Source of the DNA: an uncultured Flavobacteriales bacterium | Lineage (GTDB): Bacteria > Bacteroidota > Bacteroidia > Flavobacteriales_D > Parvicellaceae | Assembly (NCBI GenBank): GCA_913030835.1 | Contig: CAJWDP010000014.1 | Coordinates: 1-63,670 of the forward strand | Direction: 5' to 3' | DNA length: 63,670 nucleotides | In this document: positions 1-63,670 of the stretch, piece by piece | How positions within the stretch are numbered: position 1 is the stretch's first letter | Layout of the letters: every line of letters starts with the position of its first letter | The notes under the pieces: model-generated | Database searches by the model: none | What the model was told of the DNA's origin: nothing | The model's input: only the letters and a program-made list of their open reading frames with translations | Made by a program: the position numbers and the translations under genes

Positions 1-1491
1 GCAGATTCATTGTATTGGGATATGGGCGACGGGACGACCTACATTAATGACACGGTTATCGCCCATTACTACGATACGATGGGTACGTATTACATCGAGA
101 TGATCGCGTGGGATCTGGTATGTAACTTTACCGATACGATCCGAGATACAGTGAATTACTTTGCTGATTTCACGACGGTTACAGCGACTGCTCCACCGGA
201 TCAAATGATATGTTCGGCTCCATTTGATGTAACTTTTACTGGTGATGCAACCCCGAATCATTTTTGGGATTTTGGAGATGGAACAGGCACCTCTACTTTG
301 CAAAATCCAATGTATACCTATGCGGATTCAGGTGTCTATACGGTGATGTATGTAGCAATCGATTCGAGTACTTGTAACATAGCCGATACGGTATATTTCA
401 CAATTACGTTGAACCTTGAGCCTGAACTTACTGCCGTATTCGATTTGCCGACAGTAGACCCTTGTACTTCGCCGGATTCGTTGGAAGTAAATTTAACGTT
501 TACCGGTGCACCGGGTGCTGCTGATTCATTGTTCTGGGATTTAGGTGACGGTACAACGTATATTGATTCGACGTCATTGAGTCATTTTTACACCAGCCAG
601 GGAGTATATGTTATTACCATGGAAGCTTGGGATTTTACTTGTGGCACGTATGCCACCATAACCGATACGGTTGATTTTACTTTGAGCTTTTCATATGCAG
701 TAGCGGACGCTTCGCCGAACATACTTGCCTGCGATCCGCCATTCGATGTAACGTTCGATGGTGGAACTCCGCCGCCGCCGATGAGCTTTTGGGATTTTGA
801 TGATGGAACAACATCTACACTTACCAATCCAACGCATACTTTCCTTGATACCGGGCATTACGATATACTATACGTGGCAATTGATTCGAGCACATGTAAC
901 ATCGCCGACTCAGTGTGGTTAACGGTTGATATTTTAGAGGCTGAGCAATTTTCGGCGACATTGGATTTTGATCCTCCTCCACCTTGTGGATCAGACTCCA
1001 TAGTTGTAAATCTTGCATTCACCGGAACCGGTGCAGATTCTTTGGCGTGGGATTTTGGAGATGGAACCATTATTGAAAATGATACAATTGTATCGCACGT
1101 GTACTATACTCCCGGAGTATATACGATCTCACTTTATGCGGAAGACACCTTGTGTGATAAGACGGAAACAGTGAACAATGTGCTCTACTTCTATGGTAAT
1201 CCAAACTCCGAGGTGATTGTGCCAAATGTATTCACGCCGAATCAAGACGGTAAGAACGACTATATTTTATTTTCCGGTGTGGATCCGAATGCAGAATTTA
1301 CCTGGACTATATTCAATAGATGGGGGAAACCTATTTTTGAAACGGTCAGAAGAGGACAGGCATGGGATGGGACGAATATGTTCAATGCAAAGCCACTTGA
1401 AGCCGGTCTCTACTACTATGAGCTGATTTTCAGGGACCAGTGTACGGATGAAGACAAGATCATAACAGGCTTCATACATTTGATGCGTTAA
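1..1491 (+). CDS. Secreted PKD-repeat protein, T9SS type B sorting domain (5' truncated)
   Basis: The reading frame is open from base 1, so the N terminus lies outside the window. What remains (496 residues) is a row of PKD-type immunoglobulin-like domains with the usual WDFGDG or WDMGDG core, followed by a C-terminal T9SS type B (CHU_C, gliding-motility-associated) sorting domain with PNVFTPNQDGKND, FNRWGKPIFE, WDGTN and YYYEL motifs. The PKD domains alternate between two kinds: one with a CxxPFDVTF start and an IDSSTCNIAD end, the other with a GADSLxWDxGDGT core. The family is exported across the outer membrane and attached to the surface or released. The ligand is unknown; PKD domains usually act as spacers or in adhesion. 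The next gene is a close paralogue. Family and export route are clear; the role is not. Confidence 0.9.
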   Translation, partial: ADSLYWDMGDGTTYINDTVIAHYYDTMGTYYIEMIAWDLVCNFTDTIRDTVNYFADFTTVTATAPPDQMICSAPFDVTFTGDATPNHFWDFGDGTGTSTLQNPMYTYADSGVYTVMYVAIDSSTCNIADTVYFTITLNLEPELTAVFDLPTVDPCTSPDSLEVNLTFTGAPGAADSLFWDLGDGTTYIDSTSLSHFYTSQGVYVITMEAWDFTCGTYATITDTVDFTLSFSYAVADASPNILACDPPFDVTFDGGTPPPPMSFWDFDDGTTSTLTNPTHTFLDTGHYDILYVAIDSSTCNIADSVWLTVDILEAEQFSATLDFDPPPPCGSDSIVVNLAFTGTGADSLAWDFGDGTIIENDTIVSHVYYTPGVYTISLYAEDTLCDKTETVNNVLYFYGNPNSEVIVPNVFTPNQDGKNDYILFSGVDPNAEFTWTIFNRWGKPIFETVRRGQAWDGTNMFNAKPLEAGLYYYELIFRDQCTDEDKIITGFIHLMR

Positions 1492-1507
1492 GGTGAATTT
1501 CAGCTGT

Positions 1508-1576
1508 ATGGAAAAGGATATGCGGATAAATTACTACAACCTTGTATCTTTAACTCCAAGAAAGACAGTAGTTTAA
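1508..1576 (+). other. Possible vestige of an arsC 5' end between tandem paralogues
   Basis: A 22-codon frame starts shortly after the first PKD gene and its stop overlaps the start of the next gene. Its DNA from the internal ATG (ATGCGGAT, then ACAACC, then TGTA) resembles the start of the ArsC-family gene that follows the second paralogue (around 5173-5200), and the peptide MRINYYN resembles MRIYHNP. If real, the tandem duplication carried along the first bases of the downstream gene and left a decayed copy here. The match is short and may be chance. Confidence 0.25.
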
Positions 1577-4500
1577 TGAAAAATACAATTCTAGCAATTA
1601 TTTCTGTCCTTTGCTTTGGGCACACTTTTGCCCACAATGAGCAGATAACATTTAAATTCAGAGAGAACAAAGGTCAACTGGATGATCGGGTTTTGTTTCA
1701 CAATAAACTTCATTTGGGTGACCTGTTTCTTGAACGAGATCGATTTACATTCAACCTTTTTGAGCCAGGGCAACTTGATGAATTTTATCAGAGAAGACAC
1801 GGTAATTACAGTGATGAATATCTAGCCGGGAATGATTTGCTTGACACCTGGAAGATGCATTCATATTCTATGGTTTTTCGGGGAGCTAATGAAAATCCAA
1901 CTGTTACAGGTGGTGATGAATTGGTCGAAACGGCCAATTATTTTTTGGGAAATGATAGAAGCAGGTGGGCTTCGGATGTCAAGGCATATCGCTTGGTAAG
2001 GTATGATGAAATTTATGATCATACCGATATGGAGATTTATGCTTCTTTTCAAAATTTGAAGTACGATTTTATTGTTCACCCTGGCGGAAATCCAAATGAT
2101 ATAAAGATTGATTATCGCGGTGTTGAAGGCTTAACTCTGGAAGATGGGGCTTTAATTGTGCAGCTTTCCAATGGTAGAGTAAAGGAGCTAAAGCCGGTGT
2201 CTTTTCAAACAATTAATGGCAATCGAGTATCAGTTGAAACCAAGTATCAGGTCGTTGACAATCAGGTGCAGTTTATTTTTCCTCAGGGGTATGATACTTC
2301 AGTAGACTTAACGATTGATCCGACCTGGGTTTTTTCTACATTAACCGGTTCCACAGCTGATAACTGGGGTTTTACTGCAACCTACGATAATCAGGGTAAC
2401 CTATATTCTGGAGGAATTGCTTTTGGTATTGGATATCCCGTAGTTACGGGTTCGTATCAGACAACATTTGGAGGAGGTACGTTTGATATTTCCATATCTA
2501 AATTCTCTTCCGACGGCACTTCACTGCTCTATTCAACTTATCTAGGAGGAACCAATACAGAGATACCTCATTCAATGGTAGTGGACAGCTCAGGCAATCT
2601 AGTCGTATTGGCTACTACCTCGAGCTCGGATTTTCCTGTCACTGTTGGGGCATTCGATGAGTCGTTCAATGGGGGGCCTTTTCTTTCTGTGGTAAACGCT
2701 TCCCTGACGTTCTCAACGGGTGCTGATATGGCTGTTTTCAGATTAAATAACACGGGAACAACATTGATGCAAAGTACATTCTTGGGAGGAACTGGAACCG
2801 ACGGACTCAATGTAAGCTTAGTGTACAATTATGGTGATGACATTAGGGGCGAAGTGGTTGTTAATGATCTGGACGAGGTGTTCATTGCTTCGTCAACATT
2901 GTCGACCGATTTTCCAACAACGCCGGGGAGCTATAGTCAAACTTCTTTTGGTGGTCAGGATGGTGTGGCAGTCAAACTCTCCAGTGATCTCAGCACAATG
3001 GATTGGGGAACTTACCTTGGAGGTACTTCAACAGATGGCTTGTACTCTTTGCGTGTTGGCAGTGTTTCCGGAGATGTGTATTTGTGCGGAGGTACACAGA
3101 GCATTGCTATAGGTACCACAACAGGGGTAATTGGCTCATTTTACCATGGCGGCACACACGATGGTTTGGTAGCGAGATTAAGTGGTACAGATGGATCCTT
3201 GGTTGAAATGACCTATTTGGGAACAACGAATTACGATCAGACTTTCATTATTGAGCTAGACGATGTTGAATCGGTCTATACTACAGGACAAACGCTTGGA
3301 GCATGGCCTGTGATCAGTGCAGCGTACAGCAATGCGAATGCAAAGCAGTTCATCCATAAGATGTCTAACGATTTTTCAACAATTGATTACAGTACTGTTT
3401 TTGGTTCAGGAGCAGGAAGTCAGATCAACATTTCGATTTCAGCATTTTTGGTGGATAATTGTGGCAATGTATATGTTTCGGGTTGGGGTGGAGCCGTAAA
3501 TGGTTTTGCCACTGCAGGAGGAACCACCACAGGAATGCCGATTACATCTGATGCGCAACAATCCACAACCGATGGTAGTGATTTTTACTTCTTTGTGATG
3601 GAAAGAAACGCTGCATCTCAATTGTATGGTTCATACCTTGGAAGCAATTTAGCTTCGGAACATGTTGATGGAGGTACCAGCCGTTTTGACAAGGAGGGAA
3701 ATGTGTATCAGGCGGTTTGTGCAGCTTGCGGAGGAACTAGCTTCCCAACCACTCCGGGAGTCTGGAGCTCTGTGAATGGCAGTACGAATTGTAATTTGGG
3801 AGCCATAAAATTCGGGTTTAATTTTCTTGGGGTCGAAGCGGTGGCAAGTATTCCACCGGATATTCTTTTGTGTGAACCTCCATACGAGGTAACATTCAAT
3901 GGAGGAGGATCGGTTCCCAATGCTTTTTGGGATTTTGGAGACGGCTCAGGAACCTCTACAAGCACCAATCCAACCTACACATACGCCGATACAGGTTCTT
4001 ATACAGTGATGTATGTAGCGATCGATTCAAGTACATGTAATATTTCAGATACAGCGTATTTTAATGTTCACCTGACATTAAAAGATGAATTTGCTGCAGA
4101 GTTTGACATTCCGGAAATTGACCCCTGTGAGGATAGCGATTCGCTTATGGTTTCAGCCGGATTCACCGGTACAGGTGCCGATTCATTGGTTTGGAATATG
4201 GGAGATGGTACCATCTACACAAACGACTCGGCCATTGTTCATTATTATACATCGCAAGGAAATTATATTTTGTCCCTGACGGCATACGATTTAGTCTGTA
4301 TGACGGATACGGTTATTTTCGACACCATTGATTTTATCCAGAACTTTATTACCGTTACGGCTACTGCCTATCCCAATGTTTTAGCTTGTGATCCACCATA
4401 CGATGTGGATTTTACGGGAGGATCACCGGCACCCCCGATCAGCTTCTGGGATTTTAACGATGGAACTACGTCTTCTTTGAATAATCCCACGCATACCTTC

Positions 4501-5145
4501 ACTGATACAGGTTTTTTTAATGTGATGTATGTGGCCATAGATTCATCAACTTGTAATGTAGCGGATACAACTTATTTGACCGTAGACATCAACCAATCAA
4601 AGGAGTTTTCCGCAACGTTGGATTTTGTCCCCCCGCCCCCGTGTGGAACAGATACCATGTTTGTGAATTTGGATTTTACCGGTACAGGTGCAGATTCACT
4701 GGCTTGGGATATGGGAGATGGAACAATATATTTTGACACTACGATCAGTCATTATTATACGGTGCCGGGTATCTACACGATATCGCTTTATGCAATTGAT
4801 ACGATATGTGACAAATCAGAGACAATTAATAATACGGTGGTGTTCCTTGGGAACGATGTTTCGGAGATCACAGTTCCTAACGTGTTTACGCCAAATGAAG
4901 ATGGTGATAATGATGAAGTAAGCTTCGACGGAGTGGATCCCGAAGCTCAGTACTCTTGGACCATATTCAATCGTTGGGGTAAAAAGGTATTTGAAAGTAC
5001 AGATTCAGGACAAGCCTGGGATGGAACAAATATGTTCAATTCAAATCAGCTGAAAGCCGGGATCTATTATTATGAGCTTATTTACAAGGACCAATGTGCC
5101 GATGAGGAACATGTTATTCCGGGATACATTCACTTAATGAGGTGA
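1576..5145 (+). CDS. Giant secreted SBBP/PKD-repeat protein with T9SS type B sorting domain
   Basis: A 1189-residue secreted protein. A signal peptide (about residues 1-19, ending near TFA) is followed by an N-terminal domain typical of Bacteroidota SBBP proteins (ENKGQLDDRVLF, then NYFLGND and YDFIVHPGGNP, about residues 25-250). Next come SBBP-type propeller repeats (about 250-740, recurring STYLGGTxTD and DFPTTPGSY phrases), four PKD domains in alternating types (about 755-1090) and a T9SS type B sorting domain (PNVFTPNEDGDND, FNRWGKKVFE, YYYEL, last 95 residues). The PKD and sorting parts match the preceding gene closely, so the two are tandem paralogues. A surface adhesin or matrix role is inferred only from architecture. 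The ATG at 1576 directly precedes a clear signal peptide and is well supported. Confidence 0.92.
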   Translation: MKNTILAIISVLCFGHTFAHNEQITFKFRENKGQLDDRVLFHNKLHLGDLFLERDRFTFNLFEPGQLDEFYQRRHGNYSDEYLAGNDLLDTWKMHSYSMVFRGANENPTVTGGDELVETANYFLGNDRSRWASDVKAYRLVRYDEIYDHTDMEIYASFQNLKYDFIVHPGGNPNDIKIDYRGVEGLTLEDGALIVQLSNGRVKELKPVSFQTINGNRVSVETKYQVVDNQVQFIFPQGYDTSVDLTIDPTWVFSTLTGSTADNWGFTATYDNQGNLYSGGIAFGIGYPVVTGSYQTTFGGGTFDISISKFSSDGTSLLYSTYLGGTNTEIPHSMVVDSSGNLVVLATTSSSDFPVTVGAFDESFNGGPFLSVVNASLTFSTGADMAVFRLNNTGTTLMQSTFLGGTGTDGLNVSLVYNYGDDIRGEVVVNDLDEVFIASSTLSTDFPTTPGSYSQTSFGGQDGVAVKLSSDLSTMDWGTYLGGTSTDGLYSLRVGSVSGDVYLCGGTQSIAIGTTTGVIGSFYHGGTHDGLVARLSGTDGSLVEMTYLGTTNYDQTFIIELDDVESVYTTGQTLGAWPVISAAYSNANAKQFIHKMSNDFSTIDYSTVFGSGAGSQINISISAFLVDNCGNVYVSGWGGAVNGFATAGGTTTGMPITSDAQQSTTDGSDFYFFVMERNAASQLYGSYLGSNLASEHVDGGTSRFDKEGNVYQAVCAACGGTSFPTTPGVWSSVNGSTNCNLGAIKFGFNFLGVEAVASIPPDILLCEPPYEVTFNGGGSVPNAFWDFGDGSGTSTSTNPTYTYADTGSYTVMYVAIDSSTCNISDTAYFNVHLTLKDEFAAEFDIPEIDPCEDSDSLMVSAGFTGTGADSLVWNMGDGTIYTNDSAIVHYYTSQGNYILSLTAYDLVCMTDTVIFDTIDFIQNFITVTATAYPNVLACDPPYDVDFTGGSPAPPISFWDFNDGTTSSLNNPTHTFTDTGFFNVMYVAIDSSTCNVADTTYLTVDINQSKEFSATLDFVPPPPCGTDTMFVNLDFTGTGADSLAWDMGDGTIYFDTTISHYYTVPGIYTISLYAIDTICDKSETINNTVVFLGNDVSEITVPNVFTPNEDGDNDEVSFDGVDPEAQYSWTIFNRWGKKVFESTDSGQAWDGTNMFNSNQLKAGIYYYELIYKDQCADEEHVIPGYIHLMR

Positions 5146-5166
5146 TTGAAATTAAATGTGAAAGAT

Positions 5167-5520
5167 ATGAGTATGCGGATTTATCACAACCCAAGATGTA
5201 GGAAAAGTAGAGAGGGTGTTGAGCTTTTGGAGAATGCAGGATGTGAATTTGAGATCGTAGAGTATTTAAAAGACTTACCCACAAAGGAGGAGCTTTCGGA
5301 GATAGTAAATCAACTGGGTATAAACGCGGTTGATTTGATTCGTAAGAACGAGGCGGCCTTCAAAGAAAACTTCAAAGGCAAAAATCTAAGCGATGATCAG
5401 TGGATCGATGCAATGCTTGAGTATCCAAAATTAATTCAACGGCCAATATTAGTTGCCAACGGAAAAGCAGAACTAGGAAGACCTCCTGAGAATTTCCTTA
5501 AACTTTTGCCCAAGAAATAA
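5167..5520 (+). CDS. arsC: ArsC/Spx-family reductase (arsenate reductase-like)
   Basis: A thioredoxin-fold protein of about 115 residues in the glutaredoxin-linked arsenate reductase family. It has the N-terminal NPRCRKSREG motif with the single catalytic Cys and the C-terminal RPILVANGKAELGRPP loop whose Arg residues bind the anion in ArsC. The open frame reaches back to a TTG directly after the preceding stop, but ATG 5167 or 5173 fits the family start (MRIYHNPRC). No arsenic resistance genes (arsB, arsR, acr3) are nearby, so the real substrate may not be arsenate; many Bacteroidota chromosomes carry such a lone copy. Family certain, substrate open. Confidence 0.85.
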   Translation: MSMRIYHNPRCRKSREGVELLENAGCEFEIVEYLKDLPTKEELSEIVNQLGINAVDLIRKNEAAFKENFKGKNLSDDQWIDAMLEYPKLIQRPILVANGKAELGRPPENFLKLLPKK

Positions 5521-5524
5521 AAAA

Positions 5525-5548
5525 GGCTTTTCACAGAAGAGAAAAGCC
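5525..5548 (-). terminator. Rho-independent terminator for the small minus-strand gene
   Basis: An 8-bp perfect stem (ggcttttc with gaaaagcc) with an 8-nt loop. Read on the minus strand it is followed by a run of T (positions 5524 down to 5519), so it ends transcripts coming from the 55-residue gene at 5571-5738. Read on the plus strand it has no T-run. Confidence 0.75.
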
Positions 5549-5570
5549 ATAATTCGTTCGAGTAGAATTT

Positions 5571-5738
5571 TTATTCTCTACCCTCAAATGGGTTTTTGTT
5601 TTTGAGTAAATTTTCTTCTACGTACTCTTTTAGACTAAGTCCGATCCAACCCGGAATGAAGCTTGCAAGGAAGATCAAAATCCAAAAAGCCATGCCGGCA
5701 ATCAACATAAATATCACTAATCCAAACTTGATGATCAT
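5571..5738 (-). CDS. Small single-span membrane protein, 55 residues
   Basis: Not recognised by name. The frame runs from an ATG on the minus strand to TAA and is followed 23 nt later by a convincing terminator on the same strand, which is strong support for a real gene. The peptide starts MIIKFGLVIFML, has one hydrophobic span (about residues 5-29, ending FIPGW) and a polar, charged tail (LKEYVEENLLKNKNPFEGRE) likely in the cytoplasm. It lies between arsC and fumC in the opposite direction. Small membrane proteins of this shape are common and poorly described in Flavobacteriia. No function is proposed. Confidence 0.75.
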   Translation of the reverse strand: MIIKFGLVIFMLIAGMAFWILIFLASFIPGWIGLSLKEYVEENLLKNKNPFEGRE

Positions 5739-5794
5739 TTCTGATTATTTTTAAGGTCTATTATGATTTCGAAATTAAATAAAAATTAGATACG

Positions 5795-7189
5795 ATGGAT
5801 TATAGAATTGAAAAAGACACGATGGGTGAGGTACGCGTAGCTTCAGATAAATACTGGGGAGCTCAAACAGAACGGTCAAGAAATAATTTTAAAATTGGTC
5901 CATCGGGAACAATGCCTTTAGAAGTCATTTATGGATTTGCCTATTTGAAAAAAGCGGCAGCTCATGCCAATTGTGAGCTTGGTGTTCTGGATGAAGCAAA
6001 GAAGGACCTGATCAGTAGGGTTTGCGATGAAATTCTTGATGGCCAGCACGACGATCAATTTCCTCTTGTGGTATGGCAAACAGGATCAGGTACCCAAAGT
6101 AACATGAATTGTAATGAGGTAATTGCGAACAGAGCTCACGTCATTGCCGGAAAAGCTCTCGGTGAAGGAGAAAAAACCCTACAGCCCAATGATGATGTAA
6201 ATAAATCACAATCCTCGAACGATACTTTTCCGACAGGAATGCACATTGCTGCGTATAAAATGGTGGTGGAGAATACCATTCCGGGAGTGGAAAAATTACG
6301 AACCACTTTTCAGCAAAAGAGTGAGGAGTATAAGTCAGTGGTAAAAATTGGTCGAACTCATTTAATGGATGCCACACCGCTTACAGTGGGTCAAGAATTT
6401 TCAGGGTATGTATCTCAGCTGGATCATGGCTTGAAGGCACTGAGAAACACGCTTGACCATCTTTCGGAGCTGGCATTAGGAGGAACGGCGGTAGGTACGG
6501 GATTAAATACCCCAAATGGTTATGCTGACCTGGTAGCGAAGAAAATTGCCGAATTTACGGGTCACCCTTTTGTGTCGGCGGAAAATAAGTTTGAGGCACT
6601 AGCAGCTCATGATGCCATCGTAGAAACACATGGAGCACTGAAACAATTAGCGGTTTCTCTGAATAAGATTGCAAACGACATCAGGATGATGGCTTCCGGA
6701 CCCAGATCTGGAATCGGCGAGCTGATTATTCCTGCCAACGAGCCGGGTTCGTCTATCATGCCCGGAAAAGTTAATCCAACCCAATGCGAGGCGCTTACTA
6801 TGGTGTGTGCGCAGGTAATGGGTAATGATGTTGCTGTTACGGTTGGGGGAACACAAGGACATTATGAGCTCAATGTTTTCAAGCCGATGATGGCTGCCAA
6901 CTTGATCAACTCCGCGAGATTAATCGGTGATGCTTGCGTATCTTTCAATGATAATTGTGCGGTAGGAATTGAACCAAATCATGCGGTGATCAAAGAGCTG
7001 TTGAACAACTCACTGATGCTGGTAACTGCCTTAAATACGAAGATCGGATATTATAAAGCAGCGGAGATTGCGAATACAGCCCATCAAAACGGCACCACGC
7101 TCAAAGAAGAGGCAATACGACTGGGGTATGTTCCGGAAGACAAGTACGACGAATGGGTCAACCCGGAAAATATGATTGGGTCGCTATAA
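5795..7189 (+). CDS. fumC: Fumarate hydratase, class II
   Basis: A 464-residue oxygen-stable class II fumarase converting fumarate to L-malate in the citric acid cycle, cytosolic homotetramer. It has the family signature [11 protein letters not shown] (about residues 317-327), the N-terminal [19 protein letters not shown] block, [14 protein letters not shown] and [20 protein letters not shown]. Length matches the family (460-467). The neighbours are on the opposite strand, so it is probably transcribed alone. The alternative assignment, aspartate ammonia-lyase, is disfavoured by the [13 protein letters not shown] start and fumarase-like [18 protein letters not shown] block. Confidence 0.96.
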
Positions 7190-7210
7190 GCCATTATAGC
7201 GCAACAATCA

Positions 7211-8938
7211 TCAGGTGCAGATGAAATTGCCAATGGCAAGCACATCTAGCTTGCCCTCTAAAAATCCTGCAATGGCATCTTCGGGTGTGCAAACGATGGG
7301 CTGTTCATGGATATTAAAGCTGGTATTCAGCACGACTGGGACGCCCGATAGCTTATAAAACTCGTCAATAATTTTATGGTATGATGGATTGGTCTCCTCA
7401 CGCACTACCTGAGGTCGAGCAGTTTTGTCAATGTGCACTACTGCAGGTATCTTTTCAATTTTATCTTCAAAAACATCATACGTGATCGTCATAAAATCAG
7501 CTGCAATATGATTGTCTTCGTATCCAATAAAATAGTCTTTGGCATGTTCAACGTTGATACTGGGAGCAAAAGGCATAAACTCCGTCCTGTTTAACTTTTT
7601 ATTTAACCAGTCGTTGATACTGGGGTCAAAAGGAGCTCCGATGATCGATCGATTGCCGAGCGCTCTTGGTCCGTATTCCATTCGCCCGTTGAATCGACCT
7701 ACAATCTTACCTTGGTGAAGTAGTTGAGCAATTTCTTTTTCTACTTCATCATAGTGGGTATAAGAAAGATTTGCTTGATCCAATGCAGCTTTTATTCTGT
7801 CATTGTCATAGGCTATTCCTTTGTAAATTTCCTTGATCTCCGCAGCTTTCTTGGATTTTACTTCCGATTGCTCGAAATAAGATAGCAAAGCAGCTCCACC
7901 TGAAAGACCATCATCACCCATTGCGGGATACACAAATACATTATTTACACCTTCAATATTGTAAATTCTTTGGTTCAATTTCACGTTGGCGAACACACCA
8001 CCGGCCAGACAAACTTTATCCACCTGATGCCCTTTTTTAGTTGCTGTTTCCAGCGCATTTTGAACAAAACGAACCACCTCGATTTCTAAAATTTTCTGGG
8101 CCGCTGCAGCGAGATCTTCTCTTCCAAATTTTTCCAGCAAGGGATAGAAGAATTTTGATTTTTCACTTAGATCAGCATTTTTATGGTGTTCAGCAACGCG
8201 TTTGCTTACAAAACGCTTTTTATTGGGAACATAGCTTAAAAGATCATCTAAACCCAAACGCTCAAGGTCGTCATTTCCATAGGCTGCAAGACCTGTGATT
8301 TTACCTTCATGCCTATGTCTTTTAAACCCGAGGTCACTTGTAATTGCACTATACATGGTTCCTGGAGATTGGAAGTGCGGTATTTCAAACAATCTATTAA
8401 GAGATGTTCCTTCTCCAACGTACGCGCTACCGTCTAAGCCGTCTCCACCACCATCTAATGTAACGACCAACGCTTTTTCAAATGGCGAACAGAAAAAGGC
8501 TCCCGCAGCATGACATTTGTGATGGTCATATAGCTCTAGTGAAAACTCCTTACCATGGATCTTGTGCTTCAGAGTCCTGGGCTTCTTAATGCTGTCATAC
8601 AATGTAAACCAGGTAAAATCCTTAATTTGTTTTTTTAAAAATATTCCGGTGTCAAAATAAGTCTTCCATGCACTTTTAAGGTATTTATAATTGGATTTTG
8701 CCGGATGTAAAAAAGGTACTGCGATAGTGTCAACATCTTCAATACTAATGCCTTCATTCTCCAGAACCTGATCTATAGCCTTGGTAGGAAATCGGCCATC
8801 GAGTTTCACTCTGGAAAGTCGTTCCTCAGCGATGCATGTGATTGGGGCGCCGTCCTTAACTAAGGAGACACTTGTTTCATTCGTAATTCCATTCGGGTTA
8901 AGAAAATTCGCCTGAATTCCCAAAATGTTCTTTTTCAT
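7211..8938 (-). CDS. NodU/CmcH-family carbamoyltransferase
   Basis: A 575-residue O-carbamoyltransferase homologue that would use carbamoyl phosphate and ATP to carbamoylate a hydroxyl group on a sugar or other small molecule. The N-terminal Kae1-like part has the metal-binding HHKCHAA motif (residues 139-145) and the DGGGDG nucleotide loop (162-167). The C-terminal domain has GRMEYGPRALGNRSI and the VVLNTSFNIHEQPIVCTP block. All hallmark motifs are intact. A family 2 glycosyltransferase lies just upstream on the same strand with a gap of about 200 bases, so a modified glycan or polysaccharide is a plausible product; this is inference. Confidence 0.9.
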   Translation of the reverse strand: MKKNILGIQANFLNPNGITNETSVSLVKDGAPITCIAEERLSRVKLDGRFPTKAIDQVLENEGISIEDVDTIAVPFLHPAKSNYKYLKSAWKTYFDTGIFLKKQIKDFTWFTLYDSIKKPRTLKHKIHGKEFSLELYDHHKCHAAGAFFCSPFEKALVVTLDGGGDGLDGSAYVGEGTSLNRLFEIPHFQSPGTMYSAITSDLGFKRHRHEGKITGLAAYGNDDLERLGLDDLLSYVPNKKRFVSKRVAEHHKNADLSEKSKFFYPLLEKFGREDLAAAAQKILEIEVVRFVQNALETATKKGHQVDKVCLAGGVFANVKLNQRIYNIEGVNNVFVYPAMGDDGLSGGAALLSYFEQSEVKSKKAAEIKEIYKGIAYDNDRIKAALDQANLSYTHYDEVEKEIAQLLHQGKIVGRFNGRMEYGPRALGNRSIIGAPFDPSINDWLNKKLNRTEFMPFAPSINVEHAKDYFIGYEDNHIAADFMTITYDVFEDKIEKIPAVVHIDKTARPQVVREETNPSYHKIIDEFYKLSGVPVVLNTSFNIHEQPIVCTPEDAIAGFLEGKLDVLAIGNFICT

Positions 8939-9147
8939 CTTTAGCTTGTTAGGTCACAGATAAATTCAAATAGCAGATCTAAAGTAATTCACCTTAAATC
9001 GGCAGCTAATGTACTAAGAAATGGCTTACTTCAAGGGTTGATATTGACTAGGGCCTTAATGGCAAGGACTGTTGCGACCCTGTGCCTGACTAAATCAAAG
9101 GAATTAGGAATAAATCATGCTTCTAAGATTAAGGGCTAAAAGGATAT

Positions 9148-10086
9148 TTACTTAATGAAGGAATAAATCTTTTGTGTTTTCTGCGCAACTGAAAATCCAA
9201 ATTTTTGATATACTTTAGAATAGGAAGAAGATACGCCGAATTCCTCCCCGTCAGGGATAAAATCCCGCTCAAACAGTGCATCGTGATGGGTCTTTGCTAA
9301 ACGATAATCAAAGTTGGCTAGCTCTCTTACCTTAGAGAAGATCATGTTGTCCAGAAGGCCAAGTAATTCAGGGCTAGCATTTACCGAAACAAGGTGTGCT
9401 TTTATTCTCCTCTGCACTTCAATAATCCTGGAAATGTTTCCAGGTAGATCTGTAAAATTGATGGAATTTTCAGTGGCCACAACTACCGTGTTGGCTACGC
9501 TGTCAAACAATACCTTGTCGTTGCATTGTAGCAAGCGGAACATAAGGTCGAACTCCTGTGAACTTTTTAGTTCTTCATTCCAGCCACCTATTTGAGACAA
9601 GTAACTTTTGTTGAATAGATTAGAACAAGTATTCCCAATTTCCAAACGGACAATTGAAACCCACGGATCTTTTGCATCATAGATAATTTCTTTTCTATTG
9701 CCGTCAAAAGACTCCTTAATACTGTTCCCTATTACAAAACTAATTTCCTTTTCTTCTTCTGACTCAAGAAGTTCAACCTGTGTAGAAATTTTGCGGGGCA
9801 TAAGGAAATCATCTGCATCTAGGAATTGTATCCAATTTCCCGAGGCTTCTTTCAAACCCCGATTTCTCGCTGCGCTTGCTCCCTTTTTCTTTTCAGATAA
9901 AACCATTGCATTGGGTACCTCCTTCAACCGAGTTCTTAGAATATCCAATGTGTCATCAGAGCTGTTGTTGTCAACGCAAATCAATTCAAGATCTAGCCAT
10001 GTTTGTTCCAATACGGACTCCACTGCTCTTAGAACATGTCTGGAAGCATTGAAACATGGAATGATTACTGAAACTTTGCTGGCCAC
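9148..10086 (-). CDS. Glycosyltransferase family 2
   Basis: A 312-residue cytoplasmic GT-A fold glycosyltransferase. The N terminus shows the typical SVIIPCFNAS strand, VDNNSSDDT and the LDADDFL metal-binding DxD-like motif near residue 90. Past residue 220 the sequence is less conserved and I see no membrane span. The frame opens with GTG at 10086; no ATG precedes the conserved strand, so GTG (or a TTG) is the likely start. It sits upstream of the carbamoyltransferase gene and may act with it on the same glycan. Donor and acceptor sugars cannot be read from the sequence. Confidence 0.88.
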   Translation of the reverse strand: MASKVSVIIPCFNASRHVLRAVESVLEQTWLDLELICVDNNSSDDTLDILRTRLKEVPNAMVLSEKKKGASAARNRGLKEASGNWIQFLDADDFLMPRKISTQVELLESEEEKEISFVIGNSIKESFDGNRKEIIYDAKDPWVSIVRLEIGNTCSNLFNKSYLSQIGGWNEELKSSQEFDLMFRLLQCNDKVLFDSVANTVVVATENSINFTDLPGNISRIIEVQRRIKAHLVSVNASPELLGLLDNMIFSKVRELANFDYRLAKTHHDALFERDFIPDGEEFGVSSSYSKVYQKFGFSVAQKTQKIYSFIK

Positions 10087-10154
10087 TTGATTTAGTTATT
10101 AGAAAGTCAAGAAACTTGTATTAGCTCTATTAAGAAAGATGCATTTTGTTATAT

Positions 10155-10162
10155 CAAAGATA
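10155..10162 (-). promoter_or_regulatory. Candidate -7 box (TATCTTTG) for the glycosyltransferase gene
   Basis: On the minus strand this octamer matches the Bacteroidota -7 consensus TAnnTTTG exactly and lies about 70 bases before the glycosyltransferase start. No TTG is found at the expected -33 distance, so support is partial. Confidence 0.3.
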
Positions 10163-10215
10163 AGGTAAAGGGCGTTATGAATTGGGTATAATTTAGCAGG
10201 AAGCTGCTTCACCTG

Positions 10216-11043
10216 TCAAGGTCCAGGATAATCCAGCCAAAAAAGGTGCTCATCGTGCCACTTACCGTTCCGATCAAAATGACCAAGAGAGGTGGTAGTG
10301 TCTATGCCACCGTTATACGACCTTCTTGATGAATCAATCGGTAATTGTTGCAGCCATTCCAATTGGTTAAATCCCAATTCATCGAACGCTACAGGTCTAT
10401 GTAAAAGGGTATATGCCTCGGCATATTTTTTTTGCTCCTTCAGGTGTTCGAAAACGCGTTGAAAAAAAAGAGGTTGATCATCGTAATTATTATGCACCAT
10501 CTGTAGGTCTAGATTCAGGGTTTGCAATAAATCTTGATTCACAAAATTTTCGTTAACGGGTGCATCCCCTGTTTCATATATTGATTTTACCTCATTCAGT
10601 ATGGTCCAAATGGCATCATCGTTCATTTGAGCTCTCCTTCGTTGCCAGAATTTGTAATAATAATTTGCCGTGTCTCGTTTTTGTGCTTTCCATTCAATTA
10701 GTGAGTCGATAAAGGGTTCAAACTTTTCCTGATAAAGGTCTTTTGATAAAAAGTTATTGTACCCCAATCGCTTTATCGTGTTGTGGATGGTGAGCAAAAA
10801 GGACGTGTTCTCCAATTCTTTTTTGGACAGAGGATTCCATTGAAGCCTGTTATTACTAATGTGGATTTCTTCTTTTATGAAAGTGCTGTATTTATTCGGG
10901 CAATTTACGCAAGTAAAAGGCTGTATTCCGAAAGGCCAGTCGAATGTATCGGTTGGTGATTCCGGAACAGAAACATAGATTGCACGTGCACAGCAGGTAA
11001 GAAATCCTGCGAATACAATTACTATCAAAAGTGTCCTGTTCAT
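10216..11043 (-). CDS. Uncharacterised exported protein
   Basis: Not recognised. About 275 residues from ATG 11043 (the frame extends to GTG 11067). The start MNRTLLIVIVFAGFLTCCA is a signal peptide, possibly of a lipoprotein with Cys near residue 17-18, though the lipobox is not ideal. The mature part has a CVNCPN pair near residue 45, is rich in Trp and aromatic residues, and contains amphipathic helices (for example LFFQRVFEHLKEQKKYAEAY) that could be TPR-like. The gene follows the hydrolase gene by about 50 bases and is probably co-transcribed with it. Confidence 0.7.
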   Translation of the reverse strand: MNRTLLIVIVFAGFLTCCARAIYVSVPESPTDTFDWPFGIQPFTCVNCPNKYSTFIKEEIHISNNRLQWNPLSKKELENTSFLLTIHNTIKRLGYNNFLSKDLYQEKFEPFIDSLIEWKAQKRDTANYYYKFWQRRRAQMNDDAIWTILNEVKSIYETGDAPVNENFVNQDLLQTLNLDLQMVHNNYDDQPLFFQRVFEHLKEQKKYAEAYTLLHRPVAFDELGFNQLEWLQQLPIDSSRRSYNGGIDTTTSLGHFDRNGKWHDEHLFWLDYPGP

Positions 11044-11091
11044 TCGATTCGTGATTTTTAGTACCACCCCAGGTAATAAGATTTAAATTTG

Positions 11092-12234
11092 TCAGTTGTC
11101 TGAAACGACAATTTCTTTGGTTGCGTCAAAAATGGCTTTCATTCCCTTCGATAACTCGCCGGTTTTCAGCCAATGTGTATAATTCAGGTCATGATCGTGA
11201 CCATCGAAAGTCTGAACAGACAGATTGTTTTTTCCCATATATTCAAAACGCTCTTTTATGTCCATAGCACCTTCAACGGGAGTACTTGCATCTTCCATGC
11301 CTTGGAATATATATACCGGTAGATCCAGTCGAAGCATCCTTGTTTTATTGGCTTCAAGCTGGAAATGTGCTTTCATCCATTCACTGGTGATTTGAAAATA
11401 ATTTTTCCATATCCATGCGTTGTTTCCTTTTTTGGCCATTTCAAGAATCGTTTTGAAGCTGGCTTCAACAAGGACCTTGAAGTCACGATGATCGATTATA
11501 GAGTCCTTCGTTTGGTCGAGAACACCAAAATCCGTATTGCCGAAAATAGTAGTACGACAATGTTGGGCCATCTTTTCCATAGACTCGTATTCCTCTCGAC
11601 TGATTACGCCATCGTCATTTAGGTCAAAACATTTGCATACGGTTAGCATGGATGACTTTCCGGAATACTGCCACGCAATGATATCATACATACTTTCATT
11701 GGCATATCCGCAAAGTAACAAGGCCGAAATGTTCACTTTTTTTCGCTCCGCAATCAGAGTAGCAATGATGGTGCCCTCACTCCAACCCAACAATATGATT
11801 TTGGTGTTCTTGAACCCTTTTCTTTGCTTTACCTGAGCTATGATCGATTCAACATCTTTTGCCTCATTCATAGGTAGATACTTTTTGAACTTAACGGAGT
11901 CAACGGCATTGTACATAGGAGGCTCGTCTGATACGTTAACTCCTCGTCTGTTATAGGAAAGAAATCCTACTCCTTGTTGCCCAAATTTGTCGGCAAAAAC
12001 GTCGTAATAATTGAACTCTTTGCCGCCCATATTTCTTTTATCTAAGTACGTTCCTGGTCCTGTTCCGTGAATGTAGACCACTAGATAAGGCACTTCTTTC
12101 ATGTCAGAGGGAAAAGACAAACGGCCTTTCGTGTTTTCTCCGTCCCAAAGCTGAAAATCTATCACTTCCTGTGCTTGAACGTTGGTGCTGCAAAACATTA
12201 AAAGAGACAGCGCCATTAGAAGATTCCATTGCAT
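11092..12234 (-). CDS. Exported alpha/beta hydrolase with an inserted EF-hand
   Basis: A 380-residue protein with a signal peptide (about 1-21, ending NVQAQ). The alpha/beta hydrolase core has the oxyanion region VVYIHGTGPG, the nucleophile elbow GWSEGT (serine about residue 159) and a late His in FDGHDHDLNYTHW. Between core and lid lies FDLNDDGVISREEYE, which matches the EF-hand calcium loop DxNxDGxIxxxE. That insertion is unusual for such a hydrolase and suggests calcium binding, fitting a periplasmic site. Substrate unknown; an esterase or peptidase is possible. Confidence 0.8.
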   Translation of the reverse strand: MQWNLLMALSLLMFCSTNVQAQEVIDFQLWDGENTKGRLSFPSDMKEVPYLVVYIHGTGPGTYLDKRNMGGKEFNYYDVFADKFGQQGVGFLSYNRRGVNVSDEPPMYNAVDSVKFKKYLPMNEAKDVESIIAQVKQRKGFKNTKIILLGWSEGTIIATLIAERKKVNISALLLCGYANESMYDIIAWQYSGKSSMLTVCKCFDLNDDGVISREEYESMEKMAQHCRTTIFGNTDFGVLDQTKDSIIDHRDFKVLVEASFKTILEMAKKGNNAWIWKNYFQITSEWMKAHFQLEANKTRMLRLDLPVYIFQGMEDASTPVEGAMDIKERFEYMGKNNLSVQTFDGHDHDLNYTHWLKTGELSKGMKAIFDATKEIVVSDN

Positions 12235-12276
12235 GATTGGTCTCGTTTAATTCAAAACGAATATAATCAAGTTATT

Positions 12277-12789
12277 CTAAGTGGTTGTATATACAAATGG
12301 TTCATTGGATTCCGCTTGTTCTTGAATACCGACGATGGCTCTTTTCATAATTCCACGAATCTGAATTTTAACAAAGAGCCAGATAATCGGATAGAACAAG
12401 CTGGATTTTGAAAAGTAGGTATATCTGTAGATTACACGAACACTATTGTTATCGAATTCGTTTACATACCATTCTCCTACGGCCTTGTTAACAAAAAACA
12501 TAGAGCCAATTTTGAAATCATAAATGGTCCAACGCCAATACTTGTTTTCATTTCTTTCTAGGATCTTATCAGTAAACATGATGCCTTTTTTTACCAATCT
12601 ATTCCCTGCACTAACAGGATATCGAACTCCATTTTCCTGACCCCAGGTTGCATCATTTACAAATCCGGTAACAGGCGGTTGAAAAAGGTAACCTTTCATG
12701 AATCGGGTGGCGTCGCCCAGCATGGGAGCTTGAAATGCTCTGTCAATCGAGCAGTTAAATGTTGATGTTATTTCAAAGGAAACGGGCAT
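12277..12789 (-). CDS. SRPBCC-like protein
   Basis: About 170 residues from ATG 12789 (the frame reaches a TTG at 12816 that overlaps the preceding stop). It starts MPVSFEITSTFNCSIDRAFQAPM, continues with a beta-rich stretch (YWRWTIYDFKIGSMFF, VRVIYRYTYFSKSSLFYPIIW) and a final amphipathic helix, the helix-grip pattern of the SRPBCC/START-like superfamily that binds hydrophobic ligands. It is the last gene of the operon 12277-14380. The ligand is unknown and assignment to the superfamily rests on pattern rather than a hard motif. Confidence 0.65.
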   Translation of the reverse strand: MPVSFEITSTFNCSIDRAFQAPMLGDATRFMKGYLFQPPVTGFVNDATWGQENGVRYPVSAGNRLVKKGIMFTDKILERNENKYWRWTIYDFKIGSMFFVNKAVGEWYVNEFDNNSVRVIYRYTYFSKSSLFYPIIWLFVKIQIRGIMKRAIVGIQEQAESNEPFVYTTT

Positions 12790-12812
12790 TAGACCAATAA
12801 GATACTGGAAAT

Positions 12813-13271
12813 TCAATTGAATAACTCCTCTATCTTATGGAAACGGTAATCAAATATTTGTTGGAGCTTGCCCTTAATTATCAGCATGTTTGCAGCTGTT
12901 CCCAGAAAACCAAAAGGTGGCTGGTAGCTTATAATGTCAATCATTCTAGTCCCTTCCGGATGCTCTTCCAATATATGTTCGTGGTGCCACATCTTGTAAG
13001 GGCCTATGCGCTGTTCATCGACGAAGTATTTTTTGTCTTCAACATGGGTAATTTCTGTAACCCAGGTCATAGGAATTCCGAGTAGAGGGGTTACCTTGTA
13101 GCTAATGATCATGCCCGGATACATTTTATTACTTTCCAGATCAGACGTGATAGAAAACCCCATGGTAGGAGGAGTTATGATCTGAAGATTCATCGGATCT
13201 GAAATGAAATCCCAGATCTCTTCGGGCGATCGTTTGATGATTTGCTCTTTTTTCAGTTGATAGAATCCCAT
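12813..13271 (-). CDS. SRPBCC family protein
   Basis: A 152-residue single-domain SRPBCC protein of the kind often called a cell division inhibitor-like or ligand-binding SRPBCC (COG4276-like). It starts with the typical KKEQIIKRSPEEIWDFISDPMNLQIITPP and has the strand order and long C-terminal helix (LIIKGKLQQIFDYRFHKIEELF) of the fold. Such proteins bind a hydrophobic ligand and have no universal catalytic residue. In many bacteria relatives lie in operons with photolyase or cryptochrome and an SDR protein; here the SDR gene is directly upstream. Confidence 0.82.
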   Translation of the reverse strand: MGFYQLKKEQIIKRSPEEIWDFISDPMNLQIITPPTMGFSITSDLESNKMYPGMIISYKVTPLLGIPMTWVTEITHVEDKKYFVDEQRIGPYKMWHHEHILEEHPEGTRMIDIISYQPPFGFLGTAANMLIIKGKLQQIFDYRFHKIEELFN

Positions 13272-13299
13272 GCCAAAACAGAGTTAATTTTAATCTATA

Positions 13300-13995
13300 T
13301 CAATCCAACGTAGATCTTCCACCATCCAAATGTAGGATCTGGCCTGTCATCCAAGAGGAGCGTTCTGACAACAAAAAATGAGAGAGCTCCGCAATGTCTG
13401 TTGGTTCACCAATCCTTTTTAGTGGATGGCTATTCGATTGATATTCCATTTTTTTGTCGGAATTTAGGAAGCTTTCCGATAATGCTGACCGAGTCAATGA
13501 TGGGGCGATACAATTCACTCTTATCTTCGGTGCCAATTCAGCAGACAATGCTTTGGTTAATCCTTCTAAGGCTCCTTTTGAGGTTGAAACCACGGAATGG
13601 AAATCAAAACCTCTCTGAACTGCAACGGTTGAGTAAAACAAGACAGAACCATCGTCTGCAGAAGTTAGAGATTTCAGTGATGACTGTAAGCACCTGATAG
13701 CTCCCAAAACCTGCAGTTCAAAATCTTCTTTGAAAACATCTAAGCCAATTCGTTTGAATGGCTTGAGCTGAATGGAGCCGGGCAAATAAGCGAACCCATG
13801 AAGCATTTCCGGTAATACTCCGTCAGGAATTTCATCACGCGTAACATCTAGGGCAAATTTTACTAGCCTATCCGAATCAATAGGAATAGACCTTGAATGG
13901 TAGCTGGAATAAACGGTTGCCCCTGAATCCAATAATTTTTGAATAAGCTCGGTGCCTACAGCAGAACTTCCACCAATAACTAAATAATTCTTCAT
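13300..13995 (-). CDS. SDR-fold protein lacking the catalytic tyrosine
   Basis: About 231 residues from ATG 13995 (GTG 13998 also possible). The Rossmann fold is clear: GGSSAVGTELI cofactor loop (residues 8-18), LHGFAYLPGS, the serine region VLFYSTVAVQRGF and the late VNCIAPSLTRSAL and MTGQILHLDGG blocks of short-chain dehydrogenases. The active-site stretch that normally reads YxxxK is VSTSK here: Lys is kept but Tyr is Val. It may therefore be a non-catalytic or differently working SDR. It is followed by two SRPBCC genes and preceded by two small membrane protein genes, all tightly spaced. Confidence 0.88.
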   Translation of the reverse strand: MKNYLVIGGSSAVGTELIQKLLDSGATVYSSYHSRSIPIDSDRLVKFALDVTRDEIPDGVLPEMLHGFAYLPGSIQLKPFKRIGLDVFKEDFELQVLGAIRCLQSSLKSLTSADDGSVLFYSTVAVQRGFDFHSVVSTSKGALEGLTKALSAELAPKIRVNCIAPSLTRSALSESFLNSDKKMEYQSNSHPLKRIGEPTDIAELSHFLLSERSSWMTGQILHLDGGRSTLD

Positions 13996-13997
13996 CA

Positions 13998-14207
13998 CTA
14001 GGAAACCATACTTTTATCATTCAACGAATCCATTCCTTCCGCGTTTATACTATGCGTTTCGTCTTCTACTTTTCGTAAAACAGGTTGTGCATATTTACTT
14101 TCTTCTTCCTGTTGGATTTGATGCTGTTTCCAGACCATTCTCAACAAAAAGAACAGATAGCTTAGGAAGATTAAAGTTCCGATTATAAATAAAACAGTGT
14201 TGCTCAT
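13998..14207 (-). CDS. Small membrane protein, 69 residues
   Basis: Not recognised by name. One N-terminal hydrophobic span (about residues 4-24, VLFIIGTLIFLSYLFFLLRMV) followed by a charged tail (KQHQIQQEEESKYAQPVLRKVEDE). Its ATG overlaps the stop of the preceding gene as ATGA, and the SDR start lies 2 bases after its stop, so translation is likely coupled. Coupling on both sides is good evidence that this short frame is a real gene. Confidence 0.75.
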   Translation of the reverse strand: MSNTVLFIIGTLIFLSYLFFLLRMVWKQHQIQQEEESKYAQPVLRKVEDETHSINAEGMDSLNDKSMVS

Positions 14208-14380
14208 ATCTTATCGTTTTTGACCAATCGGATGAACAGAGCAAAACATAAAATGGAAGGAACCCAAATTCCGACAAAAATGCCTTCTTCTCGCTGGCCG
14301 GTAAACCATAAGGTCACAGACAGAAAGAAACTTATAATGGCTAAGAGAACCGGGTAATATTTTTGCAAAAAATTCATCAT
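14204..14380 (-). CDS. Small two-span membrane protein, 58 residues
   Basis: First gene of the operon. From ATG 14380 it reads MMNFLQKYYPVLLAIISFFLS and has two hydrophobic stretches (about 8-25 and 32-50) joined by a short loop, TGQREEGIFVGIWVPS. The IFVGIWVPSIL phrase looks like a conserved family feature I associate with small membrane proteins in SDR/SRPBCC operons, but I cannot confirm it here. The stop overlaps the next start (ATGA). The inverted-repeat region 14389-14465 lies directly upstream. Confidence 0.72.
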   Translation of the reverse strand: MMNFLQKYYPVLLAIISFFLSVTLWFTGQREEGIFVGIWVPSILCFALFIRLVKNDKI

Positions 14381-14388
14381 AATTGATC

Positions 14389-14465
14389 TGTTTAACAAAG
14401 GATGTATACCGCTTTAACACACCAGTACCCAAAAATGTTTAACAAAAAGACAAAAACGTTAAACA
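14389..14465 (-). promoter_or_regulatory. Repeated GTTTAAC elements: candidate MerR-type operator and promoter
   Basis: The 140 bases before the operon hold four related elements: TGTTTAACA (14389-14397), an imperfect copy (14411-14419), TGTTTAACA (14436-14444) and CGTTAAACA in the opposite sense (14457-14465). The last two form a perfect 8-bp inverted repeat, TGTTTAAC and GTTAAACA, with 14 nt between and centres 22 bases apart, a spacing that suits a dimeric regulator such as a MerR/LitR/CarH protein. No regulator gene of this kind lies in the window. That it controls the SDR/SRPBCC operon is inference from position. Confidence 0.5.
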
Positions 14466-14540
14466 AAAATGAATCGTTTTGAAATAATTAGCCTTACCCT
14501 ATTGAATCAAATTGATCAATTTCCCGAAAGAATTGGTGAG

Positions 14541-15443
14541 CTAACCGAGTTCCTCTTTCAGTTGCCGAATGTGATTAGGGCCAATTCTGCAGCATCCTCC
14601 GATAATGTCTGCGCCCAATGAAATCCATTCTTTGGCCAAATGGATGAAATGCTGAGAATTGAATGTGCCGTCCCATGATTTCTCTTTCGGATCATAGCAT
14701 TCTCCTGAGTTGGGATACACGATTATATTTTTTGTCCGGATTTCTTTTTTGATAGCAACAATTAGTTCGGCAACATAGTCTGGATCAGTACAGTTTACGC
14801 CAATGGCAAAAACGTTTGGGTGGTCTGTAAATAAAGCAACACACTTTTCGATTGAAGTGCCGTCATTTACCTCTTTGCCATTTCTGCAAGAGAAGGAGAC
14901 CCAGCCGGATTTATTCGTTTGGGTCAATAACTCCCTCAGCGCCTTAGCTTCTTCAAAGCTGGGAATGGTTTCGCAGGCAAAGAGATCTGCGTCGGTGTGA
15001 TCGATCAATTGAATTTGTCGATCGTGAAATTTTATGAGCTCTTCATTTGAAATGCCATAGTGGCCATGATATTCTGATCCGTCGGCAAGATAAGCGCCAT
15101 AGGGCCCGATGCTGAGTGCTATTAGTGGCCTGTAATTGATCGTTCCGGAAACAGTCGCACGGTCAATGGCCGCTTTGCCAAGCTCTACAGATTGTGAAAA
15201 GACTCTTTCAGCTTCAGCACTACTATAACCGGCTTCTTCGAGACTTTTTATTGAGGCTTGGTAGCTTGCCGTAGTGATGCACTGTGCTCCTGCCTGAATG
15301 TACTCAAGATGTGCCTGTATTATCGCTTCCGGATCGGATTCCAGAAGAGAAGCTGACCATAGTTTGTGATTTAGGTTGTAGCCATTTTTTTCAAGAACAG
15401 TGGACAAACCACCATCAATCAGAAATGGAAATTCCAACTTCAT
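14541..15443 (-). CDS. mmuM: Homocysteine S-methyltransferase
   Basis: About 300 residues from ATG 15443. A TIM-barrel zinc enzyme that moves a methyl group from S-methylmethionine (or S-adenosylmethionine) to homocysteine, giving methionine. Diagnostic parts: LDIDGG-like start FLIDGGLSTVLE, the first zinc Cys in GVNCTDPD, and the paired zinc cysteines in GGCCRIGPNHIRQL at the C terminus. Length fits MmuM (about 310). It is the last gene of the operon that starts with the UnbV lipoprotein; the DUF1643 gene ends 9 bases before it. Confidence 0.9.
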   Translation of the reverse strand: MKLEFPFLIDGGLSTVLEKNGYNLNHKLWSASLLESDPEAIIQAHLEYIQAGAQCITTASYQASIKSLEEAGYSSAEAERVFSQSVELGKAAIDRATVSGTINYRPLIALSIGPYGAYLADGSEYHGHYGISNEELIKFHDRQIQLIDHTDADLFACETIPSFEEAKALRELLTQTNKSGWVSFSCRNGKEVNDGTSIEKCVALFTDHPNVFAIGVNCTDPDYVAELIVAIKKEIRTKNIIVYPNSGECYDPKEKSWDGTFNSQHFIHLAKEWISLGADIIGGCCRIGPNHIRQLKEELG

Positions 15444-15452
15444 GATCACAAT

Positions 15453-16007
15453 TTAATGGAATGGAATTAAATCATCTGCATAACCCCAAATTTGCCCGTG
15501 CTTTGGGTTATTCGCTTTCGACAGTTTGTCGACGAAAAACACATTGTTTTTACCAGCCTTCAATACCCCCATTACTTGAGCTTTCAGTTGCTCGTACTCT
15601 GAGAAAAGTCCGTTGGGATGATTTCCCCAGGCAATGATCACATTTTTGTTTTTTTTACAAAGTTCTCGAATGGTCTCCATGTTCTTTTTGTCGATCAACT
15701 TACCTCTCATCGATTTCAATCGCTCAGAGTAGGTTTGAAAATGCGGAATCAAGTTGACTATCGTAATATTTCCAACCTCGTGTAAAGGAGCAAATTTATT
15801 CCTGTTGCGAAAGATATAATTGCACACATTGTAGACGGTTTTATCCGAAACGTGCTGTTTCGCGCGGCTAGGATTCTTTAAGATCACCACAATTCCTTTC
15901 TTTTTCGAGGAGTCAATTTCCATGTTCAACCAATACCTTTTTTCCTTAGTGGCAAAGAGAGTGACGTTGCTGACAAATTCGGGGTAATGATAAACGGGTT
16001 TCTTCAT
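15453..16007 (-). CDS. DUF1643 domain protein
   Basis: A 184-residue protein with the DUF1643 pattern: VVILKNPSRAKQHVSDKTVYNVCNYI (the LNPS..AD..PT motif in a divergent form), TIVNLIPHFQT and VIIAWGNHP. The family has no established biochemical function and is often found among phage or defence genes, but no such gene is seen here. It lies 33 bases after the AlkB-like gene and 9 bases before mmuM. Family assignment is good; role unknown. Confidence 0.78.
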   Translation of the reverse strand: MKKPVYHYPEFVSNVTLFATKEKRYWLNMEIDSSKKKGIVVILKNPSRAKQHVSDKTVYNVCNYIFRNRNKFAPLHEVGNITIVNLIPHFQTYSERLKSMRGKLIDKKNMETIRELCKKNKNVIIAWGNHPNGLFSEYEQLKAQVMGVLKAGKNNVFFVDKLSKANNPKHGQIWGYADDLIPFH

Positions 16008-16040
16008 CTGCTGCTTTAAGTTTCTATCGAATTTGCTCGT

Positions 16041-16619
16041 TCAATTGCTAACAATGTATCTAAAAGTTAGATTTAATCTTGTGTTTTTTGAAGTCCGGGT
16101 TTTTGGAATTTGATGCTTCCAGTAATGTTGCAGAGTTCCTCCCATTAGTAATAGACTGCCGGATTCCAGATCGATGGATAATTTGTCGTTTTTATTTCGG
16201 TGTTTGAATTGGATTCTTCTTGTTTCACCTAAGGAAAGTGAGGCGATAAATGGATTTTTCCCGAGCTCCTTTTCATTGTCCGAATGCCAGCCATTGCTGT
16301 CTCTCCCATCTCTGTAGAGATTGATCAAAACTGAATTGTACTGTTGTCCTGTGAATTTTTCTACATGTGATGTCAAGTGCTTTAAGTTGTTGTCAAATGG
16401 GTGAGCGGTGAGCTGGGTGCCCGAATAGCCATAAGTTTCGCCTGACCTAGAAAAAAAGGCTTCTTTTCTTGGAGTGAGATACTCTTTCCCAAAGAGTTTA
16501 ATTTTTCGAGTTTCAAGGGGTAGGTATGCCAATAATCGATCAAACCAAGCTGAGCTATCCTCTATGGACATAAAATCTGGGATATAGCTTAGCTCACCAT
16601 CGGGGATCTTAAATTCCAT
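16041..16619 (-). CDS. AlkB-like 2-oxoglutarate/Fe(II) dioxygenase
   Basis: A 192-residue protein of the AlkB family, which removes alkyl groups from DNA or RNA bases by oxidation. The iron ligands are visible as HSD in NGWHSDNEKELG (near residue 113) and a late His in LQHYWKHQIPKT; the 2-oxoglutarate-binding arginines are in TRLNLTFRYI. The LINLYRDGRDSNGWHSD block is typical of the ALKBH2/3-like bacterial group. The first start base is 5 bases after the stop of the UnbV gene, so both share a transcript. Whether it repairs DNA in this organism is inference. Confidence 0.9.
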   Translation of the reverse strand: MEFKIPDGELSYIPDFMSIEDSSAWFDRLLAYLPLETRKIKLFGKEYLTPRKEAFFSRSGETYGYSGTQLTAHPFDNNLKHLTSHVEKFTGQQYNSVLINLYRDGRDSNGWHSDNEKELGKNPFIASLSLGETRRIQFKHRNKNDKLSIDLESGSLLLMGGTLQHYWKHQIPKTRTSKNTRLNLTFRYIVSN

Positions 16620-16623
16620 AGTA

Positions 16624-19600
16624 TCATGGTTTTTTGCTCAGGGTTTCCGCAAAAGTTTGCATGCCAAAATTATTGTTGGCAACCAACAGAATTCTAGATC
16701 GATTCGGCCCGGTATAGAGCATTCCAAGATCTTTCACATCCATTGGGGCAAACAGTCCGGATTCTTCCTGCGATACCGGGTTAAAATTCCCTTTTCCATC
16801 CCCAAGCATGAGCAGTCCTCTTCCCGCATCGGCACGGCCGGTTTCCACTTCTGCCTGAAATAAATTTCCGGCCAGTAAAAGATCAACTGTTCCATTGAAA
16901 TCGAAGTCGGCAGCAATGATCCCATTAATTGGTGCAATTTGGGCCTTACTCGGTAAATTTTTCAACTGAAATTGTCCATTGCCTTTATTGAGTAGAATGG
17001 ATGAAGCGAAATTATTGGCCTTGAGATGCAACGCATCTTTGAGCTTGTCGCCATAAACAGAATGTATATCTGCCATCCCGAATTCTTCGTATGTCTTGAA
17101 CATATCGGCAATCATGGGCATTTGTTCCGAGGAGCATTGTCGACCTCTCACCGGATAGCATGTGCCCTGGTTGTAGTAACCAAGAACGATATCGGTGGTG
17201 CCATTTTCATCAAAATCATGTGCATATACCTCAAAAGGTTCATCAGTTGTAGCGTGGTACTTATAATTCAACCCGAGATTACCCAACACGTAATCCTCAT
17301 CACCGTCTTTGTCCAAATCAACCGCAACAATCTTGTTCCACCAGCCCGTTTGATTGTCCAAACCATTTTCTGCGCTGGTTCTTTTCAATTTTCCGTTTTC
17401 ATTCTCAAACATCATGATTCCAGTCCACTCGCCAACGACGATTAAATCTTCTATACCATCGCCACTAAAATCCGACCAAACTGCTGAGGTAATCAACCCC
17501 GGGTATTTCAAATCATTCGCAATGGTTTCCGTTATATCAATGAATTTTCCCGCGTCATTTCGAAGTAGGTAGCTTCTTGGTGAGTAGGGATATTTCCCGG
17601 GCACAATCCGACCTCCTATAAATAGATCCTGATCACCATCGCCATCAATATCAGAGGAACAAACGGTGCCTCCGCTCGAGATCATTTCGGGGAGCAATTG
17701 TTGGCTCCGTTCAAAGTTGCCGGCACCATCGTTCAGGTAAATTCGGTCCTGAAGTAGCGGTGAGTCCGGGTCGAATTCATTTCCTCCACTAACGACATAC
17801 AAATCCTGATGTCCGTCATTGTTCGCATCAAAAAACGTTCCTCCAAGATCCTCGTAAGCAGCGTCTTGCTGAAATGTGGGGCTTGAAGTGGTAACGAATT
17901 GCATTCCGGAAACCTGCATAATGAGCATACCCGGTTGGCCAGCTGCTCCTCCGATGTAAAAATCGTCCAGCTTATCTCCATTAACATCACCAACAGTGAT
18001 TTTAGGACCATTGTGACTTTGCTTATGAGGTAGTAGAATTTCTTTTTCATAATCGTCGTAGTCGTTCTCTTTGTGCGTAAACATGTAACCTCCTTGTGGA
18101 CCTACTCTTCTGAAAAAAGCGGGTTTCTGAGGTTCGGTAGTTGTTTTGGCGATTGCATCGTTGTAGTTGACGGTAAGCAACTGGTCAAACTTAGGTGAGG
18201 CAATTGATTGTACTTTTCCATCAGGCCATTCCACCTTTAACTCTTTTACCTTGTCTCCTTCGGCGATTCCAAAATGCACTTTATGGTCGCAGGAGGACTC
18301 GAATCCTCGCACTGTCCAGAATTCCTGGAATTGGATGCCTTTACTACTAGTGAGGCTGAGCTTTGCACCCAGACCATTCTGATTGCCTTTTGGACCTTTT
18401 AATGAGACCTGCAGGTAGTGTCCTATATTTTTGTCACTTGTTGTGTTTTTGTAGATAGAGGCAGGATCATTGAAATTGTTTACCACCAGATCCTGATCTC
18501 CATCGTTGTCAAGATCTCCGTATGCCATTCCGTTAGAAAATCCTGAGAAATCGAAGCCCCATTCTTCCGAACGATTGGAGAATCGGAAGTCACCCTCATT
18601 CTTGAAAACGTAATTTCTTATTGGTGTTGATTTCATTAGCGGAGCCAGCTCAGAAAATGTTCGAAGTCCTTTGTCACCTCCCATCATTTTAGCTTTTTTC
18701 ACATAGTCTTTGTCTTGTGTATCACGTAGATATCCGTTGGTGATAGCAAGGTCTTTTTTCCCGTCGTTATCGAAATCAACAAACAGTGGTGCCCAGCTCC
18801 AGTCCGTGTTTGCTAAACCGCTCAAGTAGGCAATTTCTGAGAAGCTTCCTTCGCCATTGTTCAATTGAAGGGTGTTCCGCATAAATTGGTAGTGATATCC
18901 ACGGTTCACATTTTCCCAGAACAATTTGGGATTCATACTGGCCATATTTGTTTTTTGTCGCTTGTTGTCTTCGGCCAGCATTTCAACTACGAACAGATCC
19001 AGCATGCCATCATTGTTGATGTCAGCGGCATCGCTGCCCATAGCAAAATAAGAGACATGCGCCATGAGTTCTTTGGCCCTTTCGGTAAAGGTTCCATCTC
19101 CATTGTTGATGTAATAAAAATCATGCGATTTGAAATCGTTGGCTACATACACATCGGGCCATCCATCCATGTTAAAATCCCCAAGAGCGAGCCCTAGTCC
19201 GTGTCCGTAATTGTTAATACCGGCGGCCCTTGAAACTTCGCTAAAGGTATTGTTGCCATTGTTCCGATACAGCTTATCCCGAAATCTATTGGGGGGATTT
19301 TGTCTTGCGATTTCACGATCTTTATTGGAAACTTGGAATAACGGGTGGTTTGCGATGTAGCAGTCCAGGTCGCCATCTTTATCGTAGTCAAAAAATCCGG
19401 CCTGAACTGTGTTGCCGGTTTCCGCCAAACCAAAATCTGCGGCACTTTCTTTAAAGGTATTGTCACCTTGGTTGATATACAGAAGATTTGCCCGTTTGGC
19501 CGGCGAATCATACCAACCGGATCGGCTTACATAGATGTCCAGGTATCCGTCAGAATTGATATCTACCATGCTGACTCCTGTTTTCAGTCCGTTGTTCTGT

Positions 19601-19974
19601 TGAATGCCCGCGGATGACGTGATGTCTTTAAATTTCATGCCGCCGAGATTAAGGTAAAGCTTGTCGTCGGCTACAGTTCCCGTAAAATAAAGGTCTGACA
19701 AACCATCATTATTGATGTCACCTATTCCTACGCCGCCACCGTTGTATAAATATTCATATCGATAAAAATTTACTTCTTCGGTTTCCACCAGTTCATTATT
19801 AAATTCCACACCCGTTAACGAAGTCGGTAGCATTTCGAAGACTTGATTAGAAAAAGTTTCATCGCCATCTAAGGGTTCATTTTCAAGCTTGTTATCGGAG
19901 GGATTCGAGCTACAATTGAATACCAGAAATAGTGAAGCGATAATTGGAATAGTAAGTGTTTGGGACTTATTCAT
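16624..19974 (-). CDS. VCBS/FG-GAP repeat lipoprotein with ASPIC/UnbV domain
   Basis: A 1116-residue surface lipoprotein. The signal peptide ends in a lipobox at LVFNCSSN (Cys about 21). The body is full of VCBS/FG-GAP calcium-binding propeller repeats with DxDxDGxxD loops (DINNDGLSDLYF, DYDKDGDLDCYI, DLDNDGDQDLVV, DFDENGTTDIVL and others). Near residue 530-610 there is an ASPIC/UnbV domain (LTSSKGIQFQEFWTVRGFESSCD, KELKVEWPDGKVQSI). Such proteins are common in Bacteroidota near SusC/SusD pairs, yet none is seen here. Ligand unknown. A promoter candidate lies at 20001-20029. Confidence 0.9.
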   Translation of the reverse strand: MNKSQTLTIPIIASLFLVFNCSSNPSDNKLENEPLDGDETFSNQVFEMLPTSLTGVEFNNELVETEEVNFYRYEYLYNGGGVGIGDINNDGLSDLYFTGTVADDKLYLNLGGMKFKDITSSAGIQQNNGLKTGVSMVDINSDGYLDIYVSRSGWYDSPAKRANLLYINQGDNTFKESAADFGLAETGNTVQAGFFDYDKDGDLDCYIANHPLFQVSNKDREIARQNPPNRFRDKLYRNNGNNTFSEVSRAAGINNYGHGLGLALGDFNMDGWPDVYVANDFKSHDFYYINNGDGTFTERAKELMAHVSYFAMGSDAADINNDGMLDLFVVEMLAEDNKRQKTNMASMNPKLFWENVNRGYHYQFMRNTLQLNNGEGSFSEIAYLSGLANTDWSWAPLFVDFDNDGKKDLAITNGYLRDTQDKDYVKKAKMMGGDKGLRTFSELAPLMKSTPIRNYVFKNEGDFRFSNRSEEWGFDFSGFSNGMAYGDLDNDGDQDLVVNNFNDPASIYKNTTSDKNIGHYLQVSLKGPKGNQNGLGAKLSLTSSKGIQFQEFWTVRGFESSCDHKVHFGIAEGDKVKELKVEWPDGKVQSIASPKFDQLLTVNYNDAIAKTTTEPQKPAFFRRVGPQGGYMFTHKENDYDDYEKEILLPHKQSHNGPKITVGDVNGDKLDDFYIGGAAGQPGMLIMQVSGMQFVTTSSPTFQQDAAYEDLGGTFFDANNDGHQDLYVVSGGNEFDPDSPLLQDRIYLNDGAGNFERSQQLLPEMISSGGTVCSSDIDGDGDQDLFIGGRIVPGKYPYSPRSYLLRNDAGKFIDITETIANDLKYPGLITSAVWSDFSGDGIEDLIVVGEWTGIMMFENENGKLKRTSAENGLDNQTGWWNKIVAVDLDKDGDEDYVLGNLGLNYKYHATTDEPFEVYAHDFDENGTTDIVLGYYNQGTCYPVRGRQCSSEQMPMIADMFKTYEEFGMADIHSVYGDKLKDALHLKANNFASSILLNKGNGQFQLKNLPSKAQIAPINGIIAADFDFNGTVDLLLAGNLFQAEVETGRADAGRGLLMLGDGKGNFNPVSQEESGLFAPMDVKDLGMLYTGPNRSRILLVANNNFGMQTFAETLSKKP

Positions 19975-20000
19975 GGCGCGTGTGTTTAAAGTGATCTGAT

Positions 20001-20029
20001 CAAACGTTTAATGGCTAGTGTATGTTCAA
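20001..20029 (-). promoter_or_regulatory. Candidate Bacteroidota promoter for the UnbV operon
   Basis: On the minus strand TTG (20029-20027), an 18-nt spacer and AACGTTTG (20008-20001), 7 of 8 matches to TAnnTTTG counting the free positions. The predicted start site would give a leader of about 20 bases before the ATG at 19974. Confidence 0.4.
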
Positions 20030-20113
20030 GATATTAAATTGAAGTCGAATTGTCCAATTGTTAACCATGGATTTGACTGTAGAACTGATGATTTACTTGA
20101 ATTTGTATTGAAA

Positions 20114-20143
20114 TTGTGTTGGATTACAGCTGCTATTTATTTG
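20114..20143 (+). promoter_or_regulatory. Candidate promoter for the 20228-21488 gene pair
   Basis: TTG (20114-20116), a 19-nt spacer and TTTATTTG (20136-20143), one mismatch from TAnnTTTG. The spacing fits; the leader would be about 80 bases long. Suggestive only. Confidence 0.3.
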
Positions 20144-20227
20144 TAGGAAGGAAGAATTTTACAATAAATTAGGGTGGATTGAAACCTGCAGGTCATGTGT
20201 TTATGAAATTCTAACGAAATTAGTCGG

Positions 20228-20620
20228 GTGAAATCATTGCTTGCAAAATTAGTAGTGCCAACAATCCTAATTATTGTTGCAGGGTGCCAATTCTATTGCT
20301 CTACCTATTTCAATTTGTCGAACTGGAAAGGAGGTGGGTTCGGTATGTATTCGGAAATTCACTGTTTTATCAGCCGGCAGGTGTGGTTTCAATCGGATTC
20401 GGGCTATGTCAATCTAGGCAAGGGAGCTGAAAATTACAAGTATGGAATGCATCTTAAGAAGTTGAGAATTTTCCCAACTGATGCAAAGCTGGCAGAGCTT
20501 GCTAAAGAATTAAGAAAGGACAAAAACTTGGACACGGTTCGACTGCAATTATGGGAGCTGGATTATGACATAAAATCGGGAGCGCTGAAAAGAAAAAAAA
20601 TTGTTGAAAATGCTTATTAA
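20228..20620 (+). CDS. Small exported protein with GGGFGMY motif
   Basis: A 130-residue protein starting at GTG 20228. The N-terminal hydrophobic stretch ends in VAGCQF (Cys 20), a plausible lipobox, though it could also be a single membrane anchor. The mature part has the phrase WKGGGFGMYSE, which I associate with small proteins encoded beside HTTM-like membrane proteins; the match is from memory and not checked. A charged C-terminal domain follows (AKLAELAKELRKDKNLDTVRLQLWELDYD). The next gene starts inside its last codons, so the two are translationally coupled. Confidence 0.65.
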   Translation: MKSLLAKLVVPTILIIVAGCQFYCSTYFNLSNWKGGGFGMYSEIHCFISRQVWFQSDSGYVNLGKGAENYKYGMHLKKLRIFPTDAKLAELAKELRKDKNLDTVRLQLWELDYDIKSGALKRKKIVENAY

Positions 20621-21488
20621 ACCAATAAATATGACATTGGACTCCTTTCTTGGTCGATCCAAGTATTATCAAACTTGTGTCCTGCTGTTTGTCTTTTTGG
20701 TGGTGTCATTAACGAAGAGTCACTTTTCGTATCATCTGATCAGTTTTCCGTTGATAGCTGTATCCATAGGATCTCTGCTGGTCAAGTTTGATCTGACCAA
20801 GAATAAGGTCTTCTGGGTTTCCATTCTTTTATTGCTCTTATTGAATGTTTTACAGGATTGGACAATGCCGGCTAATCACGATTATTTGTTGATTTATTTC
20901 ATATCAATTGTATTGCTCAGCTCATCCTCAGATGCATCAATTTCAGATGCACGCTTGGAGACCCATTCGCTGATTCTATTTGTGCTCACTTTTTGTCTGG
21001 CAGGTTTACAGAAACTGCTTTCTCCACAATTTATTGACGGCTCGTATTTAAGCTACGCTTACCATTCCGGGCATTTTACGCCTTTCCTGTTGAATAAGAT
21101 TGCTTTCTTCAATGAGTCATTTCAAAACAATCAGGAGATACTTAAGGAATTGATGCAATCTGATCCAAATTTGGAAAAGGTCTCTACGCTCGGATACCGC
21201 ATTGCCAGTTCTGAATCCTTTTTCAAATACCTGTCCTGGACAGTAGTCTTGGTGGAATTCATTATTGGGGTACTGGCTATTTTCTTTAGGAAATCAAAGG
21301 TCTTTTTATGGTTGGTACTGGCGTTTTGCACATTGGTTTTCTTGGCAAGACCGGAAGGGTTTGTTTGTGTAATGCTCATCTTAGTTTGGCCTCACCTTCC
21401 AGAGAAAAAAGGCAAGATCCATTACGCATATTTGTTGGTCATGATTTTGATCTTAGCCATGATCGTGCTAAACAAAGCATTCAGATAG
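20610..21488 (+). CDS. Polytopic membrane protein
   Basis: About 292 residues from ATG 20610, which overlaps the end of the preceding gene; an upstream TTG at 20601 and ATG 20631 are alternatives. I count seven or eight hydrophobic segments (for example VLLFVFLVVSL, FWVSILLLLLLNVL, LLIYFISIVLL, LILFVLTFCLAGLQKLL, TVVLVEFIIGVLAIFF, FLWLVLAFCTLVFL, YAYLLVMILILAMIVL). The AGLQKL phrase followed by DGSYLSY resembles HTTM (vitamin K carboxylase-like) membrane domains, but catalytic residues are not visible. Function unknown; it probably works with the coupled exported protein. Confidence 0.6.
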   Translation: MLIKPINMTLDSFLGRSKYYQTCVLLFVFLVVSLTKSHFSYHLISFPLIAVSIGSLLVKFDLTKNKVFWVSILLLLLLNVLQDWTMPANHDYLLIYFISIVLLSSSSDASISDARLETHSLILFVLTFCLAGLQKLLSPQFIDGSYLSYAYHSGHFTPFLLNKIAFFNESFQNNQEILKELMQSDPNLEKVSTLGYRIASSESFFKYLSWTVVLVEFIIGVLAIFFRKSKVFLWLVLAFCTLVFLARPEGFVCVMLILVWPHLPEKKGKIHYAYLLVMILILAMIVLNKAFR

Positions 21489-21536
21489 AGTTCTGTAAAA
21501 TGACACTGTTTAATCCATGGCTAGCAGTGAAAAAAT

Positions 21537-23432
21537 TCACCTCAACAGAACCACTTTTCCTGTTACCCATTGTTTCCCTACAGGATATCGAAGGAGATAA
21601 ATACCTACGGGATAATCTCCCAGATACAATGTGGCCTTGTGGCTGTTGTTTAAGTCTACTTTTTGCAGAACTTTTCCAGAGATATCGGTAAGGAATATAA
21701 AATCGATTCCTTCGGAGCTTTCTACAGTTACGTAGTCTCGAGTTGGATTCGGATAGTATTTCCATTCAAAATAATTGGGATCATTTTCTGTTGACCAAAC
21801 CGGGTTAGTGTCAAGAGTATCGTTTGTAATTTCCGAAAGAGAGTCCGAGCTGCTTGGCTCAATGCAGATCTGTCCTGATTCCGAAGTAAATGCAACAAGA
21901 CTGTCAGGATAGTCTACGTCGTATTCAGGTTCTTCTTTGTCGCATTCGGGGTAGTAGATATTTGCCTTGATAATGCTGCTTAGTCTTTCAGTTAATAATT
22001 CGATTTCATATTCATCGATGGTGGGTTCAATATGAGAAGATCCGATTCCGCTATGATCGGTTAAAAACAGGTACGTTCCATTGGTGCATAATGCTAGTGA
22101 CCTCATTAGATATTCACCTGATTTATTGATTCCACTTCCTGATATAGGAATTATTTTAATTCCCTTTTTGGCTGCTTCTGTGGCCAAACGTTGAAGTCTT
22201 TCGATATTGTGGTCTTTATTGTGAGCGGGGGCATCAAGAATTAGAAACAACAATTTGCTTCTGGTGTTTTCACTCCAGCTTAATTTGTGAATTGCGTCTT
22301 CCAGTCCGATATCAACAGCCTCCGGCATATCTCCACCTCCTTTGGCAAACTGATTATCTATAAACACAAGAGCTTCTGATAGCACGTTGGTGAAGTCTTT
22401 GTGTCTTGTCACATAGTCTTCGCTACTGTCCCGGTAAAAAACACTTCCGTATCGAATACGAACATCACTGTACATGTTTTGGGCGTCATACATTACCTTG
22501 TTTAAATCGCGCTTGATGAAATTTATTTCATCGCTCATGCTTCCTGTAGCGTCGACCACAAATGCAATCTCAACCAGGTTGTGTGCGCCGCAAGATTCCT
22601 CCAGCTGTATCGTGTTGATACCCTTTTTAAAGGGTTTAGGATTCCGAAGCTGTTTCTTGTTGCCTTGATAGTCCGCGACAATTTTATCCACAGCTTGTTG
22701 CTGACCATCAATCGATCCCCATAGCTCCGCTTTGCCTGAATTATCGGTTGTGGATTGCCAGATAATTTTGTTCGACTTGCCAAACAATTGAACTGTTGCT
22801 CCTACCAAAGGACTTTTATCGTAATTCAGGAGCTGAACCATATAACGTTGCTGAGGATTAAGCTTCCATGTTTTCTGATGCTCTAACAGTTCATCTTTTA
22901 AATAGTCGTTCCAGAGATTCCATTTTCCGAAGTCGTTGATCTCTCCGGCTGTTAGTCCTTTACCTGATTTTTCGGAACCGTTTTGCACATTTTTGTTGCT
23001 GAGGTAAATCCGTCCGTCTACAAAACCTGCTTCCATGGAATAAACCACTTCCGAAAGGCTCCGGGTTTCTTTGTATTTGTCTCGTTTTAATGAAAAGTCA
23101 CTTTCTTCCTCCCCTTTTATGGTTATTGATTCTTCTATAGGCTCATAACCGGCATACATGATTTTAATGTTGTATGTCCCACTATCTTCAAAGCTCAATT
23201 CATAATTTCCAAATTCATCCGTAAGAACAGACCCAACGAGGTTGTTGTCCTTATCGTAAGCTTCAACATTACCGTATTTCATTACTTTTTTAGATTCTGA
23301 CAGGCTACCTGATCGCTCGGATTCCACAGGGGCTTTAGCGGAATGAAGTTTTGCATTGCCTCGCAACGACTGTGACAAAGTAACGGAAGTTAGAATTGAA
23401 CATAGGAGTACTGAAAGGATCGTTGTTTTCAT
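21537..23432 (-). CDS. Secreted vWA-domain protein with T9SS type A sorting domain
   Basis: About 631 residues from ATG 23432. After a signal peptide (ending TLSQ) there is a carboxypeptidase regulatory-like beta-sandwich (about 35-110, VGSVLTDEFGNYELSF, NIKIMYAGYEPIEE), a second similar segment (VGATVQLFGKSNKII, about 200-250), then a von Willebrand factor A domain with the metal site DATGSMSDE (about residue 285) and GGGDMPEAVD. The C terminus is a T9SS type A domain (YYPNPTRDYVTVES, GKVLQKVDL, GIYLLRYP). Secreted and probably surface-attached; the vWA domain suggests a protein partner. It converges with 20610-21488. Confidence 0.88.
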   Translation of the reverse strand: MKTTILSVLLCSILTSVTLSQSLRGNAKLHSAKAPVESERSGSLSESKKVMKYGNVEAYDKDNNLVGSVLTDEFGNYELSFEDSGTYNIKIMYAGYEPIEESITIKGEEESDFSLKRDKYKETRSLSEVVYSMEAGFVDGRIYLSNKNVQNGSEKSGKGLTAGEINDFGKWNLWNDYLKDELLEHQKTWKLNPQQRYMVQLLNYDKSPLVGATVQLFGKSNKIIWQSTTDNSGKAELWGSIDGQQQAVDKIVADYQGNKKQLRNPKPFKKGINTIQLEESCGAHNLVEIAFVVDATGSMSDEINFIKRDLNKVMYDAQNMYSDVRIRYGSVFYRDSSEDYVTRHKDFTNVLSEALVFIDNQFAKGGGDMPEAVDIGLEDAIHKLSWSENTRSKLLFLILDAPAHNKDHNIERLQRLATEAAKKGIKIIPISGSGINKSGEYLMRSLALCTNGTYLFLTDHSGIGSSHIEPTIDEYEIELLTERLSSIIKANIYYPECDKEEPEYDVDYPDSLVAFTSESGQICIEPSSSDSLSEITNDTLDTNPVWSTENDPNYFEWKYYPNPTRDYVTVESSEGIDFIFLTDISGKVLQKVDLNNSHKATLYLGDYPVGIYLLRYPVGKQWVTGKVVLLR

Positions 23433-23479
23433 AATTAGATTGTTGTTTATGAAAGTCCAATACAAGCCAGAATAGAAAA

Positions 23480-23504
23480 GGTTCATTTCAGAATTTATTG
23501 AACC
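23480..23504. promoter_or_regulatory. Inverted repeat between divergent genes
   Basis: GGTTCA and TGAACC separated by 13 nt in the 117-base space between the divergent vWA gene and the 23550 gene. It could be an operator serving both or a chance palindrome; no promoter box is convincing here. Confidence 0.2.
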
Positions 23505-23549
23505 GATTTGTCCGGCACTTGTACGGTGTGGGAAATAAATTATACGATT

Positions 23550-24461
23550 ATGAAATCTAGAACTAAATTATTCGCAATACTTATTGCAGTTGGAACATTA
23601 ATTCCTACAGGATTGGTTGCGCAGTACAACAAATGCGCAGCAAAAAACATTGTTACTGAAACAGTGGAAGAAACCTACATTAACGATGAAACCGGGATAG
23701 AAGAGGTCAGGAGAGTAGAAAAAGAAGTAGCTTCAGATGGCTTCGGAAATGCGCAAGGAAACCAGTATGATCTTGCTGTAGATGGAGCTTTTGAAGGTCA
23801 GACCATCGCTGTTCTCCATTTTTATACCGCTGGGTTTGATTTTTCTTTACCGAAAAATGCGTTGGCAGAAAAGGGATTTTCCGTGTACCGTTGGATGAAC
23901 AAAGCTCCCGACCCAAAAGAATTGGAAAAAGCGTTGGATAAGTCTTGTCAGCTATGGATCATTTCGGACAGTAGGCAACATTTGAATGACGGCCACCTGG
24001 AGGTGATCAAGAAATTTTTCAATAGCGGAAAAGGAGTTTACATCTGGGGTGATAATCAACCCTATTATGCAGATGCCAATTACGTTTCAAAAGCATTGAT
24101 CGGGGTGGAGATGTCCGGGAACCTGCATGGTAATAAAGTTGTGAATCTACAAATGGAAGAGAAAAAAGCGGGTGTTATGCCGAATCACCTCATTACAACA
24201 GGACTCCAACATGTATACGAGGGTATTACAATTGCCACTCTTTCAGAAAGTAAAGATCTCACACCGATCATTTATGGATCTGCAAATAATCTGGTAACCG
24301 GGGTGTACGAAAAGGACGGAAAAAGGCTAATACTGGACGGAGGATTTACACGGTTGTATTGCAATTGGGATACAGCAGGTACCGGCAGGTATGTGAAAAA
24401 TGCGGCTGCATGGTTGGTCAATTATGAGAGATTTGGAGATAAGGTAGTATCTAACCAATAG
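23550..24461 (+). CDS. Exported protein with glutamine amidotransferase-like fold
   Basis: About 303 residues from ATG 23550, with a signal peptide (KLFAILIAVGTLIPTGLVAQ). The mature part has alternating strands and helices, AVLHFYTAGFDF, KSCQLWIISDSRQHL, FFNSGKGVYIWGDNQPYY, KRLILDGGFTRLY, NAAAWLVNYERFG, resembling class I glutamine amidotransferase-like (ThuA- or BPL_N-like) domains. The nucleophile Cys seen in true amidotransferases is absent at the GKGVYIWGDN turn, so it is probably non-catalytic. Specific function unknown. Confidence 0.6.
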   Translation: MKSRTKLFAILIAVGTLIPTGLVAQYNKCAAKNIVTETVEETYINDETGIEEVRRVEKEVASDGFGNAQGNQYDLAVDGAFEGQTIAVLHFYTAGFDFSLPKNALAEKGFSVYRWMNKAPDPKELEKALDKSCQLWIISDSRQHLNDGHLEVIKKFFNSGKGVYIWGDNQPYYADANYVSKALIGVEMSGNLHGNKVVNLQMEEKKAGVMPNHLITTGLQHVYEGITIATLSESKDLTPIIYGSANNLVTGVYEKDGKRLILDGGFTRLYCNWDTAGTGRYVKNAAAWLVNYERFGDKVVSNQ

Positions 24462-24563
24462 ACCAGGACTATCTACACAATTGATTTGTTTATCTTGGTT
24501 CTCCCGCGTTTAATGATTTGCTGAATTACCATTTCTTTGCGCGGGAGGAATCAAGGTTTGTGT

Positions 24564-25334
24564 ATGAAGGGGGTGGCCTGTATTTTCTATTGGATTTTAA
24601 GACGCAGATATCGTGTTCATATAGAAGGAATTGAGCGATTAAAAAAGTCAGGAGCTAAACTCTTATTGCCGAATCATCCTGCTCACATTGACCCACAGAT
24701 CCTAACGGCATTGGTTCGTTTGCATTGTGATTTTGTTCCGGTAGTTTCAGAGCAATTTGCGAATTTACCTTTCATTGGATATTTTATTCGAAGGCAAAAT
24801 GCGGTTGTGGTAAGCGATCTCAAATTTGGCAATAGAGACCCAAATGTGTTGAATACAATAGTCAGTGGAGTACTCAACGCTTTTGAAAATAATAAGAGCG
24901 TAATTATTTATCCGGCGGGAGGGATCAAACACACTTCCCATGAGGTAATAAAAAATAAACAATCAGTTCATGCAATCGTTGGGCAGTTGCCAGAGCATGT
25001 TACCATTTTGGGTGTTCGAATTCATGGATTATGGGGAAGTATGTGGTCGGTGGCGTGGAATGGTAAGAGGCCCAATTTTCTGTGGTGCATGACCAAAGGA
25101 ATTTTTTACTTCTTTCTCAATCTTGTTTTCTTTTTGCCGAAACGGAATGTACGCATCGAGTTTGTTGACATTACTACAGAAGTTCAAGGTATTGCGCACA
25201 TGGACAGACAGAATTTTAATTCCAAATTGGAAGAATTTTATAATGTAGCTGGTCCGGAAAAAGTGTGCTACCTAAAACACGGTTTCTTTTTTCCGAAACT
25301 AAGGAAAATGTACCCGGAAAATTTAACGGGGTGA
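24564..25334 (+). CDS. PlsC-like acyltransferase
   Basis: About 256 residues from ATG 24564 (a purine-rich GGGAGGA lies 15 bases before it and 9 bases before TTG 24558, so the latter is possible). It belongs to the 1-acylglycerol-3-phosphate acyltransferase superfamily: the catalytic NHPAHIDP block (HxxxxD form, about residues 37-44), the second block IIYPAGGIKHTS in place of FPEGTRS, and a hydrophobic FFLNLVFFLPKRN span near residue 185. It transfers an acyl chain to a membrane lipid at the inner membrane. The exact acceptor (lysophosphatidate or another lipid) is not readable. Confidence 0.8.
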   Translation: MKGVACIFYWILRRRYRVHIEGIERLKKSGAKLLLPNHPAHIDPQILTALVRLHCDFVPVVSEQFANLPFIGYFIRRQNAVVVSDLKFGNRDPNVLNTIVSGVLNAFENNKSVIIYPAGGIKHTSHEVIKNKQSVHAIVGQLPEHVTILGVRIHGLWGSMWSVAWNGKRPNFLWCMTKGIFYFFLNLVFFLPKRNVRIEFVDITTEVQGIAHMDRQNFNSKLEEFYNVAGPEKVCYLKHGFFFPKLRKMYPENLTG

Positions 25335-25579
25335 CGTTGATTTGTGTGGAAGCAATTCATTTTGAATATGTGTGAAATTGTTGGAATGCTAAATGGGCAT
25401 TTTATTCTTGTGTAATACAAAACCAATAGCAGTAGTTCATGTCTTCCGGAAAATGTAATAGGAAATCTATTGAGTTATTAGTATGATCCTTAACATAGGC
25501 TATATCAGCACACAGAAGGAATTCTAAGGAAATATTCAGTATATTCGATGGCACCTAAAAAATTGAAAAACACACTTTT

Positions 25580-26374
25580 ATGAAAACAAAAACAATATTT
25601 AGCGCTGTGTTGATGATCGCCTTGTTGGCATCTTTCTCATCGTGCAGAAAAAAAGGATGTACAGATCCGAATAGCTTATCCTACAACCCTGAAGCAAAGA
25701 AGGACGATGGTTCATGCACCACACCAACGGCTATCAAAAAATCATTGGTGTTCAAGAAAACGGCTACATGGTGTCCGTATTGTGGGGATTGGGGAGCAAC
25801 ATATTCTTCGAATTTGGCGGCTGCTTATTCCAATTGCCAGGTAATTGAGCTTCATGGAGATATGCAAATGGAAACAGCTGTTGGAGACGCACTCATGGAT
25901 GCCTTGCCAAGTGCTGGGTGGCCTCACTTTTACTTAGGTACGGAAGACCTCCCAAATAGCTATTCGCAGATATCCAATTCTGTCAACACTCAATTGGGAG
26001 AGGCCGTTGAGGTTTCAATGGCGATGGAGAAAACGACAACCGGTTCAACCATGAATGTTAGGGTTCAGTCTCAATGGTTGGGTTCAACGTCAGGTGAATA
26101 TTTCCTTGCAGTTTATGTCTTGGAAAATGGAATCGTTGCTACCCAGCAAATCGATGGGGCTCCATCTGATCCGAATTTTGTTCACAATTATGTGCTAAGA
26201 GGAGAAGCGTCTAACTCGGCTTTCGGAAAGGCCATCACCATCAATGGGGAAGGCTATCTGGAGGAGTTTGACATTGCTTTAGGCAGCGGTATGGTTGCAG
26301 CAAATTGTTATCCGGTAGCAGTGATGTGGAAGAGAAACGGCTCTACATATGACTTTGTAAACTTTGTGAAGTAG
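25580..26374 (+). CDS. Omp28-like lipoprotein with thioredoxin-like WCPYC site
   Basis: A 264-residue lipoprotein (lipobox FSSC, Cys 22). Behind a short Cys-containing linker (KGCTDPNSLSYNPEAKKDDGSC, a calcium-binding-like loop) is a thioredoxin-like domain with TATWCPYCGDWG, a CxxC redox motif, and WPHFYLG in place of the cis-proline loop. The rest is beta-rich, as in Omp28-type outer membrane lipoproteins of Bacteroidota. A periplasmic or surface thiol-disulfide role is possible. It is followed by a terminator at 26401 and stands alone. Confidence 0.82.
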   Translation: MKTKTIFSAVLMIALLASFSSCRKKGCTDPNSLSYNPEAKKDDGSCTTPTAIKKSLVFKKTATWCPYCGDWGATYSSNLAAAYSNCQVIELHGDMQMETAVGDALMDALPSAGWPHFYLGTEDLPNSYSQISNSVNTQLGEAVEVSMAMEKTTTGSTMNVRVQSQWLGSTSGEYFLAVYVLENGIVATQQIDGAPSDPNFVHNYVLRGEASNSAFGKAITINGEGYLEEFDIALGSGMVAANCYPVAVMWKRNGSTYDFVNFVK

Positions 26375-26400
26375 AGCAACCGATTTACAAAATAGTAAGG

Positions 26401-26436
26401 AAGGGTAGGGCCGTAGGGTCTTACCCTTTTTATTTT
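26401..26436 (+). terminator. Rho-independent terminator after the Omp28-like gene
   Basis: The arms AAGGGTA (26401-26407) and TACCCTT (26422-26428) close a hairpin directly followed by a T-rich stretch (TTTTATTTT). It lies 27 bases after the stop of the lipoprotein gene. Confidence 0.8.
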
Positions 26437-26570
26437 CCAAAAGACGAACTTACTAGTCTAATCTTCTAAGGTTTTCAATCAATCACTATTCATATTGTGA
26501 TCACTTAACTTTGAAAGAATTTTCAGAATTTCTCTGCTTTTTATCAGAATAGGATTTGTCAATTAAGCAT

Positions 26571-26578
26571 TAGATTTG
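26571..26578 (+). promoter_or_regulatory. Candidate -7 box (TAGATTTG) for the GT87 gene
   Basis: Exact match to TAnnTTTG, 7 bases before the TTG start codon at 26586, so the transcript would be nearly leaderless. No TTG stands at the expected -33 distance. Confidence 0.3.
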
Positions 26579-26585
26579 CACTGAT

Positions 26586-27767
26586 TTGAACAAACTATCC
26601 TCGAACCGATACCGTCAGATTGTGCCCATAGTTTTGGTGCTTTCCGCAATAGGAATCAGCCTTCAGGTGTACAACAGACCCCCAAGAATATCGGAGGAAA
26701 CGGTATTTACCCACTACAACAATTACCTCATTTTTAAGAATTCCTTTTTTCATCTGCTTGAAGGTTTAAATCTGTACACGGCATACCCTTCTGAAGTTTG
26801 GGATTTGTATAAGTACAGTCCTGCGTTCAGCCTGTTCATGGGAATCATGGCCTGGATGCCGGATTGGGCCGGGCTTATTTTTTGGAATTTACTCAATGTA
26901 ATGGTCCTGTATTTTGGCGTAAAGAATTTTGATTTTAAGTCGAATAGAATTCAACTGTTCTTTTGGTTTTTCGTTTTTTTAGAACTGCTAACCTCTATGC
27001 AAAACTCCCAATGCAACATCATGATCATTGGGTTGTTCATGCTGGCATACAAAGCATTTAGCCGAGAACAAGTAGGTAAGGCGGCACTGTTCCTTACCCT
27101 CACCGTTTTTATAAAATTATTCGGCATTGTAGCATTTTCTTTGTTCTTGATCTATCCTAAAAAAATCAAATTCCTTCTGTACAGTGCTATGTATTTGATT
27201 CTATTTGCTTTCATTCCGATTGTGATAACCGGTTGGGATGGATTGATCTGGCAATACCAGAACTGGTGGGAAATGTTGGCGAATGACCATTCAGCTTCTT
27301 CAGGACTTTCTGTAATTGGGTGGATCGAATCTTGGTTTGGTTTGAGTCCGAATAAAATGATCATTGTCGGAGTTGGCGCTTTGTTATTTTTATTGCCTTT
27401 GCTCAACTTCAGAGCATACAAAGATTCGAGGTTCCGGGCAATGCTTTTGGCGAGTGCGTCCTTGTGGGTAGTTATATTCAATCACAAAGCAGAATCAGCT
27501 ACTTTTATTATCGCTGTGGTAGCTGCGTACATTTGGTTTTCGCATTCAAAACGGGGATGGTTGGAAATTGGATTACTCATTTTCTGTTTCATTTTCACCG
27601 TGCTGTCACCAACGGATCTTTTCCCGCGAGTTTGGAGAGAAGGTTTTGTCGTGCCGTATGTTATGAAGGCGGTGCCTTGTATCTTCATATGGATCGCAGT
27701 GGTTATTGATATGATCAGATTGAAAGTCGAGAATAAAACGTCCGAAGCTGTCGCGGATTTAATTTGA
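26586..27767 (+). CDS. Glycosyltransferase family 87 / DUF2029 membrane protein
   Basis: A 393-residue polytopic protein, about nine to ten spans, of the GT-C fold DUF2029/GT87 family (polyprenyl-phosphate-sugar-dependent mannosyltransferase relatives). Family signs are the periplasmic loop with PSEVWDLYKYSPAFSLFMG, the QNSQCNIMIIGLFMLAY block and FIKLFGIVAFSLFL. It starts at TTG 26586 directly after an in-frame TGA at 26583; no ATG precedes the first span. It lies upstream of the ilv leader but is separated from it by about 80 bases and a separate promoter, so it is not part of that operon. Sugar and acceptor unknown. Confidence 0.8.
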   Translation: MNKLSSNRYRQIVPIVLVLSAIGISLQVYNRPPRISEETVFTHYNNYLIFKNSFFHLLEGLNLYTAYPSEVWDLYKYSPAFSLFMGIMAWMPDWAGLIFWNLLNVMVLYFGVKNFDFKSNRIQLFFWFFVFLELLTSMQNSQCNIMIIGLFMLAYKAFSREQVGKAALFLTLTVFIKLFGIVAFSLFLIYPKKIKFLLYSAMYLILFAFIPIVITGWDGLIWQYQNWWEMLANDHSASSGLSVIGWIESWFGLSPNKMIIVGVGALLFLLPLLNFRAYKDSRFRAMLLASASLWVVIFNHKAESATFIIAVVAAYIWFSHSKRGWLEIGLLIFCFIFTVLSPTDLFPRVWREGFVVPYVMKAVPCIFIWIAVVIDMIRLKVENKTSEAVADLI

Positions 27768-27820
27768 ACAATCATTTTTAGGTTTTTGCAGGAAAGAATT
27801 TTAAAAAAACACACAAACGC

Positions 27821-27851
27821 TTGGTTTTTTTAAAAAAAAGAAGAAACATTT
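27821..27851 (+). promoter_or_regulatory. Candidate promoter of the ilv operon
   Basis: TTG (27821-27823), a 20-nt spacer and AACATTTG (27844-27851), one mismatch from TAnnTTTG. The predicted start of transcription is about 27855-27858, only a few bases before the first leader peptide ATG at 27859, so that leader may be translated from a nearly leaderless transcript. Confidence 0.45.
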
Positions 27852-27858
27852 GCGGCGC

Positions 27859-27921
27859 AATGAAAAGAAGAAACAACATGCTGTCTATTATTGAGATCGG
27901 GGCGATTAGCCAACGACAATG
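27859..27921 (+). CDS. First ilv leader peptide (20 residues)
   Basis: A 20-codon frame ATG to TGA with Leu-Ser-Ile-Ile-Glu-Ile-Gly-Ala-Ile, four Ile codons in eight positions. The stop is followed at once by the antiterminator strand (27922-27930). Position and structure fit a ribosome-stalling leader; the peptide itself probably has no other role. Codon enrichment is weaker than in the second leader. Confidence 0.65.
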
Positions 27922-27977
27922 AGGATGGTTTGCAAAAAAATAGATTTGAAACCATCCGAAAAGGATGGTTTTTTTTT
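27922..27977 (+). terminator. First ilv attenuator: mutually exclusive antiterminator and terminator
   Basis: Strand 2 (27922-27930, GGATGGTTT) and strand 4 (27963-27971, GGATGGTTT) are identical and both complementary to strand 3 (27948-27956, AAACCATCC). Pairing 3:4 makes a 9-bp stem with a 6-nt loop and a run of T to 27977, a terminator. Pairing 2:3 blocks it. A ribosome halted at the Ile codons leaves strand 2 free; one that finishes at the stop codon covers strand 2 and lets the terminator form. Confidence 0.8.
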
Positions 27978-27992
27978 GACTAAAATTTAGGA

Positions 27993-28055
27993 GTGAATTA
28001 CTTTTTGAACAACATAATTATCATCGTCATTATTATTTCTGCTTCGTTGGAGTGA
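27993..28055 (+). CDS. Second ilv leader peptide, Ile-rich (20 residues)
   Basis: A 20-codon frame starting at GTG 27993 (or at TTG 28005) that reads NNIIIIVIIISASLE at its end: seven Ile and one Val in eight consecutive codons. An in-frame stop at 27981 sets the 5' limit. The stop codon TGA (28053-28055) overlaps the antiterminator strand. This is a textbook Ile-responsive attenuator leader; GTG rather than ATG is the main uncertainty. Confidence 0.85.
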   Translation: MNYFLNNIIIIVIIISASLE

Positions 28056-28115
28056 GACTGGGATGATACTATAATATACCGAAGCCCTTCTCACACTGAG
28101 AGGGGCTTTTTTTTT
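28052..28115 (+). terminator. Second ilv attenuator: antiterminator and terminator
   Basis: Terminator: AGCCCTTCTC (28083-28092) with GAGAGGGGCT (28098-28107), 10 pairs including one G-U, loop of 5, then nine T (28107-28115). Antiterminator: GTGAG (28052-28056) plus GGG (28060-28062) can pair with CTCAC (28090-28094) and CCC (28085-28087), which removes the 5' arm of the terminator. The first strand overlaps the leader stop codon, as expected for translation-coupled attenuation. ilvE starts 20 bases after the T-run. Confidence 0.85.
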
Positions 28116-28134
28116 GAATTAAAACAAGATAAAT

Positions 28135-29025
28135 ATGTATTACAACGAAAAGACAACCATTTTTTTAGATGGTAAATGGATCAAAGCAACAGATGCCCGA
28201 GGAGGGCTGTATTCCCAGACGCTCCACTATGGATCGGGAGTATTTGAGGGCATACGATCATATAAAACAGAGGATGGTCCGAAAATATTTAAAGCAAAAG
28301 AGCATTTTGAAAGGTTGCATTATTCGGCAGAAAAAATGCACATAACACTGCCGTATTCAACGGAAGAGCTTACTCGGTTGAGTTATGAATTATTGGAGCG
28401 TAATGAGCTTGAAAATGCCTATTTAAGACCGTTGGTTTTTCTTGGGGAAAACATGGCATTACGTGCAACAGCCGAAACACATGTGCTGCTTTGCGCCTGG
28501 AATTGGAATCGATACTTAGGAGATCATCAATTATCTGTAATGACCTCTTCTTTTCAACGTCCTAACCCGAGGTCGTGTTTTGTAGATGCCAAGGTGACTG
28601 GGCACTATACGAACTCAATATTGGCTACGGAAGAGGCGAAACGCAAAGGATATGATGAAGCGCTTTTACTGGATATGAATGGCTTTGTGGCTGAAGGACC
28701 CGGAGCCAATTTCTTTTTCGAAAAGGATGAAGTGTTGTATACCGCGCCTCTTGGAAATATACTATCAGGAATAACCAGACAAACCATATTTGAGCTATGT
28801 GCGGAGCTGAATATACCTGTGGTTGAAAAGCTCTTTACACCAAAGGAGGTGTATGAAGCAGACGGTGCATTCTTCACCGGAACAGCAGCAGAAGTAGCAG
28901 CCATCAAGAGTCTGGACGGAAACAACTTCAATCTTTCTTGGGAAGAAACTCTTGGAAGCCAGCTATCATCTGCGTATTTGAATCGTGTGCAAAAAAAGGA
29001 ATACAAACTATTTGAACTGGTATAA
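28135..29025 (+). CDS. ilvE: Branched-chain amino acid aminotransferase
   Basis: A 296-residue fold-type IV PLP enzyme catalysing the last step of Ile, Val and Leu synthesis. Visible blocks: [11 protein letters not shown], the PLP lysine region [41 protein letters not shown] and the [13 protein letters not shown] cofactor-phosphate block. First gene of the ilvEDBNCA operon behind the double attenuator. Length normal. Confidence 0.95.
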
Positions 29026-29026
29026 C

Positions 29027-30703
29027 ATGGAACTGAATAGATACAGTAAGCGAGTTACGCAAGACGATTCTCAACCGGCAGCGCAAGCCATGCTTCATGC
29101 CATAGGTCTGACAAGACAGGATCTAAGCAAACCGTTTGTAGGAATTGCAAGCACCGGCTATGAAGGAAATCCTTGCAATATGCATTTGAATGAGCTGGCA
29201 AAAAAAGTAAAAGAAGGAACTAAAAATCAGGACATGGTCGGCTTGATTTTTAATACGATTGGAGTCAGTGATGGAATTTCGATGGGTACACCCGGCATGA
29301 GGTTTTCATTACCGTCACGAGACATCATAGCAGATTCAATGGAAACTGTAGTCGAAGGAATGTCCTACGATGGATTGGTTACCGTGGTCGGTTGTGATAA
29401 GAACATGCCTGGAGCTTTAATGGCAATGCTTCGTGCCAACCGACCGGGAATATTGGTGTATGGCGGCACGATAGAATCCGGATGTCATAATGGACAGAAG
29501 CTGGATGTTGTTTCGGCATTTGAAGCCTGGGGGAAGAAAAATGTAGGCAAAATCGACAATGCCGAGTATCAAAATGTAATCGAAAAGGCGTGCCCCGGAG
29601 CTGGTGCTTGTGGCGGTATGTATACCGCCAATACGATGGCTTCAGCAATAGAGGCGTTAGGGATGTCATTGCCTTATAATGCTTCCAATCCTGCATTGAG
29701 TGAGCAAAAAAAGGTAGAAAGTGTATCGGCCGGAGAGGCGGTTAAACAACTGTTGCAATTGGATCTCAAGCCGAAAGATATCGTGACTAAAAAGTCCATA
29801 GAAAATGCAGTTCGATTGGTAACTGTATTGGGAGGATCCACAAATGCAGTATTGCACTTTCTGGCCATAGCACATGCTGCTGATGTAGAATTTACGCTAA
29901 AGGATTTTGAAAGGATATCAGAATCAACACCGTATTTGGCTGATCTGAAGCCTAGCGGAAAATATTTGATGGAGGATGTCCATGATGTTGGAGGTATCCC
30001 TGCTGTGCTGAAATACATGTTGGACAATGGTTTATTGCACGGTGATTGCATGACCGTTACGGGCAAAACGCTATCCGAGAATCTAAGCTCTGTTCCGGGA
30101 TTAAAAAAGGGACAACAGGTGATCAAATCGGTCAATAAGCCCTTAAAATCAACAGGTCATTTGCGCATATTACGAGGAAATTTATCACCCGAGGGTGCGG
30201 TTGCAAAGATCACAGGAAAAGAGGGGTTGAAGTTTACCGGTAAAGCAAAAGTATTCGATTCAGAGTGGGAAGCCAATGATGGGATCAAAGCAGGAGCTGT
30301 GGAAAAGGGCCATGTGGTGGTTATCCGCTACGAGGGTCCAAAAGGAGGACCCGGTATGCCGGAAATGCTGAAGCCAACAGCCGCGTTGGTAGGTGCAGGT
30401 CTGGCAAATGACGTAGCCCTGATCACAGACGGTCGATTTTCAGGAGGTTCCCATGGTTTTGTTGTTGGTCATGTTTCTCCCGAAGCCCATACTGGTGGAC
30501 CACTGGCATTGGTAAAAGATGGCGATACCATTACGATAGATGCAGTATTAAATACCATCACACTTGCCGTGTCAGATACAGAGCTGCGCGAAAGAAGAAG
30601 AAGCTGGAGTGAGCCGGCGGATAAATTCACTAGAGGAGTATTGTACAAATATGCCAAAAGCGTATCGTGTGCTTCTCGAGGATGTGTAACGGATCAGTAT
30701 TAA
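29027..30703 (+). CDS. ilvD: Dihydroxy-acid dehydratase
   Basis: About 558 residues from ATG 29027, one base after the ilvE stop. An iron-sulfur dehydratase making 2-oxo acids for Ile and Val. Cluster-binding cysteines are in GCDKNMPG (around residue 120) and [17 protein letters not shown] (around 190); the C-terminal [21 protein letters not shown] block is intact. The open frame extends into ilvE, but only the later start matches the family ([11 protein letters not shown]). Confidence 0.96.
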
Positions 30704-30715
30704 ATAAAGAGAGAA

Positions 30716-32440
30716 ATGGAAACTTTAGAAAAGCAGATAACGAAGACAAAAAATAAAACAATGACCGGTGCACAAGCGGTTGTTCAGTCTTTAATAGAGG
30801 AGGGGGTTGACCGGATCTTTGGTTACCCTGGAGGAGCGATCATGCCCGTTTACGATGCACTTTATGATGTAGAGGATAAGCTCACACATGTCTTGACTCG
30901 ACATGAGCAAGGAGCCACTCATGCGGCACAAGGGTATGCAAGGGCCACCGGAAAAACCGGAGTTTGTTTGGCGACTTCAGGTCCCGGAGCTACCAATCTC
31001 ATAACAGGAATCGCTGATGCTCAGATCGACTCCACTCCATTGGTGTGTATCACGGGTCAAGTAAAAAGCACGTTGCTTGGGTCAGATGCTTTTCAGGAAA
31101 CCGATGTGATCGGAATTTCCATGCCTGTGACCAAATGGAACTTTCAGGTAACCAAGGCAGCTGAAATACCGGAAGCGATTGCCAAGGCTTTTTACATAGC
31201 AAGATCAGGTAAGCCGGGTCCTGTACTTCTGGACATCACGAAGGATGCACAATTTGAAAAGGTTGATTTTGAGTACCAACCCTTTGTTTCGATGAGAAGC
31301 TATCAACCCGTTCCACTTGCGGATCATGTAAAACTCAAGCAAGCAGCAGAGCTGATCGATCAATCCAAGAGGCCTCTGGTTTTATTTGGGCAAGGATTAA
31401 TCTTGTCTAACGCCGAGGAAGAGTTTAAAACTTTCATAGAAAAAGCAGGTCTTCCGGCAGCTTGGACGATCATGGGACTTTCCGCATTGGATTCGGAGCA
31501 CCCACTCAATGTGGGAATGCTGGGAATGCACGGAAACTATGCACCAAATAAGCTAACCAATGAATGCGATGTGTTGATTGCCGTCGGGATGAGGTTCGAC
31601 GACCGAGTTACCGGGGATTTGAATCGTTATGCGAAACAAGCGAAGGTCATTCATCTCGAAATTGATCCGGCAGAAATCGACAAAAATGTAAAGACGGATG
31701 TAGCAATTTTGGGAGATGCGAAAGAAAGTTTGAAACAGCTGACTCGAATCATTAACCCTAATTCTCATTTCCAATGGCTGAAGCGTTTTAGAACATTGGA
31801 AAAAGAAGAATATGAAGTTGTGATAAACAAGGAATTGAATCCCGATTCTGACCAGCTGAGTATGGGAGAAGTTGTTCACTGCATCAATGAACGCAGTGAT
31901 GGCAAGAGTGTTATCGTAACTGATGTCGGCCAACATCAAATGGTGGCGTGCAGGTATGCCCGATTCAGAAAGAGCAAATCCATGATCACTTCCGGTGGTC
32001 TGGGGACTATGGGCTTTTGCTTGCCTGCTGCAATTGGCGCTAAAATGGGTGCGCCGGAAAAACAAGTAATCGCTATTGTAGGCGATGGTGGGTTTCAGAT
32101 GACCATTCAAGAGCTTGGCACCATTTTTCAAAATGACGTTCCTGTTAAGATCGTATTACTGAATAACGAGTTTCTCGGGATGGTCAGGCAGTGGCAGGAG
32201 CTGTTTTTTGAAAAACGTTACGCTTCAACGCACATGGTCAATCCCGATTTTCAGACCATCGTTTCAGGTTACAACATAAAATCAAGATTGGTGGAGGATC
32301 GATCTGAGCTGAAAGATGCTGTTCAGGAAATGCTGGATTCCAAGGAGTCTTTTTTCTTGGAAGTTCGAGTAGGGAAAGAGAACAATGTTTTTCCGATGGT
32401 GCCAACAGGCGCATCGGTTTCAGAAATACGACTTAAATAA
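30716..32440 (+). CDS. ilvB: Acetolactate synthase, large (catalytic) subunit
   Basis: A 574-residue thiamine diphosphate enzyme that condenses pyruvate with pyruvate or 2-oxobutyrate. The glutamate block RIFGYPGGAIMPVYDAL, the FAD-site RHEQGATHAAQGYARATGKTGV, and the thiamine-binding GDGGFQMTIQELGTIFQNDVPVKIVLLNN are all intact. ilvN follows after one base, so subunits are probably made in a fixed ratio. Confidence 0.96.
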   Translation: METLEKQITKTKNKTMTGAQAVVQSLIEEGVDRIFGYPGGAIMPVYDALYDVEDKLTHVLTRHEQGATHAAQGYARATGKTGVCLATSGPGATNLITGIADAQIDSTPLVCITGQVKSTLLGSDAFQETDVIGISMPVTKWNFQVTKAAEIPEAIAKAFYIARSGKPGPVLLDITKDAQFEKVDFEYQPFVSMRSYQPVPLADHVKLKQAAELIDQSKRPLVLFGQGLILSNAEEEFKTFIEKAGLPAAWTIMGLSALDSEHPLNVGMLGMHGNYAPNKLTNECDVLIAVGMRFDDRVTGDLNRYAKQAKVIHLEIDPAEIDKNVKTDVAILGDAKESLKQLTRIINPNSHFQWLKRFRTLEKEEYEVVINKELNPDSDQLSMGEVVHCINERSDGKSVIVTDVGQHQMVACRYARFRKSKSMITSGGLGTMGFCLPAAIGAKMGAPEKQVIAIVGDGGFQMTIQELGTIFQNDVPVKIVLLNNEFLGMVRQWQELFFEKRYASTHMVNPDFQTIVSGYNIKSRLVEDRSELKDAVQEMLDSKESFFLEVRVGKENNVFPMVPTGASVSEIRLK

Positions 32441-32441
32441 A

Positions 32442-32981
32442 ATGATGATGAAAAAGAGATTTACAGTTTCAGTATTTACAGAGGATATAGTGGGCATCCT
32501 GAATCGTGTTACAATTGTGTTCACCCGTCGAAAGATCAATATTGAAAGTATTGCGGCTTCTGAAAGTGAAATTGATGGGATACACAGATACACGATTGTC
32601 GTGAGTGAATCAGAGGAGCTCGTTCGTAAGGTGGTTCTTCAGCTAGAGAGGCAAGTTGAGGTCTTAAAAGCGGTGTATCACAAGGATGATGAGGTGATCT
32701 ATCAGGAAATCGCCTTGTATAAAGTGCCGACAAATGTGCTTGCAGGTGGAGGTGAAGCGGAAAAAATTGTCCGTTCCCATTTTGCTCGAGTTTTAACGGT
32801 TGAACCGGATTTCACTGTACTCGAAAAAACAGGACACCATTCAGAAACTCAGCTTTTGTTCGAGGAGCTGGAACCGTATGGAATCCTTGAGTTTGTTCGA
32901 TCAGGAAGGATCGCGATCACCAAACCGATGAGAACACTGAGGTCGATAGTTAATGAATTAGAATTAAATAATACAAATTGA
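32442..32981 (+). CDS. ilvN: Acetolactate synthase, small (regulatory) subunit
   Basis: About 179 residues from ATG 32442 (two further ATG codons follow at once). An N-terminal ACT domain ([37 protein letters not shown]) that in the family senses valine or isoleucine, and a C-terminal ALS-associated domain ([21 protein letters not shown]). It activates and gives feedback control to IlvB. Confidence 0.95.
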
Positions 32982-32983
32982 AA

Positions 32984-34462
32984 ATGAAAAATTACTTTAA
33001 TACGCTCAGCAGGGAGCAACAGAAAGAAGAATTAGGCAAATGTGAATTTTTAGGTTTTGATGAATTCACTAAAGGAGTGGAAGAGCTGACAGGGAAGAAG
33101 ATTGTGATTGTTGGATGCGGTGCGCAAGGTCTGAATCAAGGGCTCAACATGAGAGATTCCGGTCTAAATGTGTCCTATGCACTCAGAAAATCTTCATTGC
33201 ATGAACGAAACACTTCGTTTATCAATGCAATGAGCAATGGTTTTGAATGTGGTGATTTTGGGCAAATGATACCACAGGCAGATCTGGTTGTTAACCTAAC
33301 ACCAGACAAACAACATACTCCTGTTGTTTCCGCGGTTGTACCATTAATGAAAAAAGGCGCAACCTTGTCTTATTCGCACGGGTTCAACATTGTGGAGGAA
33401 GGTGTCCAAATACGACAAGATATCACGGTGATCATGGTTGCTCCAAAGTCGCCCGGATCGGAGGTGCGAAGGGAATTTGAAAGGGGGTTTGGCGTCCCGA
33501 CATTAATTGCAGTGCACCCGGAAAATGATCCTGAAGGTAAAGGTCTTGAATTGGCAAAATCATACGCTGTCGCAATTGGCGCACATCGGGCCGGAGTGTT
33601 ATTGTCCTCATTCACCGCAGAAGTTAAATCGGATTTGATGGGAGAGCAGACCATATTGTGTGGGGTGTTACAGTCGGCTTCTGTTTTGCTATTCGATAAA
33701 ATGGTAGCAGAAGGTGTAGAGCCTTCATATGCGTCCAAGTTCATGCAGTTTGGATGGGAGGCAATTACGGAAGCGTTGAAGCATGGAGGCATTTCAGGCA
33801 TGATGAATCGACTCTCGGAACAAGCGCAGCTCGAAGCCTATCGACTTTCTGAAGAATTAAAAATGCGGATGACTAATTTATTCAATACCCATATGGAGGA
33901 GATCTTGTCCGGAACATTTTCGGAGAACATGATGAAGGACTGGAGAGATCATGATGCGAAATTACTTGGGTGGAGATCGGCTACTGCGAAAACCCCGTTT
34001 GAAAAAGCGGTGAATACAGATCAACACATAGCGGAAGATGAATTTTTCCAGAATGGAACTCTAGTGGTTGCATTCATAAAAGCAGGTGTTGAGCTGGCTT
34101 TTGACGTAATGGTAAGCAATGGTATAAAGGAGGAATCTGCATACTATGAATCGTTGCATGAGCTGCCGCTGATTGCGAATACGATCGCCCGTAAAAAGCT
34201 CTACGAAATGAACAGAATCATATCCGATACAGCGGAATATGGGTGTTACCTGTTTGATCATGCATGTCAGCCATTGATTGCAGATTTTGTCGCAAAAGCG
34301 AATCCCGATACGATTGGGAGACCATTAGAAGAATTCGAATACAATGAAGCTGAGCTACAGATGGTAAGAGAGGCGGTCATTAATCATCCGATAGAAAAGG
34401 TCGGTAAAAAATTGCGCGATGCCATGAAAGAAGAAAGTCGCCGAGAATTACAAATGACATGA
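32984..34462 (+). CDS. ilvC: Ketol-acid reductoisomerase, class II
   Basis: A 492-residue long-type enzyme as in enterobacteria, converting acetolactate to dihydroxy-isovalerate with NADPH and magnesium. The nucleotide loop is [34 protein letters not shown]; the duplicated KARI C-domain carries the metal ligands ([14 protein letters not shown] and, later, [11 protein letters not shown]). ATG 32984 is chosen over the TTG at 32978 that overlaps ilvN. Confidence 0.95.
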
Positions 34463-35709
34463 AACAGCTAATCCCAATAAAAGCAATAGAAAAAGCTGCA
34501 TCGAATATACGTGATGTGGCTTTTGAAACCCCGTTGATGTTCAATCTCAATCAATCTCAAAAATGGGGTGCCAATGTATATTTTAAACGAGAAGATCTGC
34601 AGCAGGTCAGGTCCTATAAAATACGAGGGGCGTATAACAAAATAAGCGCTTTAACGGCTGCGGAATTAAATAGAGGTGTGGTTTGTGCAAGCGCGGGTAA
34701 TCACGGTCAGGGAGTTGCCTTGTCTTGCTCAAGAAAAAAGGTACATGGAGTCATTTTTATGCCGGTTCCTACTCCAAAACAAAAGGTGGAACAGGTCAAA
34801 ATGTTTGGGGGCTCATTTGTGGAAGTAATTCTATCCGGTGATACATTCGATGATGCTTATGAAGCAGCATTGGAGCATTGTGAATCGGAAGGTCTGACGT
34901 TCATTCATCCATTTGATGATGAGAAGGTGATCGAAGGGCAGGGGACAATTGGATTGGAGCTATTGAAACAGTCTAAATCTACAATTGACTATTTGTTTGT
35001 TCCAGTTGGTGGGGGAGGTTTAGCAGCCGGAATTGTCAGTGTCTTCAGTAAATTATCTCCGGAAACAAAAATCGTTGGAGTTGAACCTGCTGGTGCACCT
35101 TCCATGTCATCGGCAGTTTCTGCAGGAAAAACGGTTCGACTTGAGCAGATTGATAAGTTCATAGATGGGGCTTCGGTTCAACAGGTGGGAGAAACGAACT
35201 TTCAAATCTGCAGAAATACGTTACACAATATGGTAACCGTAGAGGAAGGAAAGGTATGTCAAACCATTTTAGACCTCTACAATCGAGACGCCATGGTCGT
35301 TGAGCCCGCAGGTGCAATGTCTGTTGCTGTATTGGAAAAGTACAAGGCGGAGCTTGTGGGGAAAACGGTAGTTTGTTTGATCAGTGGAAGCAATAATGAT
35401 GTTACCAGAACGGAAGAGATCAAAGAGCGTGCGCTATTGCATGCAGGCTTGAAGCATTATTTTATCGTTAGGTTTCCTCAGCGAGCCGGGGCTTTGAATT
35501 CTTTTATACGAAATGTACTTGGTGAACGAGATAACATTACTCATTTTGAGTATTCCAAAAAGCACAATCGAAATTCCGGACCTGCGGTAGTAGGAGTGGA
35601 GCTGGAAGAAGCGTCTGACCTAACCGGTCTGAAAAAGAGGATGAAAGAGTACAATTTTTTTGGAGAGTACCTAAACGATAAACCCGATTTATTTGAGTTC
35701 TTGGTGTAA
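34459..35709 (+). CDS. ilvA: Threonine ammonia-lyase (biosynthetic)
   Basis: A 416-residue PLP enzyme giving 2-oxobutyrate, the first step to isoleucine. The PLP lysine is in [12 protein letters not shown] (about residue 53); the phosphate loop [11 protein letters not shown] is clear. The C terminus has a single ACT-like regulatory domain ([18 protein letters not shown]), the shorter Bacillus-type layout. The start overlaps the ilvC stop as ATGA. It ends the operon; no obvious terminator was found in the 39 bases before the convergent VOC gene. Confidence 0.95.
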
Positions 35710-35748
35710 TCGTTAGGAAACTAATTTCTGGACAAGCAATCCACCCGT

Positions 35749-36822
35749 TCAGTTGTTGCGGAAGTTTTTAACTCGCTTCAGCTGCATTGCTTTGATCATC
35801 CAATTCGGAACAGGTTGTAAGGGGTCTCTTTTATTCAAATTGAGGTTCAAACCAATGGGTTTGATAACAGGAATTTTATGAGTTTCCACAAATTCGATCA
35901 GTGTTCCATCGCAATCTTCGATGTACCCCCAATGTCCGTTTGCGTCTCCCATATCGAAAGAGTCTGGGCTGATTACTTTAAAAGGAAAACCTTTGTCCTC
36001 ACATTCCTGAATTAGTGCTTTCATATTACGAATGTCAAAGCACAGATGTATGAATCCAATGTCTCCCCAATATCTGTTTTCGAAAATCTTCTTGGGTTGC
36101 TTGTCCAAACATTGGATCAACTCGAGTTCGCTCGGTCCGAATAGCCTGCTGAGTCCGCCGATTCGGTTGTTTTTGTGCGTTAGCAATACCCTTCGGAATT
36201 TGCTGTTACCGTTGGGTAGTCCGTCAAAGTCTTTAAATACAGAAGTTTCGTCATACACAACCTGATCATAACCGAGTATATCGGAATACAACGCCAAGGA
36301 AGATTCAATGTCGGATACACCTATGGAACACCCATATATGCCGCCGACATCTTTGCCATTGTTGGCGTACCAAACGTCGGACTCTTTAATCTTCAGAACA
36401 TTCCCGTAAGGGTCTTCCAAATAAAAGCTCCTTTTGTTATCCGGTTCCGTGATAATTTCGGTGAGTACCTTGTCTTTCAGATTTTTGATTCGTTGGAAGG
36501 AAGCTTCAATATCTCTGGATTTGATGAAGGCACAATTGATCCCCAAGTCACCGATTTGAATTTTGGATTCGGGTTTTACGGGTGTTCGGTCTAGGTATTG
36601 CCAGATTTCGTAACCGCTACCACCTTCTAGATTCATGGCAAGTATGGCCCTTTTTTCATGGGGAGCTCCACCCATATATGGCGCCATGTAGGTTGCTGTA
36701 TTGTTGTCATCAAATACAGGAACATCTGAACCCAATCGGGTAGCATACCATTCAAACGCTTTCTCGGCATCATCAACACCAACACCGATCTGCTGTATGC
36801 CATAAATTAATTTTTCTTCCAT
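35749..36822 (-). CDS. VOC (glyoxalase/dioxygenase superfamily) protein, two modules
   Basis: About 357 residues from ATG 36822. Two vicinal oxygen chelate modules: residues about 6-145 (IQQIGVGVDDAEKAFEWYATRLG, FYLEDPYGNVLKI) and about 155-320 (IYGCSIGVSDIESSLALYSDILGY, IGFIHLCFDIRNMK, GYIEDCDGTLIEFVETHK). Metal ligands H and E are visible in the second module (IHLCFD, LIEFVE), so that one may be catalytic. It resembles 4-hydroxyphenylpyruvate dioxygenase-type and glyoxalase proteins but cannot be assigned a substrate. Confidence 0.75.
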   Translation of the reverse strand: MEEKLIYGIQQIGVGVDDAEKAFEWYATRLGSDVPVFDDNNTATYMAPYMGGAPHEKRAILAMNLEGGSGYEIWQYLDRTPVKPESKIQIGDLGINCAFIKSRDIEASFQRIKNLKDKVLTEIITEPDNKRSFYLEDPYGNVLKIKESDVWYANNGKDVGGIYGCSIGVSDIESSLALYSDILGYDQVVYDETSVFKDFDGLPNGNSKFRRVLLTHKNNRIGGLSRLFGPSELELIQCLDKQPKKIFENRYWGDIGFIHLCFDIRNMKALIQECEDKGFPFKVISPDSFDMGDANGHWGYIEDCDGTLIEFVETHKIPVIKPIGLNLNLNKRDPLQPVPNWMIKAMQLKRVKNFRNN

Positions 36823-36934
36823 GTTTGTGAGCGAATGCGGCGACAAAGGTAATGGAAAAAGAGAGGATTAACTACTTTCTAATTAGCATACGCTCTGAAT
36901 TTTGTGGATTAAAAAGAGGCGCATTTTATCAGAC

Positions 36935-38422
36935 TTATTTTTTGATGATTCGAAAGGTTTTCTTTGTATCCTGAAACGCTAGATTCAGCAGATACACCCC
37001 TGATGGTGCATCAAATTGAAGATTGCAGAATTGTCCTGGAAAATTACCGGATGAAATACAATTGCCCAGGATGTCAGTAATGGACAGGTAGGTTATTTCG
37101 GCACTTTGCCCCAAGTCAATTGAAATGACCCCATCTGAAGGGTTGGGATAAATTGAGATCTCTTGGTGTAGATTGTCCTCTTCAATGTCAACGCCTAAAA
37201 TTTGGTATACTCGGACGTGTCCAGACCATGTGCCGCCACCATCGTTATAAATTGCGCCGGTTGCCACGGTGTTACCATAGGAGTTGACAGAGACGGCGTA
37301 GCCACTCTGGTCATTTGTGTCTTCACCGTCAATATCAGTTCCTGCTTGATTCCAGGAAGCTCCATCCCACTGATAGATCCTAGCATGTCCGGCGTCCGTG
37401 CCAATACCACTGTTATTCGGGGCTCCTATAATCATGGTATTTCCGTCAGCACTGATCGATACCGCATAACCGCTTTGATCATTGGCCGCTTCACCATTGA
37501 TGTCTGACCCTTTTTGAGTCCAACCTGAACCGTTCCAACGATAAACTCTTGTATGGCCGGATTCGGCCCCCCCTCCTCCATTGAATGGAGCACCGATTGC
37601 AACGGTGTTGCCATCAGCACTGATCGACACAGATGAACCACTTTGATCGTTTGTAGATTCACCATTGATATCGGATCCTTGTTGTGTCCATGAGGTGCCA
37701 CTCCATTGGTAAACGCGAACATGCCCGGAATTACTTGCCGATCCATCGTTATACGGAGCACCAATTGCAATTGTATTTCCGTCTGAGCTGATGGATACCG
37801 AATGACCACTTTGATCATTAGCCGCTTCGCCGCTGATGCTTGCTCCTTTTTGTGTCCATGCCGTTCCAGACCATTCGAAAATCCGAACATTCCCGGCCCA
37901 TGTAGCGGCATTGTCATTCCCGGGGGCGCCAATGGCCAATGTGTTGCCGTCTGAACTAATGGAGATTGATCTGCTGCTGAAATCAAAGGCTGCTTCACCA
38001 TCGATGTCGTTGCCTTTCTGTGTCCAGGCCGTCCCGCTCCAGTCGTAAACACGAACGTGACCGGCATTATTCGCGGTGCCGTCGTTTCCTTCTGCGCCAA
38101 TGGCAACTGTGCTGCCATCCCCATTGATAGAGACTGACCATCCGCTAATGTCCTCAGCTGCTTCGCCATCGATATCAGCACCTTTTTGTGTCCAGGAGGT
38201 TCCGGACCATTCGTAAACTCGAACATGCCCAGCGTTGGTAGCTGCCCCGTCATTATAGGGAGCGCCAATTGCAATAGTATTACCATTGTCACTCATGGAG
38301 ATGGATCTCCCACTAAACCCCTGCGCTTCTTCACCATCAATGTCTAACCCTTTCTGGGTCCATTGAGCAAATGAAATAGAAATTAGAGAACATAATATGG
38401 TCAGGATGAAAATGCGTTTCAT
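36935..38422 (-). CDS. Secreted seven-repeat propeller-like protein with T9SS type A sorting domain
   Basis: A 495-residue protein: signal peptide (ending SFAQ), then seven tandem repeats of about 56 residues (residues 21-407) of the form WTQKGxDIDGEAAxDxSG, SVSISxDGNTxAIGAP, AGHVRVYxWSGTS, and a T9SS type A tail (ISIYPNPSDGVISIDLG, GVYLLNL). Seven repeats of this length suggest a seven-bladed propeller (inference) of FG-GAP-like character. The DNA repeats are similar enough to open long frames on the other reading frames; those are shadows. Ligand unknown. Confidence 0.88.
   Translation of the reverse strand: MKRIFILTILCSLISISFAQWTQKGLDIDGEEAQGFSGRSISMSDNGNTIAIGAPYNDGAATNAGHVRVYEWSGTSWTQKGADIDGEAAEDISGWSVSINGDGSTVAIGAEGNDGTANNAGHVRVYDWSGTAWTQKGNDIDGEAAFDFSSRSISISSDGNTLAIGAPGNDNAATWAGNVRIFEWSGTAWTQKGASISGEAANDQSGHSVSISSDGNTIAIGAPYNDGSASNSGHVRVYQWSGTSWTQQGSDINGESTNDQSGSSVSISADGNTVAIGAPFNGGGGAESGHTRVYRWNGSGWTQKGSDINGEAANDQSGYAVSISADGNTMIIGAPNNSGIGTDAGHARIYQWDGASWNQAGTDIDGEDTNDQSGYAVSVNSYGNTVATGAIYNDGGGTWSGHVRVYQILGVDIEEDNLHQEISIYPNPSDGVISIDLGQSAEITYLSITDILGNCISSGNFPGQFCNLQFDAPSGVYLLNLAFQDTKKTFRIIKK
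37202..38362 (-). repeat. Seven 168-bp tandem coding repeats
   Basis: The repeats of the propeller-like protein at DNA level. Each unit encodes about 56 residues starting at WTQKG or a close variant; the last unit is slightly shorter and most diverged (WNQAGTDIDGE). Confidence 0.85.
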
Positions 38423-38468
38423 GGCGTTTTTAGAATTAGTTAATAGTAAGGTTTGAAACGTAGCAGCT

Positions 38469-38498
38469 TAAAGGTAATGCAAATTGGTAAATATCCAA
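38469..38498 (-). promoter_or_regulatory. Candidate promoter for the propeller-like protein gene
   Basis: On the minus strand TTG (38498-38496), a 19-nt spacer and TACCTTTA (38476-38469), one mismatch from TAnnTTTG, about 47 bases before the start codon. Confidence 0.35.
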
Positions 38499-38554
38499 TT
38501 GCTGAAAAACGTGTCGAAAATCCAGTGTGTTACAGAATCAAAGACTGCTCTGTA

Positions 38555-39754
38555 CTACGGTCTTTTCCCAATTCCGGCTACCAGCTGAAGGAATATTCCT
38601 TTGTGTGTTCTGTAATTCCAATGGTCTTCCCGATCGAGAAAAGCATTCACACGAATTTTGAGATCTTTCGATAAAATGTAACCCACACTGGTCACTAAAG
38701 AATAATCTGTTATCCTTTCTTTGGATTCAATATCTTCGAAAATGGCTGCATACTGGCACAAACTTAGAACAAAGTGTTTGGCGAAATAAAGATCAAAGCT
38801 ATTGTTCATTTGAGCAGTGACTAAGTTTCTCCCATCCTGGTAACGATTCGCTCCAAGGGACACTTGATTTCCGATCTTGATTTTTTCACCGATCTTCAGC
38901 ATGTGTTCGCCGCCTATTCTATTTACGTAAACTGTGCTGTCCAAATTGTATTGGTCACGTATGTTTCCGGATATCACAAATCCGCTTATTTCGGATTTTG
39001 AATAAGTAGGTTTACCAATCTGAATGATAGACAAGAACGTATTGTTATACTTCAAATTGCCCCAGACAGGCTGTCTGTAGGTACTCAAATAATTCTCATC
39101 TGTACCCATGAACATCAGGGTTCCCTGAGATGGGTTTCCATTAAAAAGCCATCCGCCACTAGAGAGTTGGACAGTTAAATCAATTCTATTTTGCGGATCT
39201 CTTATCAATGGTCGCTTGTAAACCCAGCCTAGATCCCACCAAAAACCAAAATCTCTTACTTGGAGAGAATTTCTATTCATGAAGTTGCATTCCGGATCAA
39301 TGCGCTGCGTGTGTCCGTATTCGAGTCTTTTGTTGCCAACCCAAAAATTAATTCTGCTTTTCTTGGTGCCAAATCCAATCCAGTTGTCCATTATTCTAAA
39401 CTGAAAAGCTCCTGAATTTTGATTCAAGAAATATGTAGGTTCATAGTCGACGGAAACGGCAACACACGCATTTCGTATACCCACCTTTCTAATGTATCCT
39501 TTTTGAAGTGTTTTCGCAGATCTGAAAAACCCTTGTACGGCAACCCTGTTCCTGATGCCTTTGTTGGCAAGCGTCCAATCGTATCCATCACCATTTTCTG
39601 CAATACCGTCATCGAATAAACCCCCATGAAGATTAAGTTGGGCGTAAAGGAATGATGTGGGTTGTTTTTCAAATTTAATTGAGGTCTGCCCGTAAAGGTT
39701 TATACAAACGAAAAGACTCGCAAGAAGACAAATTGTAGCTGTGTAATTTTTCAT
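38555..39754 (-). CDS. Outer membrane beta-barrel protein (porin-like)
   Basis: A 399-residue protein with a signal peptide (ending NLYGQ). The mature chain is rich in alternating aromatic and polar residues (FQFRIMDNWIGFG, RINFWVGNKRLEYGH, IDLTVQLSSGGWLF) and ends in a long beta strand, consistent with an outer membrane barrel. No family name is certain. The gene starts 10 bases after the stop of 39764-41254, so they share a transcript. Confidence 0.65.
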   Translation of the reverse strand: MKNYTATICLLASLFVCINLYGQTSIKFEKQPTSFLYAQLNLHGGLFDDGIAENGDGYDWTLANKGIRNRVAVQGFFRSAKTLQKGYIRKVGIRNACVAVSVDYEPTYFLNQNSGAFQFRIMDNWIGFGTKKSRINFWVGNKRLEYGHTQRIDPECNFMNRNSLQVRDFGFWWDLGWVYKRPLIRDPQNRIDLTVQLSSGGWLFNGNPSQGTLMFMGTDENYLSTYRQPVWGNLKYNNTFLSIIQIGKPTYSKSEISGFVISGNIRDQYNLDSTVYVNRIGGEHMLKIGEKIKIGNQVSLGANRYQDGRNLVTAQMNNSFDLYFAKHFVLSLCQYAAIFEDIESKERITDYSLVTSVGYILSKDLKIRVNAFLDREDHWNYRTHKGIFLQLVAGIGKRP

Positions 39755-39763
39755 GACCTTGAA

Positions 39764-41254
39764 TTAATAATTATACATTCTTCTTCTCACCCTCAACTGC
39801 TCAACAAAATCATTGGGCAATTTAACTCTGGCCATCCATACAGGAATGATCCTTTCATAGGACAAAACATGTATGTTAATGACATCTCTATCGAGATCAT
39901 CGTAAGACACATAAACTTTTTCAACTCCTTTGAATTGGTTGTTCACCCATTTTCCGGTTTCAGTATCAACCAAATACAAATACGGTTTTTTCTCATTGGG
40001 ATACTGAGTCGGATCGTATCCCATGGCGTGCGGTGTGGAGTTATTCTGCATATTCGTGATGTACGTATTAACTCCAAACAAGAAACCGCAAAGCACCTGC
40101 TCATTCATAAGAGCCAGATCTACGTTTCCAAGCACAATTTCATAGGGGGAATATTCTCCTCCAATCCGAATTTCAGTGTAGGAATCTGAATCTTTTTGTT
40201 TGATGGTGGTAACACTTACATCATTCACATATTTTAACCACTGGACGTAAAATGGGTCTGAATTTTCAATGTAAAAACCCCTATCCTGAAAGCGTGTTAA
40301 TGGCAGCTCTGTTTCGAGAATGTTTTTATAGTTGTATTCTTTATTTCCAAGGGTCAGTCCAAATTGTTTTTTATAAAATTCTTCAGGATCTAGAGGAATA
40401 ATCTTCCTTTCACTCTGGTGCCCTATTTCAAGAATCTTAGTCTTCAGCTCTTTTCCTAAACCATTTCTGAGCTGGTCAAAATCTATGGTGGTTTTTTCAG
40501 ATTTTTCACTCAATTCATCGTAGGACAAATCCATCAAGTATAGATCATGCTCGGGGTTTTTAAGTTCAAAAAGTGCTTTGTAAAAGTCGAGAGGAACATT
40601 GAACCAACTATGAGCTAATATTCTTCGTTGGTTCAGGTAATTATCGCTCTTCCTTCTTGCTTTGAAATCACTGTAATCTTCCGCATCAACGACAAACTCC
40701 CATTTGGTTGGTTCTAGACAATTATTAACGAGCTGGATCCGATAGATTCGATCCATAGCCGTACTGAAGTCATCGGGTATGGTTTTCGATTTGTTGATTT
40801 CGTATTCGCCTCTCCAACCCCTGAATTGAAGGCCAAATCGATTGTATTCTTCAGACAACATCTCCGGTATTGCCATTTCATTCGAGCAGTCAAGAGTTGG
40901 AATTAATTTGAACACGTCGATCTTATCGGTAATTATTTGGTTACCTAGCTGATCCTCAAACGTAAATTTCAATCTAATTTTATCTTCTTCTGACTTTTTG
41001 GATGGCTCAATAATAACTTTGGTGAAAACGAGTAGAGAATCATTTTTATGGTAGAAAATGTCTTTTTCTCCAACATCATATCGATAATTTTTTCCGGGCG
41101 TAGCAGCATTAAGAACGATCTTATTATCTGGGTAGTTTTTAAAAACTTTAGATATAAATTCTGAATCGTTTTTTAAGGCTATTGCATTGGCAGGATAAAA
41201 TGCCGAAAATAAAAGGAGAGAAAAAACGAATAGGCTATTCAATTTAATAAGCAT
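39764..41254 (-). CDS. Uncharacterised exported protein, 496 residues
   Basis: Not recognised. A signal peptide (LFSAFYPANA) precedes about 470 residues with no evident motif. The C-terminal part repeatedly reads in beta strands (EIRIGGEYSPYEIVLGNVDL, PYLYLVDTETGKWV, KVYVSYDDLDRDVINIHVLSYER) and ends in the basic RVRRRMYNY. Upstream of a likely outer membrane barrel gene and co-transcribed with it, so the two may act together in the envelope. Confidence 0.65.
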   Translation of the reverse strand: MLIKLNSLFVFSLLLFSAFYPANAIALKNDSEFISKVFKNYPDNKIVLNAATPGKNYRYDVGEKDIFYHKNDSLLVFTKVIIEPSKKSEEDKIRLKFTFEDQLGNQIITDKIDVFKLIPTLDCSNEMAIPEMLSEEYNRFGLQFRGWRGEYEINKSKTIPDDFSTAMDRIYRIQLVNNCLEPTKWEFVVDAEDYSDFKARRKSDNYLNQRRILAHSWFNVPLDFYKALFELKNPEHDLYLMDLSYDELSEKSEKTTIDFDQLRNGLGKELKTKILEIGHQSERKIIPLDPEEFYKKQFGLTLGNKEYNYKNILETELPLTRFQDRGFYIENSDPFYVQWLKYVNDVSVTTIKQKDSDSYTEIRIGGEYSPYEIVLGNVDLALMNEQVLCGFLFGVNTYITNMQNNSTPHAMGYDPTQYPNEKKPYLYLVDTETGKWVNNQFKGVEKVYVSYDDLDRDVINIHVLSYERIIPVWMARVKLPNDFVEQLRVRRRMYNY

Positions 41255-41302
41255 AACTAAGTAATTTATAGCAACTTAGGTGAGTGGTGGGTTAAGGCGG
41301 CG

Positions 41303-41334
41303 CAAAGTTAGAACAAATATTTAACATGTGCCAA
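41303..41334 (-). promoter_or_regulatory. Candidate promoter for the 41254-38555 gene pair
   Basis: On the minus strand TTG (41334-41332), a 21-nt spacer and TAACTTTG (41310-41303), an exact match to the Bacteroidota -7 consensus. The predicted leader is about 40 bases. Confidence 0.5.
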
Positions 41335-41362
41335 TTGCCATGATCTATTCGAATACGAGCTC

Positions 41363-41947
41363 TCACGATCTGCTTTTCAGCACTTTCTCAATTTGGGTAA
41401 AAGACATGTTTTTCTTCTTAAGTAAAATAAGGAAGTGGTAGATCAGATCAGCTGCTTCATTTTTGAAGAGGTCGTCGTTGGAATCCTTCGCTTCAATAAC
41501 CAGTTCAACCGCTTCTTCGCCTACTTTTTGTGCTACTTTATTGATGCCTTGTTGATACAATTCATTTGTATATGAATTGGGGTCGTTTGAGTCTATTCTA
41601 TCATTGATGGTTTTCTCGAGCTGATAGACAAACCCCTTTGCCGTTTCATCTTTAAAACAAGAAGTACTTCCCGTGTGGCACGTTGGCCCTTTAGGTATGG
41701 CATAAATCAATAGAGTATCTTTGTCACAATCCAGCTTTAGGTCTACCAGAGTGAGGGTATTCCCAGAAGATTCTCCTTTCATCCAAAGACGATTTTTTGA
41801 TCGGCTGAAAAACGTCACATTTCCGGATTCCCGAGTTTTATCAAATGCTTCACGGTTCATGTATCCGAGCATAAGAACCTGCATGGTTTGAGCATCTTGA
41901 ATGATGGCCGGCACAAGCCCGTCGCCTTTATTAAAGTCAATGTTCAT
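41363..41947 (-). CDS. hisIE: Bifunctional phosphoribosyl-AMP cyclohydrolase / phosphoribosyl-ATP pyrophosphohydrolase
   Basis: A 194-residue fusion for steps 2 and 3 of histidine synthesis. The HisI half has SRSKNRLWMKGESSGN and the metal site LDCDKDTLL, PTCHTGSTSCF; the HisE half has KVGEEAVELVIEAKD and NEAADLIYHFLILL. The start overlaps the hisF stop by 4 bases. Last gene of the his operon. Confidence 0.95.
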   Translation of the reverse strand: MNIDFNKGDGLVPAIIQDAQTMQVLMLGYMNREAFDKTRESGNVTFFSRSKNRLWMKGESSGNTLTLVDLKLDCDKDTLLIYAIPKGPTCHTGSTSCFKDETAKGFVYQLEKTINDRIDSNDPNSYTNELYQQGINKVAQKVGEEAVELVIEAKDSNDDLFKNEAADLIYHFLILLKKKNMSFTQIEKVLKSRS

Positions 41948-42693
41948 CGTATTGGAATGTTTTGGGTTTTTAAATATTGTTTTAGCTCAGGAATCGGAAT
42001 TTCATTGTAGTGGAAGATGCTAGCAGCAAGTCCGGCTGTGGCTTCAGTATCCCTGAATAAAGAGTGGAAATCTGATTTTTTTCCTGCTCCGCCTGAAGCA
42101 ATAACAGGTACGTTTACCGCATCGCATACGTTTTGTACAATCGGTAGAGCGAATCCTTCTTTTGTCCCATCGTTATTCATTGAGGTCAAAAGGATCTCCC
42201 CGGCGCCTAATTGCACTCCCTGTTGTGCCCATTCCACCGTGCTTAGGTTGGTTGATTTTCTTCCTCCGCTAACATAGACCATCCAATCCTCATCGTGCTT
42301 TGTGTCAATCGCCAGCACTACACATTGCGAACCAAATTCATTGGCGATCTCAGATATGAGCTCCGGTCGGGCCACGGCTGATGAATTGATCGAAACTTTA
42401 TCCGCTCCGGCGGCAATAATTTTTCGAACATCTTTCAAAGAGCTAATACCACCACCTACGGTAAAGGGAATGTCGATCTGCTGAGCAACTCGTTCCACCA
42501 GCTCGATCAGGGTTTCTCTCTGCTCAATGGTAGCGGTAATGTCGAGAAAGACCAGTTCGTCAGCTCCTTGGTTGGCATATTTTTTAGCCAGCTCGATCGG
42601 GTCCCCGGCATCTCGAATACCGACGAAATTGATTCCTTTTACGGTTCTTCCGTTTTGGATATCTAAACAGGGTATAATTCGTTTTTTTAGCAT
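41944..42693 (-). CDS. hisF: Imidazole glycerol phosphate synthase, cyclase subunit
   Basis: A 249-residue (beta/alpha)8 barrel that receives ammonia from HisH and closes the imidazole ring. [19 protein letters not shown] with the catalytic Asp, [23 protein letters not shown] and the phosphate loop [13 protein letters not shown] are intact. Start overlaps the hisA end by 7 bases. Confidence 0.96.
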
Positions 42694-43400
42694 AATTCTC
42701 TGAGCTGTTTCAGTGTTATTTTTCCTTCATAGATCGCTTTGCCAATTATGGCTCCTGAACATCCTAACTCAATTAGCAGATATAGATCGTCCATGGAGGA
42801 AACTCCTCCGCTAGCGATCAGGTCAATGTCTGTTTTGTCCTGAATTTCGCGATACAGTTCTGTAGCAGGTCCCTGTAACATCCCGTCTTTCGATATGTCC
42901 GTGCAGATCACTTCAGAGATTCCTGTTTTTTTATAAGAATTAATGAATTCGATCACATCCATTTCGGATGATTTAAGCCAGCCGTTAGTGGCAATCATGC
43001 GTTCTTTGCAGTCTGCTCCGAGGATGATTTTTTCAGCTCCAAAACGTCTAATCCAATCTTCTACCAGTGCTCTTTTTTGAACAGCAACACTCCCAGCCGT
43101 AATTTTACTGGCGCCGGAATCGAAAGCAATTGCAATGTCCTCATCGGATTTTATCCCACCCCCAAAGTCGATACACAGATTTGTTTTTATGGCAAGTTTT
43201 TCCAGCACCTTGTAATTGATAATTCGGTTAGATCGCGCACCATCTAAATCGACGAGGTGCAGATAGGAAATGCCATTGTCTTCAAAGGATTTTGCAACTT
43301 CCAATGGATTTTCATTGTAGATTTTCTTGGTGCCGTAATCTCCTTTGGTCAAGCGGACACACTTGCCGCCTATTATGTCTATTGCGGGAATTAGTTTCAT
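42687..43400 (-). CDS. hisA: Phosphoribosylformimino-AICAR phosphate isomerase
   Basis: A 237-residue barrel paralogous to HisF that does the Amadori rearrangement in step 4. [18 protein letters not shown] with the catalytic Asp, [19 protein letters not shown] and [12 protein letters not shown] are visible. Overlaps hisH by 4 bases. Confidence 0.96.
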
Positions 43401-43975
43401 AGCTGTAAAAAGTTTTTTAAAATGGTTGATCCTACGTCGGCTGATTTTTCCGGGTGGAACTGTGTCGCATAGAAATTGTCCTTTTCAAGTGCGGCGCTAA
43501 AAGGTTGTATATAGTCGCAAATCGCCGTAGTATAATCACCGGGTTCTGCGAAGTATCCGTGCACAAAATAGACATTGCTTTTTGGATCAACTTTGTTGAA
43601 CAATACGCCTGTGTTTGAAACAAAATCATTCCACCCCATGTGAGGAATGATAGCATTTCCTTTAAACCGAATGACCTGGTTTGGGAAAATCCCCAGACAT
43701 TTAGTGTTCCCCTCTTCGGTGAATTTGCACATCAGCTGAAGTCCGAGACAGATGCCAAGCACGGGTTGGGTAAGCGATCGAATCAGCTCATCCAATTCTT
43801 TTTCCTTCAGGTATTGCATAGCTGAATTGGCTTCTCCCACGCCCGGGAAAATTACTTTGTCCGCTTTCCTGATCTTTTCAGGATCATCCGTGATTGTTGA
43901 GCTGTAACCAAGTCGAGCCAATGCATTTTGAACCGACCGGATATTGCCCGCATTGTATTTAATTATTGCGATCAT
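43397..43975 (-). CDS. hisH: Imidazole glycerol phosphate synthase, glutaminase subunit
   Basis: A 192-residue class I glutamine amidotransferase that supplies ammonia to HisF. The nucleophile Cys is in [11 protein letters not shown] and the catalytic His and Glu are in [15 protein letters not shown]. The start overlaps the hisB stop by 4 bases. Confidence 0.96.
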
Positions 43976-45063
43976 AATACTCCTTTTGTGCTTGGGATGC
44001 TATAATCATTTGTTTGTTGAATTGCCAGCTTTGTAGCTTTAGCAAAACCCTTGAAGATGGATTCAATTTTGTGGTGTTCATTTTCCCCCTTGGCTTGAAT
44101 GTTCAGGTTACATTGTGCACCGTCACTGAACGATTTAAAAAAGTGCAGAAACATTTCAGTAGGTACATCGCCGATCTTTTCTCTCTTGAATTCTACTTCC
44201 CAAACGAGCCAAGGCCGCCCGCCAAAATCGAGCGCTACTTGGGCTAGGCAATCGTCCATCGGCAATAAAAATCCGTAACGTTCAATTCCCTTTTTCGAGC
44301 CCAGTGCTTCACGAAAGGCCTCTCCTAAAGCAATCGCAACATCCTCAATCGTGTGGTGTTCGTCGATCTCCAGGTCTCCATTTACGGATATATCCAAGTC
44401 AATTCCACCGTGCTTTGAGAGCTGTTCGAGCATGTGGTCGAAGAAGCCAAGCCCGGTGGAAATGTTTCCAACACCGGTCCCATCCAGGTTAACCATGATT
44501 TCGATGTCTGTTTCATTGGTTTTTCTCTTTTTCTGGGAGCGACGGGGTTTTGATTTTAGAAATCGATAAATTTCCTCCCAGCTCCGTGTTGTAAGTGCCG
44601 CATTAGCATCATTACTGTCCCCTAGAAAAATTCCTTTGGATCCGATATTAGCTGCGAGCTGTATATCCGTCGCCCTATCACCAATCACAAAAGATTTTTG
44701 AAGATCATAATCGCCGTAGATGTACTTGTTCAGCATCGCGGTCCCCGGTTTTCTGGTGGGTTTGTTTTCTTCAGGAAAACTTTTATCGATCAATACTTCG
44801 CTGAATACCACTCCTTCTTTTTCAAATGCGTTAATTATTTTGTTTTGAGCAGGCCAGAAGGTGTCTTCCGGAAAAGAATCTGTGCCTAAACCATCTTGGT
44901 TGGTCACCATCACCAACTCGTAATCCAGCTCACGAGCGATCTTGGAAAGCGACGTGAAAACACCGGGATAATATTCAAGTTTTTCCAGACTATCCAATTG
45001 ATAATCTATCGGCGGTTCAATAACTAGGGTGCCGTCTCGGTCAATAAACAATGCTTTTTTCAT
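43972..45063 (-). CDS. hisB: Bifunctional histidinol-phosphatase / imidazoleglycerol-phosphate dehydratase
   Basis: A 363-residue fusion from ATG 45063 (TTG 45069 also possible; both overlap hisC). N-terminal HAD phosphatase ([30 protein letters not shown]), C-terminal dehydratase ([37 protein letters not shown], and a late [15 protein letters not shown]). In the phosphatase half, the Cys/His zinc site of the enterobacterial protein is replaced by [12 protein letters not shown] without cysteines. Steps 6 and 8 of the pathway. Confidence 0.95.
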
Positions 45064-46090
45064 TTTCAAGTTGTTTTAGTTCATTCATAAGTAGTTGATT
45101 TTCCGTACTCGAGCCAACAGTAATGCGAATACAGTTTCTAATCAGTGTGTTTCGGTTTCTAACAATGATTTTCCGTTTGATCAGCCGCTGGTAGATCAGA
45201 TCAGCATCGTTGAATCGAACGAGAAGAAAGTTGGCCGCTGATGGAAATACTTCTTGTACACTACTGAGTCCTTCCAGAAAGTTATAAAGTGTTTCTTTTT
45301 CGGCAAGAATTTCCTGTAGGTTCCGACAATAGTCAGTTTCGTTGTTCAATGCATCAAGTGCTGCCTGTTGATTGAGAAGGCTTACATTGTATGGAGGCTT
45401 TACTTTATTCAATAGTTCGATGATTGGTCTGGCTGCAAAAGCAAATCCTACTCGGGCTGCTGCCAAACCACGTGCTTTACTCATCGTCTGCAATACAACG
45501 AGATTGGGGTATCGATCAATAAGGCCCACAAGGCTTTTGGTTGAACTAAAATCAATGTAGGCTTCATCGATGACCACAATCCCAGTGCTTGTTTGTAGAA
45601 TTGTTTCAATTTTCTGCTGGCAAAAGACATTTCCCGTAGGGTTATTTGGAGAGCAAATAAACGTCAACTTGATTTGCTCCGCTCCAAGTAGTGCTTTGGT
45701 TGTCTCTATGTCGATGTCAAAGTCATCTGTCAGCGGGACTTTCAGCAGCTCAACGTCATTTATTCCGGCAGACACGTCGTACATTCCATAGGTAGGAGTG
45801 AAGGTGAGTGCTTTGTCTCTCTTTGGTTCACAGAATATCCTGTACAAGAGGTCGATGACCTCATCGCTTCCATTTCCAACAAAAATCATTTTTTCATCTA
45901 GGTTCCGCTGTGTTGCCAGTTTGTTTTTGAGCTCGCATTGATAGGGGTCCGGATAGCGGTTCAAACTTCCGAACGGACTTTCATTTGCATCAAGGAAAAG
46001 CTCTGCCTGACCCGAAAATTCATCACGGGCACTGGAATAGGGCAAAAGAGCCATTATATTTTTTCGTATTACTGATTCTAATTCAAACAT
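45041..46090 (-). CDS. hisC: Histidinol-phosphate aminotransferase
   Basis: A 349-residue fold-type I PLP aminotransferase, step 7. LDANESPFG at the N terminus, [17 protein letters not shown], and the PLP lysine block [16 protein letters not shown] are intact. The start overlaps hisD by 8 bases. Confidence 0.96.
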
Positions 46091-47372
46091 TGGTTAAACT
46101 TTTTAATCGCAGTGTAACTGCATTTTTGTGTGCAAACAATTGCTCTGCCTCGGCCATTCGTTCAATTGCGGGTCCAATATTTTGGATTCCTTCACTACTC
46201 AATTGTTGAAAGGTGATCTTTCGTAAAAAACTATCCAATGAGACTCCACTGTAGTTGCGCGCATATCCATTGGTGGGCAGCGTGTGATTCGTTCCGCTAG
46301 CATAATCCCCTGCAGATTCGCAGCTGAAGTTCCCTACAAATACCGACCCCGCGTTTTGAACATCATTGATGAAGTTTTCCGCTTTTTCTGAAGCTATGAT
46401 GAGGTGCTCGGGAGCATAGCAATTACTGAATTCCAAACACTTTTTCATGGAATCAAATCGTATGGAAAAGCTTTTTTGCAATGCCTTTTCCGCGATTGAT
46501 TTTCTTGGTAACAAATCCAGCTGACGATCAATTTCCTGGTTTACCTTATCAATGATGTCTTCGGATGTACTTACTAAAATAACCTGACTGTCGGCACCGT
46601 GTTCTGCTTGGGAAAGCAGGTCAGCAGCCACAAAAGCCGGATCACAAGTTTCATCTGCAACGACCAGAACTTCGCTTGGTCCTGCAGGCATATCAATTGC
46701 AGTTCCTGTTTGTTGGATGAGCTCTTTGGCCTTGGTTACAAATTGATTTCCCGGCCCAAAGATTTTATACACTCGAGGAACGCTTTCCGTCCCAAATGCC
46801 ATGGCTGCAACGGCTTGAGCTCCACCTATTTTAAAGATCTTGGTAATTCCAACTAATCCGGCAGTGTATAAAATCACGGGATCGATTGTGCCATCCTCTC
46901 GTGGGGGTGTACACATGATCACCTCTTCGCATCCGGCAATTTTGGCTGGAATACCAAGCATCAGAACGGTTGAAAACAATGGTGCAGACCCTCCGGGAAT
47001 ATACAAGCCGACTTTTTGAATGGCTTTGTTTTTTCTCCAGCAGAGAACCCCCGGTGCTGTTTCAACGGGTATAAAATCCTCCCGCTGGCTGCTGTGGAAT
47101 TGTTCAATGTTGGCTTTTGCCAACTCAATAGCTTTCTTCAAATCCGAATCTACAAATGAGCCGGCTTTTGAGATTTCCTCAGTACAGACCTGAATATCAT
47201 TTAGCCTTGCACCGTCATATTTTTCTGCCAGCTTTTGAAGGGCTCGATCTCCATTTTTTTGTACTTCCTCCAGAATAGCTTCTACGATTCCGGTCAGCTC
47301 GCTATTATCTAGTGTTGGCCTTGCACAAAGTGCATCCCAATCGATTGGTTTTGGTTCTTCTATCTTTTTCAT
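46083..47372 (-). CDS. hisD: Histidinol dehydrogenase
   Basis: About 429 residues from ATG 47372, one base into the hisG stop (GTG 47375 is an alternative). A zinc and NAD enzyme doing the last two oxidations. GLYIPGGSAPLFSTVLMLGIPA, the zinc region EHGADSQVILVS, CYAPEHLIIASE and the GTNHTLPTNGYAR block are intact. Confidence 0.96.
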   Translation of the reverse strand: MKKIEEPKPIDWDALCARPTLDNSELTGIVEAILEEVQKNGDRALQKLAEKYDGARLNDIQVCTEEISKAGSFVDSDLKKAIELAKANIEQFHSSQREDFIPVETAPGVLCWRKNKAIQKVGLYIPGGSAPLFSTVLMLGIPAKIAGCEEVIMCTPPREDGTIDPVILYTAGLVGITKIFKIGGAQAVAAMAFGTESVPRVYKIFGPGNQFVTKAKELIQQTGTAIDMPAGPSEVLVVADETCDPAFVAADLLSQAEHGADSQVILVSTSEDIIDKVNQEIDRQLDLLPRKSIAEKALQKSFSIRFDSMKKCLEFSNCYAPEHLIIASEKAENFINDVQNAGSVFVGNFSCESAGDYASGTNHTLPTNGYARNYSGVSLDSFLRKITFQQLSSEGIQNIGPAIERMAEAEQLFAHKNAVTLRLKSLTNV

Positions 47373-48229
47373 CACATTACCATTTTATCTATAGGAACAA
47401 CTAAGATGCCTTCTGCACCGGCTTCTTTCAATTCATCGATCACTTCCCAGAATTTATCTTCATCAATTACAGAGTGCAGGGAGCTCCATCCTTCTTGAGC
47501 GAGTGGAAGAATGGTCGGAGACTTGAGTACGGGCAAAATAGCACTGACTTTATTGATGTTATCATTGGGTACATTTAACAGAATGTACTTAGAATTTTTA
47601 GCGCGAAGCACAGCTTCTATTCGAAACACCAGCTTATTCAGAATGGATCTTTTCTCTTTGGAAAACTTGCGGGTTGCTGCTAATACCGCTTCCGATTTCA
47701 GAATTACATCCGTTTCTTTTAGTCCGTTTTTAAAAAGAGTCGATCCCGAGCTAACAATGTCGCAGATGCCGTCGGCGAGTCCGATATTGGGCGCGATCTC
47801 AACAGATCCTGATATTTTGTGAATTTCTGCATTGATGTTTCTGGATTCAAGGAAATTCGTCACTGTATTGGGATAGGACGTTGCGATCTTCTTCCCTTGA
47901 AAGAAGTCAGGGCCGCTGGCCTCTGTTTCTTTGGGTACTGCCAGGGACACTCTGCATTTTGAAAATCCCAGCTTGCACACGACATCTACTTTTTTTTGCC
48001 GTTCGATCAGAATGTTCTCTCCGACAATTGCTATATCCGCTACGCCATCCTCCAAATATTGTGGGATATCGGAGTTTCTCAAGTACAGAATTTCCATGGG
48101 AAAGTTCGGAACGGTCACTTTCAGCTGATCTTCACCGTTGTCGATCCGAATACCGCATGCCTTTAGAAGTTGCAGAGAGTCTTCGTTCAGACGTCCGCTT
48201 TTTTGAATTGCAATTTTTAGTTTACTCAT
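47372..48229 (-). CDS. hisG: ATP phosphoribosyltransferase, long form
   Basis: About 285 residues from ATG 48229. The long HisG with an ACT-like C-terminal regulatory domain (FWEVIDELKEAGAEGILVVPIDKMV) that in the family gives feedback inhibition by histidine. The core shows KIAIQKSGRLNEDSL, ADIAIVGEN and the PRPP-type loop GICDIVSSGSTL. First structural gene of the operon, 40 bases after the attenuator. Confidence 0.95.
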   Translation of the reverse strand: MSKLKIAIQKSGRLNEDSLQLLKACGIRIDNGEDQLKVTVPNFPMEILYLRNSDIPQYLEDGVADIAIVGENILIERQKKVDVVCKLGFSKCRVSLAVPKETEASGPDFFQGKKIATSYPNTVTNFLESRNINAEIHKISGSVEIAPNIGLADGICDIVSSGSTLFKNGLKETDVILKSEAVLAATRKFSKEKRSILNKLVFRIEAVLRAKNSKYILLNVPNDNINKVSAILPVLKSPTILPLAQEGWSSLHSVIDEDKFWEVIDELKEAGAEGILVVPIDKMVM

Positions 48230-48268
48230 TGTGTTTTGTATGTGTCTGAGCAAACCAATTGGAAAAAG

Positions 48269-48342
48269 AAAACCCGCCTGATTTACTCAGACGGGTTTAA
48301 TATTTTGTTCAAGTTGCTGTACACCATTATCCCCTCGCCTGA
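48269..48342 (-). terminator. His attenuator: antiterminator and terminator
   Basis: On the minus strand the terminator pairs AAACCCGTCTGA (48298-48287) with TCAGGCGGGTTT (48281-48270), twelve pairs with one G-U, then TTTTCTTTTT. The G-U pair is a mismatch on the opposite strand, so it works only in the his direction. A near copy of the 3' arm, TCAGGCGAGG, lies at the end of the leader peptide (48342-48333) and can pair with the 5' arm instead. Stalling at His codons would therefore favour read-through. Confidence 0.88.
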
Positions 48343-48386
48343 GCGCAAGTATGAGAATGATGATGATGCAATTGAGTTGTTTTCAT
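48327..48386 (-). CDS. hisL: his operon leader peptide
   Basis: A 19-residue frame on the minus strand, MKTTQLHHHHSHTCAQARG, with five His codons (CAT) in six positions. Located 98 bases before hisG, just after a good promoter, and ending in the antiterminator strand. Position and content are those of a histidine attenuation leader. Confidence 0.93.
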   Translation of the reverse strand: MKTTQLHHHHSHTCAQARG

Positions 48387-48402
48387 TTTTTCTTTTCCGC
48401 TC

Positions 48403-48431
48403 CAAATATAGAAAGTTTTTGTTTTATACAA
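48403..48431 (-). promoter_or_regulatory. his operon promoter
   Basis: On the minus strand TTG (48431-48429), an 18-nt spacer and TATATTTG (48410-48403), an exact match to the -7 consensus TAnnTTTG. The predicted start leaves a leader of about 10-15 bases before the hisL ATG. Confidence 0.65.
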
Positions 48432-48493
48432 AACCCATTAAAAATTAAGGAGCCCAATTGTCGTAAGAATACAATTCGGTGAATAGCGAACTG

Positions 48494-50470
48494 CTAGTTG
48501 GATAGTCCAAACCCATGTTCCATAAATTCTCTGAAGATGCTTCGAACTACATTTTTTGCTTCCTTTTTGAGAAGATCGTTGGCCGGATTGTAATGATAGT
48601 ATTGTGTTGTATAATCGCATTCAGAGCGAACCGTTTCGAAGAGGTCGCGTTCAAATTTAGTTCGGGATACATCGCGAAAAATGCCTCTAGTAAGATCAAA
48701 TTGTGTTCTTCCCGAAACCATTAGGTCTGCAGTAGAGCCAAGGTCCACAGCCACTGAAGAAGCGTCGAGATCGATCCGTTCTGCCAGCCTGCTGATTTCA
48801 GGAAAACCGATCTCATTCATGTTTTCAGCATTCAGATCGGTAATAACAATTAAATGACTAAACCGATTTTCAGCCATTCGCTCTGCAACTCCTAGTCCAT
48901 GCCTAACACCGGGTGTCGGATTGGTCCCCCCATAGGCCTTGTAGTCGCGGAGTAGCTTATCCAATTCGGCCAATGTGATGTCTGCTTTTCTACCCACATA
49001 TAATTCCTGGGATGATGTGCTGAATGCCGTTATGGATATGACCGAGGATTCAGGTGCCTTTTCAAATAATGCTTTTGTTACCCGCATTGCTCTCCCTTTA
49101 TATAGCTTCATTGATCCCGAGTAATCAATTACAAAGTGATAGTTCATAACCTCTGTATAATCATTCACACATGGACAAGCGATTGCACCGGATCCGACAC
49201 CTTTGCTTTCATAGATATGGTAAATGGCATTTCTCAATTCTGACGGGGCTACCTGAATAAATGAGGTTTGATAGGGGTGAAGCTTTTCTGCATGTTTGGC
49301 CTCGCTCTCTATATTCACAACAACAAGCCGCCTTCCCTCATTTATAAATTCGTTTTTCACCACGGTTTCAATTCGTTTTGACACGATAAAATTCCCGTCG
49401 GATACCAGCACCATTCTGGCAGAATCCATCCCGTCGGTTCGAATGCTATTGGCTGCCTCTACCAGTCCTTCAAATACATTGGTTCCGCCTCCAAGCTTTA
49501 CTTCCGATAACAAGCTATCAATGATTTGAGGTGTGTTTTCGTCCCGTAATCCGGTAAATAGCAGGTCAGAGTGAGTAGCGAATGTGGCAAAGCTTATGGG
49601 AGTTCCTAAGGGTAATAGCTCAAGCAGCTCAACAAGGTTGTGACGCAATGAGTCAAAAAGATTGTTTTTTCGCATCGAACCGGAAGCGTCCAGTGCAAAC
49701 AGATAGGGTTGGAGACCCACGTTCTGTTGGGTAACGTCTTCCACCTGAGCCGGAGGCACAGCACAACCACAATCGGTAGTGTCAAAGCTAGCAACTACAG
49801 CAACTTCATCCAGCTGGTAAAAGGCTTTGTTCTGAAAACCATCTACCTGGAAATACGGTTTTATTCCCAAGTCTTTCAGTGGCACAGATTTCCTTTCGCC
49901 AAAAACACCGAACGTGATGTATTCTTCTCCACCACTTGCAATATAGTATCCATTGTATTCTTGCCATTTGGTATTGACTACGGGTTCGGTTTCATTTATT
50001 TGGACGCTGGGCTTAAGGGCAACTAAATCGTGTGTATGTGTGATCAGCTCTTTGTCGTGATGCAAAAGGATTCCAATATTTCTGGCCGCCCATTTTGACG
50101 ATCGGTGCAGCAACATTTTGAAGCTGATACAATACACCTGGCCCTTTACCATTTCTTGGGCGAGCTTTCCGGTGATATATTCCACCTTGGGCTTTTTGGA
50201 ATTTGACCCGCCGAGATTCAGACCAACGGCACCAATACCTTCACTTGCTTTTGCTACACTTCTGTTTGGAGCTCTAAAGTAGTGAGGAGATCGTTTTTTG
50301 AGCGGATTGTACCAATGGGTTGTAAGGTCTCCTGTTTTTTTGAGCTCTCTGGAATCAATAGATGGATAGTAGGTGAGTTCGAAGCCTGAGTTGAGCACAA
50401 GATTGGTTTGCCCGATCGCCGCTAGATGGATGAATATCGAAATTGTGCTGATTGCAATATGTCTGAGCAT
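48494..50470 (-). CDS. Exported protein with two vWA domains
   Basis: About 658 residues from ATG 50470 (GTG 50479 possible). A signal peptide (ending AIGQ), an N-terminal beta-sandwich of the NSFE/carbohydrate-binding-like kind (NLVLNSGFELTYYPSI, about 20-240) and two von Willebrand A domains: metal site DASGSM (about residue 270) and DYSGSMKLYKGRA (about 455). Both keep the DxSxS site, so each may bind a metal-dependent partner. No sorting domain is seen. The SpoIIE phosphatase gene lies upstream on the same strand. Confidence 0.8.
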   Translation of the reverse strand: MLRHIAISTISIFIHLAAIGQTNLVLNSGFELTYYPSIDSRELKKTGDLTTHWYNPLKKRSPHYFRAPNRSVAKASEGIGAVGLNLGGSNSKKPKVEYITGKLAQEMVKGQVYCISFKMLLHRSSKWAARNIGILLHHDKELITHTHDLVALKPSVQINETEPVVNTKWQEYNGYYIASGGEEYITFGVFGERKSVPLKDLGIKPYFQVDGFQNKAFYQLDEVAVVASFDTTDCGCAVPPAQVEDVTQQNVGLQPYLFALDASGSMRKNNLFDSLRHNLVELLELLPLGTPISFATFATHSDLLFTGLRDENTPQIIDSLLSEVKLGGGTNVFEGLVEAANSIRTDGMDSARMVLVSDGNFIVSKRIETVVKNEFINEGRRLVVVNIESEAKHAEKLHPYQTSFIQVAPSELRNAIYHIYESKGVGSGAIACPCVNDYTEVMNYHFVIDYSGSMKLYKGRAMRVTKALFEKAPESSVISITAFSTSSQELYVGRKADITLAELDKLLRDYKAYGGTNPTPGVRHGLGVAERMAENRFSHLIVITDLNAENMNEIGFPEISRLAERIDLDASSVAVDLGSTADLMVSGRTQFDLTRGIFRDVSRTKFERDLFETVRSECDYTTQYYHYNPANDLLKKEAKNVVRSIFREFMEHGFGLSN

Positions 50471-50601
50471 TGAATCCACTGTTTGCTTTTTGGCAATCCC
50501 CGTGCCAATAAATCTATAAAGTCTAATACGGTTGTCGTAAGATAAAAGGTTAACAGTAAAACGTTACCCAGAACATTTCGTTTCAAAAAAGTGAGCTCGA
50601 C

Positions 50602-52629
50602 TTAAACCCGAACTCCAATCACACAGACGTCATCCACTTGTTCGATCGATCCTTTCCAGCTTTCAAAGGCTTCATTGGTAATTTCCCGTTGTCGTTCCAT
50701 AGACTCGTTCTGAATGGATAAAAGCAATCGTTTAAAATTAGCGGCTTTGAATTTTTTACCTTTTTCACCGCCAAACTGATCGGCATACCCGTCGGAGAAG
50801 ATATAGATCGTATCACCTTCTGCTAGCTCAACCTCATGAGTCGTAAATGAATTTGTGATTTCATAGGCGCCAATGGGTTGCTTGTCAGGACGAATTTCCA
50901 CAACCGTATCGCCTCCTTTTTTAATGATCCACAGCGGATTGTTTGCGCCGGCATATCTTAATTTTCGTCCATCTAGAGAGCAAAGGGCGATATCCATCCC
51001 GTCTCGTACCTCGTCTTCTGACTTTTCGAATTCCTGAAGAATTATTTCTCGGGTTTTATCTAAAATTTCGCCCGGATCGGTTAATCCAAATTCTCGAACG
51101 GATCGGTTCAAGCCATTGTTGCAGATCACAGAGACCATGGCTCCGGGTACGCCATGCCCGGTGCAATCGGCGGCTGCAAAAAGTATTTTGCCGTCTTTGT
51201 GTTCGATCCAGTAGAAATCTCCTGCAACAATGTCTTTAGGTTTGTACAATATAAAGCTGTTTTCCAGGTATTCTTTCACCAGTTTAAATGGGGGTAAAAT
51301 TGCGGCCTGTATTCTTTTTGCATAGCTGATAGAATCCAGGATCTCTCTGTTACGCTCCTCAACGATATCCCGTTGATCCCGAATTGTTGCAGCATCGTTT
51401 TTCTTCCTCGTGTAGCTACGAATAGAAACAATAACAATACCGATTGTAAGTAACAGGAATACGAAGAGGGCAAGCTTCACGGTTTGATCTCTGCTGATAA
51501 CAGCATCTCTACGTTCGATTTCTAGCTCCTTCTCCTTTATATTCATCGTAAATCGTTGTTCTTCCAGCTCGGCCTCAAGATTTGAAATGTTTGCTGCCGA
51601 CAGTAAAGATTCCTGTTCTTTTTCCAGCTCTAGTTTTCTTTCGGTATGAAATAATGCCTTTTCAAAATTTCCTTTTTCCTTGTATGCCATAGCGAGCATT
51701 TCGTGCAAATCTTTTTGCTCTTTCTTTAGGCCAAGTTCCACAGCCACATTCATTGCACCCAATGTCCAGGAGATGGCGGAATCTGCTTGCCCGAGCTTTA
51801 AATGTCCTCGAGCAATATGTATGGTATTGAAAGACTTGAGAGAACGGTTTCCTGATGGAATGTAACGGTACCCGAGATATCCGTATTTGAGTGCGGTTTT
51901 TTCGTCTTCATTCTCCACATGCGCATTGGAAAGCTGAAGGTACATGCGGTTAATGAGTATACTATCGTTGAATTCAAGGATGTCATTTTCCAATGCCAAA
52001 AATTGCCGGATACCCCCTTCGATATCGCCTTCATGTTGGGTGAGCTCTGCCATACCTAATTTTGCAGCGAAAATTCCTGATTGGTAATTAAACTGTGTAG
52101 AGTGCTTCAATAACTTGTTCGCGTAATCTCTTGATTTTTTTAAGTCGTGTTGAACATGATTGATCCAATAAGAGACGTAATACACGTCACTTAGGATTGC
52201 GGCGTATAAAAAGTGGTTCGTATTTTCCTCGAGCTGTTTTCGCAGCGCAATACAGTAATTGAAAGCCTGATCAAAATCTGCTTCAATGGTAACAAAATAA
52301 CGCATTCGCTGATGGGTCAGAAACAGGTTTGCTAGGGATGTGGTATCTGAATGTACGGCCATTTGCCTATCCAAAAACTCCAAAAATGAAGCGCCGGCGT
52401 TCATATAAATTGGCAGCATAACAAAACGTCTGGTTTGGTTTGCAGAATCTGTTTCGATTGATTGAAGGCCTTTTATTACGCAGATCAGAGCAGAATCCGG
52501 ATCCTCAAAAGACAATTTCTCGGCTTGGTTGAACCAAAAATTAACCGAGTCGAACTGCTTTGTTTGCCCGGTAAGGGTAAAAGAAGTGAATGCCAAACAG
52601 ATTAGTAGAAGTACTCTTATAGGTTTCAT
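50602..52629 (-). CDS. TPR/SpoIIE-domain serine phosphatase, membrane-bound
   Basis: A 675-residue signalling protein: signal peptide (ending LTGQ), a TPR-like periplasmic part (about 30-340), one membrane span (about 385-403, KLALFVFLLLTIGIVIVSI), a short coiled coil (RDQRDIVEERNREILDSISYAKRIQ) and a cytoplasmic PP2C-type SpoIIE domain with AADCTGHGVPGA, IFSDGYADQFGG and the QVDDVCVIGVRV ending. This layout is common in Bacteroidota; the target is usually an anti-sigma-factor antagonist or stays unknown. No partner gene is adjacent. Predicted to sense the periplasm and dephosphorylate a cytoplasmic protein. Confidence 0.9.
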   Translation of the reverse strand: MKPIRVLLLICLAFTSFTLTGQTKQFDSVNFWFNQAEKLSFEDPDSALICVIKGLQSIETDSANQTRRFVMLPIYMNAGASFLEFLDRQMAVHSDTTSLANLFLTHQRMRYFVTIEADFDQAFNYCIALRKQLEENTNHFLYAAILSDVYYVSYWINHVQHDLKKSRDYANKLLKHSTQFNYQSGIFAAKLGMAELTQHEGDIEGGIRQFLALENDILEFNDSILINRMYLQLSNAHVENEDEKTALKYGYLGYRYIPSGNRSLKSFNTIHIARGHLKLGQADSAISWTLGAMNVAVELGLKKEQKDLHEMLAMAYKEKGNFEKALFHTERKLELEKEQESLLSAANISNLEAELEEQRFTMNIKEKELEIERRDAVISRDQTVKLALFVFLLLTIGIVIVSIRSYTRKKNDAATIRDQRDIVEERNREILDSISYAKRIQAAILPPFKLVKEYLENSFILYKPKDIVAGDFYWIEHKDGKILFAAADCTGHGVPGAMVSVICNNGLNRSVREFGLTDPGEILDKTREIILQEFEKSEDEVRDGMDIALCSLDGRKLRYAGANNPLWIIKKGGDTVVEIRPDKQPIGAYEITNSFTTHEVELAEGDTIYIFSDGYADQFGGEKGKKFKAANFKRLLLSIQNESMERQREITNEAFESWKGSIEQVDDVCVIGVRV

Positions 52630-52794
52630 GCAGAGACAAGTTATAAAATTTAGTAGGTCTGAGGATATAATTAATTGGACTTTATCTAGCTTTAAAATGT
52701 TAAAAACGTTAAAAAATTAATGATAAACATTAAAAAATAGTTGCATTTCATTAAAATAATGCTTTGCTTTGTTCCGAACATAAAACAATTAATC

Positions 52795-53316
52795 ATGACT
52801 ATTAAAAAGAAAAGAACAATTTATTACGGGTACTTCGCGGGGATGACCATTACGATCGGTGTACTCAGCAATTTCAATAAGGATGCATCTTATACTTTTA
52901 CAATTGCATTAGCTGCAGTGGCTGCCTTTCTAATTGGATTCAATTCATTGGTAAGAAAATCACCTTTATTCAAAGGATATTTTGTAAGCCGGTTCAACAT
53001 CTTCAATGAGAAAATGACATGGGAAAAGGAATTCGATTTCGAGCAGGAGCTTTTATTCAATAAAATCATGGAAGTGATCGATGATTCTAATTTTGATCTT
53101 GTTTCTTCTGATTCTGCTCAGGGGAAGATCTTTGCAATTGCAAAAATGAAATCCAATTCTTGGGGGGAAAACTTATATTTTGATTTTACGTCCAAGGACA
53201 ATCATACGGTTTTGAAATTGACCTCTACTTCAGTTTTCGGATGGAGACTTTTTGGAGATACAGAGAACAATTGGAATAAATTCATGAATGATTTTGAGGA
53301 ATCCCTAACGATATAA
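52795..53316 (+). CDS. Small membrane protein linked to an HTH gene
   Basis: Not recognised. About 173 residues from ATG 52795: two N-terminal spans (about 10-25 and 32-48) and a soluble C-terminal region (FDFEQELLFNKIMEVIDDSNFDLVSSD, FDFTSKDNHTVLKLTSTSVFGW). The HTH gene begins 4 bases after its stop, so they are co-transcribed and probably coupled, as in DUF2975-HTH pairs of other Bacteroidota (that parallel is inference). Confidence 0.65.
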   Translation: MTIKKKRTIYYGYFAGMTITIGVLSNFNKDASYTFTIALAAVAAFLIGFNSLVRKSPLFKGYFVSRFNIFNEKMTWEKEFDFEQELLFNKIMEVIDDSNFDLVSSDSAQGKIFAIAKMKSNSWGENLYFDFTSKDNHTVLKLTSTSVFGWRLFGDTENNWNKFMNDFEESLTI

Positions 53317-53319
53317 ACT

Positions 53320-53535
53320 ATGTCGATCATTATAAACTTAGACGTTATGTTGGCAAAGCGAAAGCTCAAACTGAAAGACCTTTCGGAAAAAGTTGGTGTT
53401 TCCATTGTCAATCTGTCCATTTTAAAACAAGGTAAGGTAAAAGCGATACGCTTTTCCACATTGGATGCGATTTGCCTAGCATTGGATTGTCAGCCGGGAG
53501 ATATTCTGGAATATGTCGAAGAGAAAGTAGAGTAA
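53320..53535 (+). CDS. Small XRE/YozG-like helix-turn-helix protein
   Basis: A 71-residue Cro/CI-type DNA-binding protein: NLDVMLAKRKLKLKDLSEKVGVSIVNLSILKQGKVKAIRFSTLDAICLALDCQPGDILEYVE fills the whole chain, and the short length is usual for this group. Likely a repressor of its own operon. It sits between the membrane protein gene and the MutS-like gene, which starts 20 bases later. Confidence 0.9.
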   Translation: MSIIINLDVMLAKRKLKLKDLSEKVGVSIVNLSILKQGKVKAIRFSTLDAICLALDCQPGDILEYVEEKVE

Positions 53536-53554
53536 ACCATAAAACGTAAAAGTA

Positions 53555-55234
53555 ATGGAGCAAGTTGAAATGAATTGGTTACTGGGATTGGGTTTTCTTT
53601 TCTCGTTAATTTATATCGTTTTACACCAGCTAAAAAAAAGAAAATTACGGGCGCTTGAAAACGATTTGAAAAGCAGCTGGGGTAAAATGAAGAGAAGAGA
53701 GTTCTATCACTTTGATTTAATAGAACTGTACTTTCGCAATTCAAAAATCAGGACGGAACCTTTCCATATCATTTCAGATCAAATACAAGAAGATGTGGAC
53801 ATCCATGATCTATTCAAGTACTTGGATCGAACAACATCCAAAATAGGACAACAATACCTTTATTATAAACTTAGGACTGTCCAGCATAAAGACAAACTTG
53901 CGAAGTTTAACGAGTTAACACATACAATAGAATCAGATCCAAAACTAAGATTGAATTTGCAATTGGTATTGTCCAAACTTAACAGTCACTTTGCTTATGA
54001 TCTCCAAAAGTTGATTCAGGATGAGGTTATAGAAAAGCCTCCGTTTCACAAATTGCTATTACCACTGGGCCTAGCGTCTGTAATTGTTTTTTCTCTAGGG
54101 TTTTTCAATCCTGGATTCTTTCTTCTTTTAATTCCATTATTTGTGGTAAATATGGTTTTTCACTATAAAACGAAATCCTTTATCAGCTACTATTTGAGAG
54201 CTGTTTACGCTTTAAATCTAAGCCTACGAACAGCTAAAAAAATCAGATCATATACAGCAATTAATAATCAAATTCCAAAAGGATCATTTATACAAGATAT
54301 CCAGAGTATTCGGGTTAAAACCAAATTCATTTCTTTCGAAAAACAACTAAGTAATGAATTTATATCGATTTTTTGGTTTCTAGCTGAGTTGGTGAAAATT
54401 CAATTCAATTTTGAGGCCATAATCTTTTATTGGTTCATCAACGATATTGTTAAAAAGAAAAGCAGTATTAATGAATTGTTTCAATTTTTAGGTGAAATTG
54501 ACTGCGCCATCTCTGTGGCATCTGTAAAATATCAAAATAAGACAATTTGCACCCCAGATTTTGTTGAAGTTAAGGAGATTAATGTATCCGGCATTGTGCA
54601 TCCATTGTTGGAAGATTGTATTCCTAATGATTTGAATTTGACTGAAAAAAGTTTGCTTTTAACGGGGTCAAATATGTCCGGAAAATCTACGTTTATCAGA
54701 GCGTTTGCTATAAGTAGTATTACAGCACAAACTTTGAACATAGCCTTCGCAAAGGAATTTTCTATTCCGTTTTCTAGGGTATATACCTCAATAAGAATCA
54801 CTGATAGTATAAACGATGGAAACAGCTATTATTTGCGGGAAGTGTTGGTCATCAAAAAATTAATTGAGGCATCTGATCAAAAAAGTCCTTGCATATTCAT
54901 TCTTGATGAGATATTCAAAGGAACAAATACCTCAGAACGAATTTCAGGAGGAAAGGCGATACTGCAGTATTTAAATAAATTGGGACATTTTGTTTTGGTC
55001 TCGACGCATGATCTTGAATTGGCCGACTTATTGAGCAATAAAGGATTCGACTTGCATCATTTTTCTGAAGAAGTTCGTAACAATGAGCTTCACTTTGATT
55101 TCAAGCTAAAACAGGGTAAAATGAATACAAGAAATGCAATTAAGATCTTGGAATTGTACGGATATCCATCAAAAATAATTTCGGATGCAAGAGAAACTAT
55201 TAAGGAATCCTTCAATGAAATCAGTAAAAATTAA
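53555..55234 (+). CDS. Membrane-anchored MutS-like ATPase
   Basis: A 559-residue protein with an N-terminal span (about 5-22, LLGLGFLFSLIYIVLHQL) and two more near 170-208 (LPLGLASVIVFSLGF, FFLLLIPLFVVNMVF), then a MutS-core-like helical part and a MutS ABC-ATPase: Walker A TGSNMSGKSTFIRAF (about 368-382), Walker B CIFILDEIFKGTNTSE (about 450-463), STHDLELADLL. Mismatch-recognition domain I is absent, so it is not the repair MutS. Such membrane MutS relatives occur in Bacteroidota; their role is unknown. Confidence 0.85.
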   Translation: MEQVEMNWLLGLGFLFSLIYIVLHQLKKRKLRALENDLKSSWGKMKRREFYHFDLIELYFRNSKIRTEPFHIISDQIQEDVDIHDLFKYLDRTTSKIGQQYLYYKLRTVQHKDKLAKFNELTHTIESDPKLRLNLQLVLSKLNSHFAYDLQKLIQDEVIEKPPFHKLLLPLGLASVIVFSLGFFNPGFFLLLIPLFVVNMVFHYKTKSFISYYLRAVYALNLSLRTAKKIRSYTAINNQIPKGSFIQDIQSIRVKTKFISFEKQLSNEFISIFWFLAELVKIQFNFEAIIFYWFINDIVKKKSSINELFQFLGEIDCAISVASVKYQNKTICTPDFVEVKEINVSGIVHPLLEDCIPNDLNLTEKSLLLTGSNMSGKSTFIRAFAISSITAQTLNIAFAKEFSIPFSRVYTSIRITDSINDGNSYYLREVLVIKKLIEASDQKSPCIFILDEIFKGTNTSERISGGKAILQYLNKLGHFVLVSTHDLELADLLSNKGFDLHHFSEEVRNNELHFDFKLKQGKMNTRNAIKILELYGYPSKIISDARETIKESFNEISKN

Positions 55235-55332
55235 TGTCATAGCTTCGGTTAATCCAATGTCCGATCACTCACCATTCAGCTAATTCTGAGCGCAATTGTC
55301 TATGATGGCGCAAAATTCAGTGGAGTGTTGTG

Positions 55333-55848
55333 CTATTTATAGCTCATCACTTCTTCCTTCAAAAGTAGCAGCTTCCTGTGGAATTTCTTATTCATTTTCC
55401 AGTATCGATCCCGCTGTATTCTCAAATACTGACCATCGGCATGAATACTGAAAGTTTTCGAATCAAAAAGGGCCAGCTTGTAATAAGGGATGATCCAGGA
55501 GTGTCTTGATCGGTCTTTTGAAAGGTGCACGATCACTCCTTTTGGCCGTAGCTCCAAATTACAGTAGTTCAGGTCCGTACTTCTTGTCAGCACTTCGCGA
55601 AATTTGTCGCTGTATTCAGAAACGATCATTCTGTGAGAGCCAATGGCTCCGATCTTGAACATTTTCAGCAAGGAGAAGGGCTTTCCAACCAGGTCGTTGA
55701 TTTCTTTTTTAAGCTCCCGATCCGGAACGGTTGTGTCAACAAACATACGTGCTTTTTGTAAGGAACACCATTCCTTCCATTTTGGTTCGTAAGATGGATC
55801 ATGAGAGCGGGAAAAAGGAATCACATAAATGCCATTTGACTGTTTCAA
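55333..55848 (-). CDS. Uncharacterised protein, 171 residues
   Basis: Not recognised. A soluble protein without a signal peptide, rich in basic and aromatic residues (LRPKGVIVHLSKDRSRHSWIIPYYKLALFDSK, YLRIQRDRYWKMNKKFHRKLL). It is the last gene of the minus-strand cluster behind the potassium channel, gap 25 bases, so it may belong to the same transcript. No function is proposed. Confidence 0.6.
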   Translation of the reverse strand: MKQSNGIYVIPFSRSHDPSYEPKWKEWCSLQKARMFVDTTVPDRELKKEINDLVGKPFSLLKMFKIGAIGSHRMIVSEYSDKFREVLTRSTDLNYCNLELRPKGVIVHLSKDRSRHSWIIPYYKLALFDSKTFSIHADGQYLRIQRDRYWKMNKKFHRKLLLLKEEVMSYK

Positions 55849-55873
55849 ACATTCGGACTAGTGTTCGAATAGT

Positions 55874-56503
55874 TTAATTTTCTTGTTTCGGGTTGAGGAA
55901 TTTACCAATGACAATTCCAATGACAAATACGGAATAGAAATTTCCGAGTAAACCCATCAAAATTGTCGCTTTTTTAGCGATAACTGTAATAGGTGTAATG
56001 TCTCCGTATCCAATTGTAAGTGTGGTAACAAACCCGAAGTATTGCAGGTCTTGGTGTTTTTGAAGTCCATCGGGCAAATTTGAAAAAGATCCCGGTGTCC
56101 CCAGCTCGATCAAGGAAAAAATGAGTCCGCTGATCAGGGCGAGCATGATGAAACCTGAGAACACAGCAGAGATCATTTTGGATGTTACTTCCTTGGTTCT
56201 GTATATATCAACGTAAACTTTTATTGAGATGGTGAGGAAATAAAGAATATAGATTCCGGTAGAGATAAAGCTTCCCGTTCTCCATTGGTAAAAACTACTG
56301 TAGATCTCAAGACTCAAAATACAAGCCAAAATACCCACTAACAATGCCCTCATCTTTTTGTTTTCCGAGAACAAAATGAGGCCCGCTATAATGTTTTGGA
56401 TCATCAGGATCGCCTGAATATCGAAGCCTGATGGAAATAGCAATTGTCCGAAGAGCAGCAGAGCAAGGCTGCCAAGTAGGATTTCGTATTTCCTATGCTT
56501 CAT
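55874..56503 (-). CDS. Two-pore-helix-type potassium channel protein
   Basis: About 209 residues from ATG 56503 (ATG 56524 also possible; both overlap the RND gene). The pore loop with the selectivity filter TLTIGYGDITPITVIAKKATILMG is clear (about 160-180). I count six hydrophobic spans, more than a minimal two-span channel, consistent with an Ion_trans_2 (6TM-type) protein. No RCK or nucleotide-binding domain is seen. Its gene overlaps the end of the efflux permease gene, a strange partnership. Confidence 0.82.
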   Translation of the reverse strand: MKHRKYEILLGSLALLLFGQLLFPSGFDIQAILMIQNIIAGLILFSENKKMRALLVGILACILSLEIYSSFYQWRTGSFISTGIYILYFLTISIKVYVDIYRTKEVTSKMISAVFSGFIMLALISGLIFSLIELGTPGSFSNLPDGLQKHQDLQYFGFVTTLTIGYGDITPITVIAKKATILMGLLGNFYSVFVIGIVIGKFLNPKQEN

Positions 56504-59500
56504 TAATTTCAACAGGCTGTGCATTCGTTTTTACCTTAAAAAGTAATTTGTATACAACGGGTACAAACAGCAGCGTGATCACTGTAGCAAAGAGTAGCCC
56601 GAAAATGATTCCGATTGCCATTGGCTCCCACATGGCACCTCCGCCCAGCCACAAAGGGATCAGACCCAAGGAGGTGGTAAAGGTGGTCAGCAGAATAGGT
56701 CGGAACCTTTCGTTGGTGGCCTGAACAATGGCGTCGTATGATTCTCTTCCGTTCACCGTTATTTCCATCTCGATCCTATCCAGAAGCACAATGGCATTGT
56801 TTATTACAATACCGGCCAGCGAAATAACACCAAGAAATGCAGTGAAGCTGAAATAGGATTGTGCCGCTAACAACCCACCAACCACACCGATGATTCCCAG
56901 TGGAATGGTAGCAAGTACGATGACAGTTTTTCGGATCGAGTTGAATTGCACAACCAAAAGCAGTATGATAATGAAAAAGGCTACGGGTAGCTTGGCGATA
57001 ACGGCACCCATAGCATCACTGCTGCTTTCGGCTTCACCTCCTAATTCAAAGTCATAACCTCTTTTCCATGTTTTCTTTTGTTCCTCCAACCAGGGCGCGA
57101 TCACACTTGTAATATCGGATGCTGTGTATCCGTTTTGCAATTCACAATTAACGGTAATGGTTCTTTTCAGATCCCGCCGTAAGATCTTTGCATATTGCCA
57201 GTCGGGTAGGACACTGGCTACCTGCCCCAGAGGTATATTCTTTCCTGTTCTTTGTGAAAATATGGAAAGCGATTCGATCATTTCGTAGCTGGTATTCTGA
57301 TTTCCCTCGGCCTGCATTACGATGGGTATGGTATTATCGTCCTCGCGGTAGTCTCCAACATTTTGACCGGACAAATACGTATTTAGAGATAGGGCAATGT
57401 CCTGATTGGTCAGACCGGATTGGCTCAGCTTGGCCTGATCTACCTTTACGATCAGTTTCTTGATTTTTGGTCCCCAGTCATCGTCTACGTTTTTGCTTCC
57501 GGGAATAGCCAATAGTTTTTCTTTAATTGCATTCACCATAAGATAAAGCTCGTTGATGCTGTCGCCACTCAATCGTATTTCGACTGGCACGGCTGCACCG
57601 CCTCCGGAACCAAGTCTTTTTATTGTCGTTTGTGCATCGGGCAGATTGTCAAAACAAAATGCTTCCAGACTATCTATAACGAGCTGGTTGTCCTCCCCAG
57701 AGCTCGTGTTCAACAAAAAATGAGCATAGCCGGAATTCGCTTCTCCTTGGGTATAGCCGAGATCGTAAGAGTTGGGGCCCTTGCCCACATAGGCCGACCA
57801 GTCTGTTATTCCTTTGTCTTCGACCTCTTCCGTAAGGAGATTTTCTTTGATGTAATTTTCAATGATATCGACATTGGCTTCCGTAGTTTCAATACTTGTG
57901 CCCAAAGGGAGGTTCAGATCGAAGGTGACCAGGTTACGTTCGCTGTCCGGCATGAATGTGAACGGCAGTTTTCCAAAGCCATAAAGAGAGGCGAAAAACA
58001 AAACGACTATGGTAGCGATCGTTACAAAAGGGCGTCGCAATACAACCAATAAAATTCTGTTGTAATGAACATTCAATAGATCAAAGATCGATTTCTTCTT
58101 TACTTTATTTTTCTTCACCTTGATCAGTATGATGGCAAGCAAAGGAATGATCGTAAGAGCCATGACCCACGATGAAAGCAAAGCGATGGTAATGACAGTG
58201 AATAGCTGCCCCATAATTTCTCCCATTGTAGATTCAGCAAGATAAAAAGCTAAAAATGCGGCAGATGTGGTAAGCGAAGAAATAAGCAATGGAATGGTCA
58301 GCTCTTTGCTTGAAGAAATGGCCGCACTTGTGGCGGATTCACCCGTTTCCATTCTCACCATCATGGATTCCGCGACCACAATGGCATTGTCCACGAGCAT
58401 GCCCAGAGCCATAATTAGTGCAGCAAGAGAAACCTGATTCAATCCAACATCCAGTACACCCATGAAGAGCAGTGTGCTAATAATGGCAAGGGGAATCAGG
58501 GAAGCGACGACCAATCCTGTCCTTAATCCCAAAAAGAAAAGCATAACGAGCAGAACAATGACAATACTTTGAATCACGTTGGATACAAAGCTCTGAACGT
58601 TGGTTGCAACATCAATATCCTGAGATGCGATCCGCTTCACATTGAGCCCGATCGGTAAGTATTTATTGTAATCGGAAAGCAGTGCATCCACCTCTTGTCC
58701 AAGCTGAATAATGTTCGCGCCTGTTTTCAAAGAGATATACAATGCAATGCCTTCTGTTCCATTCAGTCTTACCAGTGCTTTTCGTGGAGTAACATAATCT
58801 CTTCTGACCGTGGTAATGTCCCCGAGCTTAATCGTTTTGCCCTGCTGCCCTATAGGGATCAACAGATTTTTGATGTCTTCAACGGATTCCAGATTTCCCG
58901 TTGGCTCCATGATGATCCGTTCTTCCCCGAGATTGACTTCACCGGCAGGAATAATGATGTTAGTGCTGGAAATAATCGATTTTAGCTGACTGCCTGATAA
59001 GCCATATTTCGAAAGGCTCGCATCATTAAAATCAACAAAAATGCGTTCGTCGATCACTCCTCCAAGCTCTACTTTTGCCGCATTTTTCAATGCGATCAGC
59101 TTATCTTTCAAATCATCCGCATACTCTTTGGTTTCAGCATAATCGAATCCGTCCGATTCAAATCCTGCGATGATTCCGTACACGACTCCAATGTCATCGT
59201 CTTTTACCGTTGGCCCCATAATGCCGTCCGGAAGATCAGAACGTATGAGGTCAATTTTCCGCCTTAGTCTATCCCAGATCGGCTGCAGCTCAGCCTGTAG
59301 CACATTTTCTTTAAGCGTAACGGTTACAATGGAAATTCCTGTTCTTGATTCACTTTCCACATAATCGACCTCTGGTATTTCTTGCACGACCTCTTCAATC
59401 TTGGTGGAAACAAGCGACTCGATCCGATCGGGACCTGCACCTGGGAAATTGGTTACCACCGTAGCAGTTCTTACTGTGTATGGAGGCATACTGTCTCTGG

Positions 59501-59597
59501 AAAGAGACCTGTATCCAACGATCCCCATCACGATGATCAATAGAAGGAGGACATAGGTTACCCTTTTACTGTCGATGGCTATTTTTGTAATATTCAT
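56493..59597 (-). CDS. RND efflux transporter permease
   Basis: About 1034 residues from ATG 59597 (an ATG at 59603 also possible). Typical AcrB/HAE-like layout: N-terminal span (TYVLLLLIIVMGIVG), a first large porter loop, a block of spans with DVGLNQVSLAALIMALGMLVDNAIVVAESM (the GxxxDxxxxxxE block, about 390-410), a second porter loop and a final block (GVVGGLLAAQSYFSFTAFLGVISLAGIVINNAIVLLDRIE). It pumps out a drug, bile-like compound or metal, driven by protons. Works with the adaptor and TolC-like gene upstream. Confidence 0.93.
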   Translation of the reverse strand: MNITKIAIDSKRVTYVLLLLIIVMGIVGYRSLSRDSMPPYTVRTATVVTNFPGAGPDRIESLVSTKIEEVVQEIPEVDYVESESRTGISIVTVTLKENVLQAELQPIWDRLRRKIDLIRSDLPDGIMGPTVKDDDIGVVYGIIAGFESDGFDYAETKEYADDLKDKLIALKNAAKVELGGVIDERIFVDFNDASLSKYGLSGSQLKSIISSTNIIIPAGEVNLGEERIIMEPTGNLESVEDIKNLLIPIGQQGKTIKLGDITTVRRDYVTPRKALVRLNGTEGIALYISLKTGANIIQLGQEVDALLSDYNKYLPIGLNVKRIASQDIDVATNVQSFVSNVIQSIVIVLLVMLFFLGLRTGLVVASLIPLAIISTLLFMGVLDVGLNQVSLAALIMALGMLVDNAIVVAESMMVRMETGESATSAAISSSKELTIPLLISSLTTSAAFLAFYLAESTMGEIMGQLFTVITIALLSSWVMALTIIPLLAIILIKVKKNKVKKKSIFDLLNVHYNRILLVVLRRPFVTIATIVVLFFASLYGFGKLPFTFMPDSERNLVTFDLNLPLGTSIETTEANVDIIENYIKENLLTEEVEDKGITDWSAYVGKGPNSYDLGYTQGEANSGYAHFLLNTSSGEDNQLVIDSLEAFCFDNLPDAQTTIKRLGSGGGAAVPVEIRLSGDSINELYLMVNAIKEKLLAIPGSKNVDDDWGPKIKKLIVKVDQAKLSQSGLTNQDIALSLNTYLSGQNVGDYREDDNTIPIVMQAEGNQNTSYEMIESLSIFSQRTGKNIPLGQVASVLPDWQYAKILRRDLKRTITVNCELQNGYTASDITSVIAPWLEEQKKTWKRGYDFELGGEAESSSDAMGAVIAKLPVAFFIIILLLVVQFNSIRKTVIVLATIPLGIIGVVGGLLAAQSYFSFTAFLGVISLAGIVINNAIVLLDRIEMEITVNGRESYDAIVQATNERFRPILLTTFTTSLGLIPLWLGGGAMWEPMAIGIIFGLLFATVITLLFVPVVYKLLFKVKTNAQPVEINEA

Positions 59598-59603
59598 CAC
59601 CAA

Positions 59604-60680
59604 TTATTTTAAGAGTGAAACGGTCATTCCTTCGTGCAAAGTTCGTAGTCCGGCAGTAGCGACAAGTTCATTTTCTTCTATACCTGATTCTACCGTAAAG
59701 CCTTCGTTATTCAGATCTCCAACCACTACGGGCTGTTTTTTAACCGAATAGCTGCCATCTTCATTTTCCAGAAGAACAAAAACAAAATTGCCATTCTCGT
59801 CTTCACCCACTGCCTTAATAGGTACCATTAATTTTGCTTTGGTATCCTTGGAGCCGAACTCAAAGGTCACTTCTGCTGGCATATCCGGTCTGAGAGCATC
59901 GCTTGGGTCAATGAGAATTACCGTTACCGGATAGGTGCCGGATTCGTCTGCGGAATAACCGACTTCTGACACGGTTCCTTGTACTTGTTCATCATTGATA
60001 GCAACGTTTACCTCCATGCCATTTTTGATCTTGGAAATGTACTTTTCCGGAGCTCCGACATTGATTTCCAGATCTCCGCCTTCGGAATTCATAATGAATA
60101 TGGGCTCACCCGCCTGAACGTTTTCATTGACGTCGTGATTCTTTGCCGCAATTACTCCGGACGCAGGCGCAACGATCTTGGTATATTCGAATTGAGAGGC
60201 TTGTAGAGACATTGATTTTTCCGCTGTCTGATAGCCGGATGAAGCATTTGCAAAATTGTTTTTTGCATCCTCATATTCCTTAAGAGATACGCTATTGCTC
60301 TGATATAGCTCTTTGACTCTGTCGAGGTTTGACTTGGCTGTTTCCATCTGGATTCGGGCACTGTTTACTGCAGACTTTGCTTTCTCATAGCTCAATGAAA
60401 TGTCTTTCTGATCCAGCTGAGCCAGTAGCTGACCCTTTTTAACTCGGTCACCAATATTTCCTTTCATCTGAACGATCAACCCGTTCGTTCTGAAACTCAA
60501 TTTGGTTTCGGAACCCGACTTTGAAACACCGTTGAATACTTTCGTCTGAAATCCTCCGCTAAAGCTACTTGTACCATATTTAACGGGTCGTATTACATTT
60601 TCTTCTTCTACTACATCTTCTCCACACGAGATCAGCAATAATCCGACTGCTAGGGTTAAAATTATTTTGGTCTGTTTCAT
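59604..60680 (-). CDS. RND efflux periplasmic adaptor lipoprotein
   Basis: A 358-residue membrane fusion protein with a lipobox LLISCGED (Cys 19). The biotinyl-lipoyl-like hairpin (TNGLIVQMKGNIGDRVKKGQLLAQLD and VAPASGVIAAKNHDVNENVQAGEPIFIM), a coiled-coil hairpin between them and a beta barrel (VNVAINDEQVQGTVSEVGYSAD) are visible in order. It bridges the RND permease and the TolC-like protein. It ends 7 bases before the permease start. Confidence 0.93.
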   Translation of the reverse strand: MKQTKIILTLAVGLLLISCGEDVVEEENVIRPVKYGTSSFSGGFQTKVFNGVSKSGSETKLSFRTNGLIVQMKGNIGDRVKKGQLLAQLDQKDISLSYEKAKSAVNSARIQMETAKSNLDRVKELYQSNSVSLKEYEDAKNNFANASSGYQTAEKSMSLQASQFEYTKIVAPASGVIAAKNHDVNENVQAGEPIFIMNSEGGDLEINVGAPEKYISKIKNGMEVNVAINDEQVQGTVSEVGYSADESGTYPVTVILIDPSDALRPDMPAEVTFEFGSKDTKAKLMVPIKAVGEDENGNFVFVLLENEDGSYSVKKQPVVVGDLNNEGFTVESGIEENELVATAGLRTLHEGMTVSLLK

Positions 60681-60712
60681 ATTCGATTTGTTAATGGGTA
60701 TTCCTGTAAGGT

Positions 60713-63064
60713 TTATTTATTGGTGAATTCGATAAAACGTTGATTGAATGCAGCTTTTTCCTCGGCACTGGAAAGCAGGCTGTAATGACCAATGCTATTT
60801 TCCAGATTCAGAAAGTTGACGAGATAATTATAAACCGACAATGAGTAGGCAAGTTTTGCATTCAGAGCTACCTTTTGTGCGTCGATCAGGGGTGTGATTG
60901 AAACGGTTCCTTGCTGGTAGTTCTTTTGCATTAGGTCGAAGTTGTTCGCGGCATTTTCCGAAGCTACCCGGGTGTATTTCAGCTGTGTGGTGCTGGTTAG
61001 CAGGTCGAGTGCGCTGGATCTAACTTGTAAGGTCAGATTTTGGTCTAAATTTTCAATTTCTGTGTTCAGCTGTTGCTGTTGAATTGTAGTTCTTTGAAGA
61101 TTAATTTTTCTTCTATTTCCGTCAAATATGGGATAGGAAAGCACCACACCTGCATTCCATGTTGTGTTGTAAAACTCGGAGTTCAACGGTGGTTCAGAAC
61201 CAACTCCTCCACGATAGAGATTCTGATTGAGCTGACCCGAAACGGCTACGCTCGGGAGGTAAAAAAGCCGTTTATTCATCACACGCTGCCTGTCCAATGC
61301 ACTTAAATTGGAAAGCAATTGCCGCTTCGATGGGTAATTGCTTTTTGCTTCAGAGATCAAAAAATCCGTTAGCTCAGTAAAGTCGACCGGGCTTTTTATG
61401 TTCTTACCAAGATTACTATTGAAATACGTTGAAAATAGTTCATCGTCCAATTGGACGTCTTTGATGTCGTAATTTTCATCAAGCTTATTATTCAAAAGTG
61501 TGTTCAGCTGCAATTTTGCCATCAACAGTTCTGCGTTGGCCTGGATCACTACTTGAGTAGCATTAGCAACCTCGCTCTCCCATCGATAAACGTCTGCACT
61601 GGTTTTCTGACCCACATTTCTACGAATCTTCGAAAGCTCAAGGTTGGTTTTAAAAACTTTTAAGTTTTCGTTTTGAATCGTAAGGTTTGTTTTTGCCTGC
61701 AATACGTTAAAATAGGCATTGTATGCATTCAATATCTGGGTAAGAATTTCCTGCTCAGTGGCATATTTCTGTGCTTCAAGTAAATACTTTTGAATCTTTA
61801 TGTTGGCTATCGCTGCTTCTGAATAAATAAGCTGCTGCACTTCACCCGTTCCGATTATTGAATACTGAGAGGTTCCAATTGCGGGGTTGGGCCTGTTCTG
61901 ATCCATTGCTCCAATGGTCGACGTCGAATTAGCATATGGCAAAAACTCACTTTTCGCGAAGTCCACATCATTTTCGGTTAAGGCAATATCCAGTGTTGCT
62001 ATTTTGATGTTCAGGTTTTCTTCAATGGACTTTGTTACAATTTCTTCGAACGAATAGGTTTTTGCCCCCTGTTCACCTAATGGATCGCCAAAAATATTTG
62101 CAGTAAAAAGAGTCTCGAAGCTTGGAGAGAAATCAATTTTCCTTGCTGTGTTGATGTTTAGGTAAAGCTCCTCTTTCAAATTGATATTTACCTTCATTTC
62201 TGCTAATGGATCGCCCCTTAACAAATCATCGATCATAATTGCTGTCTTTTTCAATACCTGATCGAGTCCGTTATTGAAAGAATATGTGGCCAGTGCACCC
62301 AATGCAATATAGCTGTGATTCATGGCAAGTGTGGGTATCTTCTTGCTGTTCAGCTCATCAATAATTTGTTGAATTTCACGATCCCTCATTTCGTAAGGAA
62401 TTGCAAGATACACTGCGTCAGAAGTGCTATCCAGGCTTTCTAATGACCCCGAAATGTTGGAGGCATTAATAGGAAAAGAGCTCACTTTAATGTTTAGCTC
62501 ATTTTGCATTTTCCTGAGCTTTTCATTTAGTAAGGAACTATCAAAAGATCCCAATGTTTGGTCATCAAAAAGGAAAGTAATGTGTTTGAAGTCCGTCAGC
62601 TTTTTAAATCCATACAGCTCTTTTTGGATTTCTTTGGATGTAAGGATGTATGAGAAATTAGGGGTTCCGGAAGTCCCGCGCTCACTGCAGGGAATCTGTT
62701 GAACTTCGGCGTTGAAGATGCCTAAACCGATGGTAGGCTTAGGGAATGTGCCATTTCTTAAAGCACCATTGATACTGGTGCCACCAACAAGCAGCACCAC
62801 ATCGCATCGTTCTGCTAGTTTTTGATATCTGTTTTTTGCTTCTTCAACATCTCTGTCAGACGTAACACTATTTGAGTCATCCAGGAGCACGGAAAAAGAG
62901 CTCCCCACACTTTTTTGGATCTGTTCAACAAGTTTTTTGCTGAGGGCACTATTTCGTTGGTCTGATTTGTCAAAGTCAGACAACAGGCCAAGGTTGAGGG
63001 ATTTTTGACCGTACACAAATTGCGCCGATGCAACAGCGAAGACTAGTAGTAAAAGCGTTTTCAT
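60713..63064 (-). CDS. TolC-like outer membrane factor fused to a periplasmic-binding-like domain
   Basis: A 783-residue protein with a signal peptide (ending VYGQ). Residues about 20-320 look like an ABC-transporter substrate-binding (TrpX/PF04392-like) domain: KSLNLGLLSDFD, DVVLLVGGTSINGALRNG, FKHITFLFDDQT, DAVYLAIPYEMRDREIQQIIDELNSKKIPTLAMNHS. From about 345 on come two outer membrane efflux protein repeats (SFEEIVTKSIEENLNIKIATLDIALTENDV, and LEIQ/LSALDRQRVMNKR with NATWNAGVVLSYPIFDGNRRKINLQR). Ordinary TolC has about 490 residues and no such N-terminal domain. First gene of the RND operon. Confidence 0.85.
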   Translation of the reverse strand: MKTLLLLVFAVASAQFVYGQKSLNLGLLSDFDKSDQRNSALSKKLVEQIQKSVGSSFSVLLDDSNSVTSDRDVEEAKNRYQKLAERCDVVLLVGGTSINGALRNGTFPKPTIGLGIFNAEVQQIPCSERGTSGTPNFSYILTSKEIQKELYGFKKLTDFKHITFLFDDQTLGSFDSSLLNEKLRKMQNELNIKVSSFPINASNISGSLESLDSTSDAVYLAIPYEMRDREIQQIIDELNSKKIPTLAMNHSYIALGALATYSFNNGLDQVLKKTAIMIDDLLRGDPLAEMKVNINLKEELYLNINTARKIDFSPSFETLFTANIFGDPLGEQGAKTYSFEEIVTKSIEENLNIKIATLDIALTENDVDFAKSEFLPYANSTSTIGAMDQNRPNPAIGTSQYSIIGTGEVQQLIYSEAAIANIKIQKYLLEAQKYATEQEILTQILNAYNAYFNVLQAKTNLTIQNENLKVFKTNLELSKIRRNVGQKTSADVYRWESEVANATQVVIQANAELLMAKLQLNTLLNNKLDENYDIKDVQLDDELFSTYFNSNLGKNIKSPVDFTELTDFLISEAKSNYPSKRQLLSNLSALDRQRVMNKRLFYLPSVAVSGQLNQNLYRGGVGSEPPLNSEFYNTTWNAGVVLSYPIFDGNRRKINLQRTTIQQQQLNTEIENLDQNLTLQVRSSALDLLTSTTQLKYTRVASENAANNFDLMQKNYQQGTVSITPLIDAQKVALNAKLAYSLSVYNYLVNFLNLENSIGHYSLLSSAEEKAAFNQRFIEFTNK

Positions 63065-63245
63065 TTTTTCAATTTTATGGTGAATCCAAAAAGAAATGGG
63101 ATTGGATCATGCATAATATTTCACGTAATATAAGAATCCTTTCTTCTTAAGTTCAATTCCCTTTAGACTAAATTAGCTGCATATCAGCTTTTTTTACTGA
63201 GGCAACGGTTGGATGACACATGCAATTCGCTTCATCTTAGTTCAT

Positions 63246-63670
63246 TCAATGTCTTCTGTATCCTCCTGCTCTTCCTCCTGCGGGTCGCCGGTTCATTGAC
63301 GGCGCAGAACGCGGCATGGGTCGAGATCGCATGGATTGATGATAGCTGTTGCCTCTGCTTCGGTTTTGAAACTGCCGATCCAGTGATGGGTTGGGCCGTG
63401 GTTTTGAAACGTTGGATCGTGAGGAACTGAATTGACTTCTTTGCTGATTCCAATTCCCGTTAAGGTCTCTACTGTGCACATTCCCGTTCCGATCGCTGAA
63501 CATATTGTTGGGTTTTGATGATGGTCGCGAAACGGGTCTAGAAGTGAGTCTTGAAGTGGGTCTTGCAGTGGGTTGAGAAATGGGCTTTGTAGCTGTTGGA
63601 CGATTTGGTCGTGACCGCGGCATTCCCGCTGTTCTGTTTACGCCGTTGGGTCGATTTCTGTAGATATTGT
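63246..63670 (-). CDS. R/S/P-rich low-complexity protein, C-terminal part (cut by the window edge)
   Basis: The frame is open to the last base, so the N terminus is outside the window; an internal ATG lies at 63623. The visible 141 residues are rich in Arg, Ser, Pro and Asn (SRPTSRLTSRPVSRPSS, RDLNGNWNQQRS, PAGGRAGGYRRH) and lack a globular core. NGNVHSRDLNGNW hints at a short repeat. Function unknown; such tails occur on periplasmic proteins of the DUF3300 kind, but this is uncertain. The 180-base gap to the TolC gene shows no clear promoter. Confidence 0.6.
   Translation of the reverse strand, partial: NIYRNRPNGVNRTAGMPRSRPNRPTATKPISQPTARPTSRLTSRPVSRPSSKPNNMFSDRNGNVHSRDLNGNWNQQRSQFSSSRSNVSKPRPNPSLDRQFQNRSRGNSYHQSMRSRPMPRSAPSMNRRPAGGRAGGYRRH

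Follow-up and report, generated by a model that had tools for sequence, protein, structure and literature searches.

We analysed a stretch of 63,670 nucleotides from an uncultured Flavobacteriales bacterium, referred to here as the window. Its plus strand carries an operon of ilvE, ilvD, ilvB, ilvN, ilvC and ilvA, each gene with an NCBIfam match above the curated cut-off, and, judged by ilvE, Crocinitomicaceae and other Flavobacteriales MAGs are among its closest relatives. In the 275 bases before ilvE lie, as judged by their anatomy, two complete leader-peptide transcription attenuators in series, with the following features.

27821-27823, plus strand: TTG, 21 nt upstream of the next feature, which we take to be a putative -33 element
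27845-27852, plus strand: putative -7 promoter box, AACATTTG, a TAnnTTTG variant with a single mismatch, 7 nt ahead of the leader 1 ATG
27860-27922, plus strand: leader peptide 1, ATG start, MKRRNNMLSIIEIGAISQRQ followed by a stop codon; Ile at codons 10, 11, 13 and 16; relatives have homologous leaders
27897-27916, plus strand: predicted hairpin within the leader 1 codons, TCG-G-GGC-GATTA-GCC-AA-CGA, from the centroid fold
27923-27931, plus strand: unit 1 strand A, the 5' strand of the antiterminator, GGATGGTTT
27949-27957, plus strand: unit 1 strand B, the shared arm, AAACCATCC
27963-27971, plus strand: unit 1 strand C, GGATGGTTT, continuing into the T tract at 27969-27977
27993-28055, plus strand: leader peptide 2, GTG start (aligned with the ATG of relatives), MNYFLNNIIIIVIIISASLE followed by a stop codon
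28052-28062, plus strand: unit 2 strand A, GTGAGA-CT-GGG, overlapping the leader 2 stop codon, from the fold
28081-28115, plus strand: unit 2 terminator (strands B and C, hairpin 28081-28109) and its nine-T run (28107-28115)
28135-35709, plus strand: operon ilvE, ilvD, ilvB, ilvN, ilvC, ilvA

In each unit strand B can pair with either strand A, which lies at or after the leader stop codon, or strand C. The unit 1 strands A1, B1 and C1 are perfect nine-base partners, and terminator 1 (27949-27971) has a predicted energy of -12.3 kcal/mol and nine T; terminator 2 (28081-28109) has -19.6 kcal/mol and, again, nine T. The order leader 1, terminator 1, leader 2, terminator 2, proposed in the initial annotation of this DNA, is borne out by the coordinates, as is its count of seven Ile and one Val in eight codons of leader 2 (codons 8-15). 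The same annotation described identical nine-mers in unit 1; the repeat is real, with its first copy at 27923-27931 rather than 27922-27930, and is in fact a ten-mer (27922-27931 equals 27962-27971). The competition between A and C for the B arm also holds, strongly in unit 1 and in an interrupted, weaker form in unit 2. Leader 1 has four Ile codons and no Val, reaching at best five Ile/Val/Leu per 11 codons. At the position of its internal hairpin some relatives have, by eye, CGTAGC-AATTA-GCTACG, and the GTGAGA of unit 2 strand A is invariant or almost so in the unit 2 alignment of relatives.

We then compared these structures with shuffled sequence. Terminators 1 and 2 gave z-scores of -4.4 and -6.7, respectively, and antiterminator 1 gave -5.7. 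Antiterminator 2, with z -0.28, is unremarkable on its own and is the weakest part of the case. A terminator scan of positions 18000-37000 showed no overall excess, with 14 found against 15.5 expected; terminators 1 and 2 top the table for that interval.

Similarity searches with the window's ilvE yielded 158 non-redundant regions upstream of ilvE, from Bacteroidota and one neighbour, an uneven sample of the phylum. A repeat of the window (L001), a gene cut by a contig end (L010), three loci with less than 250 nt upstream and seven duplicates had been dropped. Close relatives that were not identical were retained, and the numbers of loci should therefore not be read as numbers of events. The regions were searched with a detector that requires a terminator with a T tract and a short ATG or GTG ORF with at least six Ile/Val/Leu in 11 codons; a looser threshold of five in 11 was needed for leader 1 of the window. 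In the 110.5 kb upstream of ilvE the detector found 169 units. The background, 1359 kb made up of the two strands of these loci, contained 14, and 331 kb of shuffled DNA contained none; relaxing the threshold changed these numbers to 180, 20 and 2. Several of the background hits sit opposite the ilv terminators. When extended to 15 amino acids and run over both strands of the whole window, the detector returned three attenuators, these two and one at his.

At the looser threshold 38 regions had at least two units. On inspection by hand we removed three, namely L063 and L142, whose upstream ORF resembles the end of an ATP synthase subunit, and L128, whose terminator was unconvincing. This left tandem units in 35 of the 158 regions, the window included, with one triple (L169), so the arrangement is not peculiar to this locus. 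The A:B helix beat shuffled sequence at p ≤ 0.05 in 28 of 36 upstream units, 9 of 35 downstream units and 66 of 106 single units. When A strands were swapped between loci, a unit's own A stood at or below the 0.05 percentile in 10/36, 7/35 and 12/106 cases, with median percentiles of 0.11, 0.18 and 0.28 (upstream, downstream and single, respectively). A unit's own A strand thus paired with its B only modestly better than those from elsewhere, a weak coevolution signal; A motifs are common to the loci, and the A region used was too short where A lies within leader codons.

We next imposed a ribosome footprint on the fold, both in the full-length RNA at equilibrium and in a nascent RNA that stops short of strand C. 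For a ribosome stalled on leader 1 with Ile codon 10, 11, 13 or 16 in its A site, the antiterminator had a predicted probability of 0.67, 0.86, 0.81 and 0.39, respectively, at full length, and of 1.00 in nascent RNA. A ribosome at codons 18, 20 and 21 gave terminator probabilities of 0.96, 0.96 and 0.97; with the stall at Ile 16 the terminator still had 0.58 in the full-length fold. In nascent RNA of unit 2 a ribosome at any of codons 8-15 gave an antiterminator probability of 0.94-0.99, and one at codon 18, 20 or 21 gave 0.00. At full-length equilibrium terminator 2 won at all ribosome positions tried (0.96-0.97), and unit 2 must therefore act kinetically. The alternation expected of a stalled ribosome is thus reproduced, with stalls at most Ile codons favouring the antiterminator and a ribosome at the stop codon the terminator, in unit 2 in nascent RNA only. 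Over the 177 units computed, the contrast between stalled and stop-codon ribosomes was at least two-fold in 36/36 upstream, 34/35 downstream and 102/106 single units.

A geometry test, assuming a 13-nt leading edge and a one-base tolerance, was applied to units with at least four A:B pairs (36/36 upstream and 32/35 downstream). In these, a ribosome left strand A free at 281 of the 299 Ile/Val codons of upstream units and at 264 of the 271 of downstream ones. Once at the stop codon, it covered half or more of the A:B pairs in 36/36 upstream and 31/32 downstream units. By the features that can be tested from sequence, both units of the window qualify as ribosome-mediated attenuators, the antiterminator of unit 2 being weak.

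The motif TAnnTTTG is given as the sigma-A -7 box, spanning -12 to -5, in a transcriptome account of Flavobacterium (PMC9723704). An exact match precedes 28 of the 35 first leaders of tandems and occurs between units in 2 of 36 cases, with a chance expectation of 0.05 per stretch of that length. Its rarity between units suggests that unit 2 is probably reached only via readthrough of terminator 1. With one mismatch allowed, the box precedes all 35 first tandem leaders and is also found between units in 18/36; because it is frequent there too, the window's own box is modest evidence for a promoter. Exact boxes precede 52 of 141 first or only leaders overall, and 24 of 106 among single units. 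In 23 of the 34 first leaders measured, the best box and the start codon were 4-10 nt apart, a distance at which leader 1 would be nearly leaderless.

We consider it about 85% probable that the locus carries two ribosome-mediated attenuators in series behind one promoter. Transcription would start a few bases before leader 1. When charged tRNA-Ile is plentiful, the ribosome would complete leader 1 and cover A1, and the B1:C1 hairpin would end transcription. A ribosome stalled at the Ile codons of leader 1 would instead allow A1:B1 to form, and RNA polymerase would continue into unit 2. There, a second ribosome would repeat the test on leader 2, with its Ile codons and one core Val, A2:B2 competing with B2:C2. 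Because the genes would be transcribed only with both gates open, the readthrough probabilities would multiply and the log-sensitivities to Ile supply would add. Two Ile attenuators in series had been the initial reading of this DNA, with the suggestion that the effects of the two gates might multiply or that the leaders might answer to different charge levels; the serial arrangement now finds support in the sequence, in the folds computed with a ribosome in place, in the geometry and in the conservation of both units in relatives.

The two units might, alternatively, read different signals, unit 1 mainly Ile and unit 2 Ile plus Val (Leu in other lineages), giving a two-amino-acid AND gate rather than an amplifier. 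In the window Val is indeed absent from leader 1 and occurs once in the core run of leader 2. Across the 35 tandem loci, and ignoring kinship, the last leader differs from the first by +1.06 Leu codons (Wilcoxon p 0.0009), +0.6 Ile (p 0.018) and -0.69 Val (p 0.019). Nevertheless, Ile is strictly the commonest of Ile, Val and Leu in 63 of 71 tandem leaders, and the near-identical duplicates of locus L123 carry the same codons. We therefore regard separate signals as possible though unlikely, and prefer two Ile attenuators in series.

A further alternative is that only unit 2 works, terminator 1 being the transcript end of the upstream gene or a decayed copy, and leader 1 a chance ORF. The low Ile content of the window's leader 1, with five Ile/Val/Leu in 11 codons, would fit this, as would the occurrence of unit 2 alone, as seen by the detector, in two loci of the window's clade (L003 and L004) and in one outside the tree (L011). 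We believe it to be improbable, given how well unit 1 is kept. The unit 1 alignment has 16 rows, namely the window, nine other tandem regions and six single loci of the unit 1 type (L016, L017, L100, L102, L104 and L105); pairs were counted by script anchoring, since MAFFT misplaces the window's B strand and the A strand of L015. The terminator core keeps 7/7 pairs in all 16 rows, so that the leader 1 hairpin, on whose conservation the initial annotation had staked its reading, is retained in relatives; the A:B core keeps 5 to 7 of 7 pairs. Unit 1 shows little variation, with one double-sided change (A-T in the window against G-C in the other 15 rows) plus G-U changes, and its covariation is accordingly thin. 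The double-sided change, occurring where A1, B1 and C1 remain perfect nine-base partners, and the promoter-like box 7 nt before leader 1 both argue for a working unit 1.

The neighbourhood of the units points the same way. Among 19 loci of the clade set, upstream proteins were shared in 10 of 171 pairs, each inside one close group, and the window shared its upstream protein with none of the 18 others, two of which had no upstream ORF to compare. Terminator 1 thus goes with ilv and not with a neighbouring gene. The window's 20-row clade (SH-aLRT 98) includes loci that have the pair, loci that have just unit 1 and loci that have just unit 2, and this mixed occurrence suggests an old pair with later losses. 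The same-genus genome G038 has no unit by the detector and one GTG-started unit by eye.

Although riboswitches and T-boxes also have terminator/antiterminator alternatives, the idea that one of these uses the two terminators, with the short ORFs incidental, can virtually be set aside, as there were no Rfam matches in the window at the gathering score and none over the units in 20 tandem loci, and the leader Ile codons are conserved in place. The only match in those 20 loci is a SAM-II riboswitch (63.2 bits; 2410-2468, minus strand) in L019, from an uncultured Ulvibacter MAG, about 100 bases beyond the upstream side of its units.

In an ilvE tree built from 118 rows that carry a unit, 32 of which have more than one, the distribution of single and multiple units needs at least 16 changes, gains or losses; this is a quick tree with many weak branches. 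Locus L123 (genome G567) has, 281 to 37 bases before ilvE, two units with 89% identity over 120 positions, which seem to stem from a recent tandem duplication. The units of L132 are 82% identical over 102 positions, and with such high identities in L123 and L132 tandem duplication is visible there. L169 (G246) has three Ile/Val attenuators 431 to 39 bases before ilvE, with the leaders MNKISIIPSIIIAIVIITFVAG, MKTVNNIIIINIIIRFTE and MKTNTIIIISIILICPSG, and its units 2 and 3 are 76% identical over 116 positions. In 26 of 36 neighbouring unit pairs, that of the window (65%) included, identity was no higher than the best of 50 shuffles. A search anchored on ilvD matched 128 of 296 genomes; among the matches listed, 29 loci besides the window comprised 21 with a single unit, 7 with none and 1 tandem, which was the L119 region again. 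Doubling is thus, among the ilvD matches listed, a feature of ilvE-first operons.

The predicted folds also differ between the two gates of the window when no ribosome is present. For unit 1 the antiterminator then has a probability of 1.00 in nascent RNA and 0.29 at full length, where the terminator has 0.67. For unit 2 it has 0.00, and the gate is predicted to be closed. It is conceivable, albeit doubtful, that the two gates of the window form a coincidence detector, the doubling elsewhere having arisen separately, up to a triple, as adjustable serial gain. If so, gate 1 would be open by default and shut only by a ribosome, probably after near-leaderless initiation, that completes leader 1, and gate 2 would be shut by default, a hairpin in the leader hiding strand A2, and opened only by a ribosome stalled on leader 2. 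The operon would then be on only with translation running and Ile short, and off when ribosomes are absent. Across the tandem loci the antiterminator fraction without a ribosome was higher in the first than in the last unit in 27 of 35 cases (Wilcoxon p 0.0004). When these were grouped by hand into 16 lineages, 7 went up, 6 went down and 3 stayed within 0.05 (p 0.30). We therefore dropped the default-open/default-closed pattern as a general rule and kept it only for the window's own clade, where 9 of 11 tandem loci have it.

Attenuation is a textbook form of RNA control, taught as one leader and one terminator. Single ribosome-mediated attenuators are described for trp, his, ilvGMEDA, ilvBN, leu, thr and pheA (PMC1183508). 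The units described here resemble these in having a leader ORF with codons for the product, alternative hairpins, an intrinsic terminator and an operon of the same pathway downstream; they differ in that two complete units stand in series, leader 1 is probably almost at the 5' end, and the promoter box is of Bacteroidota type. The nearest precedent for the doubled form, and the sole one that we found in print, is Salmonella mgtCBR, where one leader contains two short ORFs, each governing a structural switch, and the signals, ATP and proline, are presented as independent and additive (PMC3641672). The serial arrangement of two short ORFs, each with its own switch, is common to both systems. According to the same source, the mgtCBR stem-loops do not look like intrinsic terminators; here each unit has an intrinsic terminator and a leader that reads Ile codons.

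The tandem riboswitches of Bacillus clausii metE (PMC3641672) likewise place two complete units, each with sensor and terminator, one after the other, and contiguous riboswitches and T-boxes are on record (PMC12452182). Tandem riboswitches sense by direct RNA binding; here the sensor would be the translating ribosome. Leader-peptide attenuation is noted in transcriptomes of Flavobacterium psychrophilum (PMC9723704) and Bacteroides thetaiotaomicron (PMC7366714), both from the same phylum, the former with leader peptides upstream of amino acid operons. In excerpt, these two accounts describe no doubled units. The open-licence literature matches listed, a set outside which subscription papers mostly fall, included none on a doubled attenuator ahead of an amino acid operon. 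Rfam release 15 gave no match over these units in 21 sources (the window and the 20 tandem loci). The units thus appear to be a recurrent regulatory RNA without an Rfam release 15 match, with similar doubled, and once tripled, switches in related bacteria.

The same operon with one, two or three units across the phylum, some apparently freshly duplicated, amounts to a natural experiment. What a second gate adds might be greater sensitivity, a reduced basal level or a test for ongoing translation. Quantitative predictions come from the sensitivity theory of attenuation (PMC1183508); under its definition of log-sensitivity we would expect serial gates to add.

The amino acid context of the genome bears on what is controlled. 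One family search each, in the draft assembly of the window's own genome, found neither a homoserine dehydrogenase nor a LeuA dimer domain, which makes Leu unlikely as the controlled product here. The presence of ilvA and the ilv operon without these two may reflect auxotrophy for Thr and Leu, Ile being made from Thr that the cell takes up. A single his attenuator lies before hisG on the minus strand of the window (48386-48272), with the leader MKTTQLHHHHSHTCAQARG, a terminator, and the box TATATTTG just upstream; the genome thus seems to use leader-peptide control, singly at his. Similar His leaders precede hisG at L172, L173 and L174, that is, in all three other genomes with hisG among the 13 searched. 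An ORF at 43972-45069 on the minus strand combines a histidinol-phosphatase-like N-terminal part with an imidazoleglycerol-phosphate dehydratase-like part, and we take it, by appearance, to be a hisB fusion.
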